Shown here one piece after another: positions 1 to 64,000 of a DNA stretch of 64,000 bases. Under the pieces are notes generated by a model, which did no database searches, was not told the origin of the DNA, and saw only the letters and a program-made list of their open reading frames with translations. The DNA comes from Deltaproteobacteria bacterium. GTDB taxonomy: Bacteria > Desulfobacterota > Binatia > UTPRO1. Numbering within the stretch: position 1 is the first letter of the stretch; each line of letters starts with the position of its first letter. A program made the position numbers and the translations under genes. Location of the stretch: the NCBI GenBank assembly GCA_020848745.1, contig JADLHM010000092.1:1-64000 (forward strand), given 5' to 3'.

Positions 1-2
1 AG

Positions 3-983
3 ATCCACCGCTTCAACAAGGCGCAGCAGGACGCCTTCCTGCCCCACGTCGAGAACGGCACGATCGTGCTCCTCGGCGCCACCACCGAGAATCCCTCGTT
101 CGAGGTGATCGCGCCGCTGCTCTCGCGTACCCGCGTGGTCGTCCTCGAGTCGCTCGGCGACGACGCCCTGGGGCGCCTCCTCGATCGCGCCGTCGCCGAC
201 CGCGAGCGCGGGCTCGGCGCCTTCGACGTGACGCTCGCCGCGGAGGCCCGCGCCTTCCTCGCCGAGCGCTCCCATGGCGACGCGCGCGTCGCGCTCGGGG
301 CGCTCGAACTCGCGGCGAGCCTCGCGCGCCAGCGCGGCGCGCCGACGCTCGATCTGGCGCTGGTCGAGGAAGCGCTGCAGCAGAAGGCGCTGCGCTACGA
401 CAAGGCCGGCGAGGAGCACTACAACGTCGTCTCGGCGTTCATCAAAAGCCTGCGCGCCAGCGACCCCGACGCCGCCATCTACTGGATGATGCGCATGCTC
501 GACGCCGGCGAGGATCCCCTCTTCGTGGCCCGCCGCATGATCATCTTCGCCGCCGAAGACGTCGGCAACGCGGATCCGCGGGCGCTCCAGATCGCCGTCG
601 CGGCCAAGGACGCGTTCCACTTCGTCGGCCTGCCCGAGGGACGCATCCCGCTCGCGCAGGCGGCGACGTACCTCGCGTGCGCGCCGAAATCGAACGCGTC
701 CTACCGCGCCATGCTCGCGGCCGGCGAGGCGGTCGAGCGCCACGGCGCCCTGCCCGTCCCGCTGGCACTCCGCAACGCGCCGACGCCGCTCATGAAGGGA
801 CTCGGATACGGCGCCGGCTACCGCTATCCGCACGACTACGCGGGCGGCGTCGCGGCCCAGCAATGCCTCCCCGATCGGCTCGCCGACGCGACGTTCTACG
901 AGCCGACCGAGCGCGGGGAAGAAGCGGCGGTCCGCGCGCGCCTGCTCGCCGTCCGCGCCGCGAAGGACGAGCCGACGGGCTGA
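3..983 (+). CDS. rarA: RarA/MgsA replication-associated AAA+ ATPase, 3' part
   Basis: The reading frame is already open at the first bases, so the gene starts upstream of the window; 326 residues are visible. It begins after Walker A and B, inside the AAA+ core, and shows the sensor-1 strand LLGATTENPSFE at about visible residues 27-38. The C-terminal half has the family's tetramerisation domain, including DAAIYWMMRMLDAGEDP and the hallmark MKGLGYGAGYRYPHD. Full-length family members are about 440 residues, so roughly 120 N-terminal residues are missing. RarA acts at stalled replication forks together with RecA and SSB. It ends 10 bp from the convergent sulfatase-fold gene. Confidence 0.95.
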   Translation: MHRFNKAQQDAFLPHVENGTIVLLGATTENPSFEVIAPLLSRTRVVVLESLGDDALGRLLDRAVADRERGLGAFDVTLAAEARAFLAERSHGDARVALGALELAASLARQRGAPTLDLALVEEALQQKALRYDKAGEEHYNVVSAFIKSLRASDPDAAIYWMMRMLDAGEDPLFVARRMIIFAAEDVGNADPRALQIAVAAKDAFHFVGLPEGRIPLAQAATYLACAPKSNASYRAMLAAGEAVERHGALPVPLALRNAPTPLMKGLGYGAGYRYPHDYAGGVAAQQCLPDRLADATFYEPTERGEEAAVRARLLAVRAAKDEPTG

Positions 984-993
984 CGCCGCCGCG

Positions 994-2421
994 TCAGTGG
1001 ATGTACCCGAGGCTCTTCAGCGCCTCGCGTGTCGCGTCGTCGACGGTCCCCGCCGGGCCGTCACCCTCGGCGCGCGGCAGGCCCGCGAGGTACAGCCGCA
1101 TCGTGCGTTCCATGGACGAGGCGCGCTCCGGATCCGCCGCGATCAGGTTCGTCTGCTCGTGGGGATCGGCCGCGAGGTCGTAGAGCGCGGAAGCCCCTTG
1201 GCTGTTCCACATGTACTTCCAGTCGCCGTCGAAGACGGCGAGCCAGTCGCCGTACGGATACAGCGCGGCGAGAACGTAGCTCTCGGCCATGAGCGGCCGG
1301 CCGAGCTTCGGCGGCACCGCGCTCTGAATCCCGTCCGGCCGCGGCAAGGCGAGCCGCTCGAGCACCAGCGCCATGACGTCGGTGAGCTGGATCCGGTCCG
1401 CACGCTCGCCGAGACCACCATCGCCGAGCGGCGGCTTGCTCACGAACGGAACGTGCAGCACCTCCTGATAGGGCGCGGTCCCGTGCCCTTTCAGCCCGTG
1501 CTCTCCGAAGAGCTCCCCGTGGTCGGACGTGACGATGATCCAGGTCCGGTCGTAGAGATTGCGGCGCCTGAGCAGGCTCACGACCTCCCCGAGGTGCTGG
1601 TCGGCGTAGCGGATCTCGGCATCGTAGAGCGCCAGGGTCTGCTCCGGCGTCGGTTGCGCGCCCGGCGGCACCGGCGCCGGCAGGTAGCGCGCGGCGAGAT
1701 CCGCGGGCGGAAGGAGCGGGGCGTGCGCATCGAAATAGTTGAGGAAGAGGAAGAACGGCTCCTCGACCCGCTCCAGCCACGGGAGCGCCCGCGCGTTCAG
1801 GTCGGCCGCGACGCGGCCGTTCACGCTGCCGATGCCGTCGTCGTCCCACCAATCGAAGCCGGTGCCGAGACCGAACACGGCCTTGAGCCACGGGCCGCCG
1901 GCAAAGCCGCCCGTCCGGTACCCCGCCTTGCCGAGCATGCCCGCGAGCGTCGCCTCCGTCGGCGCGACGCCACGCACGCGGTATTCGTTCAGGCTCGGCC
2001 GGTTCGGAATCGCGCTCGCGAGCACGAGAGAGCCGCGCGGGTCGTAGCGCGCCCCGTGGCTCGTCGGGCATTTTCCCGTGAACAGCGACGCGTGGGACGG
2101 CAGCGTCCACGTTCCGGGCGCGATCGCGCGGGTGTACACGGTCGACTCGACGGCGAGCGCGTCGAGCGCCGGGCTCGTGTCGCGTCCGTAGCCGTAGCAT
2201 CCAAGATGATCCGCGCGTGTCGTATCGAGCGTGACGAGCAAGACGTTCGGGCGGTCGACGCGGCGTCGGCGACAGGCTCCCGCCACCGACGAAGCAAGCG
2301 CGAGCGCGCCGACGCGCGCGCCCGTCCCGAGCACGCGTCGGCGCGTCCAGGGCGGCGTCACCGACACCACCCGGACCGCGGTTTCTTGTCGCTCCGCGCG
2401 ACCGCGTGGTATGGCCGCCAT
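994..2421 (-). CDS. Sulfatase-fold (alkaline phosphatase superfamily) exported hydrolase/transferase
   Basis: A protein of 475 residues from the ATG at 2421; the frame stays open further upstream but there it overlaps the divergent gene. The N-terminus has a twin-arginine-like stretch TRRRVLGTG (residues 26-34), a hydrophobic segment and a cysteine at 50, so it is probably exported and possibly lipidated. Metal ligands of the fold are present: LDTTRADHLG near residue 65, and SDHGELFGEHG in the C-terminal half. The nucleophile site reads TLPSH (106-110) followed by ASLFTG, where true sulfatases have CxPxR or SxPxR. Formylglycine formation is therefore unlikely, and a Thr-nucleophile phosphotransferase or phosphodiesterase role is possible. 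Substrate unknown. Confidence 0.8.
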   Translation of the reverse strand: MAAIPRGRAERQETAVRVVSVTPPWTRRRVLGTGARVGALALASSVAGACRRRRVDRPNVLLVTLDTTRADHLGCYGYGRDTSPALDALAVESTVYTRAIAPGTWTLPSHASLFTGKCPTSHGARYDPRGSLVLASAIPNRPSLNEYRVRGVAPTEATLAGMLGKAGYRTGGFAGGPWLKAVFGLGTGFDWWDDDGIGSVNGRVAADLNARALPWLERVEEPFFLFLNYFDAHAPLLPPADLAARYLPAPVPPGAQPTPEQTLALYDAEIRYADQHLGEVVSLLRRRNLYDRTWIIVTSDHGELFGEHGLKGHGTAPYQEVLHVPFVSKPPLGDGGLGERADRIQLTDVMALVLERLALPRPDGIQSAVPPKLGRPLMAESYVLAALYPYGDWLAVFDGDWKYMWNSQGASALYDLAADPHEQTNLIAADPERASSMERTMRLYLAGLPRAEGDGPAGTVDDATREALKSLGYIH

Positions 2422-2545
2422 GATCGTGCGTGCGTCGGACGTCGCGCTCCGATCGCGTCGGTCATCGGACGAGGGTACCAAGTCGGAGCGACCCCGCAAA
2501 CAACCCGATCGGTCGTCGTCGCCCGCGAGCCGGACGCGGGCGCTC

Positions 2546-4402
2546 ATGGTCGCCCTGCTCGCCGGCGCGCTCACCGCGGCCGTCTACTGGCCCGCGACGC
2601 GCGGCGGATACGTGTGGGACGACGGCGGCCTCATCACGAAGCCGCGCGAGACCCTCGACGAATGGCGAGACGTGCCGGCGGCGTTCGGACGCGCCGCGAC
2701 CGCCGGCGAAGGCGTCGCGTACTACCGACCGATCATGATCGCGAGCTTCGTCCTCGACGCGAAGCTCTTCGACCCCGAAGCCTCGTCGTTCCACCGCACC
2801 AACGTGGTCCTCCACGGCGCGAACGTCGGGCTGATCGTGCTCGCGCTCGCCGCCTTCGGATGCGGGATCTGGACGGCGGCGGTTGCCGCTCTGCTCTTCG
2901 GCCTGCATCCGCTCCAGTGCCAGGCCGTCGCGCTCATCCTCGGGCGGAACGACGTTCTCCTGGTTCCGCCGATCCTCGCGATGCTCGTCGCCGACGAGCG
3001 CGTGCGGCCGACGCGGCCGCGGCTCGCGGACGCGCTCGTGGTCGCGAGCTTCGCGGCGACGCTCTGGACCAAGGAGACCGGCATCGTCGCCCCGGTGTTC
3101 CTCCTGCTGATGGACGTGCTCTGGCGTCGCCGCTCACCGGCGCACGCCCTCCGAACGAGGCTGCCGCTCCTCGGCGTGCTGCTCCTCGTCACGGTCCTCT
3201 ACGGCCTCACCCGCCTCGCGGTGATCGGCGCGCTTCTGGACAACGGGACGTACCCGTACGTTCCGATCGGCGAACGTCCTGCGGTCGCGATCGCCATCTT
3301 CGGCTACTACCTCCGCCACGTCCTGCTGCCGTGGGGCATGGCGCCCGCGCCCTATCACCGGGGCTTGATCGATCCCAGCAACCCCGAGCTCTGGAGCGCG
3401 GCCGGCTTCGTCCTCGCCTTCGCAGCGGTCGTCGTCCTGACTCTGCGGCGCGCCCCGCGGGTCGCCTGCGGCCTCCTCATGTTCGGCATCGCGCTCGCGC
3501 CCGTGCTCGCCATCGGCGCGCCGATGAAGGTCCTGATCCTCGACCATCGGGCCTATCTGCCCCTCCTCGGCATCGCGTTCGCCGTCGCCGCCGGCGGCCG
3601 GCTGCTCGATGCCGGGCGCGGCCGCGCCATCGCCGCCTGCGTCCTCGTCCTCCTCGCGGCGCTCACCTGGCGCCGTCTTCCGTCGTACGGCGACAGCCTC
3701 TCGCTCTGGGAGCTCGGCATCACGGCCGCACCGGCATCGGACTACGCGCACAACAACTACGGCGCCGCGTTGATGGACGCCGACCGCTTCCCCGAAGCCG
3801 TCACCCAGTTCCGCGAGGCGCTGCGCCTCAACCCCGCGTACGACATCGCACGCTTCAACCTCGCGGGGTGCCTCGAATACCTCGGCGAGCGCGACGAGGC
3901 GCTCCGCCAGTTCGAAACGCTGGCCGCGCACCGCCCGAACGACGCGGCCATGATGCACCGGGTCGCCGAGCTCCGCAGCCGCGCCGGCGATCTCGCCGGG
4001 GCGCGCGCCATGTGGGAGCGCGCCCTGGCGCTGAAGCCGAACGACCTCCGCGTCCTGCGCAGCCTCGCCGACCTGCTCGACCGTCAGGGCGCGAGCGCCG
4101 CCGCCATCCCGCTCCGGCGCCGTCTCGTGGAGATCGCGCCGGCGAGCCAGGCCGAGTGGAGCGCGCTCGCACACAGCCTCGCGAGCGCCGGTCAGCCGGC
4201 GGACGCAATCGCCGCATACGAGCACGCCCTCCGGATCGGCCCCGAAAGCGGCAGCGTGCGGCTCGGGTTCGCCCGCGCGCTCTGGTCCGCCGGGCGGTGG
4301 CAAGACGCGGCGGCGGAGCTCCGGCGCGCTCGCGCGCTCGGCGTCGACGATCCCGACCTCACCCGACGCCTCGCCGAGGTCGGCATCTTCGACGAACAGT
4401 GA
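2546..4402 (+). CDS. GT-C-type multi-pass membrane protein with C-terminal TPR repeats
   Basis: About 618 residues. The N-terminal two thirds hold many hydrophobic helices, and the first loop carries VWDD (residues 24-27), the acidic pair typical of GT-C glycosyltransferases that use lipid-linked sugars. From about residue 395 the protein becomes a run of TPR units with the helix pattern of NNYGAALMDADRFPEA and FNLAGCLEYLGERDEA. This is the architecture of TMTC/DUF1736-like proteins. The ATG at 2546 directly precedes the first membrane segment; an ATG at 2420 would add 42 charged residues and overlap the divergent gene, so I prefer 2546. No strong ribosome site is visible for either. Substrate unknown. 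Confidence 0.75.
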   Translation: MVALLAGALTAAVYWPATRGGYVWDDGGLITKPRETLDEWRDVPAAFGRAATAGEGVAYYRPIMIASFVLDAKLFDPEASSFHRTNVVLHGANVGLIVLALAAFGCGIWTAAVAALLFGLHPLQCQAVALILGRNDVLLVPPILAMLVADERVRPTRPRLADALVVASFAATLWTKETGIVAPVFLLLMDVLWRRRSPAHALRTRLPLLGVLLLVTVLYGLTRLAVIGALLDNGTYPYVPIGERPAVAIAIFGYYLRHVLLPWGMAPAPYHRGLIDPSNPELWSAAGFVLAFAAVVVLTLRRAPRVACGLLMFGIALAPVLAIGAPMKVLILDHRAYLPLLGIAFAVAAGGRLLDAGRGRAIAACVLVLLAALTWRRLPSYGDSLSLWELGITAAPASDYAHNNYGAALMDADRFPEAVTQFREALRLNPAYDIARFNLAGCLEYLGERDEALRQFETLAAHRPNDAAMMHRVAELRSRAGDLAGARAMWERALALKPNDLRVLRSLADLLDRQGASAAAIPLRRRLVEIAPASQAEWSALAHSLASAGQPADAIAAYEHALRIGPESGSVRLGFARALWSAGRWQDAAAELRRARALGVDDPDLTRRLAEVGIFDEQ

Positions 4403-4427
4403 CGGCGCGCGTTCGCCCGCGCGAGCG

Positions 4428-5165
4428 TCACCCGTAGCGAACGGTCGTCAGCACGAGCCCCTGCGGCGGCGCCGTCTGTCCGGCCCGGGCGCGCGACCGG
4501 CTCGCCAACACCCGGGCCACGTCTTCCGCCGGGCGGCGCCCGGCGCCGACCTCGACCATCGTCCCGACGATCGCGCGCACCATGTGCTTCAGGAAGGCGT
4601 TCGCCTCGACGCGGTACACGCAGAGTCCCTCGGTCTCGGTGAAACCGCTGTGCACCACCCGGCGAACGGCATGGTCGGCGTCGCAATCGGAGGCGCGGAA
4701 CGCGGAGAAGTCGTGCTCTCCGACGAGCGCCGCCGCGGCGAAGCGCATGGCCACGACGTCGAGAGGGCGCGGCACGTGCCAGGTGAACCGATGCCAGAAG
4801 GCCGACGGCCAGGGCGCGCTCCAGATCCGGTACTCGTACACGCGCCCCGTCGCGTGGCGACGCGCATCGAAGCGCTCGGCGACCGGCGCGATCTCGTGTA
4901 CGGCGAGATCCGGCGGCGTGAGCGCGTTCAAGGATCGACGCAGCTCGCGGGGCTCGACGGGACGGTCGGTGCGAAAGGTCGCGACCTGCCCGAGCGCGTG
5001 CACGCCCGCGTCGGTCCGCCCCGACGCCGCCACCCGGACCGGATGCCGGAGCACGGTCGCGAGCGCGGTCTCGAGCACGCCTTGCAGCGTCCGCGCGTCC
5101 GCCTGCAGCTGCCAGCCGTGATAGTCGGTGCCGTCGTACTCGAGGAGCATCCGGTACTGCGCCAT
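4428..5165 (-). CDS. truA: tRNA pseudouridine(38-40) synthase TruA
   Basis: A protein of 245 residues, full length for the family. It isomerises uridines 38, 39 and 40 in the tRNA anticodon stem-loop. The catalytic aspartate lies in ASGRTDAGVHALG (D52), and the N-terminal YDGTDYHGWQ and C-terminal FLKHMVRAIVG motifs are intact. It is the last gene of the minus-strand block that runs ilvN-ilvC-psd-pssA-leuA-leuC-leuD-asd-truA, 39 bp downstream of asd. It converges with the TPR membrane protein gene, 25 bp away. Confidence 0.96.
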   Translation of the reverse strand: MAQYRMLLEYDGTDYHGWQLQADARTLQGVLETALATVLRHPVRVAASGRTDAGVHALGQVATFRTDRPVEPRELRRSLNALTPPDLAVHEIAPVAERFDARRHATGRVYEYRIWSAPWPSAFWHRFTWHVPRPLDVVAMRFAAAALVGEHDFSAFRASDCDADHAVRRVVHSGFTETEGLCVYRVEANAFLKHMVRAIVGTMVEVGAGRRPAEDVARVLASRSRARAGQTAPPQGLVLTTVRYG

Positions 5166-5204
5166 GAGCGCTCCGGGGGGATCGGCCGCGGCCGTCCCGC
5201 GCCG

Positions 5205-6233
5205 TCAGAGGTCGCGCGCCAGGATCTCGGCGATCTGCACCGCGTTCAGCGCGGCGCCCTTCCGCACGTTGTCGGCCGCGACCCAGAGCTGCAGGCCCCG
5301 CGGATGCGATGGGTCGTTCCGCACCCGCCCGACGTAGACGGCGTCGGTGCCCCCGACGTCGGCCGCGGTCGGATACGGCAGCTCGTCGCCGAGCTCGCAG
5401 AGGATGACGCCGGGCGCTTCGCGCAGGATCTGCCGCGCCTCGGCGGCGTCGAGTGGCTGCTCGAGCTCGACGGTGAGCGCGACCGTGTGTCCGTAGAAGG
5501 TCGGCACCCGGACGCAGGTGACGGCGATCGGCAGGCTCTCGAGGTGCAGGACCCGACGCGTCTCGGCGATGACCTTCGCTTCCTCCTTGGTGGACCCGTC
5601 CTCGAGGAACGCGTCGACCTGCGGGATGCAGTTGAAGGCGATCCGCCGCGGGAAGGCGGATCCGCGCTCGTCCTCGCTCGGCGACCGCATGTTGAGGAGG
5701 TCGATCGTCTCGCGCGAGAGCGCGTCGATGCCGCGCTTCCCGCCCCCCGACACGGCCTGGTAGCTCGACGCGACGATCCGCTCCAGCCCGACGGCCTCCG
5801 CGATCGGCTTCAAGGCCACGACGATCGGGATCGTCGTGCAGTTCGGGCTCGCGACGATGCCGAGGTGGCGCTCGTCGAGGTCGCCGGCGTTTACCTCCGG
5901 CACGACGAGCGGCACGTCCGGGTGCATCCGGAAGTGGCTGCTCTTGTCGATGACGAGCGCGCCGGCATCGACCGCCCGCGGCGCGTACTCGGCGCTGACC
6001 GCCCCTCCGGCGCAGAAGAACGCGACGTCGACGCCGTCGAAGGTCGCCTCCTCGAGGTTCTCGACACGCACCTCTCCCGCGCCCCACTCGACGAGCTCTC
6101 CCGCCGAGCGCGCCGACGCGAAGAGCCGGATCTCGCCGACCGGGAACACCCGCTCCTCGAGCGTCCGGAGGACCTCGGAGCCGACCGCACCGGTCGCCCC
6201 GACGATCGCGACCCTCAGCGCGCGTTCGGCCAT
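5205..6233 (-). CDS. asd: Aspartate-semialdehyde dehydrogenase
   Basis: A protein of 342 residues. It reduces aspartyl phosphate to aspartate semialdehyde with NADPH, the branch point to lysine, threonine, methionine and diaminopimelate. The N-terminal dinucleotide motif VGATGAVGSE (11-20), the catalytic cysteine in ASPNCTTIP (C132) and the SYQAVSGGGKRG segment are all intact. It lies 5 bp downstream of leuD, so it is probably cotranscribed with the leucine genes and truA. Confidence 0.97.
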   Translation of the reverse strand: MAERALRVAIVGATGAVGSEVLRTLEERVFPVGEIRLFASARSAGELVEWGAGEVRVENLEEATFDGVDVAFFCAGGAVSAEYAPRAVDAGALVIDKSSHFRMHPDVPLVVPEVNAGDLDERHLGIVASPNCTTIPIVVALKPIAEAVGLERIVASSYQAVSGGGKRGIDALSRETIDLLNMRSPSEDERGSAFPRRIAFNCIPQVDAFLEDGSTKEEAKVIAETRRVLHLESLPIAVTCVRVPTFYGHTVALTVELEQPLDAAEARQILREAPGVILCELGDELPYPTAADVGGTDAVYVGRVRNDPSHPRGLQLWVAADNVRKGAALNAVQIAEILARDL

Positions 6234-6238
6234 CGTGG

Positions 6239-6835
6239 CTAGTCCTCGACGACGCGATTCACCGGCACGGCCTCGCGGACGTCCGGATGGGCCGTGCTCG
6301 CGATCATGCCGGTGCGGCGCGCGTACTCGAAGAGCCCGCCCGCGTCGATCACGGGCCGCGCGTCACCGAGCGGCCCGAGCGGCATCGTGGCGCCGCTCCG
6401 CAGGTTGGTGATGGTGCTCGCGTCGAGGTCGATCTCGGCCTCGTCGCCGATGACGAACTCGTCGACGAGACGCGTCGCCGTTTCCAACGGGTACAGCTCG
6501 CCGGTGGCGACGCAGTTCCGGAAGAAGATGCGCGCGTATGACTCGGCCACGACCGCCCGGCCGCCGGCGGCGCCGATCGCGATCGGCGCGTGCTCGCGCG
6601 ACGAGCCGCAACCGAAGTTCCGGCCGGCGACGATGATCGCATACGGCGTCTTCGCCTGGCCCGGCGGAACGTAGGCCGGCGCGTCGAGCACGCCGCAGAG
6701 GGCGTAGCTGCCGAGCTTCTCGTACTCGTCGGGAATCGTCGGCACGAGGTTCAGGTACTGCGCCGGGATGATCTGGTCGGTATCGATGTTGTCGCCGAGG
6801 ACGTAGACCTTGCCGCGGATCTTGTTGGCGCTCAC
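6239..6835 (-). CDS. leuD: 3-isopropylmalate dehydratase small subunit
   Basis: A protein of 198 residues from a GTG whose bases overlap the leuC stop (GTGA), indicating translational coupling. It forms the swivelling domain of isopropylmalate isomerase. The conserved start KIRGKVYVLGDNIDTDQIIP, the loop RNFGCGSSREHAP and the stretch IFFRNCVATGELYP support the assignment. The GTG is the only start that places the family N-terminus correctly; an open frame extends upstream within leuC but there it is antisense shadow. Confidence 0.95.
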   Translation of the reverse strand: MSANKIRGKVYVLGDNIDTDQIIPAQYLNLVPTIPDEYEKLGSYALCGVLDAPAYVPPGQAKTPYAIIVAGRNFGCGSSREHAPIAIGAAGGRAVVAESYARIFFRNCVATGELYPLETATRLVDEFVIGDEAEIDLDASTITNLRSGATMPLGPLGDARPVIDAGGLFEYARRTGMIASTAHPDVREAVPVNRVVED

Positions 6836-8133
6836 GCGAGGAACTCCCGCGGATCGGTGATCCGGCCGCGAATCGCCGATGCCGCCACGGTGTACGGTGA
6901 CGCCAGATACACCTGCCCCTCCTTCGAGCCCATGCGGCCCGGGAAGTTGCGGTTGGTGGTGGAGATGCAGACCTCGGGACCGTTGATCCGGCCGAACGTG
7001 TCGGCCGGGCCGCCGAGGCATGCCGCGCACGACGCGTCCATCGAGACCGTGCAGCCGGCCTCTTCGAAGATCGCGAGCAACGTCTTGCCGTCGAGCTTCT
7101 CGGTACGGATGCCCTGCGAGATCTCGGTGGTCGCCGGCACCAGGAAGGTCTTCACCGCCACCTTCCGTCCGCGCATCACCTGCGCCGCACTCACGAAGTC
7201 GGTGAGCTTCCCGCCCGTACAGGACCCGATGTAGGCGCGGGTGAGCTTCACGTCGCCGAGCTCCCGGGCCATGGCGCGCTTGTCCGGCGAGTGCGGCTTC
7301 GCGACCGTCGGCTCGATCGTGCGGGCGTCCCAGCGCTTGTAGAAGACGTGCTCGGCGTCCGCATCCGGCGCCACGGGCTCGAAGTCCTTCCGGGTGCGGG
7401 CCCGGACGTAGTCGAACGTCGCGTCGTCGGCCTCGATGATCCCGTTCTTGCCGCCGCCCTCGATCACCATGTTGCAGAGGGTCATGCGCTCCTCCATCGA
7501 GAGCCGCTGGATGGCCTCGCCCCCGAACTCCATGGCCTTGTAGGTGCCACCGTCGACGCCGATCTCGCCGATCAGATGCAGAATGACGTCCTTCGCCATG
7601 AGGTAGGACGGAAACTCTCCGTCGAAGACGAACCGCATGGTCGGCGGCACCTTCACGAGCAGCTTCCCGGTGCCGAGGATGAAGGCGGCGTCGGTGTTGC
7701 CGATGCCGGTCGCGAACTGATTGAAGGCGCCCGCGGTGCAGGTGTGGGAATCGGTGCCGAAGAGCACCTCCCCGGGTCGGCAATGGCCTTCCTGGGCGAG
7801 CGCGATGTGGCAGACGCCCCTGTAGCGGGGCGTGCCGACGTCGTAGTAGTGCGGCAGCTCCTGCTCCCGCACGAACTGCCGGAGGATGTCGACGTTGCGG
7901 TGGCACTTGTCGTCGGCCGTGAAGATGTAGTGGTCGGGAATGATGACCACCTTGTCGCGGTCCCACACCTTGGCGTTGGCGCCGAACTCGCGCTTGAAGA
8001 TGCCGATCGTCCCTGGGCCGCAGACGTCGTGCGTCATCAGGGTGTCGACGTTCGCCCAGACGTTCTCGCCCGGGCGGACGGCGGCCCTGCCGGACGCGCG
8101 TGCCAGGATCTTCTCGGTCATCGTCATGCCCAT
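6832..8133 (-). CDS. leuC: 3-isopropylmalate dehydratase large subunit (short type)
   Basis: A protein of 433 residues, the shorter LeuC type also seen in homoaconitase-like enzymes, compared with about 466 in enterobacteria. It carries the [4Fe-4S] cluster that isomerises 2- to 3-isopropylmalate. Cluster ligands are visible in the motifs SHTCTAGAF, IGSCTGGKLTDF and SCAACLGGPAD. It follows leuA by 30 bp and overlaps leuD by 4 bp. The alternative start at the third codon (MTMTEK) cannot be excluded. Confidence 0.96.
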   Translation of the reverse strand: MGMTMTEKILARASGRAAVRPGENVWANVDTLMTHDVCGPGTIGIFKREFGANAKVWDRDKVVIIPDHYIFTADDKCHRNVDILRQFVREQELPHYYDVGTPRYRGVCHIALAQEGHCRPGEVLFGTDSHTCTAGAFNQFATGIGNTDAAFILGTGKLLVKVPPTMRFVFDGEFPSYLMAKDVILHLIGEIGVDGGTYKAMEFGGEAIQRLSMEERMTLCNMVIEGGGKNGIIEADDATFDYVRARTRKDFEPVAPDADAEHVFYKRWDARTIEPTVAKPHSPDKRAMARELGDVKLTRAYIGSCTGGKLTDFVSAAQVMRGRKVAVKTFLVPATTEISQGIRTEKLDGKTLLAIFEEAGCTVSMDASCAACLGGPADTFGRINGPEVCISTTNRNFPGRMGSKEGQVYLASPYTVAASAIRGRITDPREFLA

Positions 8134-8163
8134 ACGGAGGAGGCTTCCTTTCGCTGCCGTCGG

Positions 8164-9735
8164 CTAGGGACCGGTCACCCGCGACCGGTCCGCGTAGCGC
8201 TTGCGGTATTCGAGCTTGTTGAGCGCGTTCAGGAGCGCGAGCGCGCTCGCCATGATGATGTCGGTGTGGGCGCCCTGCCCCGTCGACGTCAGATCCCCGT
8301 CGCGGACGAGACACGACACCTCGCCCTGCGCATCGGTGCCGCCCGTGATCGCTTTGACGGCGTACCGCTCGAGCTTGTACGGCGTGCCGGTGGCCTTCGC
8401 GATCGCCGCGTAACAGGCGTCGACGACGCCGTCTCCGGTCGCGTGCTCCGCGCGCTCCTCGCCGTCCACCCGGATGCGGACGTCGGCGCTCGGCACCCCG
8501 TCCATCGACGATGCCACGCTGAGCCCGGCGAGCTCGTAGCGGTCGGGCACGCTTGCCTGAGCGCGCGCACGCACCGCCTCCTCGGCGACGATCGCCATCA
8601 GGTCCTCGTCGTAGACGTGCTTCTTCTTGTCGGCCAGAGCCTTGAAGCGCGCGAACGCCTTGTTCATGTCAAGCTCTTGCGCGGCGATCCCGAGCTCCTG
8701 CAGGCGATCGACGAAGGCGTGCCGTCCGGAATGCTTGCCGAGGACGAGCCGGTTCGACCCGACGCCGACCGTCTCGGGTCGCATGATCTCGTACGTGATC
8801 TTGTTCTTGAGCACGCCGTCCTGATGGATCCCCGCCTCGTGCGCGAAGGCGTTGTCGCCGACGATCGGCTTGTTGATCGGAATCGGGATGCCGGTGATCT
8901 GCGAGACCAAGCGGCTCGCGGCGTAGATCTGTTCGGTCACGACACCCGTCTCGAGCCCGAAGAAATCCTTGCGGGTGCGGAGCGCCATCACGATCTCGTC
9001 CATCGAGGCGTTGCCGGCGCGCTCGCCGAGTCCGTTGACCGTGCACTCGACCTGCCGCGCCCCCGCCTCGACCGCCGCGAGCGAGTTCGCGACCGCCATG
9101 CCGAGATCGTTGTGACAGTGCGCGCTCCAGCGCGCGTCCCGGCCACCCGGCGTCCCCGCGATCAGGCGCCGGAAGAGCGCGCTCGTCTGGTGCGGCAGCG
9201 CGTAGCCGGTCGTGTCGGGGACGTTCAACGTCACGGCGCCGGCACGAATCGCCTCGCCGAAGACGGTGACAAGGTACTCCGGGTCGCTCCGCGAGGCGTC
9301 CTCGGCCGAGAACTCGATGTAGTCGAGATGCTTCTTGGCGAACCCGACCGCCCAGGCGGCGGCATCGACCACCTCCTGCCGGCTCATCATCAGCTTGTGC
9401 TTCAGGTGGATGTCGGAGGTGGCGATGAAGATGTGGATGCCCGGGCGCTTGGCCTTCGCGACGGCGCGGATCGCGCGCTCGATGTCGTTCTCTTTCGTCC
9501 GGGACAGGCTCAAGACGATCGGCCGGGCGACCGCCTCGGCGACGCGGCTCACGGAGTCGTAGTCGCCCTCCGAGGAGGCGGCAAAGCCGGCTTCGATGAC
9601 GTCGACGTTCAACTGCTCGAGCTGGCGGGCGATCGCGACCTTCTCCTCGACGTTCATCGAGGCGCCCGGCGATTGCTCGCCGTCGCGCAGCGTGGTGTCG
9701 AAGATCTGGACGTGGTTGGAATCGCTCGCTTGCAT
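8164..9735 (-). CDS. leuA: 2-isopropylmalate synthase
   Basis: A protein of 523 residues that condenses acetyl-CoA with 2-oxoisovalerate, the first committed step to leucine. The family start QIFDTTLRDGEQSPGAS begins at residue 10, and the metal-binding HCHNDLGMAVANSL is present. The C-terminal regulatory LeuA dimer domain (about 380-510) is complete, so leucine feedback inhibition is likely. The ATG at 9735 is chosen because the upstream open frame contains a strong hairpin and no conserved sequence. Genes for dehydratase, Asd and TruA follow. Confidence 0.97.
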   Translation of the reverse strand: MQASDSNHVQIFDTTLRDGEQSPGASMNVEEKVAIARQLEQLNVDVIEAGFAASSEGDYDSVSRVAEAVARPIVLSLSRTKENDIERAIRAVAKAKRPGIHIFIATSDIHLKHKLMMSRQEVVDAAAWAVGFAKKHLDYIEFSAEDASRSDPEYLVTVFGEAIRAGAVTLNVPDTTGYALPHQTSALFRRLIAGTPGGRDARWSAHCHNDLGMAVANSLAAVEAGARQVECTVNGLGERAGNASMDEIVMALRTRKDFFGLETGVVTEQIYAASRLVSQITGIPIPINKPIVGDNAFAHEAGIHQDGVLKNKITYEIMRPETVGVGSNRLVLGKHSGRHAFVDRLQELGIAAQELDMNKAFARFKALADKKKHVYDEDLMAIVAEEAVRARAQASVPDRYELAGLSVASSMDGVPSADVRIRVDGEERAEHATGDGVVDACYAAIAKATGTPYKLERYAVKAITGGTDAQGEVSCLVRDGDLTSTGQGAHTDIIMASALALLNALNKLEYRKRYADRSRVTGP

Positions 9736-9765
9736 CGGTCGTTCGCTTCTCACCGCTCCGCCCCG

Positions 9766-9806
9766 AAAACGAAAACTCCCGCGTGGCCTGTCTGCGCCAG
9801 CGGGAG
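9766..9806 (-). terminator. Intrinsic terminator or attenuator ahead of leuA
   Basis: On the minus strand CTCCCGC and GCGGGAG (plus positions 9776-9782 and 9800-9806) form a stem that continues inward with TGGC/GCCA around an 8-base loop. It is followed by a T-rich run, TTTTCGTTTT (9775-9766). It lies between the pssA stop and the leuA start, 31 bp before leuA. It could end the psd-pssA transcript or attenuate read-through into leuA. No leader peptide with leucine codons was evident. Confidence 0.7.
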
Positions 9807-9839
9807 CAACTTCACGCGCGGTCGGCGCTGCGCTTGCTC

Positions 9840-10649
9840 TTACCGGAAGTTCCGCACTTTCGCGACCGGCTCCTCCCCCGGTCGGTCGCGCCGGGCCCTC
9901 GGCCGGCCGAGCACCCACGTCACGGGCCCCGACAGCGCGTAGAGCATGAAGGCCGTGAACAGGAAGATTTGCGGCTCCGCGATCACGAACTTCAGTCCCA
10001 CGATGAGCGCCACCAGGATCCAGAGCGGCTGGCGGGGATTCAGATGGAAGCTCTTGAAGCTGTTGTAACTGACGTTGCTGACCATCAGGGCCGCCAGACC
10101 ATAGATCACCACGAGCAGGATGATGTGCTTGTGGGTGGCCCCTTCGCCGCCGAAGAAGTAGTACAGCAGTACCGTCGAGGCAACGGTGTCGGCGGCGGCG
10201 GGAATCGGCAACCCCGTGAAATGCTTCTTCGCTCCGAGCTCAGCCTGGACGTTGAAACGCGCGAGACGGAGCGCGCCGCAGGCCACGTACAGCGACGCCG
10301 CGAGCCAGCCCCAGGTTCCCCAGGGCTCGAGCGCCCATTTGTAGACCAGGATTCCGGGCGCCACGCCGAACGCGACCAGATCGGAAAGCGAGTCGTATTC
10401 GATGCCGAATCGGCTCGTCGACCTGGTGAGCCGCGCGATGCGTCCGTCCAGGCCGTCGAAGACGTGCGCGATCAGGATGCACACCGCCGCGACCTGATAC
10501 GAGCCGTCGATGGTCGCGATGATGGCGTAGAAGCCGGAAAAGAGACCACAGGTCGTGATCAGGTTCGGCAGGAGGTACACGCCGCGATGGAGCGGCTCGT
10601 CGCTCTGACGCTCCCGACGCCCGTGCACCAACCGCACCTCCGAGCTCAC
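9840..10649 (-). CDS. pssA: CDP-diacylglycerol-serine O-phosphatidyltransferase
   Basis: A protein of 269 residues with several membrane helices. It makes phosphatidylserine from CDP-diacylglycerol and serine. The CDP-alcohol phosphotransferase signature is intact: D68-G69, A72-R73, G82, D86 and D90, within HVFDGLDGRIAR and FGIEYDSLSD. It overlaps the psd stop by four bases (ATGA), so the two phosphatidylethanolamine enzymes are translationally coupled. Confidence 0.95.
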   Translation of the reverse strand: MSSEVRLVHGRRERQSDEPLHRGVYLLPNLITTCGLFSGFYAIIATIDGSYQVAAVCILIAHVFDGLDGRIARLTRSTSRFGIEYDSLSDLVAFGVAPGILVYKWALEPWGTWGWLAASLYVACGALRLARFNVQAELGAKKHFTGLPIPAAADTVASTVLLYYFFGGEGATHKHIILLVVIYGLAALMVSNVSYNSFKSFHLNPRQPLWILVALIVGLKFVIAEPQIFLFTAFMLYALSGPVTWVLGRPRARRDRPGEEPVAKVRNFR

Positions 10650-11278
10650 GAGTACGACCCCACGATCGTCACGCCGGCCGTCGTTCGATCCCCGATCGCC
10701 ACGTGCAACTTGACCACCTCGGGAACGTAGAGGTCAAGCCGCGAGCCGAACATGATCATCCCGTACCGGTCGCCGCGCCGGACCTCGTCGCCGGCGGCGA
10801 CCTTGCAGACGATCCGGCGCGCCAGCTGTCCCGCGATCTGGACGAACAGGATCCGTGCCCCGCGTCGGTCTTCGACCACGACCGCGTTGCGCTCGTTCAG
10901 CTCCGAGGCCTTGTCCAGGAACGCGGCGACGAACCGTCCGGGGAAGTGCTGCACGTGCCGGACGACCCCGTCCACCGGGATGCGATTCACGTGCACGTTC
11001 AGCGGCGACATGAAGATGCTGATGCGGCGGCACGCACCCCGGACGAACTGCTCCTCGTGCATCACGTCCGTGATGGCGACGACCTTGCCGTCGGCCGGGG
11101 CCGCGATCAGCCCCTCGCCCGCGGGCGTCAGGCGGTCGGGGTCGCGAAAGAAGTTCACGACGAGCCCCGCCAGCGCCACGAGCGGCCACGCGATGCAGCG
11201 TGGGGCGGACGCCAGGCCAAGCACGGCGAGCGCGACCGCGAGCGCGACGTACGTGTACCCCTCGCGGGCGAGCCTCAT
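10646..11278 (-). CDS. psd: Phosphatidylserine decarboxylase proenzyme (short type)
   Basis: A protein of 210 residues, the short archaeal-type Psd. It decarboxylates phosphatidylserine to phosphatidylethanolamine with a pyruvoyl group made by self-cleavage. The cleavage site is G178-S179 in MIMFGSRLDLYVPE, and the upstream motifs FFRDPDR and APADGKVV are present. A hydrophobic anchor occupies about residues 10-42. The ATG at 11278 is chosen because the conserved protein begins there. It lies 22 bp after ilvC and overlaps pssA. Confidence 0.93.
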   Translation of the reverse strand: MRLAREGYTYVALAVALAVLGLASAPRCIAWPLVALAGLVVNFFRDPDRLTPAGEGLIAAPADGKVVAITDVMHEEQFVRGACRRISIFMSPLNVHVNRIPVDGVVRHVQHFPGRFVAAFLDKASELNERNAVVVEDRRGARILFVQIAGQLARRIVCKVAAGDEVRRGDRYGMIMFGSRLDLYVPEVVKLHVAIGDRTTAGVTIVGSYS

Positions 11279-11300
11279 GCCAACGTGCCGGAGACCGCCG

Positions 11301-12313
<1,013 letters not shown>

Positions 12314-12317
<4 letters not shown>

Positions 12318-12832
12318 GCGACCTTCTCCTTTTCGTCGATGGCGCCCACGAGCGTCCGCGTGCCGCGCCACATGGCGACTCGGCCCGTCCGTACGATCTC
12401 GGTGATCCCGAGCGGCTTCAACAGCTCGATGATGGCGGCGATCTTGTCCTGCTGTCCGGTGACTTCGACCACGTGCGACTGCGGTCCGACGTCGATGATC
12501 TTCCCGCGGAAGATGTCGACGATGTTCATGAGCTCTCCACGGGTGCGCTCGTCGACCTTGACCTTGATCAGGACGAGCTCGCGCTCGACGTGCGCGCCGT
12601 CCTTGAAGTCGGAGACGCGGATCACGGGCACGAGTTTGTTCAGCTGCTTGATCATCTGCTCGAGGACCGCGTCGTCGCCGGCCGTGACCAGCGTGATGCA
12701 CGACACCGTCGGATCCATCGTCTCCGCGACGGCCAAGCTCTCGATGTTGAACCCACGGCCGCTGAACATTCCCGCGACGCGCGCCAGCACGCCGAACTCG
12801 TTCTCGACCAAGACCGAAATGGTATGTCGCAT
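12314..12832 (-). CDS. ilvN: Acetolactate synthase small regulatory subunit
   Basis: A protein of 172 residues. The ACT domain at the N-terminus starts with [18 protein letters not shown] (4-21) and is followed by the family's C-terminal ACT-like domain. It binds valine and regulates the catalytic IlvB subunit. IlvB, which normally lies directly upstream, is absent here: the next upstream gene encodes a DUF465 protein. The ATG at 12832 fits the conserved N-terminus. Confidence 0.95.
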
Positions 12833-12934
12833 TGTGCCTCGTCCTGCAGCTCGGGGAGGGGTGCCTGGGCAGACACGCGGTTGCCGCGCGTTCCGCGAAC
12901 GTCGCGCCACCGTTCGTCCGCGCGACGTCGAAAC

Positions 12935-13153
12935 TCAGCGGTACTTGTTGAGGATCTCCATCATGCGGTCTTTGCCCGCGAGCTTCACCTTCTGCAGCCG
13001 CTTCCGCTCGACTTCTTCGTCCTGGTTCAGAAAGCCTTTGTGGTTGAACTGGGCGAGCCGTTTTTCCAGCTGCACGTGCTCGTCATAGAAGCGCTTCAGA
13101 TCCGGCTCTCGATCGACCAGGGAGAGGATGAGCTGCTCGTCCTTAGCCTCCAT
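12935..13153 (-). CDS. DUF465 (YdcH-like) small coiled-coil protein
   Basis: A highly charged helical protein of 72 residues. The segment [17 protein letters not shown] and the following [18 protein letters not shown] match the DUF465/YdcH pattern of two helices forming a small coiled coil. The molecular role is unknown. The ribosome site AAAGGAGTGTCCC precedes the ATG. A candidate promoter overlaps the end of tsaB, so it could lead the transcript that continues into ilvN. Confidence 0.8.
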
Positions 13154-13215
13154 GGGACACTCCTTTCAGTGCACGACCCGGCGGCGGGCAAGTACCGAAA
13201 AACATTGATGTTTGG

Positions 13216-13244
13216 CTTCTAATACACGATCCGGACCTTGTCAA
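13216..13244 (-). promoter_or_regulatory. Candidate sigma-70-type promoter for the DUF465-ilvN unit
   Basis: On the minus strand TTGACA (13244-13239) is followed after exactly 17 bases by TAGAAG (13221-13216), about 62 bp before the DUF465 start. The -35 box lies in the last codons of tsaB. Spacing and -35 are consensus; the -10 is only partly so. Confidence 0.45.
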
Positions 13245-13962
13245 CGAAGCTCTGGATCCGACCGCCCGCCGAGGGCGAGCGCGCGCTTTGCGAGAGCTCC
13301 GCTTCGGGCGGGCGGACGTACGCGGGCGAGAGCGATGCGAGATCGTCGCCTTCCGGCGCGCGGCGCAAACGCGCCGCCGCGAGCCGCGCCACCGCGATCG
13401 GACTCGGCGGATGGGTCGCCGGAGCGTAGAGCCGCGCCCCATCGCCCAGGACGCGGCGGAACACGTCGCCGTAGACGTCGACGCCGTCGCCCACGAATGC
13501 GCACGGCCCGCCGACGGCCACCGCCAGCCCCGCCGCGTCGATCGCACAAGGCGCGCCGCGGCGATGGAACCCTTCGGCGTCGCGCTCGTACAATCCGGCA
13601 TACACTTCGCGCTTGCGCGCATCGAGCACCGCGCAGACGCGACCTTCCGCCTCGGGCGCCGCCAGCGCCAACGCGTCCAGCGTCGGCACGCCGAGGAGGC
13701 GATAGGCCCCCGCGAAGGCGAGGCCTTTCGCGAAACTGAGCGCGATGCGCAACCCCGTGAACGATCCCGGCCCGATCGTCACGGCGATCGCGTCGCCGGC
13801 CCCGATCCGGCCGCCCTCCTCCAGCGTCTCGGCGACGAGACGCGGGAGGATGCCGGCGTGATTCGAGGTCGCGCGTTCGCTCCGCTCGGCCACGACGACC
13901 CCGTCGCGTACCAGCGCCACACCGCACCGCCACGTGGCGGTGTCGATCGCGAGGATCCGCAT
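13219..13962 (-). CDS. tsaB: tRNA threonylcarbamoyladenosine biosynthesis protein TsaB
   Basis: A protein of 247 residues with the ASKHA fold. It is the partner of TsaD in making the t6A37 modification of tRNAs that read ANN codons. The N-terminal MRILAIDTATWRCGVAL and the signature TIGPGSFTGLRIALSFAKG are intact. It sits between rseP and the DUF465 gene in the minus-strand block; its last codons contain the candidate promoter for the next gene. Confidence 0.93.
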   Translation of the reverse strand: MRILAIDTATWRCGVALVRDGVVVAERSERATSNHAGILPRLVAETLEEGGRIGAGDAIAVTIGPGSFTGLRIALSFAKGLAFAGAYRLLGVPTLDALALAAPEAEGRVCAVLDARKREVYAGLYERDAEGFHRRGAPCAIDAAGLAVAVGGPCAFVGDGVDVYGDVFRRVLGDGARLYAPATHPPSPIAVARLAAARLRRAPEGDDLASLSPAYVRPPEAELSQSARSPSAGGRIQSFVDKVRIVY

Positions 13963-13990
13963 CAGGGGGCGCCCGCGCGCCGGGCAACCG

Positions 13991-15064
13991 TCACCCGGCG
14001 ATGATGCGGGAGATGTCGTTGTAGAAGACGAACACCATCAGCGCGAGCAAGAGGAAGAGCCCGACCTGCTGCGCCACCTCCCGCTGCCGATTCGCGAGTG
14101 GCCGGCCCCGGACCGCCTCGAACGCGAAGAACAAGAGGTGGCCGCCATCGAGCACCGGCACCGGCAGCAGGTTCAGGACCCCGAGGTTCACGCTGATGAG
14201 ACCGAGGAACCGGATCAGGTAGTCGAGCCCGCGCTCGGCTTGCTGACCCGCGGCCTGGACGATCAGGATCGGACCGCCGAGATCGCGCGCCGAGACCGAT
14301 CCCTGGAAGATCTTCACGACGCTCAAGAGGGTCATCTTCACCCAGAAGTACGTCTCGTAGACACCGAGGCCGACCGCGTTCGCGAGCGACACCGGCGCGA
14401 TCTCGACGTAGCGCTCGATCCCGATGAGATAGGCCTGGCCGGTCTCCTCTCCGAAGATCGTCTTCTCGGGTCGCTCCTCCGGAACCGCGGTCAGCGTCTC
14501 GACGGTGCCGTCCTCGCGCTTCACCTCGAGGCTGAGCGCACGGCCACCGCTCGCGCGGACGACCTGCGAGAGCGCGTCCCAGCTGGCGATCGCCTTCCCG
14601 TCGACGGAGATGACGACGTCGCCGCGCCGCACTCCGGCCTTCTGCGCCGCCATGCCCTCCATGACGCCGCCGATCTTCGCGGCCTCGGTCGGCGTGCCCG
14701 CCCCGTAGAGCGCGAACACGACCGAGAACGCCACCGCCGCGGTCGCCAGGTTCATCAGCGGTCCCGCCACGACGATCGCCGCACGCTTGGCGAGGGATTG
14801 CTGCGAGAACGCGCTCGCGGCCTCACCGCTCGGCACCTCGTCTTCCGGATCGTCGCCGAGCATCTTCACGTAGCCCCCGAGCGGGACGGCGCTCACGGCG
14901 TACTCCGTGACGCCGCGGCGCCACGCGAGCAGCCGGGGCCCGAAGCCGAGCGAGAATCGCAGGACCGTCACGCCCGACCATTTCGCGACCGCGAAATGCC
15001 CGAGCTCGTGCACGAAGATCAGGAGACCGAGGATCAGGATCGCGATCAGAATGTTGCCGCCCAT
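13991..15064 (-). CDS. rseP: RseP-type site-2 membrane metalloprotease
   Basis: A protein of 357 residues that cleaves membrane-spanning anti-sigma factors or leftover signal peptides. The zinc motif HELGH (H19, E20, H23) is in the first helix. A single PDZ domain lies at about residues 110-190, and the second metal-site motif VPVLDGGHLLFF near residue 310. E. coli RseP has two PDZ domains; one is common elsewhere. It directly follows cdsA with a 21 bp gap, and dxr, which often lies between these two genes, is absent. Confidence 0.94.
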   Translation of the reverse strand: MGGNILIAILILGLLIFVHELGHFAVAKWSGVTVLRFSLGFGPRLLAWRRGVTEYAVSAVPLGGYVKMLGDDPEDEVPSGEAASAFSQQSLAKRAAIVVAGPLMNLATAAVAFSVVFALYGAGTPTEAAKIGGVMEGMAAQKAGVRRGDVVISVDGKAIASWDALSQVVRASGGRALSLEVKREDGTVETLTAVPEERPEKTIFGEETGQAYLIGIERYVEIAPVSLANAVGLGVYETYFWVKMTLLSVVKIFQGSVSARDLGGPILIVQAAGQQAERGLDYLIRFLGLISVNLGVLNLLPVPVLDGGHLLFFAFEAVRGRPLANRQREVAQQVGLFLLLALMVFVFYNDISRIIAG

Positions 15065-15085
15065 GCGTCGTCCTTTTTCAGGGGT

Positions 15086-15913
15086 CTAGTGGCCGAAGAA
15101 GAACCGGGCGTAATAGTAGACGAGCGGGGCCGGGAAGACGAGACTGTCAATGCGGTCCAGCACACCGCCGTGGCCGGGGATGATCCATCCCGAGTCCTTG
15201 GCGCCGAACGCGCGCTTCAGCATGGATTCACAAAGATCGCCCACTTGGGCGAGACACCCTACCGCGAGCCCGAGGCCGACGACCTCGGCCCAATCGAGCG
15301 TCGGGAAGAACGCGAGCTTGCAGAACGCTCCGCCGAGGAGGTTGCCGAGCACCGCCGTCGCGCTGCCTTCGACGGTCTTCCCAGGGCTCACCGTGGGCAT
15401 CAGCTTGTGCCGGCCGAACCACCGCCCTCCGAAGTAGCCCCCGACGTCCCCCGCCATCGCGATCACGACGGTGAAGATCACCCAACGCCAGCCCCCGACC
15501 CCGAGCGTCGCGTCGACCGGGTCCGGAAGCGCGTGCATCCACACGTAATGCGGCAGGAGGAACGCCGTGTAGAGGCTCCCGAGAAGCGTCAGGCCGAGGG
15601 CATCGACGCCGTGCCGCAGGTCGTCCTTGCGCGCCAACGCGAGGACGAGCCCGGCGACGACGACGGCGGCGAGCGCCATCGCGAATCGCTCCTGCGTCGG
15701 CACGAGCATCGCGCTCAACAGCAAGCCGCCCGCGGCGAGCCCGAACCCGCGATCCCAGGGGTCGGTCGGGAACGCCATTGCGCAATACTCGGTGACCCCG
15801 ACGAGCGTCGCCACGCCGACGAGCCACACGAACGACGACCACGGGTTCCAGACGATCAGCCAGACGAGCAGCGGGATCGCGACCGCCGCGGTGGCCAGCC
15901 TAGTGCGCAGCAC
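15086..15913 (-). CDS. cdsA: Phosphatidate cytidylyltransferase
   Basis: A multi-pass membrane enzyme of 275 residues making CDP-diacylglycerol from phosphatidate and CTP. The family signature is visible in TVSPGKTVEGSATAVLGN and in the C-terminal KRAFGAKDSG and PGHGGVLDRIDSL. I use the GTG at 15913, which overlaps the 3' end of uppS by 14 bp; the frame is open upstream but there it is inside uppS. It supplies the substrate used by PssA further along the same strand. Confidence 0.93.
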   Translation of the reverse strand: MLRTRLATAAVAIPLLVWLIVWNPWSSFVWLVGVATLVGVTEYCAMAFPTDPWDRGFGLAAGGLLLSAMLVPTQERFAMALAAVVVAGLVLALARKDDLRHGVDALGLTLLGSLYTAFLLPHYVWMHALPDPVDATLGVGGWRWVIFTVVIAMAGDVGGYFGGRWFGRHKLMPTVSPGKTVEGSATAVLGNLLGGAFCKLAFFPTLDWAEVVGLGLAVGCLAQVGDLCESMLKRAFGAKDSGWIIPGHGGVLDRIDSLVFPAPLVYYYARFFFGH

Positions 15914-16655
15914 GCAGACGTTCGCGCTCGGCTTGCTCTCCGGTCCGACCGAACCGCCGCTCGCGCCGCTGGAAGTGCGCCACCGCGTCCAGGAACTCAC
16001 GCTCCCGAAAGTCCGGCCAGAGCGTGTCGGTCACGTAGATCTCCGTATAGGCGATCTGCCAGAGCAGGAAATTGCTGACGCGCATCTCCCCGCTCGTACG
16101 GATCAGCAGATCGGGATCCGGAACGCCGGCCGTTCCCAGATGCGACGCCACGAGCTCCTGGTCCACGTCTTCGGGATCGACATCGCCGCGGCGGACCTTG
16201 CGCGCGATGGTGCGCATCGCATCGGTGATCTCCTCCCGGGCGCCGTAGCTCACCGCCAGGATCACGGTCATTCCGACATTGTGCCGGGTGTCCTCGATCG
16301 TCTGTCGAAGCGCCACCTGCACCTCGCGCGGCAAACGACGAAGGTTGCCGATCGCGAGCAGCCGGATGCCGTTCTTCATCATCTTCTTCAGCTCGGCGGC
16401 GAGGAAGTGGCGAAGGAAGCGCATCAACGCCGCGACCTCGTCGCGCGGCCGCTGCCAGTTCTCGGTCGAGAACGCGTACAGGCTCAGGTACTGGATGCCG
16501 AGCCGGCGCGCCGTCTCGACGATCTCCTGCACCGACTGCTTACCGCGGCGATGCCCGGTGATGCGCGTCAGGCCCCGCTGGGTGGCCCAGCGGCCGTTGC
16601 CGTCCATGATGATCGCCACATGACGTGGCAAACGCTCCTTGTCGATCGCGATCAT
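15900..16655 (-). CDS. uppS: Undecaprenyl diphosphate synthase (cis-prenyltransferase)
   Basis: A protein of 251 residues that elongates farnesyl diphosphate with isopentenyl units to the C55 lipid carrier for cell wall synthesis. The active-site motif HVAIIMDGNGRWA (12-24) and the C-terminal DLLIRTSGEMRVSNFLLWQ are intact. It overlaps frr at TGATG and cdsA by 14 bp, in the conserved frr-uppS-cdsA order. Confidence 0.96.
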   Translation of the reverse strand: MIAIDKERLPRHVAIIMDGNGRWATQRGLTRITGHRRGKQSVQEIVETARRLGIQYLSLYAFSTENWQRPRDEVAALMRFLRHFLAAELKKMMKNGIRLLAIGNLRRLPREVQVALRQTIEDTRHNVGMTVILAVSYGAREEITDAMRTIARKVRRGDVDPEDVDQELVASHLGTAGVPDPDLLIRTSGEMRVSNFLLWQIAYTEIYVTDTLWPDFREREFLDAVAHFQRRERRFGRTGEQAERERLRAAH

Positions 16656-17209
16656 CAGACGGCCAGGATTTCTTCTTCTTTACCCTTCAGGACCTTGTCG
16701 ATCTTCTCGACGTACTCCTTCGTCAGGTGCTCGATGCGCTCCTGGTCGCGCTTGAGATCGTCGTCGGTGAGCTCCTTCTCCTTGTGGAGCTCCTTCATCA
16801 TCTCGATGGCATCGCGCCGGTGCGCGCGCATCGACACCCGAAACTCCTCGGCGACCTTCTTCACGTGCTTCACGAGCTCGCGGCGGCGCTCCTCGGTGAG
16901 ATCGGGGATGGGAATGCGGATGATCTTGCCGTCGTTCTGCGGCGTGAGGCCGAGATCCGACTGGAGGATCGCCCGCTCGACCTCGCCGATCGCGCTCCGG
17001 TCGAACGGCTGGACGACCAGCAAGCGCGGCTCGGGCGCCGACAGCGATGCCAGCTGGTTCAACGGCGTCTTCGCGCCGTAGTACTCGACGATGATGCCGT
17101 CGAGGAGCGCCGTCGTGGCGCGCGCCGTCCGCAGGCGCGCGAGATCGCGCTTGAACGCGGCGACCGTCTCGTCCATCTCCTTCTTGCAGTCGTCAATGAT
17201 CGAGCCCAT
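16655..17209 (-). CDS. frr: Ribosome recycling factor
   Basis: A protein of 184 residues, the usual family length. With EF-G it splits post-termination ribosomes. The start IIDDCKKEMDETVAAFKRDL, the segment LRTARATTALLDGI and the domain junction LTEERRRELVKHVKKVAEE are characteristic. It begins directly after the pyrH stop and shares bases with uppS. Confidence 0.97.
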   Translation of the reverse strand: MGSIIDDCKKEMDETVAAFKRDLARLRTARATTALLDGIIVEYYGAKTPLNQLASLSAPEPRLLVVQPFDRSAIGEVERAILQSDLGLTPQNDGKIIRIPIPDLTEERRRELVKHVKKVAEEFRVSMRAHRRDAIEMMKELHKEKELTDDDLKRDQERIEHLTKEYVEKIDKVLKGKEEEILAV

Positions 17210-18661
<1,452 letters not shown>

Positions 18662-18665
<4 letters not shown>

Positions 18666-19453
18666 CCGATGTCGCTCCCCGCAGACTCCTCGACGGCGGA
18701 ATCATCCGACATGCCCGGCGCCCCGAGGTCTTCCTCCTCGGCGCCCTGCCCACGCTGACGCTCTTCGGCGAGCGCGCGGCCTTCGAGCACGGCGTCCGCG
18801 ATCGCCGTGCAGAAGAGCCGGATCGCACGGATCGCGTCGTCGTTCCCGGGGATCTTATAGTCGATGACGTCCGGATCGCAGTTCGTATCGACGGCGGCGA
18901 CCACAGGGATGCCGAGCTTATTCGCCTCCTTGACCGCGATCTCTTCCTTCTTCGGATCGACGATGAAGAGCGCATCGGGAAGCTTGCGCATGTTCTTGAT
19001 GCCGCCGAGCGAGGCGATGAGCTTGTCGCGCTCGCGCGAGATCATGATCAGCTCCTTCTTGGTGAGCGCCTCTTTCATCGCCTCGCTCTCGAGGGTTTCC
19101 TCGTGCTTGCGCAGGCGATCGATGGATTGCTTGATGGTCTGGAAGTTCGTGAGCATGCCGCCGAGCCAGCGGTTGGTGACGTAGTACATCCCGCACCGCT
19201 CGGCTTCCTCGCGAATGGCGTCCTGCGCCTGCTTCTTGGTGCCCACGAAGAGGATCGTCCCGCCGTCGGCGACGAGCTCGCGAACGTACGCGTAGGCGTC
19301 GCGGAACATGCGGACGGTCTGCTGCAGGTCGATGATGTAGATCCCGTTGCGTGCCCCGAAGATGTACGGCTTCATCTTGGGGTTCCAGCGACTCGTCTGG
19401 TGGCCGAAATGCACTCCGGCCTCCAGGAGCTGTTTCATCGTCACTTCGCTCAT
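18662..19453 (-). CDS. rpsB: 30S ribosomal protein S2
   Basis: A protein of 263 residues. The signatures [19 protein letters not shown] and [19 protein letters not shown] are intact, and the acidic C-terminal tail is variable as usual. A clear AAGGAG lies in the leader. It heads the rpsB-tsf-pyrH-frr-uppS-cdsA-rseP order and follows rho by 131 bp. Confidence 0.97.
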
Positions 19454-19584
19454 ACGAGTACTCTCATGCGGACTCCTTCACGCGCGGATCAATGAAATTG
19501 ACGCGGCCGAGATCGCACGGCCGCGAACGGGTTCCTATAGCGCAAACGAAACGGGAGGCGCAAATACGAAGGCCGGGCGGGGGG
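19454..19584 (-). promoter_or_regulatory. rho-rpsB intergenic leader with a GC hairpin
   Basis: The minus strand shows TATAGG (19539-19534), a possible -10 element for rpsB without a convincing -35. Further on, a perfect 7 bp stem GCGGCCG/CGGCCGC (19503-19509 with 19518-19524) has an 8-base loop and a weak following T-stretch. The hairpin could be the rho terminator or a leader structure of rpsB. The two cannot be separated by sequence. Confidence 0.4.
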
Positions 19585-20955
19585 CTATGAGTTCATCGAC
19601 TCCATGAACTCCTGGTTGTCCTTGGTGCCCTTGATCTTGTCGGTCAAGAACTCCATGGCCTCGACGGTATTCAACTGCGACAGGAGCTTGCGGAGGATCC
19701 AGACCCGGTTCAGGACTTCCCGCGAGAGCAGCAGCTCCTCCTTGCGGGTTCCCGATCTATTGATGTCCAGCGCCGGGAAGATGCGCTTGTCCATGAGGCG
19801 ACGGTCGAGGTGCACCTCCATGTTACCGGTGCCCTTGAACTCCTCGAAGATCACCTCGTCCATCCGGCTCCCGGTGTCGACCAGCGCCGTCCCGATGATC
19901 GTGAGGCTCCCGCCGTCCTCGATGTTGCGGGCGGCCCCGAAGAACTTCTTCGGCCCGCGCAGGGCGTTGGAGTCGACGCCGCCCGAGAGGATCTTGCCGC
20001 TCGGGGGCACGACCGAATTGTACGCGCGCGCGAGCCGCGTGATCGAGTCGAGGAGGATGACGACGTCCTTCCCGTGCTCGACCAGGCGCTTCGCCTTCTC
20101 GATCACCATCTCGGCGACCTGTACGTGCCGGGTCGCCGGCTCGTCGAACGTCGAGCTCACGACCTCCCCCTGCACCGAGCGCTGCATGTCGGTCACTTCC
20201 TCCGGTCGCTCGTCGATCAGGAGGACGATCAACACCACTTCCTTGTGGTTCTGGGTGATGCCGTGGGCGATGTTCTGCAACATCACGGTCTTGCCGGTAC
20301 GCGGCGCCGCGACGATGAGGCCGCGTTGCCCTTTGCCGATCGGCGACACGAGATCGATGATGCGCGTCGTGTACTCGTCGGGGTTGTGCTCGAGCCGGAG
20401 GTGCTCGTTCGGGTAGAGCGGCGTGAGGTTGTCGAAGAGGATCTTCTCGCGCGCCCGCTCCGGTTCCTCGTAGTTGATCGCCTCGACCTTGAGCAGCGCG
20501 AAGTACCGCTCGCCCTCTTTTGGAGGCCGGATCTGCCCGGAGACCACGTCGCCCGTGCGGAGATTGAAGCGGCGAATCTGGCTCGGGGAGATGTAGATGT
20601 CGTCCGGACCGGGGAGGTAGTTGTAGTCGGGCGCGCGCAGGAAGCCGAAGCCGTCGGGAAGAATCTCGAGCACGCCCTCGCCGTAGATGAAGCCGTTCTG
20701 CTCCGTCTGCGCCTGCAGAATGGCGAAGATGAGCTCCTGCTTCCGCATCGCCGAAGAGCCCTCGACGTTGAAGTCGCGCGCGAGCTGCGCGAGCTCGGCG
20801 ATCTTCTTGTCCTTGAGCTCCTTGAGGTTCAGGCCTCCGGGCGACTGCCCGTTCGCGGTCGTCGCGGGCGCCGCCGCGGGCGCCGCCGGCTCGAGGCTCG
20901 AACTCTGATCTTCCTGTGCCTGCTGGACGTCGGCCCGCGCGCGCGTTCGTACCAT
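19585..20955 (-). CDS. rho: Transcription termination factor Rho
   Basis: A protein of 456 residues. An alanine/proline-rich N-terminal extension (about residues 1-40) precedes the Rho N-terminal helices. The RNA-binding OSB fold carries the RNP1-like motif [13 protein letters not shown]. The ATPase domain has Walker A APRTGKT, Walker [17 protein letters not shown] and the Q/R-loop region [21 protein letters not shown]. It works as a hexameric RNA helicase ending untranslated transcripts. It is transcribed alone or with rpsB, from a promoter about 350 bp upstream. Confidence 0.97.
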
Positions 20956-21412
20956 GGGTTGCTCCTCTACCGGACTCTCGGATCTTCCCTGGATGGAGTT
21001 CGTGAGTGTGAGTGTGTCGCCCTCGCGGGCACGAAGCGTGTCAGGGAAGCACGGACGGCGGGGTGCTACAGATCAGATCATCCGGCGGCGATTCTTTCAG
21101 CGCCATCCACCGCGGCACAACGTCGATACCCGCTTCGCACCTCTCCGGCTCTTCGAGCGCCGGCCTTCCCTCTGTCCAAGGATCATCGAACAGCGGACCA
21201 CCACGTCGACTCGGCTGCGTATTTCAGGGTGCTGTTTGGAGGAGTGACTAACGTTGGATGTGAGAGCGACCTTCAGCCTCTCTCCCTCCCCGCCTCAACA
21301 ACGACTCGGCGCGGACGCTAAACGAAGGCCATAGTGATGTCAATAGCGAAGTCGCGCGGAACCGCGACCGACGCGCACTAGAGCGAGACTATCGCGGCGA
21401 TCGCGTATCACG
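20956..21412 (-). other. Long rho leader region without a gene
   Basis: These 457 bp between the rluD stop and the rho start have no reading frame with the codon bias of the neighbours. The best-supported content is a promoter at 21315-21343 that would give a 5' leader of roughly 350 nt to rho. Such a leader would allow Rho to control its own transcript, as is known in enterobacteria. A more A/T-rich patch lies at about 21320-21410. Confidence 0.5.
21315..21343 (-). promoter_or_regulatory. Candidate rho promoter TTGACA-17-TAGCGT
   Basis: The minus strand reads TTGACA (21343-21338), a 17-base spacer and TAGCGT (21320-21315). The -35 is perfect, and the same -10 hexamer with the same spacing appears in front of tolQ. 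Transcription would begin near 21308. Confidence 0.55.
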
Positions 21413-22327
21413 TTACGCGCGCAATGCTTCGAGCAGCGCGACCATGTCGGGCCAGAGCTCGGCGCGGAAGGTCATCACGGCTCCTCGTACGGGGTGGACG
21501 ATGCCGAGCGACGCGGCGTGCAGCGCCTGTCGCGCGATGAGCGCCGTCCCGACCCCGCGCGCACGGCCGTAGACCGTGTCGCCGACGATCGGATGGCCAC
21601 GCGAGGCCAGGTGCACGCGGATCTGATGCGTCCTCCCCGTCTCCGGCGCCGCCTCGACGAGCGTCGCCCCGGCAAAACGCTCGACGACCCGGATGCGCGT
21701 CACGGCGGGACGCGCACGTGTCGCCCGCGTCGACATCTTCTTCCGTTCCACCGCATGGCGACCAATAGGTGCATCGATTCGGAGCACATCGGGCCCCACG
21801 CGACCGCGTACGACGGCGAGATAGCGCTTCTCCACCATCCGCGCCGCGAACTGCTTGGCGAGATGATCGAGGGCGGACGCCGTACGGGCGACGACCATTA
21901 CCCCGGAGGTGTCGCGATCGAGTCGGTGGACGATGCCGGGGCGCATCGCGTCGTGGCCAGGCATCGGCCCCCAGCGATGCAGCAGGGCGTTCACGAGCGT
22001 CCCCTGCCACCGCCCCGGCGCCGGGTGCACCACCATTCCCGGCGCCTTGTCTATGACCACGATCGTGTCGTCCTCGTAGAGGACACGGAGCGGCAGCGCC
22101 TCGGGCTCCGCCACCGTCGTCGCCGCGACCGAGACGTCGACCGCGATCTCCTCGCCCGCCCGCACGAGCCGTCCCGCCTTGCGGGCACGACCGCCGATCG
22201 TGACCTTCCCGGCGTCGATGAGCTGCCGCACCTGCGACCGCGAGACGCCGAGGCCGCTCTCCGCGACGAACGCGTCGAGGCGCCTCCCGGCCGTCTCGCC
22301 CGCGACGACGAGCACGTGGCGGGTCAC
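21413..22327 (-). CDS. rluD: RluA-family 23S rRNA pseudouridine synthase (RluD-like)
   Basis: A protein of 304 residues. The N-terminal S4 RNA-binding domain (about 15-75) carries RLDAFVAESGLGVSRSQVRQ. The catalytic motif HRLDRDTSGVMVVART follows, with the catalytic aspartate inside it. The C-terminal stretch ETGRTHQIRVHLASRGHPI is complete. It starts with a GTG overlapping the ribF stop (GTGA). Target uridines cannot be read from the sequence; RluD in E. coli acts at 1911, 1915 and 1917. Confidence 0.9.
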   Translation of the reverse strand: MTRHVLVVAGETAGRRLDAFVAESGLGVSRSQVRQLIDAGKVTIGGRARKAGRLVRAGEEIAVDVSVAATTVAEPEALPLRVLYEDDTIVVIDKAPGMVVHPAPGRWQGTLVNALLHRWGPMPGHDAMRPGIVHRLDRDTSGVMVVARTASALDHLAKQFAARMVEKRYLAVVRGRVGPDVLRIDAPIGRHAVERKKMSTRATRARPAVTRIRVVERFAGATLVEAAPETGRTHQIRVHLASRGHPIVGDTVYGRARGVGTALIARQALHAASLGIVHPVRGAVMTFRAELWPDMVALLEALRA

Positions 22328-23250
22328 GTTCGCGCGAGGATGGCGCGTGCCTCCGCGACGTCGCGCGCGATCTGCGCCACCAACGCCTCGACCGAAGGAA
22401 ACGCGGCCTCGCCACGCAGCCGCTCGACGAAACCGACCACGAGGCGCTCACCGTACACGTCCGCGTCGAAATCGAAGAGGTAGACCTCGAGGGTGCGTGG
22501 AGCAGCGCCGAAGGTCGGATTGGTGCCGATGCTGGCGGCGCCGTCGAGCCACTGCCCTCCGCGACGTACCCGCACCGCGTACACGCCGTCAGGCGGCCAC
22601 ATGCCGGCGTGCACGCGAATGTTCGCGGTCGGGAATCCCATGGCCGCGCCCCGCTGCCGACCGCGCACGACGATGCCGCCGAGGCGATGCGGCCGTCCGA
22701 GCATCGTCGCGGCGAGCCGCACGTCGCCGCCGGCGATCGCCCGCCGCACCGCCGAGCTCGAGACGTCGTGGCCGTCGACGCGGATCGGCCCCACCACCTC
22801 GACCGCGAAGCCGAGGCGCTCCCCGAGCGCGGTCAGCAGCGTCGCGTCGCCCCTGCGTCCGTGCCCGAAGCTCACCTTGTGCCCGACGACCACGCGCGAC
22901 GCGCCGACGCGCTCCACGACGAACCGTTCGACGAACGCCTCCGCCGACAGCTCCGCGAACGCCGCCGTAAAGTGCTGCAGGATCAGCACGTCGATGCCGG
23001 TCGCGGCGAGGAGCGCGACGCGATCCCGCAACGAGGTAATGAGCGCCGGAGCCTGATCCGGCCGCAGCACCGCCACCGGGTGCGGATGGAAGGTGATCGC
23101 AACCGCCTCACCGCCGCTCGCCCGCGCCGCCGTCACGACACGCTCCAGAATGGCCTGATGCCCGCGATGGACGCCGTCGAAGGTTCCCAACGTCAGTACG
23201 GGCGCGACGAATCGTCGCGAGCTCGCGGCGATGTGCCGGACGACGTCCAC
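22324..23250 (-). CDS. ribF: Bifunctional riboflavin kinase/FAD synthetase
   Basis: About 308 residues, making FMN and FAD from riboflavin. The adenylyltransferase motif LTLGTFDGVHRGHQAI lies near the N-terminus. The kinase domain begins around residue 185 with RGAAMGFPTANI and continues with GVYAVRV and GTNPTFG. The GTG at 23250 is used; a TTG at 23256 that overlaps the cpoB stop is equally possible. It sits between cpoB and rluD at the end of the Tol-Pal run. Confidence 0.95.
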   Translation of the reverse strand: MDVVRHIAASSRRFVAPVLTLGTFDGVHRGHQAILERVVTAARASGGEAVAITFHPHPVAVLRPDQAPALITSLRDRVALLAATGIDVLILQHFTAAFAELSAEAFVERFVVERVGASRVVVGHKVSFGHGRRGDATLLTALGERLGFAVEVVGPIRVDGHDVSSSAVRRAIAGGDVRLAATMLGRPHRLGGIVVRGRQRGAAMGFPTANIRVHAGMWPPDGVYAVRVRRGGQWLDGAASIGTNPTFGAAPRTLEVYLFDFDADVYGERLVVGFVERLRGEAAFPSVEALVAQIARDVAEARAILART

Positions 23251-23252
23251 GC

Positions 23253-24056
23253 TCAAAGCGCCTGGAGCTTCTCCCGGGCCTGAGCCGCCTCCGGCGAGGA
23301 CGGATAGTCGTTGAGCACCTTCTGGAAGGCGAGCCGCGCTTCGCTCTTGTTCCCCATCTGCTGGAACGCGAGCCCGATCTTCAGGACGGACGCCGGCGCG
23401 CGATCGCTCCTGGGATGTTGCTGTCGAACCTGGTTGAAGTTCAGAATCGCCTGGTAGTAGTCGGCGAGCATGTAGTACGACTCCCCGATCCAATACTGCG
23501 CGTTCGGCGCGAGCGGCGATTCGCGGTTGGTGCGCAGGAACTCGCGGAGCGATTGGATCGCCTTGTCGTACGACCCTTGCCGGACGAGCGTGATGCCTCG
23601 GCGATAGTCGTCGGGTAGCTCCTTCGCCTCTTCCTTGGAGAGATCGGTCGCGGCGATCTCCGGACGCGGCGGTGCGGGTGTCGCCGTCGGCACTGGCGCG
23701 GGCGTCGCCGCCGTTCCGTCCGACGACAGCACCGGCACCCCCTCGATCGGGCTCGTGGAGGGCGCCGGGCGATGTCCTTCCAGCGCCCCGACACGCGCTT
23801 CCAGATCGTCGAGACGCGACGTCATGGTTTGCGCGCCCCGCGACGAGTACCGCACCTCGTCGACCCCGCCGCGCACCTTCGCGACGTCCCGCTGCATGGA
23901 GTCGAAGCTCGCGCGGGTGTCGGCGAGCTGCGTCCGGAGACGCCGTTGCTCGCGTTGCAGCTCCTGGACGTCGGCCTGCGTCGCGCAACCGCCGAGGGCG
24001 ACGACGAGCGACACGGCCACGAGCGCCGCAAGAGGAGCGAGTTGCCGTCCGTTCAT
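23253..24056 (-). CDS. cpoB: CpoB/YbgF-type Tol-Pal accessory TPR lipoprotein
   Basis: A protein of 267 residues. The signal peptide ends in LVVALGGC, giving a lipidation cysteine at 20, whereas E. coli CpoB is a soluble periplasmic protein. A coiled coil follows (about 25-105), then a proline/threonine-rich linker and a C-terminal TPR domain with QSLREFLRTNRESPLAPNAQ. The family coordinates peptidoglycan synthesis with outer-membrane constriction. It follows pal by 49 bp. Confidence 0.9.
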   Translation of the reverse strand: MNGRQLAPLAALVAVSLVVALGGCATQADVQELQREQRRLRTQLADTRASFDSMQRDVAKVRGGVDEVRYSSRGAQTMTSRLDDLEARVGALEGHRPAPSTSPIEGVPVLSSDGTAATPAPVPTATPAPPRPEIAATDLSKEEAKELPDDYRRGITLVRQGSYDKAIQSLREFLRTNRESPLAPNAQYWIGESYYMLADYYQAILNFNQVRQQHPRSDRAPASVLKIGLAFQQMGNKSEARLAFQKVLNDYPSSPEAAQAREKLQAL

Positions 24057-24105
24057 CGTGATTCCGCCTCGCGTCCGCAGCGCGCGCACGCTACCGGTGC
24101 GGCTT

Positions 24106-24633
24106 CTACTCCGACGGAGGAACGAAGTGCACGCGCCGGTTTCGCGCGTAGCACTGTTCACCCGCGTCGCGACAGAGCGGCAGCTCTTCTCCGTAGCTGA
24201 TGGTGGTCAACCGATCCGATGCGACGCCGAGCGAGACGAGATAATCCTTGACCGCCTTCGCGCGCTTGGCGCCGAGCGCCAGGTTGTACTCCACCGTGCC
24301 GCGTTCGTCGCAGTGGCCTTCGATCTCGGTGCGGGCGCGCTTGTTCTCCTTCAACCACTCGGCATTGGCCGCCAGCACGTCGCGGCCGCTGCCGTCGAGC
24401 TCGTAGGAGTCGTAGGCGAAGTGCACGTCCTTGAGGACCCCGTCCTCCTCGGGACCGAGGCCACGCTTGTAGCGACCGAGGCTGCTGCTCTCGTTCAGCG
24501 ACTCCTCGCTGCCGGCGCCCGTCGCGTCGCCGATGCTCGACTCGTCCGAGATGCGCTTCTTCTTGGCGCACCCGGTCGCGGCGACGGCCGCCACCATCAC
24601 CAACACCGCGACGATGCGAATCGATCGTGCCAT
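24106..24633 (-). CDS. pal: Peptidoglycan-associated lipoprotein Pal
   Basis: A protein of 175 residues with a lipoprotein signal ending VAAVAATGC. The OmpA-like peptidoglycan-binding domain (about 65-172) contains EIEGHCDERGTVEYNLALG and the RNRRVHF end. It anchors the outer membrane to the cell wall and interacts with TolB. It lies 29 bp after tolB. The ATG at 24633 starts the signal peptide. Confidence 0.96.
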   Translation of the reverse strand: MARSIRIVAVLVMVAAVAATGCAKKKRISDESSIGDATGAGSEESLNESSSLGRYKRGLGPEEDGVLKDVHFAYDSYELDGSGRDVLAANAEWLKENKRARTEIEGHCDERGTVEYNLALGAKRAKAVKDYLVSLGVASDRLTTISYGEELPLCRDAGEQCYARNRRVHFVPPSE

Positions 24634-24662
24634 CGTACCCCTCCTCGACCTAAGCGCGGCGC

Positions 24663-25976
24663 TCATTCGAGCCAACGCGACCAGGCGGGACTGCTATCAT
24701 CGCCCCCTGGTGGGGTCAATCGAGTTTGCCGTGTTCCGGCCGCATCCGAGAGGTAGATCGCACCGCTGCCGTCGCGCGTCGAGCTGAAGATCAGGTAGCG
24801 CCCGTCGGGCGACCATGACGGATCCTCGTTGTCGCCACGCGTGCTGGTGATCCGCTTCACGTCGCCCCCACCGAGCGCGACGGTGAAGACCTGGAAGCGG
24901 CCTCCCAGGCGGCTCGCGTACGCGATCCGATCCCCCTTCGGTGACCAGGCCGGCGACGTATTGTAGCTCCCCTCGAAGGTCACGCGGCGCGGAGTGCCAC
25001 CCTGTGCGCTCACCACGTAGATCTGCGGCCCGCCGCCGCGATCCGAACAGAACACGATCGACTGGCCGTCCGGCGACCACGACGGCGAAACGTCGATGCT
25101 ACGGTCCTTGGTGACGAAGTGCATGATCTGCCCGTCGGGATCGAGGAGCGCGATGTCCGTAGCGCCGCCGTTCTCGAGGGCGACGGCGATCGCCCGACCG
25201 CCCGGCGACCACCGGCCTCCGAGATTCAGGCCGTGCCGCGACGACACGAGGCGCTTGTCGCCGCCGAGGTCGGCGACGAACAGGCTCGGATTGCCCGACA
25301 CGAACGAGGTGAAGAGGAGCGAGCGGCCGTCGGGGCTCCACGACGGCGCCAGCGCGATCGACCCGTCGCGGGTCACGGCGCGCAGGTCGCCGGCGTCGAT
25401 CGACATCGCGTAGATTTCCTTGAACCGCCCCTTGCGGCGCGACGCGAACGCGATCCGCGACTCGAACGGACCACGCTCGCCGGTCAGGATCTGCATGACC
25501 TCGTCGGCGAAGCGGTGCGAGACGCGGCGGAGCTCGTCGTCGCCGGCGCGATACCGCTTGCCGCCGATCTGCTTGCCCTCCACGACATCGAACAGCCGCG
25601 CCTCGACGACGAGGCCGTCGCCGTCCCGCTCGACCGTTCCCTTGACGAGCGCCTGCGCCCCGACCGTCGACCAGTCGCGGAAGTCGATCGTCTCGGCCGT
25701 CACGCCGGACTGCTGCGAGTTCTCGATGTACGCGGCGCGATCGATCACCCGGAAGAGGCCCGACAGGTCGAGGTCCTTGGCGACGATGTCGGCGAACGTT
25801 CCCGCCTCGCGCTCGGCGCCCGACGTGGACTTGAGCGGCGACACGGCGATCGGGAAGCTCGTCGCGCCCGGTCCGACGATCGTACCGCGGACCTGGGCGC
25901 CCGCCTCTCCCGCCGCGCCGAGCGTCCCGAGCGCGATCACGATCCCAATGACCCAGCGTGCCCTACGTCCCACCAT
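24663..25976 (-). CDS. tolB: Tol-Pal system protein TolB
   Basis: A periplasmic protein of 437 residues with a signal peptide ending around GAAGEAGA. The N-terminal domain (about 35-160) precedes a six-bladed beta-propeller of repeated units such as PSWSPDGQSIVFCSDR and PAWSPKGDRIAYAS. It links Pal to the inner-membrane TolQRA complex. It follows the tolA-like gene by 21 bp. Confidence 0.96.
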   Translation of the reverse strand: MVGRRARWVIGIVIALGTLGAAGEAGAQVRGTIVGPGATSFPIAVSPLKSTSGAEREAGTFADIVAKDLDLSGLFRVIDRAAYIENSQQSGVTAETIDFRDWSTVGAQALVKGTVERDGDGLVVEARLFDVVEGKQIGGKRYRAGDDELRRVSHRFADEVMQILTGERGPFESRIAFASRRKGRFKEIYAMSIDAGDLRAVTRDGSIALAPSWSPDGRSLLFTSFVSGNPSLFVADLGGDKRLVSSRHGLNLGGRWSPGGRAIAVALENGGATDIALLDPDGQIMHFVTKDRSIDVSPSWSPDGQSIVFCSDRGGGPQIYVVSAQGGTPRRVTFEGSYNTSPAWSPKGDRIAYASRLGGRFQVFTVALGGGDVKRITSTRGDNEDPSWSPDGRYLIFSSTRDGSGAIYLSDAAGTRQTRLTPPGGDDSSPAWSRWLE

Positions 25977-25997
25977 CGTTCCTCCTTGCGACACCCG

Positions 25998-27155
25998 CTA
26001 CCGCTGCTGCAGATCGGCGGGACGAAACTTCAGCTCCACGTCGGCGAAGTCGCTGCGATACGCCTCCGGTGGCGGCGGCAGCGGTCCGGCGCCCTTCACG
26101 GCGCGCTCGACCGACGCGTCGAAGCTCTGGTCGCCCGACCGCTCCGTGAGCCGGATGTTCGTGATCTCTCCGGAGGGCAAGATGCTGAACTGAACCGTGA
26201 CGCGCAAGTCACCGCGCGTCCCGACCCACGCCCAGCGTTCTTTGATGCGGCTCAACATTTGATTGTAGTAGACGACGAACTCGAGGCCGCGCACCGCACC
26301 ACCGCCGCCCGGCCCCTCGCCTCCGATGCCGGCCGGTCCGGTGAGGGTCTTGGCCCTGCCGCCCTGACCGCCGCCGGGTCCGGTCGCGCCGCCGATCCCG
26401 CCGGCCTGCCCTTCCCTCTCGACCTTCGCCTCGACGCCCTTGATCGCCTCGGCGAGCTTCCCGTCGAGATCGTCGTCGGAGCGCCCGGCGGTCGGCCCCG
26501 GGCGGGGACGCGCGTCGGCGCCGGGCGTCGCACCCGCCTGCGGTCGCCGCGTCGCCTCGACGGGAGCGGGTGTGGCCTTCTTCGCGGCGGCGACCACCGT
26601 CGTCGCGCTCGGCTTCGGCTTCGCGGTCGCGGCCGCCGTGGCGCTCGGACGCGGGCTCGGCTTCCCGGTCGGCCGCGCCGTCGGGAGCGTCGTCGGCTGC
26701 GCCGTCCGCTGCACCCGCAGCGTCGTCGTCACGCGCGGCGTCGCGACGGGCGTGCCGAGCGGCACGGCCTCCGGATCGTGCTCGTCCTCCGGCACCGGCG
26801 GCGGCTCCTCGGCCTTGGCGAGCTGCTCCGGTGGAAGCGGTGGCTCGGGCGGAGGCGGAGGCGGCGGCTCCGGCTCCGGCGGCGGAGGAGGCTCCGGCGG
26901 CGGCTTCGGCGCCGCTTTCGCTTTCGCGGCGGCCGCTCCCCCGATCGGGCCTTCGAGGAGCTCCCCGCCGAGCGCGTTCGGATCGACGATCTCGACCGTG
27001 TACGCGGTCGGATGGGGCGCCGGCAACGGATGCGGCGCGAAGAAGATGAGGGCGACCGCCAGCAGGTGCACGAGGAGCGAGAGCGCGATCCCAGACGGCG
27101 ACCACCCGCTTCCGTTGCGCGGTCCGTCCCCGCGGCCCCGTCGTGCGTCCGCCAT
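25998..27155 (-). CDS. tolA: TolA/TonB-like energy-transducing protein
   Basis: A protein of 385 residues. A short cytoplasmic start is followed by one membrane helix GIALSLLVHLLAVALIFFAP (22-41). A long proline/glutamate-, threonine- and glycine-rich periplasmic spacer (about 75-290) follows, then a TonB-like C-terminal domain with VVYYNQMLSRIKERWAWVG. Position between tolR and tolB argues for TolA function. The C-terminus resembles TonB more than E. coli TolA, which is common in deltaproteobacteria-like lineages. Confidence 0.88.
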   Translation of the reverse strand: MADARRGRGDGPRNGSGWSPSGIALSLLVHLLAVALIFFAPHPLPAPHPTAYTVEIVDPNALGGELLEGPIGGAAAAKAKAAPKPPPEPPPPPEPEPPPPPPPEPPLPPEQLAKAEEPPPVPEDEHDPEAVPLGTPVATPRVTTTLRVQRTAQPTTLPTARPTGKPSPRPSATAAATAKPKPSATTVVAAAKKATPAPVEATRRPQAGATPGADARPRPGPTAGRSDDDLDGKLAEAIKGVEAKVEREGQAGGIGGATGPGGGQGGRAKTLTGPAGIGGEGPGGGGAVRGLEFVVYYNQMLSRIKERWAWVGTRGDLRVTVQFSILPSGEITNIRLTERSGDQSFDASVERAVKGAGPLPPPPEAYRSDFADVELKFRPADLQQR

Positions 27156-27164
27156 AGGACGCGC

Positions 27165-27647
27165 TCAACCCCCGCGGGCGCGTTCGGACACGGTGGCGTC
27201 GGAGGATCGCCGGTCTCCCGCGCGTGCGGGCGCGGTCTCCGGAGCCGGCTCGGTCACCATCCCGAGCTTGTTGATGCCGGCCTCCTTGATCGCCGCGATG
27301 ACGCCGACGACGTCCCCGTACGGCACGCTACGGTCCGCGCGCAGCAGCACCGCCCGGTCCGGGCTCGACCGGCCGATGGCGGCGAGCTTGGCGCGCAGCT
27401 CGGCGAGCGCGATCTGGTTGTCGTTCAGATAGACGCTGCCGTCTTTCGTGAGCCCGACGACCAGCGGATCCTCCTGGCTGTTCAGCCCGGCGGCGCGGGT
27501 CTTCGGCAGGTCGACGCTCACGCCTTGCTGGATGATCGGCGCCGTCACCATGAAGATGACGAGCAGCACCAGCATCACGTCGACGAGCGGCGTGACGTTG
27601 ATCTGGGCGATCGAGCCGCCCCCGCTGCCGCGACTATCGAACGCCAT
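27165..27647 (-). CDS. tolR: TolR/ExbD-family proton-channel subunit
   Basis: A protein of 160 residues. One membrane helix near the N-terminus carries the key aspartate in VTPLVDVMLVLLVIFMV. The periplasmic domain includes SVDLPKTRAAG. With TolQ it forms the proton-driven motor of the Tol-Pal system. It lies 15 bp downstream of tolQ. Confidence 0.93.
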   Translation of the reverse strand: MAFDSRGSGGGSIAQINVTPLVDVMLVLLVIFMVTAPIIQQGVSVDLPKTRAAGLNSQEDPLVVGLTKDGSVYLNDNQIALAELRAKLAAIGRSSPDRAVLLRADRSVPYGDVVGVIAAIKEAGINKLGMVTEPAPETAPARAGDRRSSDATVSERARGG

Positions 27648-27662
27648 GGTCCGCCCCGCGCG

Positions 27663-28412
27663 TCATTTGAGAAAGTGCCGTTCGGCGATGTTCAGGAACT
27701 CGGACGCGAAGTTCTCCATCTCGGTTCCGAGCACCCGCACGCGGTCGGCGAAGTAGTTGTAGGCCATGACGGCGGGGATCGCGGCCGCGAGACCGATCGC
27801 CGTCGCGATCAACGCCTCCGAGATGCCGGGCGCGACGGCCTGGATGCTCGAAGACTGCGTCGTGCTGAGGCCGCGAAAGGCGTTCATGATGCCCCACACC
27901 GTACCGAAGAGCCCGACGAAAGGCGCCGCGCTCGCCGTCGTCGCGAGGAAGGTGAGCGACTTCTCGAGCTTGGTGGTCTCCTGCAGGGCCGCGCGCTTCA
28001 TCGCGCGCTCGACGTTCTCGACGCCGCCGAGGTCGGTCGACATGTCGTCGCCCGGAGCCGCCTCGCGCTTCGCGCGCGTGATGCGAACGAGCTCCTGATA
28101 GCCGGACCGGAACACCTGGGCCACCGGGCTCGCCTTCAGGTCGAGGCTCGCCGTGTTGATCGCGGTCAGGTTCTTCGCGTCCCAGAAGATGTCGATGAAG
28201 CGCTCCGACTCGCGCTCGGCGCGCCGCAACTGCCGGCGCTTCGTGAAGATGATCGCCCAGCTCATGACCGAGAATCCGAGCAGCAGGAGCAGGACGAGCT
28301 GCACCACCGCTCCCGAGCCCGTGACCATGTCGATGATGGTCTCCTGCGGCCGGGTGATCGTGAGCGGATCAGCGGATTGAACGACTAACTCGCGGACAGC
28401 GGATTCCCACAT
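27663..28412 (-). CDS. tolQ: TolQ/ExbB-family proton-channel subunit
   Basis: A protein of 249 residues with three membrane segments. The first is LVLLLLLGFSVMSWAIIF; the conserved second/third helix region contains TTASAAPFVGLFGTVWGIMN and ALIATAIGLAAAIPAVMAYN. It forms the pentameric part of the Tol motor. It is the first gene of tolQRA-tolB-pal-cpoB, with a good promoter 64-92 bp upstream. The ATG at 28412 fits the family start. Confidence 0.94.
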   Translation of the reverse strand: MWESAVRELVVQSADPLTITRPQETIIDMVTGSGAVVQLVLLLLLGFSVMSWAIIFTKRRQLRRAERESERFIDIFWDAKNLTAINTASLDLKASPVAQVFRSGYQELVRITRAKREAAPGDDMSTDLGGVENVERAMKRAALQETTKLEKSLTFLATTASAAPFVGLFGTVWGIMNAFRGLSTTQSSSIQAVAPGISEALIATAIGLAAAIPAVMAYNYFADRVRVLGTEMENFASEFLNIAERHFLK

Positions 28413-28475
28413 GCGCACCTCACGGCACCCTCGACCCTGCACCCCACCGCGCTTCCGTCTCGCGACGAAGCCGGC

Positions 28476-28504
28476 ACGCTAGCCCAGGGGGGTGAGGCAG
28501 TCAA
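28476..28504 (-). promoter_or_regulatory. tolQ promoter TTGACT-17-TAGCGT
   Basis: The minus strand has TTGACT (28504-28499), a 17-base spacer and TAGCGT (28481-28476). The -10 hexamer is identical to that of the rho candidate. It faces away from the pgk promoter 27 bp to the right. Confidence 0.55.
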
Positions 28505-28530
28505 TTACGCGTCGTTACAGGACAATTCGT

Positions 28531-28559
28531 TTGACTAGCGGCCAGTCGCGTGCGATATG
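28531..28559 (+). promoter_or_regulatory. pgk promoter TTGACT-17-GATATG
   Basis: The plus strand has TTGACT (28531-28536), a 17-base spacer and GATATG (28554-28559), giving a leader of about 70 nt before pgk. The two divergent promoters lie back to back in the 226 bp tolQ-pgk gap. Confidence 0.5.
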
Positions 28560-28638
28560 ACGCGCTTGTCTTCGCCCGCACCGGGCCCTGTCACTCGGGC
28601 GTCGGCCGCACACTCACGAGACACACGGGCACGAACCA

Positions 28639-29810
28639 ATGGCCATCCGATACATCGACGAGCTCGACCTCGCCGGCAAGCGGGTCTTCATCCGCGCCGA
28701 CTTCAACGTGCCGCTGAAGAACGGCGCCATCACCGACGCGACCCGCATCGAAGCGGCCCTCCCGACGGTACGGCACGCGCTCGCCGGCGGCGCGCACGTC
28801 GTCCTCGCATCGCACCTCGGCCGCCCCAAGGGCGGTCCCGACCCGAAGCTTTCCCTGAAGCCGGTCGCCGAGCGCCTCGCCGCGCTCCTGCACCTCGAGG
28901 TGAAGCTCGCGCCCGATTGCGTCGGCCCCGAGGTCGAAGGGCTCGCCCGCTCGCTCGATCGCAAGGACGTGCTGCTGCTCGAGAACCTCCGCTTCCATCC
29001 GGAGGAGGAAAAGAACGATCCCGGCTTCGCGCGGCAGCTCGCCGCCCTCGCCGACGTCTACGTCGACGACGCGTTCGGCGCCGCGCACCGCGCCCACGCG
29101 TCGACCGAGGGCATGGCGCGGCTCGTACCGGTGCGCGCCGCCGGCCTCCTCATGAAGAAGGAGGTCCGGGCGCTCTCGAAGGTGACCGAGCACCCCGAGC
29201 GGCCGCTGGTCGCCATCCTCGGCGGCGCCAAGGTCTCGGACAAGATCAAGGTGATCGAGCACTTGCTCACCAAGGTGGACACGCTGCTCATCGGCGGCGC
29301 GATGGCGTACACGTTCCTGCGCGCGCAGGGACAGACCACGGGTGATTCCCTGGTCGAGGAGGATCGCGTCGACGTCGCCCGCCAGGTGCTCGCGCGCGCC
29401 AACGAGCTCGGCGTGGCGCTCCGCCTCCCGACCGACCACCTCGTCAGCAGCGCGATCGACGGCAGCGCGCCGGCCGAGGTCGCGACCGCCATCGCCGCCG
29501 GCAAGAGGGGCGTCGACGTCGGCCCCGCCACCGTCGAGCTCTATCGCGGCGAGATCGCCAAGGCCCGCACGATCTTCTGGAACGGACCCATGGGCATCTT
29601 CGAGGTCGACGCCTTCAGCAAGGGCACGACGGCGATCGCCGACGCGCTCGCCGACAGCAAGGCGCTCACCGTGGTCGGCGGCGGCGACTCGATCGCCGCC
29701 CTCTCGCGCTCCGGGCGCAGCGGCGACATCACGCACATCTCGACGGGCGGCGGCGCGTCGCTCGAGTTCCTCGAGGGTCGCGTACTCCCCGGTCTGGCGG
29801 TTCTCGAGCA

Positions 29811-29814
<4 letters not shown>
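28639..29814 (+). CDS. pgk: Phosphoglycerate kinase
   Basis: A protein of 391 residues, the usual length. It transfers phosphate between 1,3-bisphosphoglycerate and ADP in glycolysis. The signature KRVFIRADFNVPLKNG (14-29), the GGAKVSDKI loop and the C-terminal VVGGGDSIAA are intact. It is the first gene of pgk-tpiA-secG and overlaps tpiA by four bases (ATGA). Confidence 0.98.
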
Positions 29815-30575
<761 letters not shown>

Positions 30576-30589
30576 GAGCTCGTGACCTC

Positions 30590-31060
30590 ATGACCATACT
30601 CATCACCGTCGTCCACGTGATCGCCTGCATCGTCCTCGTGCTCGTCGTCCTCCTGCAGGCCGGCAAGGGCGCCGACATGGGCGCCGTTTTCGGCGGCGCC
30701 AGCAGCACGATCTTCGGCAGCAGCGGCGCGGGGAACTTCCTCACCCGCCTCACGACCGGCGCCGCCGTCGTGTTCATGACGACCTCGCTCGCCCTCACCT
30801 ACGTCGGCTCGCACGGCGGCCACTCGACGATCATGCCGGAGAGCGGCCTGCCGAGCGCCGCGCCGGCCGAGCCCGCGACCGACGCCGGCGGCGCCGCCGA
30901 CCCCGAAGCCGCCGCGGTCGCGGACAGCGCGCCCGCCGCCGCGCCCGCGGAAGGCGGCGCCGCGCCGGCGGCGCAAGATGAGGCCGCCGCGCCGGCCGGC
31001 GAAGCGGCACCCGCGCCGCAGGCCGCGCCCGCCGACGAGCCCGCACCCGCCGCACCGTAA
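30590..31060 (+). CDS. secG: Preprotein translocase subunit SecG
   Basis: A protein of 156 residues. Two membrane helices (about 1-20 and 53-73) flank the conserved loop VLLQAGKGADMGAVFGG and TIFGSSGAGNFLTR. SecG aids the SecYE channel in protein export. An unusually long tail rich in alanine, proline and glutamate (about residues 85-156) follows the second helix. GGAG lies 12 bases before the ATG. The pgk-tpiA-secG-tRNA-Leu order is common in related lineages. Confidence 0.94.
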   Translation: MTILITVVHVIACIVLVLVVLLQAGKGADMGAVFGGASSTIFGSSGAGNFLTRLTTGAAVVFMTTSLALTYVGSHGGHSTIMPESGLPSAAPAEPATDAGGAADPEAAAVADSAPAAAPAEGGAAPAAQDEAAAPAGEAAPAPQAAPADEPAPAAP

Positions 31061-31080
31061 CGGAGGAAGAAGCGTCCGCG

Positions 31081-31147
31081 CGAGAGCCCGCGCCGCCACC
31101 GCGCGCTCTCGACAGTCAGCGGTCGCGATGGTAGCTCTCGACCGCTG
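31081..31147 (+). terminator. Two hairpins between secG and tRNA-Leu
   Basis: CGAGAGC (31081-31087) pairs with GCTCTCG (31105-31111), and CAGCGGTCG (31117-31125) pairs with CGACCGCTG (31139-31147). Neither is followed by a T-run. They may be weak terminators or processing structures ahead of the tRNA. Confidence 0.35.
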
Positions 31148-31151
31148 TCAC

Positions 31152-31234
31152 GCGAGGATGGCGAAATGGCAGACGCGCTAGTTTGAGGGGCTAGTGGGGT
31201 AACACCCGTGGGGGTTCAAGTCCCCCTCCTCGCA
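31152..31234 (+). tRNA. tRNA-Leu (anticodon GAG)
   Basis: The acceptor stem GCGAGGA (31152-31158) pairs exactly with TCCTCGC (31227-31233), with discriminator A at 31234. The anticodon stem CTAGT/GCTAG encloses the 7-base loop TTGAGGG, giving anticodon GAG for CUC and CUU codons. A long variable arm and GGTTCAAGTCC T-arm are present, as expected for a class II tRNA. CCA is not encoded. Confidence 0.95.
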
Positions 31235-31545
31235 CTGGATTTTTCGGCAACCTACCCCGGTGGGAAGCCATCCCGCGCATGCCGAAGGTCAGCGGCGCGT
31301 CACGATCGGACCTGCTCGACCTCCCGAAGAGGGCCACCCGGTCGGCGCTGATCCCGGTCGGCTGCCCGGGTCCGCAAGTTCGGCCCAGCGAAACGCCCGC
31401 CCGCGCTGCGAGTCGTCTCGTGGGACCGCTATCGCGGCTGAGAACCCCGGACCCACATTCGGGAAAACGTCGGGCACTACGGCGCCCAACCCCTCGCCCG
31501 CGGGGCGCCTCCCGGATGGCAAGCGGCTTGCAGCACCCGCGGAAA
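31235..31545 (+). other. Intergenic region after tRNA-Leu
   Basis: These 311 bp separate the tRNA from the phosphoribosyltransferase gene. ATTTTTC directly follows the tRNA 3' end and may act in termination. The plus-strand frame that runs through the region into the next gene has no conserved sequence and lacks the local codon bias. I see no gene, repeat or attachment-site duplication. Confidence 0.5.
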
Positions 31546-32271
31546 ATGAGCATCGAATCGCACTTGCCGGAGGCCAGCACCGCCGCTGCCCTCTTCACGG
31601 ATCGGCGCGACGCTGGCCGCCGGCTCGCCGCGCGGCTGATGCCCTTCCGCAACGAGGCGCCGGCGGTGCTGGCGTTACCCCGCGGCGGCGTCCCGGTCGG
31701 CTACGAGATCGCCCGGGCGCTCGTCGCGCCGCTCGACGTGATCGTGGTCCGGAAGCTCGGCGCCCCCGGCCAGCCGGAGCTCGGCATCGGGGCGGTGGTC
31801 GACGGCGACTCTCCGCTCGGCGTCTTGAACCAGGAGATGATGCGCGCGCTCGGCGTGTCGCAGGACTATCTCGACCACGAGGTCGCGGCGCAGCTCGCCG
31901 AGATCCGCCGCCGGCAGTCCGTCTATCGTGGCGGACGTACCCGGGTGCCGATCGCCGGCCGCACCGCGATCGTCGTCGACGACGGCCTCGCGACCGGCAG
32001 CACGATGCGCGCGGCGCTCCGGAGCATCCGGCGCGCCGATCCAGCGCGCCTGGTGCTCGCCGTCCCGGTGGCGCCCGCCGACACCCTCTCGGAGCTCTCG
32101 AAAGAGGTCGACGAGACGATCTGCCTCGCGACGCCCGAGCCGTTCGGCGCGGTCGGCTTCTTCTATCGAGACTTCGGTCAGACGCGCGACGACGAGGTGA
32201 TCCATCTCCTCGACGCCGCGCGCCGGGCCCTGGACCCGCATGCCCGCGAAGATGCCCGAGCGGACGAATAA
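31546..32271 (+). CDS. Phosphoribosyltransferase-family protein
   Basis: A protein of 241 residues with the type I PRTase fold. The PRPP-binding loop is RTAIVVDDGLATGSTMRAAL, and the N-terminal half carries ALPRGGVPVGYEIAR and VRKLGAPGQPELGIGAV, hallmarks of the predicted PRTase family that includes DUF1269-adjacent and dienelactone hydrolase-fused proteins. Substrate base unknown; such genes are often near stress genes. The ATG at 31546 begins the conserved part, and an upstream open frame lacks similarity. It overlaps the next gene by 32 bp. Confidence 0.8.
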   Translation: MSIESHLPEASTAAALFTDRRDAGRRLAARLMPFRNEAPAVLALPRGGVPVGYEIARALVAPLDVIVVRKLGAPGQPELGIGAVVDGDSPLGVLNQEMMRALGVSQDYLDHEVAAQLAEIRRRQSVYRGGRTRVPIAGRTAIVVDDGLATGSTMRAALRSIRRADPARLVLAVPVAPADTLSELSKEVDETICLATPEPFGAVGFFYRDFGQTRDDEVIHLLDAARRALDPHAREDARADE

Positions 32272-33181
32272 CGCCGCCGTCGCCGACGCCCTCGACGAGG
32301 TCGGAACGCTCCTCGCGGCGCAGGACGCGCACCCGTCGCGCGTCGTCGCCTACCATGGCGCCGCGGAGATGGTCCGCGCCCTCCCCGAGCCGCTCGCTCC
32401 GGATGGTCGGCGCACCGGCGTCCAGCTCCCCGGCATCGGACCGAGCCTCGCCCGTGCGATCGGCGAGCTCGCGGCAACAGGGCGCCTCGGGCTGCTCGAC
32501 CGCCTGCGCGGCCACGACGACGGCGAGGCGCGCCTCACGACGGTCCCCGGCATCGGCCTCGCCCTCGCCCACCGCATCCACGAAACGCTCGGAATCGAGA
32601 CCCTGGAGGAGCTCGAACTCGCCGCGCGCAGCGGGCGCCTGGCGCGCGTCCCGGGCATCGGGGCGCGCCGCGCCCGCATGGTGCTGACCGATCTGCAGGC
32701 GCGCCTCGAGGCCCGTCTCGTGCGCCCCGCGCCGGCCACGGCCGAGCCGCCGGTCGCCGAGATGCTCGCGATCGACCGCGCGTACCGCGAGCGCGTCCGG
32801 GCCGGCACGCTCGTGAAGATCGCGCCGCGCCGCCTGAACCCGACCCGCGAGGCGTGGCTCCCCGTCATGCACGTCCGCCGCGGCGCCCGTGAGTACACGG
32901 CGCTCTTCTCGAATACCGCGCGCGCCCACGCGCTCAGGGCGACGCGGGACTGGGTCGTGCTCTACGTCGACGAGGACCACCACGAACGCCAGGCGACGGT
33001 CGTCACCGAGACGCGCGGGGCGCTCGCCGGCAAGCGTGTCATCCGCGGCCGCGAGGTCGAATGCGCGGCATACTATGCGGGCGCGGCCGCGGCGGCGCGG
33101 CCCGCGGGCGCGGTCCCGCCCCGGCGTCGCGAGGACGCCGCGCCACGTCCCTCCCGGATCGACCCCTCCCCGCCCGCCTAG
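32240..33181 (+). CDS. PolX-N-terminus-like helix-hairpin-helix protein
   Basis: A protein of 313 residues. Residues about 10-165 resemble the N-terminal part of bacterial PolX: an 8-kDa-like helical start, then three HhH motifs, LPGIGPSLARAIGELA, VPGIGLALAHRIHETLG and VPGIGARRARMVL. No nucleotidyltransferase palm (GSxxR or DxD) and no PHP nuclease follow. Instead there is a C-terminal module of about 100 residues with ADVMHV-like strands (WLPVMHVRRGAREYTALFSN) that I do not recognise. DNA binding is likely, catalysis not evident. An ATG at 32252 is an alternative start. Confidence 0.7.
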   Translation: MPAKMPERTNNAAVADALDEVGTLLAAQDAHPSRVVAYHGAAEMVRALPEPLAPDGRRTGVQLPGIGPSLARAIGELAATGRLGLLDRLRGHDDGEARLTTVPGIGLALAHRIHETLGIETLEELELAARSGRLARVPGIGARRARMVLTDLQARLEARLVRPAPATAEPPVAEMLAIDRAYRERVRAGTLVKIAPRRLNPTREAWLPVMHVRRGAREYTALFSNTARAHALRATRDWVVLYVDEDHHERQATVVTETRGALAGKRVIRGREVECAAYYAGAAAAARPAGAVPPRRREDAAPRPSRIDPSPPA

Positions 33182-33259
33182 GAGTCAGCCGGACTGAAGC
33201 CGGACGTGCGGACGGCCGAGATCGTGCTAAGGGAACTCGTGCTCCGGAGGATCGTCGTC

Positions 33260-34201
33260 ATGCGTCGTCTGCCGATCGTCGCCTTCATCTTCTGCGCATC
33301 TCTCGCGGCATCCGCCGTGCGGGCTGCGGCGAGCGACGACGAGGCGATCGCGGCCCGCCACGGCTGGCGCTGGCTGGTCGACAAGCTCGCGGCCGACGGC
33401 GTGCCGCGCGCCGAGGCGGCGGCGGCCTTCGCCGATCCCCGCCTCCCCGCCTTCGACGGCCTCTGGTTCGCGCTCGCGCCGCGCGAGAGCAGCACCCGCT
33501 ACCGCCAGCTCCGGAGCCCGGCCAGCGTGCGCGCGGCGGAGCGGTGCCGCGCTCGTTACGCCTCCGCCTTCCGGAAAGCGGAGGAGCGCGAAGGCGTTCC
33601 GGCGGGCCTCATCGCAGCGATCGTGCACGTCGAGAGTTCGTGTGGGAACGCAACCGGCTCGAGCAACGTCCTCCACCGCCTCGCCCGCCTCGCCATGGCG
33701 AACGAGCCCGCCAACCTCGCCCGCAACGTCGTCGACCACGCCGGCGAGCCGCCCGACCCGGCGATCGCAGCGGTCGTGCGCGAGCGGGCCGCCTACCTCG
33801 AGCGCACCTTCTACCCAGAGGTCCGCGGCGTCTTCACGATGGCCGAACGGCTCCGCATCGATCCCCTCGCCATGGAAGGCTCGGGCGCCGGCGCCTTCGG
33901 CTTCCCGCAGTTCCTGCCGACGAGCTACCTCCGCTACGGCGTCGACGGCAACGACGACGGGCGCGTGAGCCTCTACGACATGGACGACGCCGCGGCCTCG
34001 TGCGCGCGCTTCCTTGCGGGAAACGGCTGGCGGGCCGGCCTCACGCTCCCCGAGCGTCGCCGCGTCATCTGGCAGTACAACCGCTCCGACGCCTACATCG
34101 ACACGGTCCTCGCGCTGCACCGCCAGATCGAGGCGCCGGCGCCGGTCGAGCGGAATCCGCGCGTCGCCAGGAACGAGCTCCGTAAGCGCCGCGCCCGCTG
34201 A
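33260..34201 (+). CDS. MltB-like lytic murein transglycosylase
   Basis: A protein of 313 residues with a signal peptide (about 1-22). It matches the SLT/MltB fold: the catalytic glutamate is in IAAIVHVESSCGN, and the downstream segment contains GSGAGAFGFPQFLPTSYLRYG and DGNDDGRVSLYDMDDAAAS. It would cleave peptidoglycan glycan strands with formation of 1,6-anhydromuramic acid. GGAGG lies 9 bases before the ATG at 33260; the longer frame upstream would spoil the signal peptide. Confidence 0.88.
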   Translation: MRRLPIVAFIFCASLAASAVRAAASDDEAIAARHGWRWLVDKLAADGVPRAEAAAAFADPRLPAFDGLWFALAPRESSTRYRQLRSPASVRAAERCRARYASAFRKAEEREGVPAGLIAAIVHVESSCGNATGSSNVLHRLARLAMANEPANLARNVVDHAGEPPDPAIAAVVRERAAYLERTFYPEVRGVFTMAERLRIDPLAMEGSGAGAFGFPQFLPTSYLRYGVDGNDDGRVSLYDMDDAAASCARFLAGNGWRAGLTLPERRRVIWQYNRSDAYIDTVLALHRQIEAPAPVERNPRVARNELRKRRAR

Positions 34202-34310
34202 TCCGTTCGACGGCGCCGCCGTCAAACGCACAGGAGGCCGCGCCCGTACGGCAGCGGCACCGCCAGCGCGTCGAGGAGCCCCGGCGGAGCCGCGCAACGG
34301 GGCCGTCCGT

Positions 34311-34556
34311 TCAGGACGCCGGCACTGGTTCCTCCACGATCCGACCGTTGCGGTCGAGAACGTCCTCGTGGGAGGCCTTGATGTGGTCGTACACGGCGCC
34401 ACGGAGCTTCGATCCGAAGCGGCATTCGGCGCAGTAGTACATCATGCTCGGCCGCCGCGGCGGCGGCTCCGCCGCCGCCGGCTTCGGTCCACCACCGAAC
34501 AGGCGGCGATACCACGGAACGCGGCCGTTCCCGGATGCGGAGCTCGTCGATGCCAT
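34311..34556 (-). CDS. Small protein with a C2H2-like zinc-finger pattern
   Basis: A protein of 81 residues. The C-terminal half has CAEC (42-45) and HIKASH (58-63), a Cys2-His2 spacing that could bind zinc, within YYCAECRFGSKLRGAVYDHI. The first 38 residues are low complexity, with a WYRRLFGGG patch. AAAGGAGT lies just upstream of the ATG, supporting translation. It is isolated between the transglycosylase gene and the two-component genes. Function unknown. Confidence 0.6.
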   Translation of the reverse strand: MASTSSASGNGRVPWYRRLFGGGPKPAAAEPPPRRPSMMYYCAECRFGSKLRGAVYDHIKASHEDVLDRNGRIVEEPVPAS

Positions 34557-34747
34557 TGCGACTCCTTTCGCTCGCGACCACATCGTCGAAGAAACGGGGC
34601 GAGCGCGCGCAGCATACCGACGGGGGCCGCCGGGCCTAGCTGCCAGACGGTCGGAATCTCTCTGCGACTTTGGTCGGAGGCGCCCTCCACTTCCGGCCTG
34701 ATGCAGGCGGGTCCGCGGACCTCCCACGGATCGCCTCCGTTGGCCGC
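34557..34747. other. Gap between the zinc-finger gene and the response regulator
   Basis: These 191 bp hold the ribosome site of the zinc-finger gene. No convincing promoter, terminator or further gene was found. Confidence 0.4.
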
Positions 34748-35425
34748 TCAGCCGAGCCGGTCGCGGACGTCGACGAGCCCCGTGCGCACGGCCCAGAGCG
34801 CAAGCTCCACACGATCGCGCACCCCCAGCTTCTGGAAGACATTCGTGAGGTGCGTCTTCACCGTAACCTCGCTCACGTGCAGGCGCGTCGCCACCTCGGC
34901 GTTGCGCAACCCGCGCGCAACGTGCCGCACGACCTCGAGCTCGCGCTCCGTGAGCCCCTGCACCCCCGGCGTGCGCCACTCGGCCGTCATCGCGGCTTGC
35001 AGCTCCGGCGGCATCCATACGTGTCCCGCCTGTACGGAGCGGATCGCCCCCATGAGCGTCTCGATGGCGTAGCGCTTGAACACGACCCCGCGGACGCCGA
35101 GACGCAGCACCGCCAGCGCTTCCTCGGGCGCCTCGTTCGCCGTCACGACGACGACCCGCGTGCGCTCCGCGAGCACCGGTACGTCCGGCAGAGCGCTCCG
35201 CTCCATCTGCAGGTCGAGGAGCAGGAGGTCCGGAACCGCGCCGGCAACGATGGCGGTGAGCTCGTCCATCGTCGCGGCCTCCCCCACGATGCGGACGTCG
35301 GACTGGAGCTCGAGCATCATGCGAAGCCCCTGGCGAAAAAGCGCGTGGTCGTCGGCGATGACCACGCGCATCGGCTCGCCCGCGCCGGAGTCCCCGTAGT
35401 CCTCGGCGCGGTGGCCGCCCGTCAT
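34748..35425 (-). CDS. NarL/LuxR-type response regulator
   Basis: A protein of 225 residues. The receiver domain starts at MRVVIADDHALFRQGL and carries the phospho-acceptor aspartate in PDLLLLDLQMERSA. The C-terminal LuxR helix-turn-helix includes LTERELEVVRHVARGLRNAE and VSEVTVKTHLTNVFQKL. The start at 35425 overlaps the kinase stop (ATGA); an ATG at 35371 directly before the receiver is an alternative. The kinase next to it is the likely partner. Confidence 0.92.
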   Translation of the reverse strand: MTGGHRAEDYGDSGAGEPMRVVIADDHALFRQGLRMMLELQSDVRIVGEAATMDELTAIVAGAVPDLLLLDLQMERSALPDVPVLAERTRVVVVTANEAPEEALAVLRLGVRGVVFKRYAIETLMGAIRSVQAGHVWMPPELQAAMTAEWRTPGVQGLTERELEVVRHVARGLRNAEVATRLHVSEVTVKTHLTNVFQKLGVRDRVELALWAVRTGLVDVRDRLG

Positions 35426-36537
35426 GCGCGCGGCAGCTCCACGATGATCTCACCTCCGCGCCGCGCTCGTTCCCCCACGCGGACGACGCCCCCGCAGTCG
35501 CGCGCCCGCGAGGCGATCGTCCAGGGAATCTCGTCCGTCCCGGCGAAGCCGACACCGTCGTCCGCAATGGTGATGCGTACGCCGTCGCCGCCGGCCGCGG
35601 CGACGACGCGACTCGACGTGGCGCGCGCGTGCCGACGCACGTTCCGCACGCCCTCGAGCATGATCAGGAGCGCATGCTCGACGAAGATCCCCGAGCCCTC
35701 GATCTCAGCGGCCACCGTACAGCGCGGCTCGCGGCCATCCGTGTCCCCGTCGTCACGGCGACCGAGGGCCGCGAGCGAGCGTACGTACGATCGCACTTCG
35801 TCGTACTCGCGCCGGACGCCGCACTGAAGCGCAGCGAGCTCCGTCGAGGCATCCTCCCGACGGTCACGATCGAGCAGCACCCGGCAGTTTTCGAGACGGA
35901 CGTTCACCGCGGCGAGCGCCTGCACGTAGCCGTCGTGCAAGACGCGCGCGATGCTGTGGCGTTCCGCCCGTGTCTCCGCCTCGCGCACCCGCTGCTCGCA
36001 GTCGAGCCGCCGCTGCGCGAGATACGCGACGAGCCCGCCCGTGATCGCAAGATAGATCGGCCGCATCATGAAGAGGCTGGCGCCAGAGGTATCCGAGGCA
36101 AGGATGATCCCGAGGTAGAACGCGACGCAGGCAGTGGTCACGGCGAGGATGACGCGTGCGCCGGCTCGTGCGCCCGCGGCAAGGATCGCGAACGCAAAGA
36201 AGACGTAGGCGGGGCTGGTGGCGCCTTCCGTGACGATCGCGACGGCGACCCCGAAGAGCACATCCGCCACGACCGACAGGCGCGCTCGGCGCTCGCCCCG
36301 GGCAGGACGCGCCACGTCGAGCCTCCAGCACCCGAGGGCGTACGCCAGATGTGCACTCAGGACCGCGAGAGCCGGGCCGTCGATCATGAAGAGACCGCCG
36401 GTCACGCGTACCCAGTGGCTCAAACTCGGCGTCGTCGGATCGATCCAGACCGAGACGATCGCCGCAACCGAGAGGATGACCCGACCGAGCACGATGTGAC
36501 GCTCGATCGGCGCCGGAGCGAGGATGACCATCGACAT
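35422..36537 (-). CDS. NarX/DegS-type (HisKA_3) membrane histidine kinase
   Basis: A protein of 371 residues. About six membrane helices form the N-terminal half (about 15-180) without a large periplasmic domain. The phosphorylated histidine is in ARVLHDGYVQALAAVNVRLE, typical of HisKA_3 kinases. The HATPase N and G boxes are present as VRNVRRHARA and ITIADDGVGFAG. Signal unknown; likely partner of the LuxR regulator that it overlaps. The ATG at 36537 is chosen over an earlier non-conserved extension. Confidence 0.88.
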   Translation of the reverse strand: MSMVILAPAPIERHIVLGRVILSVAAIVSVWIDPTTPSLSHWVRVTGGLFMIDGPALAVLSAHLAYALGCWRLDVARPARGERRARLSVVADVLFGVAVAIVTEGATSPAYVFFAFAILAAGARAGARVILAVTTACVAFYLGIILASDTSGASLFMMRPIYLAITGGLVAYLAQRRLDCEQRVREAETRAERHSIARVLHDGYVQALAAVNVRLENCRVLLDRDRREDASTELAALQCGVRREYDEVRSYVRSLAALGRRDDGDTDGREPRCTVAAEIEGSGIFVEHALLIMLEGVRNVRRHARATSSRVVAAAGGDGVRITIADDGVGFAGTDEIPWTIASRARDCGGVVRVGERARRGGEIIVELPRA

Positions 36538-36738
36538 GCGGCCGAGACTAGCGCACTGACGGCGCGGCGCCACGCCGGTACTGGCCAGCGAAGCCGTCCG
36601 GCCCCCTACCGCTCCCGCCCGCACGCTCCTGCGGGCCTGATCGCGACCTTCCGCACCGGTCGCGGCGCACGCCGACGAAATTCCGCGGCGCACGGCCCCG
36701 TGCGCATCGCGGTCCTCGCGCTCGAACGGCTACACGGT

Positions 36739-37401
36739 TCACGCCGGGAGCATCAGCCGATCGCACACCGCGACGACGCCCGGTAGATGGCCGACGACGC
36801 CCATCACGGCTCGCTTCTCGGCGAACGAGTCGACCGGACCACTCAACGTCACGACACCGTTCTCGACGGCGACCGCGATCCGCCGCGTATCATGATGGGC
36901 CTGGCGCGCGAGCGCGTCCTCAATCGCCGAGCGCACCTTGCGGGAGTCGATGCGGCGCGGCGCCACCACGAGGTCGTTCACGACGTTCCGGACACCGCGC
37001 AACGCCCGCACCGCCTCCTCCGCGTCCTCGCGCTCGCGCAGGAGCTCGACGGTGCCCCCGAGCGTCACCGAGCCGCCGCTCACGGTCGAGGTGATCCGCT
37101 CGTCGGGCACGCGCACGTCCCACTGGAGCGCATGACGCACGGCGGCGGCGATCTCCGCGTCGCTGCGCTCGTCCGCTCTCGCGAGCACCGTGACGTCGTT
37201 CACGACGTCGAGCACGCCCGGCACGCGATGCGCCGCGCGTTGCGCCGCAACCTTCTCCGCGTAGCTCCTCACCGTCCCGGTGAGCGCCACGATGCGATTG
37301 GCGACCGCGACGTGCACGCTCACGGCATTGACCTGACTGTCCCAGGCGAGCTCGCGTCGGACCTCCTCCGCGAGCGCCTCGTCGCTTCGCAGGACGATCA
37401 T
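36739..37401 (-). CDS. BON-domain protein with three repeats
   Basis: A protein of 220 residues with three tandem BON domains of about 70 residues. Each has the pattern of VNAVSVHVAVANRIVALTGT, with similar strands at about 85-150 and 160-215. BON domains bind phospholipid membranes or other ligands and often occur in OsmY-like stress proteins. No signal peptide is seen, so it appears cytoplasmic. GGAGGG lies 7 bases before the ATG. The isolated location gives no further clue. Confidence 0.82.
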   Translation of the reverse strand: MIVLRSDEALAEEVRRELAWDSQVNAVSVHVAVANRIVALTGTVRSYAEKVAAQRAAHRVPGVLDVVNDVTVLARADERSDAEIAAAVRHALQWDVRVPDERITSTVSGGSVTLGGTVELLREREDAEEAVRALRGVRNVVNDLVVAPRRIDSRKVRSAIEDALARQAHHDTRRIAVAVENGVVTLSGPVDSFAEKRAVMGVVGHLPGVVAVCDRLMLPA

Positions 37402-37544
37402 CGTCGTGCCCTCCGTGCTTGGGTGAAGCGGCTTTCGTGCCAAGACGCCGGCCGCGCGCCCGCAGGGAAAGGCGGAGCGGCCTTCGCAGCGACGCGAAAG
37501 AGCCCGCGCGCCGTCGCGCCGCCGGGAAGATCGCACGCCCCGGC

Positions 37545-37820
37545 TCAGGGCGGCGGCGGTCCCGCCGCGGCGCGGAGATACGCCCGGACGTCGCGCAGGC
37601 GAGCCTCGGCGAGCACGTCCCGGAAGTGCAGCATGAGCCCGCGCTCCCGTTCGAGCATGTGAAGGAGCGCGGCGCGCGGACAGCGTCCGGCGGCGCTCGC
37701 CGGCGGCACGATCTCGTCCGTGTAGACGCCCTCCCCATCGTCGCCGTGGCAATCGGCGCAGTAGGTGTCGTAGACGCGGAAGCCGTCGCTCCGCGCAAGC
37801 GCCGGCCGCGGCCGCCCTCG
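37545..37820 (-). pseudogene. Remnant: last heme domain of a triheme cytochrome c
   Basis: The frame encodes one c-type heme domain with CADCHGDDG, and a C-terminal LMLHFRDVLAEARLRDVRAY whose methionine could be the axial ligand. It closely matches the third heme domain of the two triheme cytochromes at 56.8 and 60.7 kb (YDTYCAACHGDDG and MPHFQGTL in the latter). It lacks any ATG, GTG or TTG before the heme motif. It follows the TerB/J gene's TGA in the same frame, so it has no signal peptide and looks like a truncated copy. Confidence 0.65.
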
Positions 37821-38537
37821 TCACCGGGACCCGCGGGCCTTGCCGATGGCCGTGAACGCCGCGGTTGCGGCCGCGAGCCGGCGCACCGCGAGCACGGCGA
37901 ACTCGGAGCCGAGATCGAGAACCTTGATCGGCTGATACCGCTCGATGACGGCGCGATACGCGTCCTCGACGACGGCCGCGGACGCGCCGGGCGCGAGCCC
38001 GAGCGCGGCATAGGCCGTCGCGAGCGGGTCGGACGTCGGAGCCGGCGGCGCTCCGGCCGTCTCGGATGCCGCGGCGGGGCTCGTCTCGGCCCACGCCGCC
38101 GCGACCGGCCGCGGCGCGGCCTCCCCCCGCGGCTCCGCGAGCACCGATGCCCCGGTCACCGCGGCCGCGGTCCGCACCACGTGCGCGACGATCGCCGGCG
38201 CCACGTCGAGCGCGTCGCCGATGCGGCCGAGGAGCGCGACCTCGCGCGGATCGAGCTCGCCGTCACTCGCGGCGATGTCGGCGAGCGCCGCGAGGATAGT
38301 GCCGCCGCCGTCCGGGTAGGCGTCGAGCAGCACGGCGCAGGCAGCACCGACATCGATCGGTCCGTCCACGGCGCGTGCGAGTTCGTCCCGGGTCGCGGGC
38401 TCGAGCGCCCCGAGGCCGAGCCGGACGAGCCCGGCGGCGGCGGCGATCTCGGCGCTGGTCACACGGGCGTCGGCCGCCATCACGGCCGCGGCGAGGCGCG
38501 CGATCGAACGGCGTGGATCGACAACGAGGTCCGTCAT
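37821..38537 (-). CDS. TerB-like protein with degenerate J domain (DjlA-like)
   Basis: A protein of 238 residues. The N-terminal helical half (about 5-130) fits the TerB/DjlA fold, with ACIDIC-type pairs in IAASDGELDPREVALLGRIG and VMAADARVTSAEI. The C-terminal part (about 170-235) resembles a J domain, AYAALGLAPGASAAVVEDAY. The HPD tripeptide that stimulates DnaK is replaced by RYQPIKV, so co-chaperone activity is doubtful. GGAGG precedes the ATG. A TGGCAC element lies 28 bp upstream of the start. Confidence 0.65.
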   Translation of the reverse strand: MTDLVVDPRRSIARLAAAVMAADARVTSAEIAAAAGLVRLGLGALEPATRDELARAVDGPIDVGAACAVLLDAYPDGGGTILAALADIAASDGELDPREVALLGRIGDALDVAPAIVAHVVRTAAAVTGASVLAEPRGEAAPRPVAAAWAETSPAAASETAGAPPAPTSDPLATAYAALGLAPGASAAVVEDAYRAVIERYQPIKVLDLGSEFAVLAVRRLAAATAAFTAIGKARGSR

Positions 38538-38549
38538 GCCTCCACGACA

Positions 38550-38565
38550 AGCGAAGCGCGTGCCA
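38550..38565 (-). promoter_or_regulatory. Sigma-54-like -24/-12 element before the TerB/J gene
   Basis: The minus strand reads TGGCACGCGCTTCGCT, differing from TGGCAC-N5-TTGCW at one position. Its -12 GC pair would place the transcript start within 2 nt of the ATG at 38537, so it may be coincidental or give a leaderless transcript. Confidence 0.3.
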
Positions 38566-38734
38566 GCCTGGGAGGCACGTGGCGCCGCGGCGGTGTTCGC
38601 AATTCTGGCAAGAAAACGGCGGCGTGCTTCCCGAAGAACCGGACGTCGGGCCCGCGGCGTCCGCGAGGCGTCGCCATCCGGACGCGGCGCGCTCGTTGCC
38701 GTGCGGGCCCCTCGTCCTCTATAGCTCCACGTCC

Positions 38735-39169
38735 ATGGACTCCCGGATCCGCGCGCGCCTCGTCTTCCACGGGGCGGTCGTCGTCCTGCTCGGCCTGCTC
38801 GCCGGCTTCCCGCACGCGTTCGTCCTGACCGGCCAGATCGCCGGCGAGGAGCGCGCCTGGCGCATGGCGCACCTCGAAGGACTCCTGAACGGCATGCTGA
38901 CCATGCTCGCGGGCGCCGTCGGCGGATCGCTCGTGCTCTCGGCGAGCCAGCAGCGCTGGCTCGTCTGGTCGCTCGCCGCCGCCGCCTACGGCAACGTGGT
39001 CGCCTCGGTGCTCGGCGCGACCTTCAGCGTGCGCGGCCTGGCGCTCGCCGCGCCGCCCGCGAACGCGATCGTGAACCTGCTCTTCTGGCTCGCGATCGTC
39101 GGCGTGTTCGTCGGCGTCGGGCTGCTCGTCGCCGGCGCCGCGGCCGCCGTCCACGCCGGGCGACGCTAG
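38735..39169 (+). CDS. Four-helix membrane protein resembling styrene-oxide isomerase (StyC)
   Basis: A protein of 144 residues with four predicted membrane helices. An early GxxxG-rich helix begins LVFHGAVVVLLGLLAGFPHA, WRMAHLEGLLNGMLTMLAG follows, and then YGNVVASVLGATFSVRGLAL. The AHxxGxLNGM pattern and the later GN..FS.RGL pattern recall styrene-oxide isomerase, a small heme b membrane enzyme. The match is from memory of the family and needs testing. Stop codons of this gene and corA overlap in CTAG. Confidence 0.5.
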   Translation: MDSRIRARLVFHGAVVVLLGLLAGFPHAFVLTGQIAGEERAWRMAHLEGLLNGMLTMLAGAVGGSLVLSASQQRWLVWSLAAAAYGNVVASVLGATFSVRGLALAAPPANAIVNLLFWLAIVGVFVGVGLLVAGAAAAVHAGRR

Positions 39170-40266
39170 AGAACCTCGGAGCCCGCGCGCGCCCGGCGCC
39201 GCCCGCTCCCGAGCCAGCCGCGGCGGCGGAAGAACCCCAGCATGCCGAGCGCTGTCGCCACCATGACGGCGAGCACCACGAAGTAGCCGACCGGCGAGCG
39301 CAGCTCGGGCATGTTCTCGAAGTTCATGCCGTAGATGCCGGCGATGAAGGTGAGCGGGATGAAGACGCTCGACATGAGCGTCAGCACCTTCATCACCTCG
39401 TTGGTGCGATGGCCGATCGTCGAGAGGTGCAGCTCCGAGAGGCCGACCGCCATCTCGCGCGCCGAGTCGATCATCTCGACGATCTGCGACACGTGATCGA
39501 ACGTGTCGCGGAGATAGAGCTGCACCGCCTCGGACACGAAGGGCGTCTTCTCGCGCACGAGCTGGCTCACGGCCTCGCGCTGCGGCCACGCCACCCGCCT
39601 GAGCACCGCGAGCTGGCGGCGCAGCCGGTGCAGCCGCCCGAGCGCATCGCACTCCGGATCGTCGACGATCTCGTCCTCGAGCGCCTCGAGCTCCTCGGAG
39701 ATCTGCTCGGCCAGCGGGTAGTAGTGGTCGATCATCGTGTCGAGGAGCGCGTACGCGAGATAGTCCGGGCCCGAGGACCGCATCGGCCCGAGCCCGGCGC
39801 GCAGGCGTTCGCGGGCGGCATCGAAGAAGCCGAGGAAGCGGACCTGGAAGGTGAGCAGGTGGCGCGGTCCGATCAGCATGCAGACCTGCGGCGTGTCGAC
39901 GCCACCGCCGTCGTCGAGGATCGGCAAGCGCGCGATCACGAGCTGGTGGTTCGGGTACACCTCCGACTTCGCCCGCTGCGGCACGTTCACCGCGTCCTCG
40001 AGCGCGAGCGGGTGGATGTCGAAGATGCTCCCGATCCTCCTGAGCACGACCTCGTCGCCGAGCCCCTGCACGTCGATCCAGCACATCCCGGGCGCGTCGC
40101 GAAACGCCGCGAGGTCGTCGACGTTCGCGACCTCCACCTCGCGGATGCCGGCGGCGTCGTAGGCCGTCACCTTCAGGCGCGGCGGCGGCGAGCCCGCGGG
40201 GATCGCGAGGGTGCCGGGCCGCGCGCCGATCGGTGGATGGGCCTTGCGGAACATCGCCTCAGACAC
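39166..40266 (-). CDS. corA: CorA-family divalent cation channel
   Basis: A protein of 366 residues. The large cytoplasmic N-terminal domain is followed by a long helix and two C-terminal membrane helices. The selectivity motif YGMNFENMPE follows the first, SSVFIPLTFIAGI. The family transports Mg2+, Co2+ or Ni2+. It starts 7 bp inside the 3' end of the amidase gene, so the two are probably cotranscribed. An ATG at 40254 is an alternative start. Confidence 0.93.
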   Translation of the reverse strand: MSEAMFRKAHPPIGARPGTLAIPAGSPPPRLKVTAYDAAGIREVEVANVDDLAAFRDAPGMCWIDVQGLGDEVVLRRIGSIFDIHPLALEDAVNVPQRAKSEVYPNHQLVIARLPILDDGGGVDTPQVCMLIGPRHLLTFQVRFLGFFDAARERLRAGLGPMRSSGPDYLAYALLDTMIDHYYPLAEQISEELEALEDEIVDDPECDALGRLHRLRRQLAVLRRVAWPQREAVSQLVREKTPFVSEAVQLYLRDTFDHVSQIVEMIDSAREMAVGLSELHLSTIGHRTNEVMKVLTLMSSVFIPLTFIAGIYGMNFENMPELRSPVGYFVVLAVMVATALGMLGFFRRRGWLGSGRRRARAGSEVL

Positions 40267-41719
40267 CCGAGGGTGGGACGTAGCCCCCGATCACGTCGGC
40301 GAGCCGGCGCGCGAAGTCGATCGTCGTGCGGTCCTCGAGGTACGGACCGACGATCTGGAACCCGACGGGCAGACCGGCCGGCGTGCGGCCGATCGGTACG
40401 GCCGTCGCCGGCAGCAGCGCCATCGTCACGAGCCCGGCCCAGACGATGAGCTCGATGTACGAGCGCTCGAGGCCGTTCACGCGGATCGTGCGCGAGAGCA
40501 GCGTATCGCCGTGGTCGTGCGCGATCGCGGGCACCGGCCAGATCGGGCAGATCAGGACGTCGAAGCGCGTGAAGAACTCCGCCCAGCCGCGGCGGATCTG
40601 CTGGCGCTCCTCGTCGACCGCGATCCAGTCGCGCGCCGGCAGCGTGACGGCGCGGACGAAGCGGTCGAAGAGGTTCGCGTCGTCGGGCGGCGTCGCGGCG
40701 GCGACGCGCGCCAGCTCCGCCACCTCCTCCACGGTCATGCCGCCCGAGAGGATCGGCCAGAGGAGCTTCTCGTAGAGGCGGTGCACCACGCCGAGATCCG
40801 CGACCGGCCGCGCCCGTTCGTCGACCGCGACGCCCGCCGAGCGCAGCGCCGCCACCGTCGCGGCGCCGTGCGCCCGCACCTCGGCGTCGACCGGGCCGAA
40901 GGGATCGTCCATCCACACCGCGACGCGGTAGTCGCGCAGCGCGTGCCGGCGGGGCGGCGGGAGCGTGAGGCGCCAGCCCGCAGCGTCCGCCGCATCGGGA
41001 CCGGCGAGCACGTCGAGGAGGAGCGCCAGGTCGTCGGCGCTCCGCGCCAAGGGGCCCATCACCCCGAGATCGTACTCGCCGAGCGCGCCCGGCGGCCCGG
41101 GAATGTGGCCGCGCGACGGGACGATCCCGTGGGTCGGCTTGTGGCCGTAGATGCCGCAGCAATGGGCCGGACAGCGGATCGAGCCTCCGATGTCGCTGCC
41201 GATCTCCGCGCCCGCGAGCCCGGCGGCGATCGCGACCGCCGCGCCGCCCGAAGACCCGCCGCAGGTGCGCTCGAGGTTCCATGGATTCCGCGTGATGCCG
41301 AAGATCGGGTTGTAGGTCTGGACGTCCGCCGCGTAGGTCGGGGTATTCGTCTTCCCGAAGATGATGGCGCCCGCGGCACGCGCGCGCTCGACGACCGTCG
41401 CGTCGGAGCCCGGGATGTAGCCCGAGAGCAGCGTCGCCCCCGCCGTCGTGCGGAGGCCCGCGGTCTCGAGCGTGTCCTTGATGGTCATCGGCAGCCCGTG
41501 AAGCGGCCCGAGCGTCGCGATGCCGCGCCTGCGCGCGGTGTCGGCGGCATCGGCGGCGCGGCGCGCCCGTTCCACGTCGAGGGTCACGACGGCGTTGAGG
41601 GCGCCGTTCAGCCGCTCGACGCGCGCCAGGTAGTGGTCGAGGAGCTCCCGGGCGCCGAGGTCGCCCTTCTTGAGCGCGGCGACGAGCTCGACGGCGGGGC
41701 GGAGGGCGAGGTCGGTCAT
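40259..41719 (-). CDS. Amidase signature family enzyme
   Basis: A protein of 486 residues. The Ser-cisSer-Lys triad is visible: the lysine in MTIKDTLETAGLRT, and the glycine/serine-rich loops CGGSSGGAAVAIAAG and GSDIGGSIRCPAHCCGIYG. GatA is less likely because no gatB or gatC is nearby, and residues around the loop (RCPAHCCGIYGHKPTHG) fit broad-range amidases such as indoleacetamide or nylon-oligomer types. Substrate unknown. The ATG at 41719 starts the conserved protein; the frame continues open upstream into a nucleotidyltransferase fragment. Confidence 0.85.
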   Translation of the reverse strand: MTDLALRPAVELVAALKKGDLGARELLDHYLARVERLNGALNAVVTLDVERARRAADAADTARRRGIATLGPLHGLPMTIKDTLETAGLRTTAGATLLSGYIPGSDATVVERARAAGAIIFGKTNTPTYAADVQTYNPIFGITRNPWNLERTCGGSSGGAAVAIAAGLAGAEIGSDIGGSIRCPAHCCGIYGHKPTHGIVPSRGHIPGPPGALGEYDLGVMGPLARSADDLALLLDVLAGPDAADAAGWRLTLPPPRRHALRDYRVAVWMDDPFGPVDAEVRAHGAATVAALRSAGVAVDERARPVADLGVVHRLYEKLLWPILSGGMTVEEVAELARVAAATPPDDANLFDRFVRAVTLPARDWIAVDEERQQIRRGWAEFFTRFDVLICPIWPVPAIAHDHGDTLLSRTIRVNGLERSYIELIVWAGLVTMALLPATAVPIGRTPAGLPVGFQIVGPYLEDRTTIDFARRLADVIGGYVPPSGV

Positions 41720-41844
41720 GGGTCGCTTCCGTAGCAAAGCGGCGGCCGAGGGGACAGTGCGTGCGGAGCCGACGCACCACGAGCGCAACGACTCAGGCAC
41801 CCACTCGATGCCCCCGGCGACGTCAGCAGCATCGAGGGCATCGG

Positions 41845-42034
41845 CGCCGGCCAGCCAGGGCGCCATGTCGAGCGCGCGCCCGTTGGCCTCGACTTCCCAT
41901 CGCCGGCGCGCCTCGGGGTCACGATCGACGAGCGCGCGGCCCTCGCGCACGATCCGGCCGACCAATGCAGGAGCAGCCGATCCGAGATCCACTACGTCCA
42001 CGGGCGTCCCCTCCGCCGAGGTGCGCGCCGGCAT
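41845..42034 (-). pseudogene. C-terminal fragment of an MNT-type nucleotidyltransferase
   Basis: In the same open frame as the amidase, upstream of its start, the translation VDVVDLGSAAPALVGRIVRE followed by GRALVDRDPEARRRWEVEA resembles the C-terminal end of MNT/MntA-type nucleotidyltransferases. There the pattern is VDLVDLxxAPPLLxxRVLREGRxLYERDP. The catalytic GSxARG and SDxDL part is missing. I read it as a decayed remnant joined by chance to the amidase frame. Confidence 0.5.
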
Positions 42035-42148
42035 CTGATCGCAGCATTGCCCCACACGCGCGTGTCACCACGTGATTCATCCGGGTCTCGTCCTCGTGAG
42101 GTGATCGGAGCCTTCGCGGCGTCCGGCGTCGCTGCTATGGTGACCCGC

Positions 42149-42340
42149 ATGGACGCATTACGTCGCGATGCCCTCGAACGTGCGCGTCGCACCCCACCGG
42201 AGGTGCGGGCCGCCCAGGCCCTCCAGGCAATACGTCTGGGCATTCGCCTTCGTCGCGCCGCTCTTCGGGTACGTCATCCCGACGCGTCGGACGAGGCGAT
42301 CGAAGCGCTCTTGCGCCGTTGGCTGTCCCGTGACGCTTGA
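42149..42340 (+). CDS. Small helical protein paired with a nucleotidyltransferase
   Basis: A helical protein of 63 residues, rich in arginine and alanine: RRDALERARRTPPEVRAAQA, then a helix ending EAIEALLRRWLS. Small proteins of this form often precede AbiEii/NTase-type genes, as here, where the next gene starts 11 bp before its stop. It may be an antitoxin-like or adaptor partner. The start could also be the ATG at 42137. Confidence 0.6.
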   Translation: MDALRRDALERARRTPPEVRAAQALQAIRLGIRLRRAALRVRHPDASDEAIEALLRRWLSRDA

Positions 42341-42929
42341 AACTCCCGAGGTCGTCCTGGCGGATGTCGCGCATCGCCTGGAAGGGCGCGGGGTGGCGTT
42401 CGCACTCGTCGGAGGCCTCGCCGTTTCCATTCGCAGCGAGGTCCGCTTTACCCGCGACGTCGATCTCGCGGTCGCCGTCGCCGGTGACGACGACATGGAA
42501 GCCCTGGTTCACCACCTGCGCGGGGTGGGCTACCGTTCGGTCGCCGTCGTAGAGCACGAAGTCCGCCGACGGCTGGCGACCGCACGCCTGGAATCGCCGA
42601 CGGGGATGCTGGTCGATCTCATCGCTGCATCGTGCGGAATCGAAGCGGAGGTCGTAGCGCGGGCCGAGCGTATCTCCATCGAGGGTGCCGGCACCATCCC
42701 CGTTGCGCGCCCCGAGGAGCTCCTGGCCATGAAGATCCTCTCGATGACCGAGCAGCGGCTGCAGGACCGTCTCGACGCGATCAACCTCGTGCTCGCCAAT
42801 CCGACGCTCGAGCTCGCCGAGGTGCGAGCCCTCCTTGCCCTCATCACGTCGCGCGGCTACGAGCGCGGCCAGGATCTGTCCGCCAAGCTTGACGAGCTAC
42901 TCGCCGCGGCCCGCGCCCACACTACCTGA
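42330..42929 (+). CDS. AbiEii-like nucleotidyltransferase
   Basis: A protein of 199 residues from a GTG overlapping the previous gene. The fold is visible in VAFALVGGLAVSIRSEVRFT and RDVDLAVAVAGDDD: GG followed by S, then the D-x-D metal pair. The C-terminal LLAMKILSMTEQRLQDRLDA fits the helical half. Related proteins are toxins of AbiE-type systems that modify tRNA or other substrates, but housekeeping roles exist too. Paired with the 63-residue gene. Confidence 0.75.
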   Translation: MTLETPEVVLADVAHRLEGRGVAFALVGGLAVSIRSEVRFTRDVDLAVAVAGDDDMEALVHHLRGVGYRSVAVVEHEVRRRLATARLESPTGMLVDLIAASCGIEAEVVARAERISIEGAGTIPVARPEELLAMKILSMTEQRLQDRLDAINLVLANPTLELAEVRALLALITSRGYERGQDLSAKLDELLAAARAHTT

Positions 42930-43013
42930 GGTCGGAGATCGGCGACGAGCCGTTCGCACCATCATTTCGCGCCGGCTCGAAAGCGGCTCGACCGGACCCG
43001 GAACCCGCGAGAC

Positions 43014-43412
43014 TCACCCGGACCGGAACCGGCGGGGTGGAGGCACCGCCGGAGCCGAGCTGATCACGGCCACCCACTCGGACATGGCTACCTGCAGGAG
43101 CGACGACGGTTGCGCGCGCAGGGTCCGCCACTCGGCGGGTGTGTAGATCATCAGATCCATCGGCGGCAGACCTTTGCCGAGGCCGGGAACGTCACGAAAT
43201 CGATCGGGGAACGTCCGCGACGACGGCGCGACGAGGATCAGATCGATGTCGCTCTCGGCCGAGGCCTCGTCACGCGCGTAGCTTCCGAAGAGGTACGCTT
43301 CCGTCACGCACGCCGGCAAACGCCGGCGCAGCTTCGCCAAGAGCGCGGCGCGAGACACCGGAGACGGCCGCCTCCACGCCACCGCGGCCGATCGCTTCAC
43401 GGAGGTGATCAC
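43014..43412 (-). CDS. Minimal nucleotidyltransferase (MNT type)
   Basis: A protein of 132 residues with the MNT core: YLFGSYARDEASAESDIDLI holds G-S and D-x-D. The remainder, VPGLGKGLPPMDLMIYTPAE, fits the family's third strand. No HEPN partner gene lies next to it. The start is a GTG; a very strong AAAGGAGGT ends only three bases before it, and a 12 bp palindrome covers the start. It converges with the AbiEii-like gene across an 84 bp gap. Confidence 0.8.
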   Translation of the reverse strand: MITSVKRSAAVAWRRPSPVSRAALLAKLRRRLPACVTEAYLFGSYARDEASAESDIDLILVAPSSRTFPDRFRDVPGLGKGLPPMDLMIYTPAEWRTLRAQPSSLLQVAMSEWVAVISSAPAVPPPRRFRSG

Positions 43413-43414
43413 CT
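43403..43414. promoter_or_regulatory. 12 bp palindrome over the MNT gene start
   Basis: AGGTGATCACCT is a perfect palindrome that includes the GTG start and directly adjoins the Shine-Dalgarno sequence. It is a possible autoregulatory operator or an RNA hairpin limiting initiation. Confidence 0.35.
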
Positions 43415-44035
43415 ACCTCCTTTCGCGAGTGCTTTCTTGGCCGCGGCATGACCAATCGTTGACGCGGTTCTCCGTCACGCCTGCGGGACTATCACGCCGC
43501 CACGCCCGCCCCAACGGTGTACCCGCCGCTCTCCGCGTGCGGACACCGGTACCGTCGCCGCCGTCAGCAGCACGACGCGCGGCTTCTCCTTGCCGTCGCC
43601 GATCACGACCACGCTCGGTACCGTCACGAGCGCCCGGCCAAGGAACCGCGGCGTGTGGCGGACCGGGAAGCCGGCGGTGAACGCGTAGCCGGCACGCGGC
43701 AGCGCGACCGCGCGGAGACCGAGGACGCGCTCGGCCCGGCGCCGCGGTGTGGCCGTCCAACGATCGAAAACGGTAGCTCGTGGTCGGATCGTGGAATCGG
43801 GCAGAGGAGGACGCCGCGTGGGCTCATCTCCAGCGGGAACGCTAGTCCTCGTCCCCTTTCCGTTCTCGGATCTCTCGCGCTCCAAGCTGCGTGCACTACG
43901 CGACGCGCCCGAGAAGGCGGCCTGAAACCCGCCCCTTCGAGCTCGCCGGAATAGGCTCGAACCGGCGCACGCGGTGCCGTCGTCAGCTCGCGAAGGAGCG
44001 CGAGGATCTCCGACGGACGACCCTGCCCCCTCCCG
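43413..44035. other. Region of 620 bp without a confident gene
   Basis: An open minus-strand frame of 136 codons (43475-43885) has weaker third-position G/C than neighbours and no recognisable motif, so I do not call it. The segment may contain decayed sequence from the surrounding nucleotidyltransferase island. No repeats or integrase remnants were recognised. Confidence 0.4.
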
Positions 44036-44155
44036 TCAGCCGAGGCGGAGCAGGTTCACGAGCAGGCTCGAGAAGACGACCACGTAGACGACGAGCCAGA
44101 ACATCGTGAGCGGCCAGGGAGCCGGCGTGTCGAGACGACGCGGTGCGGCGGTCAT
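44036..44155 (-). CDS. Candidate 39-residue single-span membrane protein
   Basis: ATG at 44155 to TGA gives a protein whose first 15 residues are polar/proline-rich, followed by one hydrophobic helix PLTMFWLVVYVVVFSSLLVN and a basic end. Codon choice matches neighbours. No strong ribosome site is seen. Small one-span proteins like this are often respiratory-complex or transporter accessories, but nothing here proves a role. Confidence 0.4.
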   Translation of the reverse strand: MTAAPRRLDTPAPWPLTMFWLVVYVVVFSSLLVNLLRLG

Positions 44156-44325
44156 GCGGGCTGGGGTAGGCAAGGCGCGTGCCATACCCAAGACCGTGGA
44201 AACACGGCATTCATGATTCGGGGGATTCCGAACCCCGAGAAGAATCGCCCCGCGGGGTCGCGCCGCTGGGAAAGCCGGTCCGATCCGCGCTCGCGCGGGC
44301 GGCTCCGCCCGGATAGAAGGCGCCC

Positions 44326-44835
44326 GTGCTCCGTCACGGACCGGGTCGTTCCGCCCTCGCGGTCGCCGCCGCGCTCGCCCTCGCCGGCGGCTGCGCTCGC
44401 CCCGGCCGCTTCGATCCGACGCGCCTCGACCCGACGAGCCCGGCCTCCCTGGCCGCCGCCGCCGAGGACTTCCGCGCCGCGTGCGCGCCCTGCCACGGCG
44501 CCGACGCGCGCGGCACGGGCCCGGTCGCCGCGAGCCTGCGCCAGCCGCCGACGGATCTCACGCTGCTCGCGACGCGCCGCGGCGGGATCTTCCCGTTCGA
44601 CGACACGGTGGCGGTGATCGCCGGCGAGCGCGCGATCGACGCGCACGGTACTCGCGTGATGCCGATCTGGAGCTTCCGGCTCGGCGGCGGCGACGCGGCC
44701 TCGGCGGTCGCGTCGATCGACGCGCAGCGCCGGGTCGACATGCTCGCCCGCTACCTCGCGACGCTGCAGCGCCCGGCGCCGCCGCCGACCCCGACGAAGC
44801 CTTCCGCGCCGCCGCGGGCGCGCACGTCGCGCTGA
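44326..44835 (+). CDS. Monoheme cytochrome c lipoprotein
   Basis: A protein of 169 residues from a GTG. The signal peptide ends ALALAGGC, so it is probably a lipoprotein. One heme site, CAPCHGADARGTG, and a likely axial methionine in GTRVMPIW are present. A proline-rich tail closes the protein. It marks the left edge of the cytochrome/stress cluster and converges with the AMP-phosphorylase gene over 20 bp. Confidence 0.85.
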   Translation: MLRHGPGRSALAVAAALALAGGCARPGRFDPTRLDPTSPASLAAAAEDFRAACAPCHGADARGTGPVAASLRQPPTDLTLLATRRGGIFPFDDTVAVIAGERAIDAHGTRVMPIWSFRLGGGDAASAVASIDAQRRVDMLARYLATLQRPAPPPTPTKPSAPPRARTSR

Positions 44836-44855
44836 CGCGGTCCGCCGGCCGCGAC

Positions 44856-46361
44856 TCAGAACCCGTAGCGGATGATCTCCGGGTGCGCGTTCGCGTACGC
44901 GCACGCGAAATCGAGCTGGGCCCGGCTCTGGGCGTGGATCTCGAAGAGCGCCTCGCCGCGCGTCACGACGTCCCCGAGCGTCCGCAGGAGCTTCACCCCG
45001 GCGACGACGTTCGCGGGGGCGCCGGCGCGCTTCGCGACCCGCGCGATCTCCCAGCAGTCGATCTCGGCGATGCGGCCGTCGGCGGGCGCCGGGACGATCG
45101 CCCGATGCTGCGCCTCGGGCGGGAACGCGCGCCGCCCCTGCACGTCCACGATGCGCTCGAAGGCGGCGGCCGCGGCGCCCGAGTCGAGCGCCTGCTGCGC
45201 GGCGTGATAGCCGCCGGCCGCGGGCACCGCGCCGACCATCTCGAGGAGATGCGCGGCGAGGTACAGCGCCTTCTCGCGGAGGTCGCGCGGCGCGCTGCCG
45301 TCGCGCCGCAGCACGGCCAGCACGTCGAGCGCCTCCAGGCGCGGGCCGATGCCGCGGCCGATCGGGCCGCGCGCCTCGGTGACGAGCGTGTCGACGCGGA
45401 GCTCGATCGCCTCCGCGACCACGCGGAAGAGCGCCGCCAGATGCTCGGCGGCGACGTGGTCGCGGACCTTGGCGGTCGGGCCCACGGGAATGTCGATCAG
45501 CACGTGGGTCGCGCCGGCGGTCTTCTTCTTGGCGAGGATCGACGCCACCATCTGCGGCTCGGTGTCGATCTCCATCGGCCGCTCGACGGTGATCAGGATG
45601 TCGTCGGCGGGCGCGAGGTCGAGCGCCCCGCCCCACGCGATGCAGGCGCCCGCCCGCTCGACGACCCGGTGCAGCTCGGCCGGCGGCAGCGCGACCTCGG
45701 CGAGGAGCGCCATGGTGTCGGCGGTGCCGGCCGGGCTGGTGATCGCGCGCGACGAGGTCTTCGGGATCGTGACGCCGAGCGCGGCGAGGATCGGCACGAC
45801 GATCATGGTCGTGCGGTGGCCGGGAATGCCGCCGATGCAATGCTTGTCGGCGATGGGTCCGCGGCCGAAGTCGAGGCTCCGGCCGCGCGCGATCATGGCG
45901 CGGGTGAAATCGACGATCTCCCGCTCGTCGAGCGTCCGCAGCGCGCACGCCAGCACGAACATCGCGAGCTCGACCCGCGAGTAGCGGTGGCGGACGACGT
46001 CGCCGAGGATGGCGTCGAATCCGGCCCGGTCGAGCCGCTCACCACGGAGCTTCGCGCGCACGAGATCGACGCTGCGGGGCGCCGGCGCGATCGTCGCGTC
46101 GACGGGCGCGCCCTCCGGAAGCCCGAGGTCGCGGAATGCGACGTCCGAAAGCCCGATCTCGTCGGGCGCGATGAGCGCGTCGCGACAGAAGTTGAGGGTG
46201 CCCGTGAGCTCGCGCGGCTCGCCGCTCGCGGCGTCGACGCCGGCGACGCGCACGCGGTCGAGCACGTTGAAGCCGAGCGTGCCCGCGCGCACCGCCTCCT
46301 CGTGCACGAGGACGACGTGCTCGCGCATGGTGTCGATGCAGAGATGCTTCAGTCGGAACAC
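44856..46361 (-). CDS. AMP-phosphorylase-type nucleoside (monophosphate) phosphorylase
   Basis: A protein of 501 residues, the length of archaeal AMP phosphorylase (about 500) rather than DeoA (about 440). An N-terminal domain of about 85 residues precedes the helical and phosphate-binding domains. ADKHCIGGIPGHRTTMIVVP (171-190) and TSSRAITSPAGTADTM match the AMP-type site. The expected reaction is AMP + phosphate to adenine + ribose 1,5-bisphosphate. The next genes encode a beta-CASP nuclease and PRPP synthetase, which fits nucleotide recycling. GTG start with GAGGGAGG upstream. Confidence 0.85.
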   Translation of the reverse strand: MFRLKHLCIDTMREHVVLVHEEAVRAGTLGFNVLDRVRVAGVDAASGEPRELTGTLNFCRDALIAPDEIGLSDVAFRDLGLPEGAPVDATIAPAPRSVDLVRAKLRGERLDRAGFDAILGDVVRHRYSRVELAMFVLACALRTLDEREIVDFTRAMIARGRSLDFGRGPIADKHCIGGIPGHRTTMIVVPILAALGVTIPKTSSRAITSPAGTADTMALLAEVALPPAELHRVVERAGACIAWGGALDLAPADDILITVERPMEIDTEPQMVASILAKKKTAGATHVLIDIPVGPTAKVRDHVAAEHLAALFRVVAEAIELRVDTLVTEARGPIGRGIGPRLEALDVLAVLRRDGSAPRDLREKALYLAAHLLEMVGAVPAAGGYHAAQQALDSGAAAAAFERIVDVQGRRAFPPEAQHRAIVPAPADGRIAEIDCWEIARVAKRAGAPANVVAGVKLLRTLGDVVTRGEALFEIHAQSRAQLDFACAYANAHPEIIRYGF

Positions 46362-46372
46362 CCGCCCCTCCC

Positions 46373-47782
46373 TCAATCCACGCGCACGATCTCGAGGTAG
46401 CGCGGCACCGCGGCGGTCCACCCGAGCTGCTGCTCGATGGCGTCGTGGAGGCCCTGTGCCGCCGGCTCCTCGCCGTGTACGACGAAGACGGTCTCGGGCG
46501 CGCGCGGCGCGCGGCGGAGCCACGCGACGATCTCGTCGCGATCCGCGTGCACCGAGAACGCCGGCACCGACGCGACCTCGGCGCGCACGCCAATGTACCG
46601 TCCGTGCATCTTGAGCTCGCGCGCCCCGTCGGCGAGCGCCCGTCCGCGCGTGCCCTCGGCCTGGAAGCCCACCAGCAGGACGGCGTTGCGCTCGTCGGGC
46701 AGGCGGCGCGCCAGGTGGTGCAGCACGCGCCCGCCGCTCGCCATGCCAGACGCCGACACGATGATGCTCGGGCCCCTGGCGTCGTTGATCGCGATCGAGT
46801 CCTCGACGGTGTGGGCTTCGATCAGGTTTCCGGGGTCGAAGGGATCGCCGTCACCGGCGAAGTCGGGCCGGATCTCGAGGCCGCCCGCGGCGATCGCGCG
46901 CCGGTACACGTCGAGCGCGGCGAGCGCCATCGGACTGTCGACGTAGACCGGGAGGTTCGGCACCCGCCCCTCGCGGATCAGCCGGCGCAGGTGCAGGAGC
47001 AGCACCTCGGTGCGATCGACCGCGAACGACGGGATGACGATCGTGCCGCCGCGCGCCGCCGTCCGCGCGATCGTCTCCTCGAACCGCGCGAGCGCGGCGG
47101 CGTCCTCGTGGCGGCGGTCCCCGTACGTCGACTCGATGAGCACGAGGTCGGCGGGCGGCGGGTCGGCCGGCGGATTCAGGATCGGATGGTGCGGCCGGCC
47201 GAGGTCGCCGCTCACGAGGAGCGCCCGCGGCTTCGCCCCCTCGATGGCGAGCAGGACCATCGCCGACCCGAGGATGTGGCCGGCGGGCAGGAAGGTCGCG
47301 CGCACGCCGGGAGCGATCTCGATACCCTGGAAGAACGCGGCGGCGCGGAACTGGCCGAGCGCGCGCTCGGCGTCGGCGCTCGTGTAGAGCGGGAGCGCCG
47401 GCACGTGCCTCGAGGTGCCGCGCCGATTGGCGTAGCCGGCGTCCTCCTCCTGGAGGTGGGCGCTGTCCGGCAGCACGATGCGCGCGAGGGCGTGCGTGAG
47501 ATCCGTCGCGTAGATCGGGCCCCGGAAGCCGTTACGCGCGAGCGCCGGCAGGTAGCCCGAGTGGTCGAGGTGCGCGTGGGTGAGCGCGACGGCGTCGATC
47601 GACGCCGGGTCCACCGGGAACGGGCTCCAGTTGCGGAGCCGGAGAGGCTTCAGGCCCTGGAAGAGGCCGCAGTCGACGAGCACCCGCGCGCGCGGCGTCT
47701 CGAGGAGGAAGCGGCTGCCGGTGACGGTGCCCGTCGCGCCGAGGAACCGCAGGACGGGAGCGGCGGTGCGATCGCGTTTCAT
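46373..47782 (-). CDS. Beta-CASP metallo-beta-lactamase nuclease-like protein
   Basis: A protein of 469 residues. The metal motif THAHLDHSG (68-76) is followed by a further histidine in AGHILGSAM and an aspartate in VSGDLGRP. The beta-CASP insert carries ESTYGDRRHE, and SASGMASGGRVLHHLARRLP plus SVHADRDEIVAWL form the C-terminal motifs of CPSF73/RNase J-like RMMBL enzymes. RNA or RNA 3'-end processing is the known family role. It overlaps the PRPP synthetase stop by four bases. Confidence 0.88.
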   Translation of the reverse strand: MKRDRTAAPVLRFLGATGTVTGSRFLLETPRARVLVDCGLFQGLKPLRLRNWSPFPVDPASIDAVALTHAHLDHSGYLPALARNGFRGPIYATDLTHALARIVLPDSAHLQEEDAGYANRRGTSRHVPALPLYTSADAERALGQFRAAAFFQGIEIAPGVRATFLPAGHILGSAMVLLAIEGAKPRALLVSGDLGRPHHPILNPPADPPPADLVLIESTYGDRRHEDAAALARFEETIARTAARGGTIVIPSFAVDRTEVLLLHLRRLIREGRVPNLPVYVDSPMALAALDVYRRAIAAGGLEIRPDFAGDGDPFDPGNLIEAHTVEDSIAINDARGPSIIVSASGMASGGRVLHHLARRLPDERNAVLLVGFQAEGTRGRALADGARELKMHGRYIGVRAEVASVPAFSVHADRDEIVAWLRRAPRAPETVFVVHGEEPAAQGLHDAIEQQLGWTAAVPRYLEIVRVD

Positions 47783-48654
47783 GTCGACCTCGGGAGCGCG
47801 GCCGCGACGAGCGCGGCGACGCCGATGGCGTTGGTGCAATGCGGGAGCGTGTCGCACGACAGGAGACGACGGACGCCGGCGGCGCGGATGCGGGCCTCGG
47901 CGCCGGGCGCGAAGATCGCGTGGCTCACGATCGCGTCGACGGAGCGCGCGCCGGCGGCGCGGAGCGCCCGCGCCGTCGCGGCGATCGTGGCGCCGCTGCT
48001 CGCGATGTCGTCGACGACGACCGCGCGCGCCCCGCCCGCCGCCGCCGGCACCTCGACGGAGACGGCGCGGTCTCCGTGCCGCACCTTGCGCGCCACCACG
48101 GCCCGGGCGCCGGCGCCGCGCGCGATCGCCCGCACCCACGGCGCCGATTCCTCGTCGGGTCCGACGACGAACCATGCGCCGCCGCGGGAGCGCAGCCACG
48201 CCGCGAGCGCCGGCGCCGCCGACACCGACCGGCTGCGGCCCGGGACCACCTCGGCGAGGCGCCGCACCCGATGAAGGTGCGCTTCGATGGTGAGCACGCC
48301 GTCGAATGCCTCACCGAGGAGGCGCCCGACGACCCGCTGCGACACGGGCTCGCCGGGATGGAACACGGCGTCCTGCCGCATGTACGGCAGGTAGGGGGCG
48401 ACGAGCGTCACGCGCCGCGCTCCCGCGCGCCGGAGCGCGTCGGCCGCGAGCAGCACCTCGACGAGGCGCTCGTTCGGATCGGCGAGGGCCCGGACCAGGA
48501 TCGCGTGGCGCCCGACCGGCGCCCGGACCCGGACGAGGCTTTCGCCGTCGGGAAAGCGGTGCAGGTCGACCGGCACCACCCGCCGCCGCGCCGCCCGGGC
48601 GAGCGCCGCTCCGAAGGCGGACGTGTCGGGGAAGACGTGAAGGGACGCGGACAT
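47779..48654 (-). CDS. Ribose-phosphate diphosphokinase (PRPP synthetase)
   Basis: A protein of 291 residues, shorter than the housekeeping Prs (about 315). LVAPYLPYMRQDAVFHPGEP is the ATP/ribose-5-phosphate region, and ARAVVVDDIASSGATIAATA is the PRPP loop. It would make PRPP from ribose 5-phosphate and ATP, or run in reverse. This divergent paralog is typically seen next to AMP-phosphorylase-like genes, and here it is translationally coupled to the beta-CASP gene. Confidence 0.88.
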   Translation of the reverse strand: MSASLHVFPDTSAFGAALARAARRRVVPVDLHRFPDGESLVRVRAPVGRHAILVRALADPNERLVEVLLAADALRRAGARRVTLVAPYLPYMRQDAVFHPGEPVSQRVVGRLLGEAFDGVLTIEAHLHRVRRLAEVVPGRSRSVSAAPALAAWLRSRGGAWFVVGPDEESAPWVRAIARGAGARAVVARKVRHGDRAVSVEVPAAAGGARAVVVDDIASSGATIAATARALRAAGARSVDAIVSHAIFAPGAEARIRAAGVRRLLSCDTLPHCTNAIGVAALVAAALPRST

Positions 48655-48786
48655 CGGCTGCTCGTTATACGGCGGGCTCAGGATTTCAACGGAGCGACGC
48701 TCCGCCGGCGCGGTCCGGTCGGCGGGACACGGGGCTGCTGCCATCGCCTCCGGATCACCGCGCCGCGCGAGGATCGGACCGCGACA

Positions 48787-49245
48787 CTACCGACGGGCGG
48801 AGCGATGCCGGGAGCGCGCGCCGGCGCGGACCGTGAGCACCGGCACCTCGGCGTGTCGGATGACGCGCTCCGCGACGCTCCCGAGGAGAAGGTGCGGAAG
48901 CCCGCTCCGCCCGAGCGTTCCCATCACGATCGCGTCGGCCTTGCGCGCGGCCTCGAGGATGCAGCTCGCCGGCGCCCCGGTCATCACCCGGCTCCGCACC
49001 CGTCCGACGCGGCGGCCGGCGACGGCGCGCGCGACATCCTCGGCGAGCCTCTCCTTCACCGCCGCGACCTCCGCGGCCGACGGCAGGATCGGTAGGCCGT
49101 GCGGCGGGTAGATCGGTGAGATCGCGTGCATCACGAGAAGCGACCCGTCGTGGCGCGCGGCGAGGTCGGCGGCGACGTCGAGGGCTCTCGCCGCCGACTT
49201 CGAGAAGTCGTACGGAACGAGAATCTTCCGGAAGAGCGCGGGCAT
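48787..49245 (-). CDS. Universal stress protein (UspA family)
   Basis: A protein of 152 residues with the full ATP-binding motif in MGTLGRSGLPHLLLGSVAER (G-x2-G-x9-G-S), followed by VPVLTVRAG. It would be a nucleotide-binding stress protein, often dimeric. It begins 7 bp after the CBS-fused Usp gene and is therefore cotranscribed. The last eight residues are basic. Confidence 0.9.
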   Translation of the reverse strand: MPALFRKILVPYDFSKSAARALDVAADLAARHDGSLLVMHAISPIYPPHGLPILPSAAEVAAVKERLAEDVARAVAGRRVGRVRSRVMTGAPASCILEAARKADAIVMGTLGRSGLPHLLLGSVAERVIRHAEVPVLTVRAGARSRHRSARR

Positions 49246-49252
49246 GCGATCG

Positions 49253-50134
49253 TCAGCCGCGGGCGGCGCGCGCGTACTCCTCGAGGATGTCGCTCGCCGA
49301 GATCACGCCGACGACGCGCTCGCCGTCCACGACGGGCAGCGCCCGCACCCGCCGCTCCAGCATGAGCCGGGCGGCCGTGGCGGCATCGACGCCGGTGCCG
49401 ACCGTCGTCGGATCGGACGTCATGGCGGCGTTCACCTTGGTGCGGGCGAGATGTCCGACGTGCGGACCGAGATCGACGTTGCTCAACATGCCAACGAGCT
49501 TCCCGTCCTCGACCACGGGAAGATGGCGGATGCGGTGCTGCGCCATCTTCCCCCGCGCCTCCTCGAGCGTCGCGTCGGGTGCGATCGTGATCGGCACCGC
49601 GCGCATCAGCTCGCCGACCTCGCCCGGACCGGCCGTCGTCGCGGCCGCCGGCGCGCGCGCGGCCTCGGCGACGAGCGCCCCCACGTGGGGCTGCCGCTGC
49701 GCCGGCACGGTGAGCACCGGGCACGGCGCGAGCCGCGCCACCTTCGAAGCGACGCTTCCGAGTAGCAGGTGCTTCAGCCCGCTCCGCCCGTGCGTCCCCA
49801 TCACGATCACGTCGATCTGGCGCTCGGCCGCGAGCTGCAGGATCCGCAGCGTCGGCGTATCGACGCGGACGTCGACCTCGAACGCGGGCACCTCCCCGTC
49901 CCGCTCGAGGAGCGCGCGGACGTGCTGCTGCAAGCGCTCCGTCTCCTCGCGGATCCACGCCCCGTCGATGGGCGCGATCGGATACTCGGTCATGGTGTAG
50001 ACGGGCAGCGGCAGCGCATGGGTCACGAGCAGCCGTCCCTTCGCCGCGCGCGCGAGACCGCCGGCGACGCGCAGCGCCGCATCCGCGGGCGCCTCGTAGT
50101 CGACCGGCACCAGAATGTTCGTGAAGGTCGTCAT
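49253..50134 (-). CDS. Universal stress protein fused to a CBS pair
   Basis: A protein of 293 residues. Residues about 1-145 form a Usp domain with MGTHGRSGLKHLLLGSVASK. After a short linker, two CBS motifs (about 160-285) include RIRHLPVVEDGKLVGMLSNV and RVRALPVVDGERVVGVISAS. CBS pairs bind adenine nucleotides and would sense energy charge. It is the first gene of the small Usp unit, and TGGCAC lies 28 bp upstream of its ATG. Confidence 0.9.
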   Translation of the reverse strand: MTTFTNILVPVDYEAPADAALRVAGGLARAAKGRLLVTHALPLPVYTMTEYPIAPIDGAWIREETERLQQHVRALLERDGEVPAFEVDVRVDTPTLRILQLAAERQIDVIVMGTHGRSGLKHLLLGSVASKVARLAPCPVLTVPAQRQPHVGALVAEAARAPAAATTAGPGEVGELMRAVPITIAPDATLEEARGKMAQHRIRHLPVVEDGKLVGMLSNVDLGPHVGHLARTKVNAAMTSDPTTVGTGVDAATAARLMLERRVRALPVVDGERVVGVISASDILEEYARAARG

Positions 50135-50146
50135 GCGTCCCGACGA

Positions 50147-50162
50147 TGCCGCTTTCGTGCCA
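50147..50162 (-). promoter_or_regulatory. Sigma-54-like element before the Usp-CBS gene
   Basis: The minus strand reads TGGCACGAAAGCGGCA: a perfect -24 TGGCAC and a -12 GC with 10 bases between GG and GC. The predicted start is only a few bases from the ATG at 50134, at the same distance as the element before the TerB/J gene. Confidence 0.3.
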
Positions 50163-50273
50163 GGCGGAGCGCCCGTGTTTTCCCGGGCGACGGTCCCGCG
50201 CGCCTCCGAGATGCGAGAGGGCTCCTGCCCGAAATTCCCGCGTCTGGGAAGAGACGCGCGCGCGAGAAGGCGC

Positions 50274-51152
50274 CTACCCGAACGCGGAGTCGGCGGGGCC
50301 GAAGGCGTCCGGAAGCGCCAGGAGCTCGCCGTACGAGAAGACCGGGCCGTCGCTGCAGACGTCGCGGTCGTTCACGTAGCAGTGCCCGCAGAGCCCGGTC
50401 CCGCACTTCATGTAGCGCTCGAGCGCGACGTGGATCGCGCCGGGCGCGAGGCCGGCGGCGGCGAGCGCCGCGGCGGCGGAGCGCAGCATCCCCGGCGGCC
50501 CGCAGAGCGCGGCGCGCTCCGCACCCACCGCCGCGACCGCCGCCGCGACGAGCTCCGTCACCACCCCCGTCCGGCCGTGCCACCCGGGCGCCGCCTCCTC
50601 GACCGTCTCGAACAGCGCGACGTCCGGCTGGACGCGCCAGCCGGCGAGGCTCGCCCGCAGGATACGGCTCCCGGGCGTACGCGCGCCGTAGAGGATCGCG
50701 ACCGGGGTGCCCGCCGCCCGCGCCCGGAGCTGCGCGTCGATCGCGCTCCGCAGCGGAGCCAGGCCGCAACCGCCCGCGACGTAGAGCGTCGGACGATCCG
50801 CGCCGTCCTGCGGGAAGCCGCGCCCGAACGGCCCCCGGACGCCGACGCTCGCGCCCACCTCGCAGGCGAAGAACGCCCCGGTGAGCGCGCCGACCCGCCG
50901 CACGGTGAGCGTGACGGTACCGGGCGCCGCGCCCGCGCACGGCAGGTGGGCGAGCGTGAACGCGGCCTCACCGTGGCCGAGGAGCGAGAGCATCACGAAT
51001 TGCCCGGGCCGCGCGGCGTCGAGCGCGGGGACGGGCGTCGCGAGGCCGAGCACGAAGGTACGGGTGTCCTCGGCCTCGTCGTGCATCGCCACGACGCGAG
51101 CGGGGTGCGGCAGGGCCGCCGCGAAATCGTCGGGCGGTGCGACCACGCTCAT
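50274..51152 (-). CDS. FAD/NAD(P)-binding oxidoreductase, hydrogenase gamma-subunit type
   Basis: A protein of 292 residues of the ferredoxin-reductase/PyrK-HydG type. The FAD domain ends before RPTLYVAGGCGLAPLRSAID, which begins the NAD(P) domain. The C-terminal [2Fe-2S] ligands are in YMKCGTGLCGHCYVNDRDVC. In group 3b hydrogenases this subunit exchanges electrons with NAD(P). Here it overlaps the 4Fe-4S gene (ATGA) and belongs to a formate dehydrogenase unit. Confidence 0.88.
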   Translation of the reverse strand: MSVVAPPDDFAAALPHPARVVAMHDEAEDTRTFVLGLATPVPALDAARPGQFVMLSLLGHGEAAFTLAHLPCAGAAPGTVTLTVRRVGALTGAFFACEVGASVGVRGPFGRGFPQDGADRPTLYVAGGCGLAPLRSAIDAQLRARAAGTPVAILYGARTPGSRILRASLAGWRVQPDVALFETVEEAAPGWHGRTGVVTELVAAAVAAVGAERAALCGPPGMLRSAAAALAAAGLAPGAIHVALERYMKCGTGLCGHCYVNDRDVCSDGPVFSYGELLALPDAFGPADSAFG

Positions 51153-52180
51153 CGCTCGCCTCCGAGCGCCGCCAGGACGCCGAGCGCGCCGATCGTGCCC
51201 GGACACGCGACGTCACAGCGGCCGCAACCGACGCAGCCGAGCCGCCCCGTCGGGCCCGCGAAGTCGCGCGAGAGCTTGTGGTACCAGAAGCGCCGCACGC
51301 GATCACCCGGACGGGGCGCGGGGTGATGTCCCGAGGCCTGGCGCTGGAAGCCCTCGAGGAGGCAGCTGTCCCAGATGCGAGCGCGCGTCCCGCCCGCGCC
51401 CACCGGCTCGTCGACGACCGTGAAGCAGGTGCAGGTCGGGCAGAGGCTCGTGCAGCCGGTGCAGGCGAGGCAGCGCGGACCGACCGCCTGCCACTCCTCG
51501 TCGGCAATCGCGCCTCCCGCCGGCGCCGCGTTCATACGCGCGAGCCCGCGCGCGACGTACGGCCGCACCGGAAAGCTCGCCGCCGCCCCGGCCGCCAGCT
51601 CGGCGAGCAGGAGCGCGGTGCCGTCGTCGACCGGCGTGCTCGCCACCCCGGCGCCGTGCAGCGCCGCGACCCCCGCCGCGCTCCCCCACGCGACGACGAC
51701 GCGACCGTCCGGCAACGCCGTCAGGTTCAGGTCGAAGGGCGCGCGCGCGAACGGGCCCGCGTCGACCTCCAGACAAAAGCCGCCGGCACAGGCCCCCGAG
51801 CAGTCGAGGCCGACGAGAAAGGCCGCCGCGCGCCGGGCGCGGTACCACGGATCGGATCCGAAGTGCGCATCGAGGTGCGCGATCGCGGCGAGGTCGCACG
51901 CGCGAAGGCCGACGAAGGCGACCCGCTCGGGGCATGGGACGACGGGACGCATGGCGCCCGTGTCGTCCCAGGCGAGCACGGGCTCGCGCGGCGGCACGAG
52001 CCAGCCCTTCACCCCCGCGAGCGGCGCCGCCGTCGACCACGCGAGCGCACCCTCCCCGTTCGTCGCCGTCCAGACCGGCGCGCCCTCCACCGTGCGCGGC
52101 TCGATCACGCGCCGGTCGAGGGCGAGCGCGCGGCGGATCCGGTCCACCGCCGCCCGCGACGCGAGCACGCACGCGTCCAT
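51149..52180 (-). CDS. 4Fe-4S dicluster protein, hydrogenase beta-subunit type
   Basis: A protein of 343 residues. The C-terminal part carries two [4Fe-4S] motifs, CLACTGCTSLCPTC and CVGCGRCDVACPG, as in HydB of sulfhydrogenase and in AsrA. The N-terminal 230 residues match the family's HycB-unlike domain, with VGLRACDLAAIAHLDAHFGS. It would pass electrons between the molybdenum subunit and the flavoprotein. It shares bases with both neighbours (TGATG and ATGA). Confidence 0.88.
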   Translation of the reverse strand: MDACVLASRAAVDRIRRALALDRRVIEPRTVEGAPVWTATNGEGALAWSTAAPLAGVKGWLVPPREPVLAWDDTGAMRPVVPCPERVAFVGLRACDLAAIAHLDAHFGSDPWYRARRAAAFLVGLDCSGACAGGFCLEVDAGPFARAPFDLNLTALPDGRVVVAWGSAAGVAALHGAGVASTPVDDGTALLLAELAAGAAASFPVRPYVARGLARMNAAPAGGAIADEEWQAVGPRCLACTGCTSLCPTCTCFTVVDEPVGAGGTRARIWDSCLLEGFQRQASGHHPAPRPGDRVRRFWYHKLSRDFAGPTGRLGCVGCGRCDVACPGTIGALGVLAALGGER

Positions 52181-54204
52181 CAGCAGGCCTCCACCGCGAC
52201 CGCGCACACCTTGAGCTCCGGCATGCGGGCGATCGGATCGAGCGCGTCGTTGGTGACGAGATTCGGCGAGGCTTCGGCGAAGTGGTACGGCATCGCGACG
52301 ACGCCCGGCGGGACGTCGTCCGACACGATGGCGCGCGTCGTCACCTCGCCGCGCCGCGAGCGCACGCGGACGCAAGCGCCGGTCGTGATCCGCCGGCGCG
52401 CGGCGTCGCTCGCGTGCATCCACACGAGACCGAGCGGGTTCTCGCGCTCGAGGAGGGGCGCGCGCCTGGTCATCGACCCCGATCCGTACTGGTGGTGCAG
52501 CCGGAAGGTCGTGAGCTGGAGCGGGTACTCGGCATCGGGAAGCTCCGCGGGCGGCGTCTGGTCGACCGGGATCAGCCGGCCGCGTCCGCGCACGCAGCTC
52601 GCCACGTGCAGGCGCGGCGTACCCGGATGCGCGGGCGTGGGACACGGCCAGCAGAGCCCGCCGCTCGCCCCGATCCGAGCGTGGCTCATGCCTCCGTAGA
52701 TCGGCGTCAGCGCCGCCATCTCGGTGAAGACCCCGGCCGCATCGCGGAAACCCATCGGCCGCCCGAGCCGCGCCGCGAGCGCTTCCAGCATCTCCCAGTC
52801 GGTCCGCGCCTCTCCCGGCGGCGCCACGGCGCGCCGCACCCGCTGCACGCGCCGCTCGGTCGACGTGAACGTCCCGTCCTTTTCGGCGAAGCTCGCCGCC
52901 GGCAGGACGATGTCGGCGCACGTGGCGGTCTCCGTGAGGAAGAGCTCGGCGACGATCAGGCAGTCGAGCCGCCCGAGGGCGCGCGCGACGAAGCGTCCGC
53001 CGGGATCGGTGACGACGGGATCCTCGCCGATCACGAGCAGCGTCTTCAACCGCCCGTCGTGCGCGGCATGCTGCATGGAGAGCGACGTGAGCCCCGGCGC
53101 GGACGGCAGCGCGACGCCCCACGCGGCCTCGAAGCGGCGCCGCGCGGCCGCGTCGTCGACCGGCTGATACCCAGAGTAGACGTCCGGGAGCGCGCCCATG
53201 TCGCACGCGCCCTGCACGTTGTTCTGCCCGCGCAGCGGGTTCACCCCGCCGCCGATCGCTCCGACGTTTCCCGTCACGAGCGCGAGGTTCGAGAGCGCGA
53301 TGACGGTCTCGGTGCCCGAGACGTGCTGGGTGACGCCGAGCCCGTACGCGAGCCAGCCGCGCCGGCTCGCGGCGTAGAGCCGGGCCGCGTCGACGATGGC
53401 CGCGGCCGGGACGCCGGTCACGCGCGCCGCCTCGTCCGGCGTCCACCTGGCGAGCGCCGCCCGGAGCGCGTCGACGTTCTCGCAGCGCGCGTCGAGATAC
53501 GCGCGATCCTCCCATCCATGGGCGAAGATCGCGTGCAGCATGCCGTTCACGAAGGCGATGTCGGTGCCGAGCCTGATCTGCGCGTGCAGGTCGGCCGCGC
53601 GTGCGAGGCGGGTGCGCCGCGGATCGACGACCACCAGCGGGACGCCGCGCTCGTGCGCGGCCAGGATGCGGGCGCCCAGGATGGCGTGGTTCTCGGTGAC
53701 GTCGGCGCCCACGACGAGCAGACAGTCGGTCTCGTCGACGTCGGCGATCGGGTTCGTCATCGCGCCCGAGCCGAGGGTCCGGCGGAGTCCGGCGACCGAC
53801 GGCGCGTGACAGACGCGCGCGCAGTGGTCGACGTTGTTCGTCCCGAGCACCGCGCGCGCGAACTTCATCGCCGCGAAGGCGTCCTCGTTGGTCGCGCGCG
53901 CGCTCGCGACGACCCCGACCGCATCCGGGCCGCCCTCGTGGCGCGCCGCCGCGAGCGCCTCGGCGGCGGCGGCGAGCGCCACGTCCCATGCGACCGCCTC
54001 GAGCCGCCCGTTCCGACGCAGCAGCGGCCGCGTCAGGCGCTCCGGGCTCGCGATGAACTGCGCCGCGTTCCACCCCTTCACGCAGAGCTGCCCGCGTGAC
54101 ACCGGGTGCAGGCGCTCCGGCGCCACCCCGACGACCCGTCCCCCGGCAACGTCGAGGACGAGCCCGCAGCCGACCGCGCAGAAAGGACAGGTCGTCGTGG
54201 TCAC
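52180..54204 (-). CDS. Molybdopterin oxidoreductase, formate dehydrogenase alpha type
   Basis: A protein of 674 residues from a GTG at 54204. The N-terminal [4Fe-4S] ligands are C6, C9, C13 and C41 (CPFCAVGCGL, GQLCVKG). The active-site loop reads VDHCARVCHAPSVAGL, with C132 in the selenocysteine/cysteine position and H133 next to it, as in formate dehydrogenases. Molybdopterin motifs QNNVQGACDMGALPD and NPLGLVWMH are present. Substrate is probably formate. It is the first gene of the alpha-beta-gamma unit. Confidence 0.88.
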   Translation of the reverse strand: MTTTTCPFCAVGCGLVLDVAGGRVVGVAPERLHPVSRGQLCVKGWNAAQFIASPERLTRPLLRRNGRLEAVAWDVALAAAAEALAAARHEGGPDAVGVVASARATNEDAFAAMKFARAVLGTNNVDHCARVCHAPSVAGLRRTLGSGAMTNPIADVDETDCLLVVGADVTENHAILGARILAAHERGVPLVVVDPRRTRLARAADLHAQIRLGTDIAFVNGMLHAIFAHGWEDRAYLDARCENVDALRAALARWTPDEAARVTGVPAAAIVDAARLYAASRRGWLAYGLGVTQHVSGTETVIALSNLALVTGNVGAIGGGVNPLRGQNNVQGACDMGALPDVYSGYQPVDDAAARRRFEAAWGVALPSAPGLTSLSMQHAAHDGRLKTLLVIGEDPVVTDPGGRFVARALGRLDCLIVAELFLTETATCADIVLPAASFAEKDGTFTSTERRVQRVRRAVAPPGEARTDWEMLEALAARLGRPMGFRDAAGVFTEMAALTPIYGGMSHARIGASGGLCWPCPTPAHPGTPRLHVASCVRGRGRLIPVDQTPPAELPDAEYPLQLTTFRLHHQYGSGSMTRRAPLLERENPLGLVWMHASDAARRRITTGACVRVRSRRGEVTTRAIVSDDVPPGVVAMPYHFAEASPNLVTNDALDPIARMPELKVCAVAVEAC

Positions 54205-54291
54205 GGCGCCGCCGCCTCCAGCGCGCGCGCGGCGCGACCGTCGGCGCGGACGAGCCGGCACGGCGCGGCGGCGGGGGCCGCCCCGATGCGT

Positions 54292-54780
54292 TCAGCGACG
54301 CCGTCCACGGTGTCCTCCCTTGCCGCACCCGCCGACGGCCGGCGCGCGCACCGTCAAGACCGGCACGGGCGCGTGGCGCACGACCTTCTCGGCGACGCTG
54401 CCGATCAAGAGGTGCGCGAGTCCGGTCCGGCCGAGCGTGCTCATCACGATCACGTCGGCGCGCTTGGCGGCGTCGAGGATCGCGGGCACGGCTTCGCCCG
54501 TCACGGCGCGGCAGGCGACGCGCTTCGCACCCGCGCCGAGCGCCTGCCGCGCCACCTCGGCGAGCCGCGCCTCGCGCTCGCGGGCGATCTCCGCCGGCGG
54601 CGTCCAGGCGATCTCTTCCCGGGTCGGATAGCCGGGGCCGGTGTAGAACGGCGTGAGCACGTGCAGGAGCGTGATGCGCCCCTCATGGCGGTCGGCGAGC
54701 GCGGACGCCACGCGCAGCGCGTGGGTGGCGTTCGGCGAGAGGTCGTGCGGCACGAGGATGCGCCGGAATCGCGTCGTCAT
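54292..54780 (-). CDS. Universal stress protein (UspA family)
   Basis: A protein of 162 residues starting MTTRFRRILVPHDLSPN. The ATP motif MSTLGRTGLAHLLIGSVAEK and the strand VPVLTVRAP are complete. It precedes the formate dehydrogenase gene by 87 bp on the same strand. The chosen ATG begins the family domain; the open frame upstream is not conserved. Its last residues form a glycine/arginine tail. Confidence 0.88.
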   Translation of the reverse strand: MTTRFRRILVPHDLSPNATHALRVASALADRHEGRITLLHVLTPFYTGPGYPTREEIAWTPPAEIAREREARLAEVARQALGAGAKRVACRAVTGEAVPAILDAAKRADVIVMSTLGRTGLAHLLIGSVAEKVVRHAPVPVLTVRAPAVGGCGKGGHRGRRR

Positions 54781-55009
54781 ACCCTCAGCACATTCCAAGA
54801 TCCCTGCCACGCCGTGCGCAGCGCCAATCGCGCAACCCCACGCGACTCGACACGCCGCCGCTTGGCGCGGCCGGGAATGCGAGGCCGTACATTCGCAGCC
54901 CTGGGAACGGCGCGCGGCGGCGCGCGCGACCACGCACATGGTCCGCGCCTTCGAGCACGCCCGCGCCGCGCTCGGGCTCGACACGTCGCCGCCGCACGAC
55001 CGGGACTCA

Positions 55010-55056
55010 GAGGTTGTGAAGAAATCCCGGACGGGAGGGGATTTTTTCACAGCCTC
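55010..55056 (-). terminator. Long 19 bp stem directly after the APH/ATPase gene
   Basis: GAGGTTGTGAAGAAATCCC (55010-55028) pairs over 19 positions, including two G-T pairs, with the segment ending at 55056, around a 9-base loop. It begins immediately after the stop of the APH/ATPase gene. The A/T-rich arms give a T-run inside the stem rather than after it. Confidence 0.65.
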
Positions 55057-56664
55057 TCAGTCCGCGCCGTCCGTCCGCCACGCGAAGAGCGCGCCGAGCG
55101 CGGCGGCGCGCGCGGCCCGCGCGTCGCCGTCGGTCGCGATCGTGACGCGCGGCTCGCCGGGCGCCCACGGCTCCGCCTCGGACGCCTGGGCCAGATAGGT
55201 GTCGAAGCGCGCGTCGGACACGTCGCCGGGCAGCCGCGCCGCGAGCCGCGTCCGCACCGTCTCGGGCTCGGCGGTCGCCTCGACGAAGAGCACGCGCCGG
55301 CCGCGCCGCGCCGCCACCGCCGCGACCGCGTCCCGATCGGCACGGCGCAGGAACGTCGCGTCCGCGATCACCGTCCGGCCGGCCGCGAGCCCGGCGTCGA
55401 CCTCGCCGCAGAGCGCCGCGTAGACGGCGGCGCGCGCCGGCGCGCCGTAGCGGTCGGGCGGCGCGGCGGCGCCCGGGTGGTCCGCGCGCTTGCGGATCAC
55501 GTCCGAGCGCAGCACCTCGGCCTCGGTGATCTCGGCGAGCGCGGCGGCGATCGTCGACGTCCCCGTGCCGCTCCGTCCGCAGCAGACGATCAGCGCCGGC
55601 GCGTGCGCGCGCCAGGCGGAGCGGAGCGCGAGCGCGACGTAGGCGGCGGCGCGCGCGCGCGCGCGCTCCCGCTCGGCCGCCTCCACCTCGGGCTCGGCGT
55701 CCGTGAGCGCGGCGACCATCGCGCGCACGCTCGCCCGATACGCAGCATAGTACGGCACGAGCCGCGGGAGCACGGGATCGTCGGCCGCATCCACGTAGGC
55801 CGCCGCGAAGGCGGCGGCGAGGTCGCGCCGGCCGCGGGCCTCGAGGTCCATCGTGAGGAACGCGATCTCCGACGCGACGTCGTTGCAGCGGAGCGGCAGC
55901 GAGAACTCGATGCAGTCGAAGACGTAGATGCCTTCCGGCAAGCCGCCGGCGCCGCCCGCCGGCACGAAGCACACATGCTCCGCGTGCAGGTCGCCGTGTC
56001 CCTCGCGGATGCGGCCCTCCGCCTGACGCGCCCGCAGGAGCGGCGCGTGCGCCCGCACGAACCACTCGGCGGTCGCGACGAGCGCCGCGTGCTCCTCCGC
56101 GAAGAGCACGCGGCCGACGAACGGCCGGAGTGTGGCCAGGGTGTCGGCGAAGCGCCGCCGCACCGCCTCGGGCGACGCTTCGGCCGCGACCGCCGGTCCG
56201 CTCGGGGCCGCGCCGTGGAACGCCACGATCCGGCGCGCGAGCGCCGCCATCATGGAGACGTCGACGGCGCCGGCGGCGAGCAGGGCCGGCAGCAGCCGCG
56301 CCGCGGGGAGGCGCCGCATGTGGAGCACCGGCTCGACGGGCTCGCCCGCGCCGCCGAGCGCGAGCGTGCCATCGGCGCGCCGCACGACGTCGACGACGTC
56401 GAGGTAGACCGCCGCGGCGAGGCGCCGGTTCAGCCGCAGCTCCTCGGCGCAGAAGAAGCGCCGGCGCTCCCGCGTCCCGAAATCGAGGAACGAGAAGCGC
56501 ACCGCCTTCTTGAGCTTGTAGACGTCGTCGCCCGCGAGGAACACGTGCGAGATGTGGGTCTGCACGTGCTCGACCCGCGCCGGCCGGGCCGCGTGGAAGG
56601 CCGGGGCCGCGAGCGCGGCCAGCACCTCCTCCGGGACCTCCTCGATCGCGTCCGCGCCGCTCAT
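55057..56664 (-). CDS. Aminoglycoside-phosphotransferase-like/ATP-binding fusion protein
   Basis: A protein of 535 residues. Residues about 30-330 form an APH/kinase-like domain with the Brenner-type motif EGHGDLHAEHVCF (221-233) and the metal aspartate in VFDCIEFS (D250). Residues about 355-530 form a zeta-toxin/gluconate-kinase-like P-loop domain, but Walker A reads GRSGTGTST (363-371): the essential lysine is threonine. The two-domain family is common beside Usp genes and hypoxia genes. It is probably cotranscribed with the cytochrome gene upstream, 123 bp away. Substrate unknown. Confidence 0.82.
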   Translation of the reverse strand: MSGADAIEEVPEEVLAALAAPAFHAARPARVEHVQTHISHVFLAGDDVYKLKKAVRFSFLDFGTRERRRFFCAEELRLNRRLAAAVYLDVVDVVRRADGTLALGGAGEPVEPVLHMRRLPAARLLPALLAAGAVDVSMMAALARRIVAFHGAAPSGPAVAAEASPEAVRRRFADTLATLRPFVGRVLFAEEHAALVATAEWFVRAHAPLLRARQAEGRIREGHGDLHAEHVCFVPAGGAGGLPEGIYVFDCIEFSLPLRCNDVASEIAFLTMDLEARGRRDLAAAFAAAYVDAADDPVLPRLVPYYAAYRASVRAMVAALTDAEPEVEAAERERARARAAAYVALALRSAWRAHAPALIVCCGRSGTGTSTIAAALAEITEAEVLRSDVIRKRADHPGAAAPPDRYGAPARAAVYAALCGEVDAGLAAGRTVIADATFLRRADRDAVAAVAARRGRRVLFVEATAEPETVRTRLAARLPGDVSDARFDTYLAQASEAEPWAPGEPRVTIATDGDARAARAAALGALFAWRTDGAD

Positions 56665-56787
56665 GCGGCTCCGGCGAGCACGCGGGTCGGGCGAGCCCCT
56701 CCCGGAGCGCCCGGCCGCGGCATCGGCAGGGCCGACGCGGGCGAAGCGAGCCGCAGGAACGACGCGCGCCGGCACCTCGCCGACATG

Positions 56788-57666
56788 CTACGGCGCGCGC
56801 TTCAGGTAGGCGACGATCGCGCGCACCTCGGCGGGCGTCAGCACGCGCCGGAAGTGCGGCATGGCCGGCCGCTTGGTCGCGAGCATGTGCCAGACCGCCG
56901 TCCGCACCTGCTCCGGGTCGCGGCGCCGGAAGTAGGCGCGGTCGAACACGACCGCCGGCCGCTCGCCCTCCTCGGCGAGGCTGCCGGCGCCGCGTCCGTC
57001 GTCGCCGTGGCAGGCGGCGCAGTAGCGGTCGTAGAGGACGTAGCCGGGCGAGAGCAGCCGCACGAACGCGACCAGCGAACGGAGCTCGCCCGCGGCGATC
57101 GGCGGCCCGATGGCCGGCATCCCGCCGCGTCCGTGGCTCGCGAGGACGCCGAGATCCTTCTCGTCCACGCTCGCCTGGAAGGCCGGGTCGGAGAGGTCGC
57201 GCGGCGTCCGCGCGCCCGGCGGCAGCGTCAGCTCGGGCGTTCCGGTGCGGCCGTGGCAGAGCTCGCAGCGGTCGACGTACACCGCCTGCCCCTCCTCGAC
57301 GCGCCGCCACTCGATCGTCGGCAGCCGCTCGAGGTAGGCGGCGATCGCCTCCACCTCGCGGGCCCGCGATCGCAGCCGCTCCGGGTCGAGCGCCAGCTCG
57401 AGCGGCACGCCGCTCCGGATGCGCCGCACGATGTCCTCGGTCGGATAGCGATCGAGGAAGCCGCGCCGCAGGTCGCTCGGCGGGCTCGCGAAGAGCGACG
57501 CGTCGGGCCCGTCGCCGCGGCCGGTGACGCCGTGGCAGCGCTCGCAGTTCTCCGCGTAGAGGGCGCCCCCATCGGGAGCCTCCGCCCGCGCCGACCCGCC
57601 CGCGAGGAGGCCCGCGAGCACCAATGCCGCTGCCGCCGCCAACCGCCCGATCCGTTCCATCCTCAT
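56788..57666 (-). CDS. Triheme cytochrome c, periplasmic
   Basis: A protein of 292 residues with a signal peptide ending near GGSARAEA. Three class I heme domains follow: CERCH (41-45), CELCH (134-138) and CAACH (216-220), each with a plausible axial methionine (for example GGMPAIGPP and PAMPHFRRVL). It resembles the cytochrome at 60.7 kb and would carry electrons in the periplasm. GGAGGT lies four bases before the ATG at 57666 and ten before a second ATG at 57660, so either may be used. Divergent from the sigma-54 regulator. Confidence 0.88.
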   Translation of the reverse strand: MRMERIGRLAAAAALVLAGLLAGGSARAEAPDGGALYAENCERCHGVTGRGDGPDASLFASPPSDLRRGFLDRYPTEDIVRRIRSGVPLELALDPERLRSRAREVEAIAAYLERLPTIEWRRVEEGQAVYVDRCELCHGRTGTPELTLPPGARTPRDLSDPAFQASVDEKDLGVLASHGRGGMPAIGPPIAAGELRSLVAFVRLLSPGYVLYDRYCAACHGDDGRGAGSLAEEGERPAVVFDRAYFRRRDPEQVRTAVWHMLATKRPAMPHFRRVLTPAEVRAIVAYLKRAP

Positions 57667-57888
57667 GCGCACCTCCAAGAGCAAGCGTGCCGCCAACCCG
57701 CCCGCCGCGCCCCGCCGTGCCGGCGTTCCGAGCGATGGGACGACCCGCCCCCCGACAAGCGGCCTTTTTCCGAGGCCTGGGAACGATCCACGCCCCGGCG
57801 CGGCTCCGCGCGCGGCACGTCTCTTGGAAGGCAGGCCGGCGACGTCCGCTTGCGATCCGCGAGACCCAGGCCCTATGTGACCGCCCCC
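57667..57888. promoter_or_regulatory. Divergent control region between cytochrome and sigma-54 regulator
   Basis: The 222 bp gap must hold promoters for both genes. On the plus strand CGGCACGTCTCTTGGA (57813-57828) partly resembles a sigma-54 site, but its -12 is GG instead of GC. Nothing stronger was found. Confidence 0.3.
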
Positions 57889-59256
57889 ATGAGCGCCGAC
57901 CAAGCCCCGAAGGGCTCCATCCTCATCGCCGAAGACGAGACCGCGGTGCGCGAGAGCCTCGCCGAGGTGCTGCGTGACGAGGGCTACGAGGTGACCGCCG
58001 TCGGCGACGGCGACGCCGCCATCGCCGCCCTCGACAGCCAGGAGGTCGACCTCGTCATCTCGGACCTCCGGATGCCCGGCGCCGACGGCCTCACGGTGCT
58101 GTCGCACGCGCGCAACGTGTCCCCCCAGGCGTTCGTGCTCCTCATGACGGCCCACGCGACGGTCGAGACGGCCGTCGAGGCCTTGCAGCGCGGCGCCCAG
58201 GACTATCTCCTGAAGCCGCTCATCTTCGACGACGTCCTCCACAAGATCGCGCACCTCCTGCAGCACCGCCAGGTCGCGTGGGAAAACCAGCTGCTGCGCA
58301 GCCAGGTAACCAAACAGTGGGACTTCGACAACCTGGTCGGGCGCTCGGGGGCGATGCGCGACGTGATGAAGCTCGTGCAGCGCGTCGCGCCGACCAAGAG
58401 CACCGTGCTCATCACGGGCGAGAGCGGCGCCGGCAAAGAGGTCGTCGCGCGCGCGATCCACCACTTCAGCGAGCAGCGCGACCGCATCTTCCTGCCGGTG
58501 AACTGCGGCGCGATTCCCGAGAACCTCCTCGAAAGCCAGCTCTTCGGCCATCTGCGCGGGTCGTTCACGGGCGCCGTCGCCAACCAGGAGGGCCTCTTCG
58601 CGCGCGCCCGCGGCGGCACGATCTTCCTCGACGAGATCGGCGATCTGCCCCTCAATCTCCAGGTGAAGCTGCTACGGGCGATCGAGCAGAAGGAGATCCT
58701 GCCGGTCGGCGCGACCACGCCGTCGAAGGTCGACGTGCGCGTGATCGCGGCCACCAACTCGGACCTCGCGAAGGCCGTCGACGAGGGCCGCTTCCGCGAG
58801 GACCTCTTCTATCGCCTGAACGTCGTGGGCATCGAGATTCCCCCGCTCCGGGAGCGCCGCGAGGACCTGCCGCTCCTGATCGAGCACTTCGTCCGCATCC
58901 ACAACCGCGAGCTCAAGCGCACCTTCAAGGGCGTCGACGGCGCGACCATGAAGATCCTGATGGCGTCGCCCTGGAAAGGCAACGTGCGCGAGCTCGACAA
59001 CGTGATCGAGCACGCGATGATCCTCGGCGAGGGGGAGTGGATCACCCCGGCCGACCTGCCCCGCGCGCTCAAGGGCGACGCCGTGGTCGGCGCGCCGACC
59101 GGCGAGGGCCTCCGCGAAGCGATGCGCTCGTACGAGAAGGCCCACATCCAGTCGGTGCTCCTCAAGGTCGACCACGACAAGAAGCAGGCGGCCGAGATCC
59201 TCGGCGTGTCGCTCTCGTCGCTCTACCGGAAGATCGAGGAGCTCGAGATCTCGTAG
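57889..59256 (+). CDS. NtrC-family sigma-54-dependent response regulator
   Basis: A protein of 455 residues. The receiver has phospho-acceptor D59 in VISDLRMPGADG. The AAA+ domain (about 145-385) has Walker A GESGAGKE, the sigma-54 contact loop as GSFTGA (GAFTGA variant), and Walker B GGTIFLDEIGDLP. The C-terminal Fis-type helix-turn-helix ends KKQAAEILGVSLSSLYRKIE. It would activate sigma-54 promoters when phosphorylated, most likely by the globin-coupled kinase downstream. Confidence 0.94.
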   Translation: MSADQAPKGSILIAEDETAVRESLAEVLRDEGYEVTAVGDGDAAIAALDSQEVDLVISDLRMPGADGLTVLSHARNVSPQAFVLLMTAHATVETAVEALQRGAQDYLLKPLIFDDVLHKIAHLLQHRQVAWENQLLRSQVTKQWDFDNLVGRSGAMRDVMKLVQRVAPTKSTVLITGESGAGKEVVARAIHHFSEQRDRIFLPVNCGAIPENLLESQLFGHLRGSFTGAVANQEGLFARARGGTIFLDEIGDLPLNLQVKLLRAIEQKEILPVGATTPSKVDVRVIAATNSDLAKAVDEGRFREDLFYRLNVVGIEIPPLRERREDLPLLIEHFVRIHNRELKRTFKGVDGATMKILMASPWKGNVRELDNVIEHAMILGEGEWITPADLPRALKGDAVVGAPTGEGLREAMRSYEKAHIQSVLLKVDHDKKQAAEILGVSLSSLYRKIEELEIS

Positions 59257-59404
59257 GCCGCGGAGACTTTCCACCGCCCGCGGCCGGCGGCGAACGTCGA
59301 GCCCGCGCCCACCAGCTTTTCTTCCGCCGGTGTGATACGGGTCCACCGCGTGTTGATCTCGAAGATCCTCCCGAACGCGGCGGCATTCGCGCCCGAGCCG
59401 GAGC

Positions 59405-60730
59405 ATGCCGTCCTCCAATGACGAGCGCCCGAAGGCGGGGGCCGGCGATCCGGGCGGCACGGCTCCGGTCCTGACGGCCTCGAACCTCCTCGGCCGGATC
59501 GGCCTCGACGGGGCGGGCTGCGCGCGCCGCCTCGCGTTCCTCTCCTTCGATGCCGCCGACGTCGAGAACCTCGCCAAGCTGCGGACCTTCGCGCATGCGA
59601 ACGTCGACGGGATCGTCGACGACTTCTACGGACACCTGCTCTCGTTCGAGGAGACCCGCCGCCTGCTCGCGGACCCCGACAGGGTCGCGCGGCTCAAGAA
59701 GGTCCAGCGCGAGTACTTTCTGCGCATGCTCGACGGTGATTTCGGGCGCGACTACTTCGAGAGCCGTCTCCGCGTCGGTGCCGCGCACGCCTGCACCGAC
59801 CTCCGGCCGGAGTGGTACCTCGGCACGTACTCGCTCTACCTCCAGCTCCTCGCCGAACGGCTCCGCGAGCACTACCACGACGACCCCGACATGCTGCTCG
59901 CCCTCCTCGGCTCGTTCACCAAGGTCGTGTTCCTCGACATGGGCCTCGCCATCGACGGCTACATCCTGAGCGGCTACGTCGACCGCACGCTCGCGCAGGA
60001 CTACCGCCGCATGGCCGAGGTCGCCGAGCAGGCGCTCGACGAGAAGGCCGAGCTCGAGCAGGCGAAGGCCGACCTCACCGGCATGATCGTCCACGACCTG
60101 AAGGGCCCGCTCGGCGGCATCCTCGCGGTCACCCAGCTCGCGCTCCGCAAGGCGGGCGGCGCGCCGACCGACCGCCACTTCGCGCAGATCCAGCGCAGCG
60201 CCCAGGACCTGATGCGGATGATCGAGAACCTGCTCGAGATCGACCAGATGCAAGAGGGCCGGCTCGAGCTGCGCCTGGAGCCGGTCGCCGTCGACGGCCT
60301 CATCGCCGAGTGCGGGGCGGAGTACCGGGCCGCGGCCGAGATCGCCGGGATGACGATCACCGTCGCGGCCGATGCGGCGCTTCCGATCCTGATGACCGAT
60401 CGCTGGCTCCTCCGCCGCGTGCTCAACAACCTGGTGGTGAACGCCATCCGACACAGCGCCGCGGGCGCGATCGAGCTCGGCGCGCAGATGGCGAACGGGC
60501 ACGTCGAGCTCCGCGTCCACGACAGCGGCCGCGGCATCGCTCCCGAGGAGCAGGCGGGCCTCTTCGAGCGCGCGCGCCGCCGACGCGGGGCCCATCGCGA
60601 AGACACGGGCCTCGGGCTGGTGTTCTGCAAGATGGCGTGCGAACGGATGGGCGGCTCGATCGCCATCGAGAGCGCGCCCGGCAGCGGCACCAGCTTCGTG
60701 ATCACCCTGCCGGCCGAGGCGTCGCTCTAG
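59405..60730 (+). CDS. Globin-coupled sensor histidine kinase
   Basis: A protein of 441 residues without membrane segments. Residues about 40-195 form a protoglobin/globin-coupled sensor domain, with the proximal heme histidine H128 in RVGAAHACTDLRPEWYLG. HisKA follows with H230 in IVHDLKGPLGGIL, then HATPase boxes NNLVVNAIRHSA, DSGRGIAPEE and TGLGLVFCKMACERMGG. It is a likely soluble sensor of O2, NO or CO. It lies 148 bp after the sigma-54 regulator and 13 bp before the triheme cytochrome. Confidence 0.9.
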   Translation: MPSSNDERPKAGAGDPGGTAPVLTASNLLGRIGLDGAGCARRLAFLSFDAADVENLAKLRTFAHANVDGIVDDFYGHLLSFEETRRLLADPDRVARLKKVQREYFLRMLDGDFGRDYFESRLRVGAAHACTDLRPEWYLGTYSLYLQLLAERLREHYHDDPDMLLALLGSFTKVVFLDMGLAIDGYILSGYVDRTLAQDYRRMAEVAEQALDEKAELEQAKADLTGMIVHDLKGPLGGILAVTQLALRKAGGAPTDRHFAQIQRSAQDLMRMIENLLEIDQMQEGRLELRLEPVAVDGLIAECGAEYRAAAEIAGMTITVAADAALPILMTDRWLLRRVLNNLVVNAIRHSAAGAIELGAQMANGHVELRVHDSGRGIAPEEQAGLFERARRRRGAHREDTGLGLVFCKMACERMGGSIAIESAPGSGTSFVITLPAEASL

Positions 60731-60743
60731 CGGGGAGGACGAC

Positions 60744-61670
60744 ATGGGGAGCGGAGCGCGAAGGCTGGCGGTGGTGGCGATGCTGATCGGCGGCGCGGCC
60801 CTCGCGTTCGCCGGATGCCGGCCGCCGGCGCCGAGCGCCCCGCCCGCGCGCGTCGCCACGGTCGCGGATTGGTCGGTCGCGCGCGGCGCCGTGCTGTACG
60901 CATCGTACTGCGGCGGATGCCACGGACCGTCGGGGCACGGCGACGGCCCGGTCGCCGGCGTGATCGACCTCCGTCCCGCCGACCTCCGCGCGCCCGGCCT
61001 CCTCGACCGCAACAGCGACGACGAGCTCATCGCGCGCCTCCTGCACGGAACGCCGCTCCGCTCGACGCCGCGGCGGAACGCGGTCGCCGAGGACCTCGAG
61101 GCCGACGCGATCAGCGCCTACCTGCCGACGATCTCGTACGCCCCCTGGGAGATCCTGCGCGTCGGCCGCTTCGTTTTCGAAGGCGCCTGCGCGCCCTGCC
61201 ACGGCGCCTATGGCCAGGGCGAGGGCGTGCTCGGCGCCACCAACGAGCCGCCGCCCCCGAACCTCATGGTCGCACGCGAACGCCACGGCGACCGCACCCT
61301 CGAGCGCATCGCGATCGAGGGGATCGGCACCATGCCCCCGCTCGCCGACACCTTCGAGCCCGGCGAGCTGCGCGCGCTCGTCGCCTACGTGCGGCACCTC
61401 TCGAAGGGGTATCGCCTCTACGACACCTACTGCGCCGCCTGCCATGGCGACGACGGCCGCGGCGTGCACCCGGAAGACCTCCTGCCGCCGGCGACGAAGG
61501 CGCCGGTGATCGGCGCCGAGACCGTGAAGCGGCTCGGACCCGCCGCGACGCGCACCCGGGTCCTCCACATGCTGCGGCGCGAGTCCGGGCGCATGCCGCA
61601 TTTCCAGGGTACGCTCACCGACGCGCAGCTGCGGGACGTCTTCGCGTACCTGCGCCACGAGTCGCGCTGA
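60744..61670 (+). CDS. Triheme cytochrome c lipoprotein
   Basis: A protein of 308 residues. The signal peptide ends ALAFAGC (lipidation C25). Three heme motifs are CGGCH (56-60), CAPCH (149-153) and CAACH (230-234), with candidate axial methionines in GTMPPL and GRMPHFQ. It parallels the triheme protein at 56.8 kb but is membrane-anchored. GGGGAGGA precedes the ATG by four bases. It is probably cotranscribed with the globin kinase and followed by the CBS gene. Confidence 0.9.
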   Translation: MGSGARRLAVVAMLIGGAALAFAGCRPPAPSAPPARVATVADWSVARGAVLYASYCGGCHGPSGHGDGPVAGVIDLRPADLRAPGLLDRNSDDELIARLLHGTPLRSTPRRNAVAEDLEADAISAYLPTISYAPWEILRVGRFVFEGACAPCHGAYGQGEGVLGATNEPPPPNLMVARERHGDRTLERIAIEGIGTMPPLADTFEPGELRALVAYVRHLSKGYRLYDTYCAACHGDDGRGVHPEDLLPPATKAPVIGAETVKRLGPAATRTRVLHMLRRESGRMPHFQGTLTDAQLRDVFAYLRHESR

Positions 61671-61693
61671 GCGCGACCAGAAGGGAACCCGCC

Positions 61694-62296
61694 ATGGTGG
61701 TCCGCGATTGCATGACGACGACCGTCGAGACCGTGAAGCCGGACGACGACGTCGCAACCGTGCGCGAGGTGCTCCGCCGCCGCCGCATCCGCCAGATACC
61801 GGTCGTCGCCGCCGGCCGCGTGATCGGCATCATCACCGACCGCGACGTCCGGGCCGTCACCGACGCCCGCACCACCGTCGACGCGGTCATGACGCCGACC
61901 CCCGCGACCGTCGCGCCCGACACCCCCGTCGAGGTGGCCGCCGCGACGCTGCGCCAGCGCAAGATCGGCGCCCTCCCCGTCGTCCTCGACCACGCGCTGG
62001 TCGGCATCGTGAGCGAGAGCGATCTCCTCGGCGCCCTCGTCGATCTCTGCGCCCGTCTCGAGCAGACCACCGTCCTCGCCCTCGAGTGCGACGAGGACGC
62101 GAGCGCCGTCTCGCGCATCCGCGAGATCTTCGGACGCCACGGTGCCACCGTCGCCTGGATCAGCTCGGTCCGCACGCGCGGCGGCAAGCAAGCGATCAAC
62201 GTCCGCGTCCGCATGCCCCCGGAGCGCGGCGCCACGGAGCTCCTGGCCGACGCGGGCTTCCGCGTCGTGTCGTGCGTCGCAAGTCCGAAGGGGTAG
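61694..62296 (+). CDS. CBS-pair protein with C-terminal ACT-like domain
   Basis: A protein of 200 residues. Two CBS motifs (about 1-120) include RIRQIPVVAAGRVIGIITDR and KIGALPVVLDHALVGIVSES. Residues about 125-195 resemble an ACT-like fold found in AcuB-type proteins (SAVSRIREIFGRHGATVAWI). CBS pairs bind adenylates, so it could report energy charge. It lies 23 bp after the triheme cytochrome gene. Confidence 0.85.
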   Translation: MVVRDCMTTTVETVKPDDDVATVREVLRRRRIRQIPVVAAGRVIGIITDRDVRAVTDARTTVDAVMTPTPATVAPDTPVEVAAATLRQRKIGALPVVLDHALVGIVSESDLLGALVDLCARLEQTTVLALECDEDASAVSRIREIFGRHGATVAWISSVRTRGGKQAINVRVRMPPERGATELLADAGFRVVSCVASPKG

Positions 62297-62384
62297 GAGC
62301 CCGCGACCGCTACTCGTCGCCTTGCGCGACGCACCGACGCCTGGCAGCCTCGTGGGTACATTCGTGGCCACGAGGAGGACGCCC

Positions 62385-62654
62385 GTGACGACCGTCGGCA
62401 TCCGCGAGCTCAAGGAATCCGTCAGCGACATCTTGCGCCGCGTGCGCGAACGGGACGAGACGATCGAGATCTCCTATCGCGGGGAGGTCGTCGCTCGCAT
62501 CGTCCCGGTAAGACGCGAGCGCTCGCAGGCGGGTGCGCGGCGGCGCGCGCGTGCCGTGTGGAACGACATCGACCGCGTCGCCGACGAGATCAGCGCCCGC
62601 TGGCCACGTGGGGTCGGCGCCGTCCGAGCCATCCGCGAGACCCGGCGTGGATGA
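62385..62654 (+). CDS. Phd/YefM-type antitoxin
   Basis: A protein of 89 residues from a GTG preceded by GAGGAGG. The N-terminal Phd fold contains TVGIRELKESVSDILRRVRE and EISYRGEVVARIVPV. The basic C-terminal part would bind the toxin. It overlaps the VapC gene by 8 bp, the usual antitoxin-first order. Confidence 0.85.
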   Translation: MTTVGIRELKESVSDILRRVRERDETIEISYRGEVVARIVPVRRERSQAGARRRARAVWNDIDRVADEISARWPRGVGAVRAIRETRRG

Positions 62655-63063
62655 CGTCGTCGTCGACGCCAGCGTGTTCGTGAGCCGGCTGCTTCGCACC
62701 GACCCCAACCACAGCGTCACGTGCGCGTGGTTCGAGAGCCGCGACCGCGCGGACGGACTGCTCGTCGTTCCGGCGCTCATGCCTCCGGAGGTCGCGGGGG
62801 CGATCGGACGCCGTATCCGCGATTCCCGCGTGACGCGCCGCGCGGTCGAGAAGCTGCTGCGGATCCCCGCGCTGCGCGTCGTCGCGGTCGATCGGGCGCT
62901 CTCCGGCCGCGCGATGACGCTCGCGGCCGAGCTCCGGCTGCGCGGCGCCGACGCGATCTACGTCGCGGTCGCGCAGCGCCTCGAGCTTCCCCTCGTCACC
63001 TGGGACCGCGAGCAACACGATCGCAGCGGTCAGACCATCTCCGCGCGCAGACCGACGGTCTGA
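62647..63063 (+). CDS. VapC-like PIN-domain ribonuclease toxin
   Basis: A protein of 138 residues from a GTG. The PIN acidic residues are visible: D in VVVDASVFVSRLL, E in LMPPEVAGAI, D in RGADAIYVAVAQ and D in LVTWDREQ. VapC toxins cut tRNA or rRNA. It is translationally coupled to the Phd-type antitoxin gene upstream. Confidence 0.87.
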   Translation: MDDVVVDASVFVSRLLRTDPNHSVTCAWFESRDRADGLLVVPALMPPEVAGAIGRRIRDSRVTRRAVEKLLRIPALRVVAVDRALSGRAMTLAAELRLRGADAIYVAVAQRLELPLVTWDREQHDRSGQTISARRPTV

Positions 63064-63149
63064 GGCTACGTGCAAGGAACGGATCTCGTACGATTGACGC
63101 GCCCGCGCCGACGCGCCATGCAGAGCCCGTGACGCGCGCGAGCTCGACG

Positions 63150-63452
63150 ATGCCCCGCTTCCTCTTCACCGGGAGCGGCGGGCAGATCCTGCGCCACGTG
63201 CCGAGCTTCGCGAAGCTCTACTGGCGCCTCTTTCGCGACTGCCGCGTGCCGCTCCTGCCGAAGGCCCTGCTCGTGCTGATCGCGATCTACCTGTGCTCGC
63301 CCCTCGACGCGGTTCCCGAGCTGATCCCGGTCGTCGGCGCGATGGACGACCTCGCGGTCGGCCTCGCGGGGCTCTGGCTCTTCGTGCGGCTCTGCCCGCC
63401 GCCCGTCGTGCGCGCGCACGTGACCGCGATCGCCGCCGAGACCCGTGCCTAG
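63150..63452 (+). CDS. YkvA (DUF1232) membrane protein
   Basis: A protein of 100 residues. The DUF1232 core is KALLVLIAIYLCSPLDAVPE followed by LIPVVGAMDDLAVGLAGLWL. Function is unknown across the family. A GTG at 63129 is an alternative start. Its stop overlaps the start of the UPF0182 gene. Confidence 0.8.
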   Translation: MPRFLFTGSGGQILRHVPSFAKLYWRLFRDCRVPLLPKALLVLIAIYLCSPLDAVPELIPVVGAMDDLAVGLAGLWLFVRLCPPPVVRAHVTAIAAETRA

Positions 63453-64000
63453 CTCGCTGCGCCTCCTCCTCGTCGGCGCGGCGTTCGCCGTGCTCCTGGC
63501 GACGATGCTCGCCGGCGCGGCGAGCGGGCTCTTCCTCGACGCGCTCTGGTTCCGCCAGCTCGGCGCCTGGGTGGTGTTCCGCACCCGCCTCCTGGCGCAG
63601 CTGGCGTGCTTCGCCGCCACCTTCGTACCGACGTTCGCGCTGGTGGCGGCGGTCGGTCTGCGCGCCGTCCGCCAGGTGCGCCAGGCGGGCGTGGTGCGCG
63701 TGGTGTTCCGCCGCACGACGGACGGCCAGGCGTCGCTGCCCGAGCTGGTCGCGCCGCTCGCGGGACGGCTTCCGTGGCGCGCGCTCGTCCTCGGCGCGGC
63801 GGCGGTCGCGGCGGCCCTCGCGGGGATCGCGCAGGCGGCGAGCGCCGGGGCCTACCTCCTCTGGTGGTACGGCGGCGCCTTCGGCGCGGCCGATCCCGTC
63901 TTCGGCCGCGACGTCGGCTTCTTCGTGTTCGCGCTGCCGGCTCTGAAGAGTATGGCCGGAGCGGCGACCGGGGCGGTCGTCCTGGCGACGATCGTCGCGG
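63445..64000 (+). CDS. UPF0182 family large membrane protein, 5' part
   Basis: From the GTG at 63445, which overlaps the YkvA gene, the frame stays open to the window end (185 codons). It shows two early membrane helices, LLLVGAAFAVLLATMLAG and LAQLACFAATFVPTF, and the family motif DPVFGRDVGFFVFALPAL. Family members have about 900 residues, so most of the gene is outside the window. Function unknown. Confidence 0.85.
   Translation, partial: MPSSLRLLLVGAAFAVLLATMLAGAASGLFLDALWFRQLGAWVVFRTRLLAQLACFAATFVPTFALVAAVGLRAVRQVRQAGVVRVVFRRTTDGQASLPELVAPLAGRLPWRALVLGAAAVAAALAGIAQAASAGAYLLWWYGGAFGAADPVFGRDVGFFVFALPALKSMAGAATGAVVLATIVA

Follow-up and report, generated by a model that had tools for sequence, protein, structure and literature searches.

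Globin kinases have been tied to sigma-54 transcription before. In the Nmp system of Myxococcus xanthus a globin kinase acts on an NtrC-like sigma-54 activator with two relay proteins between them (PMC6211767, PMC11841059). The protoglobin kinase NmpU transfers phosphate to NmpS (REC-HK) and to the first of the two receivers in NmpT (REC-REC) but not to NmpR, which is phosphorylated by NmpS (PMC6211767). Normal autophosphorylation of NmpU requires heme, and the NmpR regulon includes genes for a CBS protein and a universal stress protein, a cbb3 oxidase and hemN/hemerythrin (PMC11841059). The NmpU-to-NmpR pathway is conserved in Anaeromyxobacter (PMC6211767, PMC11841059), and at the loci of that genus examined here the genes for the globin kinase and for REC-REC, REC-HK and NtrC proteins stand together (fully read in one of them, L091). 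The second close relative is AfGcHK of Anaeromyxobacter sp. Fw109-5, which has Tyr45 as its distal tyrosine and His99 as its proximal histidine; its O2-bound and Fe(III) forms are active, whereas the Fe(II) form is not (PMC8697598).

The DNA analysed here, which we call the window, is a 64,000-nucleotide stretch from a Deltaproteobacteria bacterium of the class Binatia. A preliminary description of its globin kinase and adjacent regulator called the joining of a heme-gas sensor to sigma-54 an uncommon pairing; this was too strong, as NmpRSTU had already been published. Beyond the Nmp work, among the papers listed in literature searches on globin-coupled or heme-based sensors together with NtrC or sigma-54, no title or abstract opening describes a globin kinase with an NtrC partner.

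Globin kinase and neighbouring genes

The kinase (GcHK) and its key positions are as follows.

59405-60730, + strand: GcHK, soluble protoglobin–HisKA–HATPase_c histidine kinase, 441 aa (ATG start, Pfam, PDB matches, AlphaFold model)
59522-59965, + strand: protoglobin (heme sensor) domain (PF11563, E 1.2e-37 in genome search)
59627-59629, + strand: Y75 codon, opposite distal Tyr45 of AfGcHK (alignment; invariant 21/21)
59786-59788, + strand: H128 codon, opposite proximal His99 of AfGcHK (alignment; invariant 21/21)
60092-60094, + strand: H230 codon, phospho-acceptor His in the H-box HDLKGP (HisKA match; invariant 21/21)
60104-60106, + strand: G234 codon (H+4), site of the phosphatase Thr/Asn in HisKA kinases (sequence; role from PMC3510030)

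Pfam matches, all above their gathering scores, place Protoglobin at residues 40-187 (E 2.8e-37), HisKA at 221-285 (E 1.9e-9) and HATPase_c at 332-438 (E 3.5e-24), and a profile search of the organism's 4.88-Mb genome found GcHK to be its sole protoglobin. A scan of hydrophobic 19-mers found no membrane segment in GcHK (maximum Kyte–Doolittle score 1.75, inside the globin), so the protein is fairly called soluble, as it had been at the outset. The histidine first proposed as proximal, H128, does align with His99 in the globin domain of AfGcHK (PDB 5ohe), and Y75 with Tyr45; the equivalents of both are unchanged in all 21 GcHK sequences of the window's type.

Sequence matches to the N-terminal part in the PDB are HemAT, AfGcHK, a globin sensor, an anti-anti-sigma factor and Tlr1989. 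Comparison of a predicted structure with protoglobins, the check that the preliminary description had proposed, gave a globin fold: the AlphaFold model, built on an alignment of four sequences (the window's and three from Anaeromyxobacter), has block pLDDT values of 78-95 across residues 51-180, save 69 at 131-140, and its best PDB matches by Foldseek are the globin domains of AfGcHK and HemAT. In the same list stands 2bnl, the N-terminal domain of RsbR, along with phycobiliproteins and further globin-like folds; the phycobiliproteins and the further globin-like matches we read as a common fold and no more. Because a globin fold alone is no proof of heme, the RsbR match raises the prospect that the domain, as in RsbR, is a scaffold free of heme or blind to ligand, in a kinase that senses another cue. 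The invariance of the proximal His and distal Tyr (21/21) and the strong Protoglobin match argue against such a scaffold, which we consider very improbable. With a protoglobin fused to a signalling output, both heme-pocket residues in place and a globin fold, GcHK has the make-up of a globin-coupled sensor predicted to bind heme, and it shares the soluble globin–HisKA–HATPase architecture of AfGcHK.

Its neighbours in the window include an NtrC-type regulator, cytochromes and stress-related genes.

57889-59256, + strand: NtrC-type response regulator with REC, sigma-54 activation AAA+ and Fis HTH domains; likely partner of GcHK (Pfam)
60744-61670, + strand: triheme cytochrome c with an N-terminal signal/lipobox-like stretch, LAFAGC (sequence, domain search)
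61694-62296, + strand: twin-CBS-domain protein (domain search)
56788-57666, − strand: another triheme cytochrome c, encoded divergently to NtrC (start set by the sequence, with GGAGG ahead of the ATG)
54292-54780, − strand: universal stress protein (USP), a predicted target; its gene lies 5′ of the formate dehydrogenase genes and shares their strand
50274-54204, − strand: formate dehydrogenase, with alpha (52180-54204), 4Fe-4S (51149-52180) and FAD/NAD (50274-51152) subunits (domain searches)
49253-50134, − strand: USP-CBS protein, predicted target (domain search)

The regulator, already described as a sigma-54 activator adjacent to the kinase, proved to be one by its REC, AAA+ sigma-54 and Fis HTH domains, and the organism has one rpoN gene. 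Its loop GSFTGA we take to be of the GAFTGA-like kind found in sigma-54 activators. The NtrC gene ends 148 bp 5′ of GcHK. On the other side, the triheme cytochrome stands where it had been placed, its ATG (60744) 13 bp past the kinase stop and preceded by GGGGAGG, with three CXXCH motifs in the product.

Further genes lie around these. Among the best family matches of the subunits beside the formate dehydrogenase alpha subunit are subunits of sulfhydrogenase and of anaerobic sulfite reductase, under the NCBIfam cut-offs. Directly 3′ of the CBS gene, a small gene that by eye resembles an antitoxin gene occupies 62385-63063 together with a PIN-domain gene; the pair was not seen at the corresponding place in two genomes of the same genus, G001 and G002. 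A row of genes at 44856-48654 (AMP/thymidine phosphorylase-like, beta-CASP metallo-hydrolase, PRPP-synthetase-like) keeps its order in both of those genomes, and the beta-CASP hydrolase recurs near NtrC or GcHK in other families (L041, L042, L048, L068).

Linkage and co-inheritance of GcHK and NtrC

We compared 98 genomes of the class, including that of the window. Gene calling trained on high-GC codons overlooked genes in relatives of lower GC, and linkage was therefore taken from stop-to-stop frames and tblastn. A protoglobin match occurs in 25 of the 98 genomes, 21 of which have full GcHKs of the window's type (type-1), and an NtrC ortholog (E<=1e-150) occurs in 49. What is new here is that every one of the 21 genomes with a type-1 GcHK has the NtrC ortholog, compared with 28 of the 77 others; that the two genes lie within 1.4 kb of each other in 20 of the 21; that they do so in two gene orders; and that no linked relay was found. 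In 11 genomes NtrC precedes GcHK on the same strand, and in nine the two genes are divergent. In five of the 11 same-strand loci the genes overlap by 8-26 bases; an overlap between divergent genes in L046 arises with the chosen starts. Comparative genomics thus strengthens the case for a pairing well past a single adjacency, and the window NtrC is likely the partner of GcHK.

The exception is G001, in which GcHK and NtrC are on different contigs: NtrC lies with the cytochrome/APH/USP/FdhA side and GcHK with the cytochrome/CBS side. This split would fit a locus in which the neighbours exchange no phosphate, GcHK having some other regulator as its target and the two genes lying together as parts of one oxygen-response island. 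The 28 genomes that carry NtrC without a type-1 GcHK, from which it follows that NtrC can use other kinases or none, would fit it as well, as would the richness of the island in USP, CBS and cytochrome genes whether GcHK is present or not. We nevertheless think it quite improbable in view of the tight linkage (20/21) in two gene orders and of the trees, in which the clades of GcHK and NtrC match.

The two trees have three clades in common, and each clade has an H-box of its own: HDLKGP (7), HDLKNP (5) and HD[IV]RSP (9). Two of the three NtrC-tree groups also contain NtrCs without GcHK. The matching groups show co-inheritance, not contact, since common descent of the genomes would give the like. 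The H-boxes also bear on kinase chemistry, in that the window's clade has Gly at H+4. In HisKA kinases Thr/Asn at this position is reported to be required for phosphatase, not kinase, activity (PMC3510030), and the window GcHK may therefore be without phosphatase activity.

Because NmpU does not phosphorylate NmpR in the published account, linkage need not mean direct transfer to NtrC. GcHK could instead signal to an unlinked REC-HK (NmpS-like) or receiver protein that passes the signal to NtrC, with an inverted oxygen response. Such wiring has been demonstrated in M. xanthus (PMC6211767), and four unlinked REC-HK frames in the organism's own genome (contigs C46, C110 twice and C119) could relay. 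An NmpS-like REC-HK (L082:742-2007; 32% identity over nearly the full length) also lies near the NtrC ortholog of another genome, G055. On the other hand, the 21 GcHK loci, read over stretches of about 7-19 kb each, showed neither a REC-REC nor an N-terminal REC-HK gene, the REC-HK of contig C46 already adjoins an NtrC of its own, and GcHK and NtrC genes overlap at five loci. We judge an indirect circuit of the Nmp kind to be unlikely, though the most serious of the alternatives considered here.

We rejected the identification of the window NtrC with NmpR: it is 43% identical to the Anaeromyxobacter NmpR homolog (47% for the C46 NtrC beside the REC-HK), and NmpR and the C46 NtrC group outside the 52 orthologs, both on long branches.

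Other sensors occur near the NtrC ortholog. A globin kinase of a second type (L051, in G007) lies 46 bp 5′ of one, and protoglobin–STAS proteins stand in place of the globin kinase in two genomes, 2.5-2.9 kb from NtrC (L035:4184-5128 and L044:2618-3556). NtrB-like kinases are close to NtrC at nine loci; the one scanned (L074) has PAS domains, and the other eight are classed as PAS-HK by similarity of the kinase part only. Nineteen NtrC orthologs have no recognised partner.

At receiver helix-1 positions 15, 18, 19 and 22, presumably specificity sites as in the OmpR/EnvZ literature, all 21 GcHK-linked NtrCs have Ala/Gly-15, an acid at 18, Ser-19 and an acid at 22. The same sites are more varied in the nine NtrCs close to other kinases. 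In Anaeromyxobacter, the two receivers whose homologs NmpU is known to target have acid-18 and Glu-22, and the NmpR homolog has Val-18 and Thr-22. The pattern favours a GcHK–NtrC partnership but is suggestive only, because most of the 19 partnerless NtrCs resemble the GcHK-linked set at helix 1.

Candidate enhancers and sigma-54-like elements

Comparison with G001 and G002 revealed conserved sigma-54-like elements 5′ of the divergent cytochrome/NtrC, USP-CBS, USP and TerB genes and, near those of cytochrome/NtrC, USP-CBS and USP, an inverted repeat, TTCCC-N6-GGGAA, which we propose as a candidate enhancer.

57768-57783, no strand: candidate enhancer between the cytochrome and NtrC genes, reading TTCCGAGGCCTGGGAA, one mismatch from TTCCC-N6-GGGAA (kept in 3/3 same-genus genomes)
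50235-50250, no strand: perfect candidate enhancer TTCCC-N6-GGGAA, 5′ of the USP-CBS gene (pattern scan)
54892-54907, no strand: candidate enhancer, 1 mismatch, 5′ of the USP gene (pattern scan)
57680-57696, − strand: sigma-54-like element TTGGCGGCACGCTTGCT, 3 mismatches, 5′ of the divergent cytochrome (pattern scan, genus comparison)
57812-57828, + strand: weak sigma-54-like element GCGGCACGTCTCTTGGA, without the -12 GC, 5′ of NtrC (mostly kept 3/3)
50147-50163, − strand: sigma-54-like element CTGGCACGAAAGCGGCA, 5′ of the USP-CBS gene (conserved in the genus)
54794-54809, − strand: sigma-54-like element TGGCAGGGATCTTGGA, without the -12 GC, 5′ of the USP gene (mostly kept 3/3)

No sigma-54-like element was found within 300 bp 5′ of GcHK, and genome-wide the strict sigma-54 pattern is unenriched (7 against 13 in the control). 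Within 37427-38566, sigma-54-like elements lie 42 bp 5′ of a BON-domain gene and 29 bp 5′ of a TerB-like gene, the latter fully kept in G001 and with three positions changed in G002. Another, ATGGCACGCGCCTTGCC (44155-44185, − strand), has an ATG about 30 bp downstream with no called gene, and is also present in G001.

Allowing one mismatch, the window holds four enhancer copies where 1.0 is expected, and three of these lie 5′ of USP-CBS, USP and cytochrome/NtrC; the NmpR operator GCGCA-N5-TGCGC is unenriched there (15 against 18 expected). In 666 kb of sequence from 55 class loci, perfect TTCCC-N6-GGGAA occurs 13 times, compared with 1.2 in shuffles and 0.65 by the genome-wide rate, and the other half-site spacings tested gave 0-2 copies. 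Upstream of NtrC (450 bp), a site within one mismatch is found at 11 of 51 loci with the N6 spacing and at 0-4 with other spacings, and nine of the 11 sit at -84 to -158; the window, L030 and L075 in this count belong to one genus. The count uses 51 of the 52 orthologs, the upstream region in L042 being too short, and leaves aside L052-L054, which have no NtrC frame.

Across the organism's own genome there are 10 perfect copies against one in the control. At five of the 10, a sigma-54-like element lies 49-92 bp away and is followed by a gene start; the genes encode an acyltransferase, a tandem USP, the window's USP-CBS protein and uncharacterised proteins of 290 aa and 90 aa, the 290-aa gene being divergent from an NnrS gene. 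Without the discovery site the figure is four of nine, which at a chance of about 0.0034 per site gives P ~2e-8, for a distance slot chosen post hoc. Composites of the enhancer with GGC-N8-TGC number 53 in six genomes against 14 in the reversed control, a suggestive excess given that the patterns were chosen after examples had been seen. As a marker of NtrC presence the enhancer count was rejected, the relation being weak (mean 5.2 with and 3.9 without NtrC, P 0.026; control-subtracted P 0.07). The palindrome also outnumbers its control in genomes that have no NtrC ortholog, and other proteins may thus bind such sites.

Proposed circuit

Our best explanation, which we hold to be probable without being firm, is a direct heme-gas or redox GcHK–NtrC two-component switch with TTCCC-N6-GGGAA enhancers and a hypoxia-type sigma-54 regulon. 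In the manner of AfGcHK and NmpU, GcHK would use heme to sense gas or redox state in the cytoplasm: the ligand or redox state of an H128-bound heme would alter autophosphorylation of H230. The phosphoryl group would pass from H230 directly to the receiver of the NtrC at 57889-59256, which once phosphorylated would bind the enhancers and act with sigma-54 polymerase. The predicted activated set, of a low-oxygen or energy-stress kind, comprises the triheme cytochrome, NtrC itself and the universal stress and CBS proteins, and probably also the formate dehydrogenase genes.

A direct pathway with the sign of AfGcHK would turn its targets on in air. Genes for USP and CBS proteins and for formate dehydrogenase point instead to low oxygen, which would mean either that the sign differs here or that a relay exists as in Nmp. 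A more specific version of the direct switch, in which a relay-free unit running from heme to sigma-54 is inherited through much of the class, acts at TTCCC-N6-GGGAA enhancers and, in the window clade, uses a kinase without the phosphatase residue so that gas or redox state sets the kinase rate alone, is plausible but in our estimate falls slightly short of an even prospect. If true, it would be a very simple coupling of a globin gas sensor to sigma-54 transcription. The analysis yields a concrete candidate operator and a list of targets.

Comparison with known systems

The window pair resembles FixL–FixJ in joining a heme-based kinase to an adjacent transcriptional response regulator, but FixL has a heme-PAS in place of the protoglobin and FixJ is not known as a sigma-54 activator. 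With AfGcHK the window kinase shares an N-terminal protoglobin followed by a kinase, the aligned Tyr and His and the top fold match. The differences are that it is 29% identical to the Anaeromyxobacter homolog compared, to which the second-type kinase L051 is about equally close; that this homolog has Asn at H+4 where the window GcHK has Gly; and that AfGcHK is linked to REC-REC and REC-HK genes, GcHK to an NtrC gene. NmpRSTU is alike in its globin kinase, its NtrC-like sigma-54 activator and the CBS and universal stress proteins among its targets, which are here predicted. It is unlike in that the window locus is without linked NmpS and NmpT genes, the window NtrC is by its tree not the ortholog of NmpR, and the candidate enhancer differs from the NmpR operator. 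A direct switch would be a natural counterpart of the branched Nmp circuit, and a comparison of these circuits would be a test of how the response to oxygen comes to be inverted by a relay.
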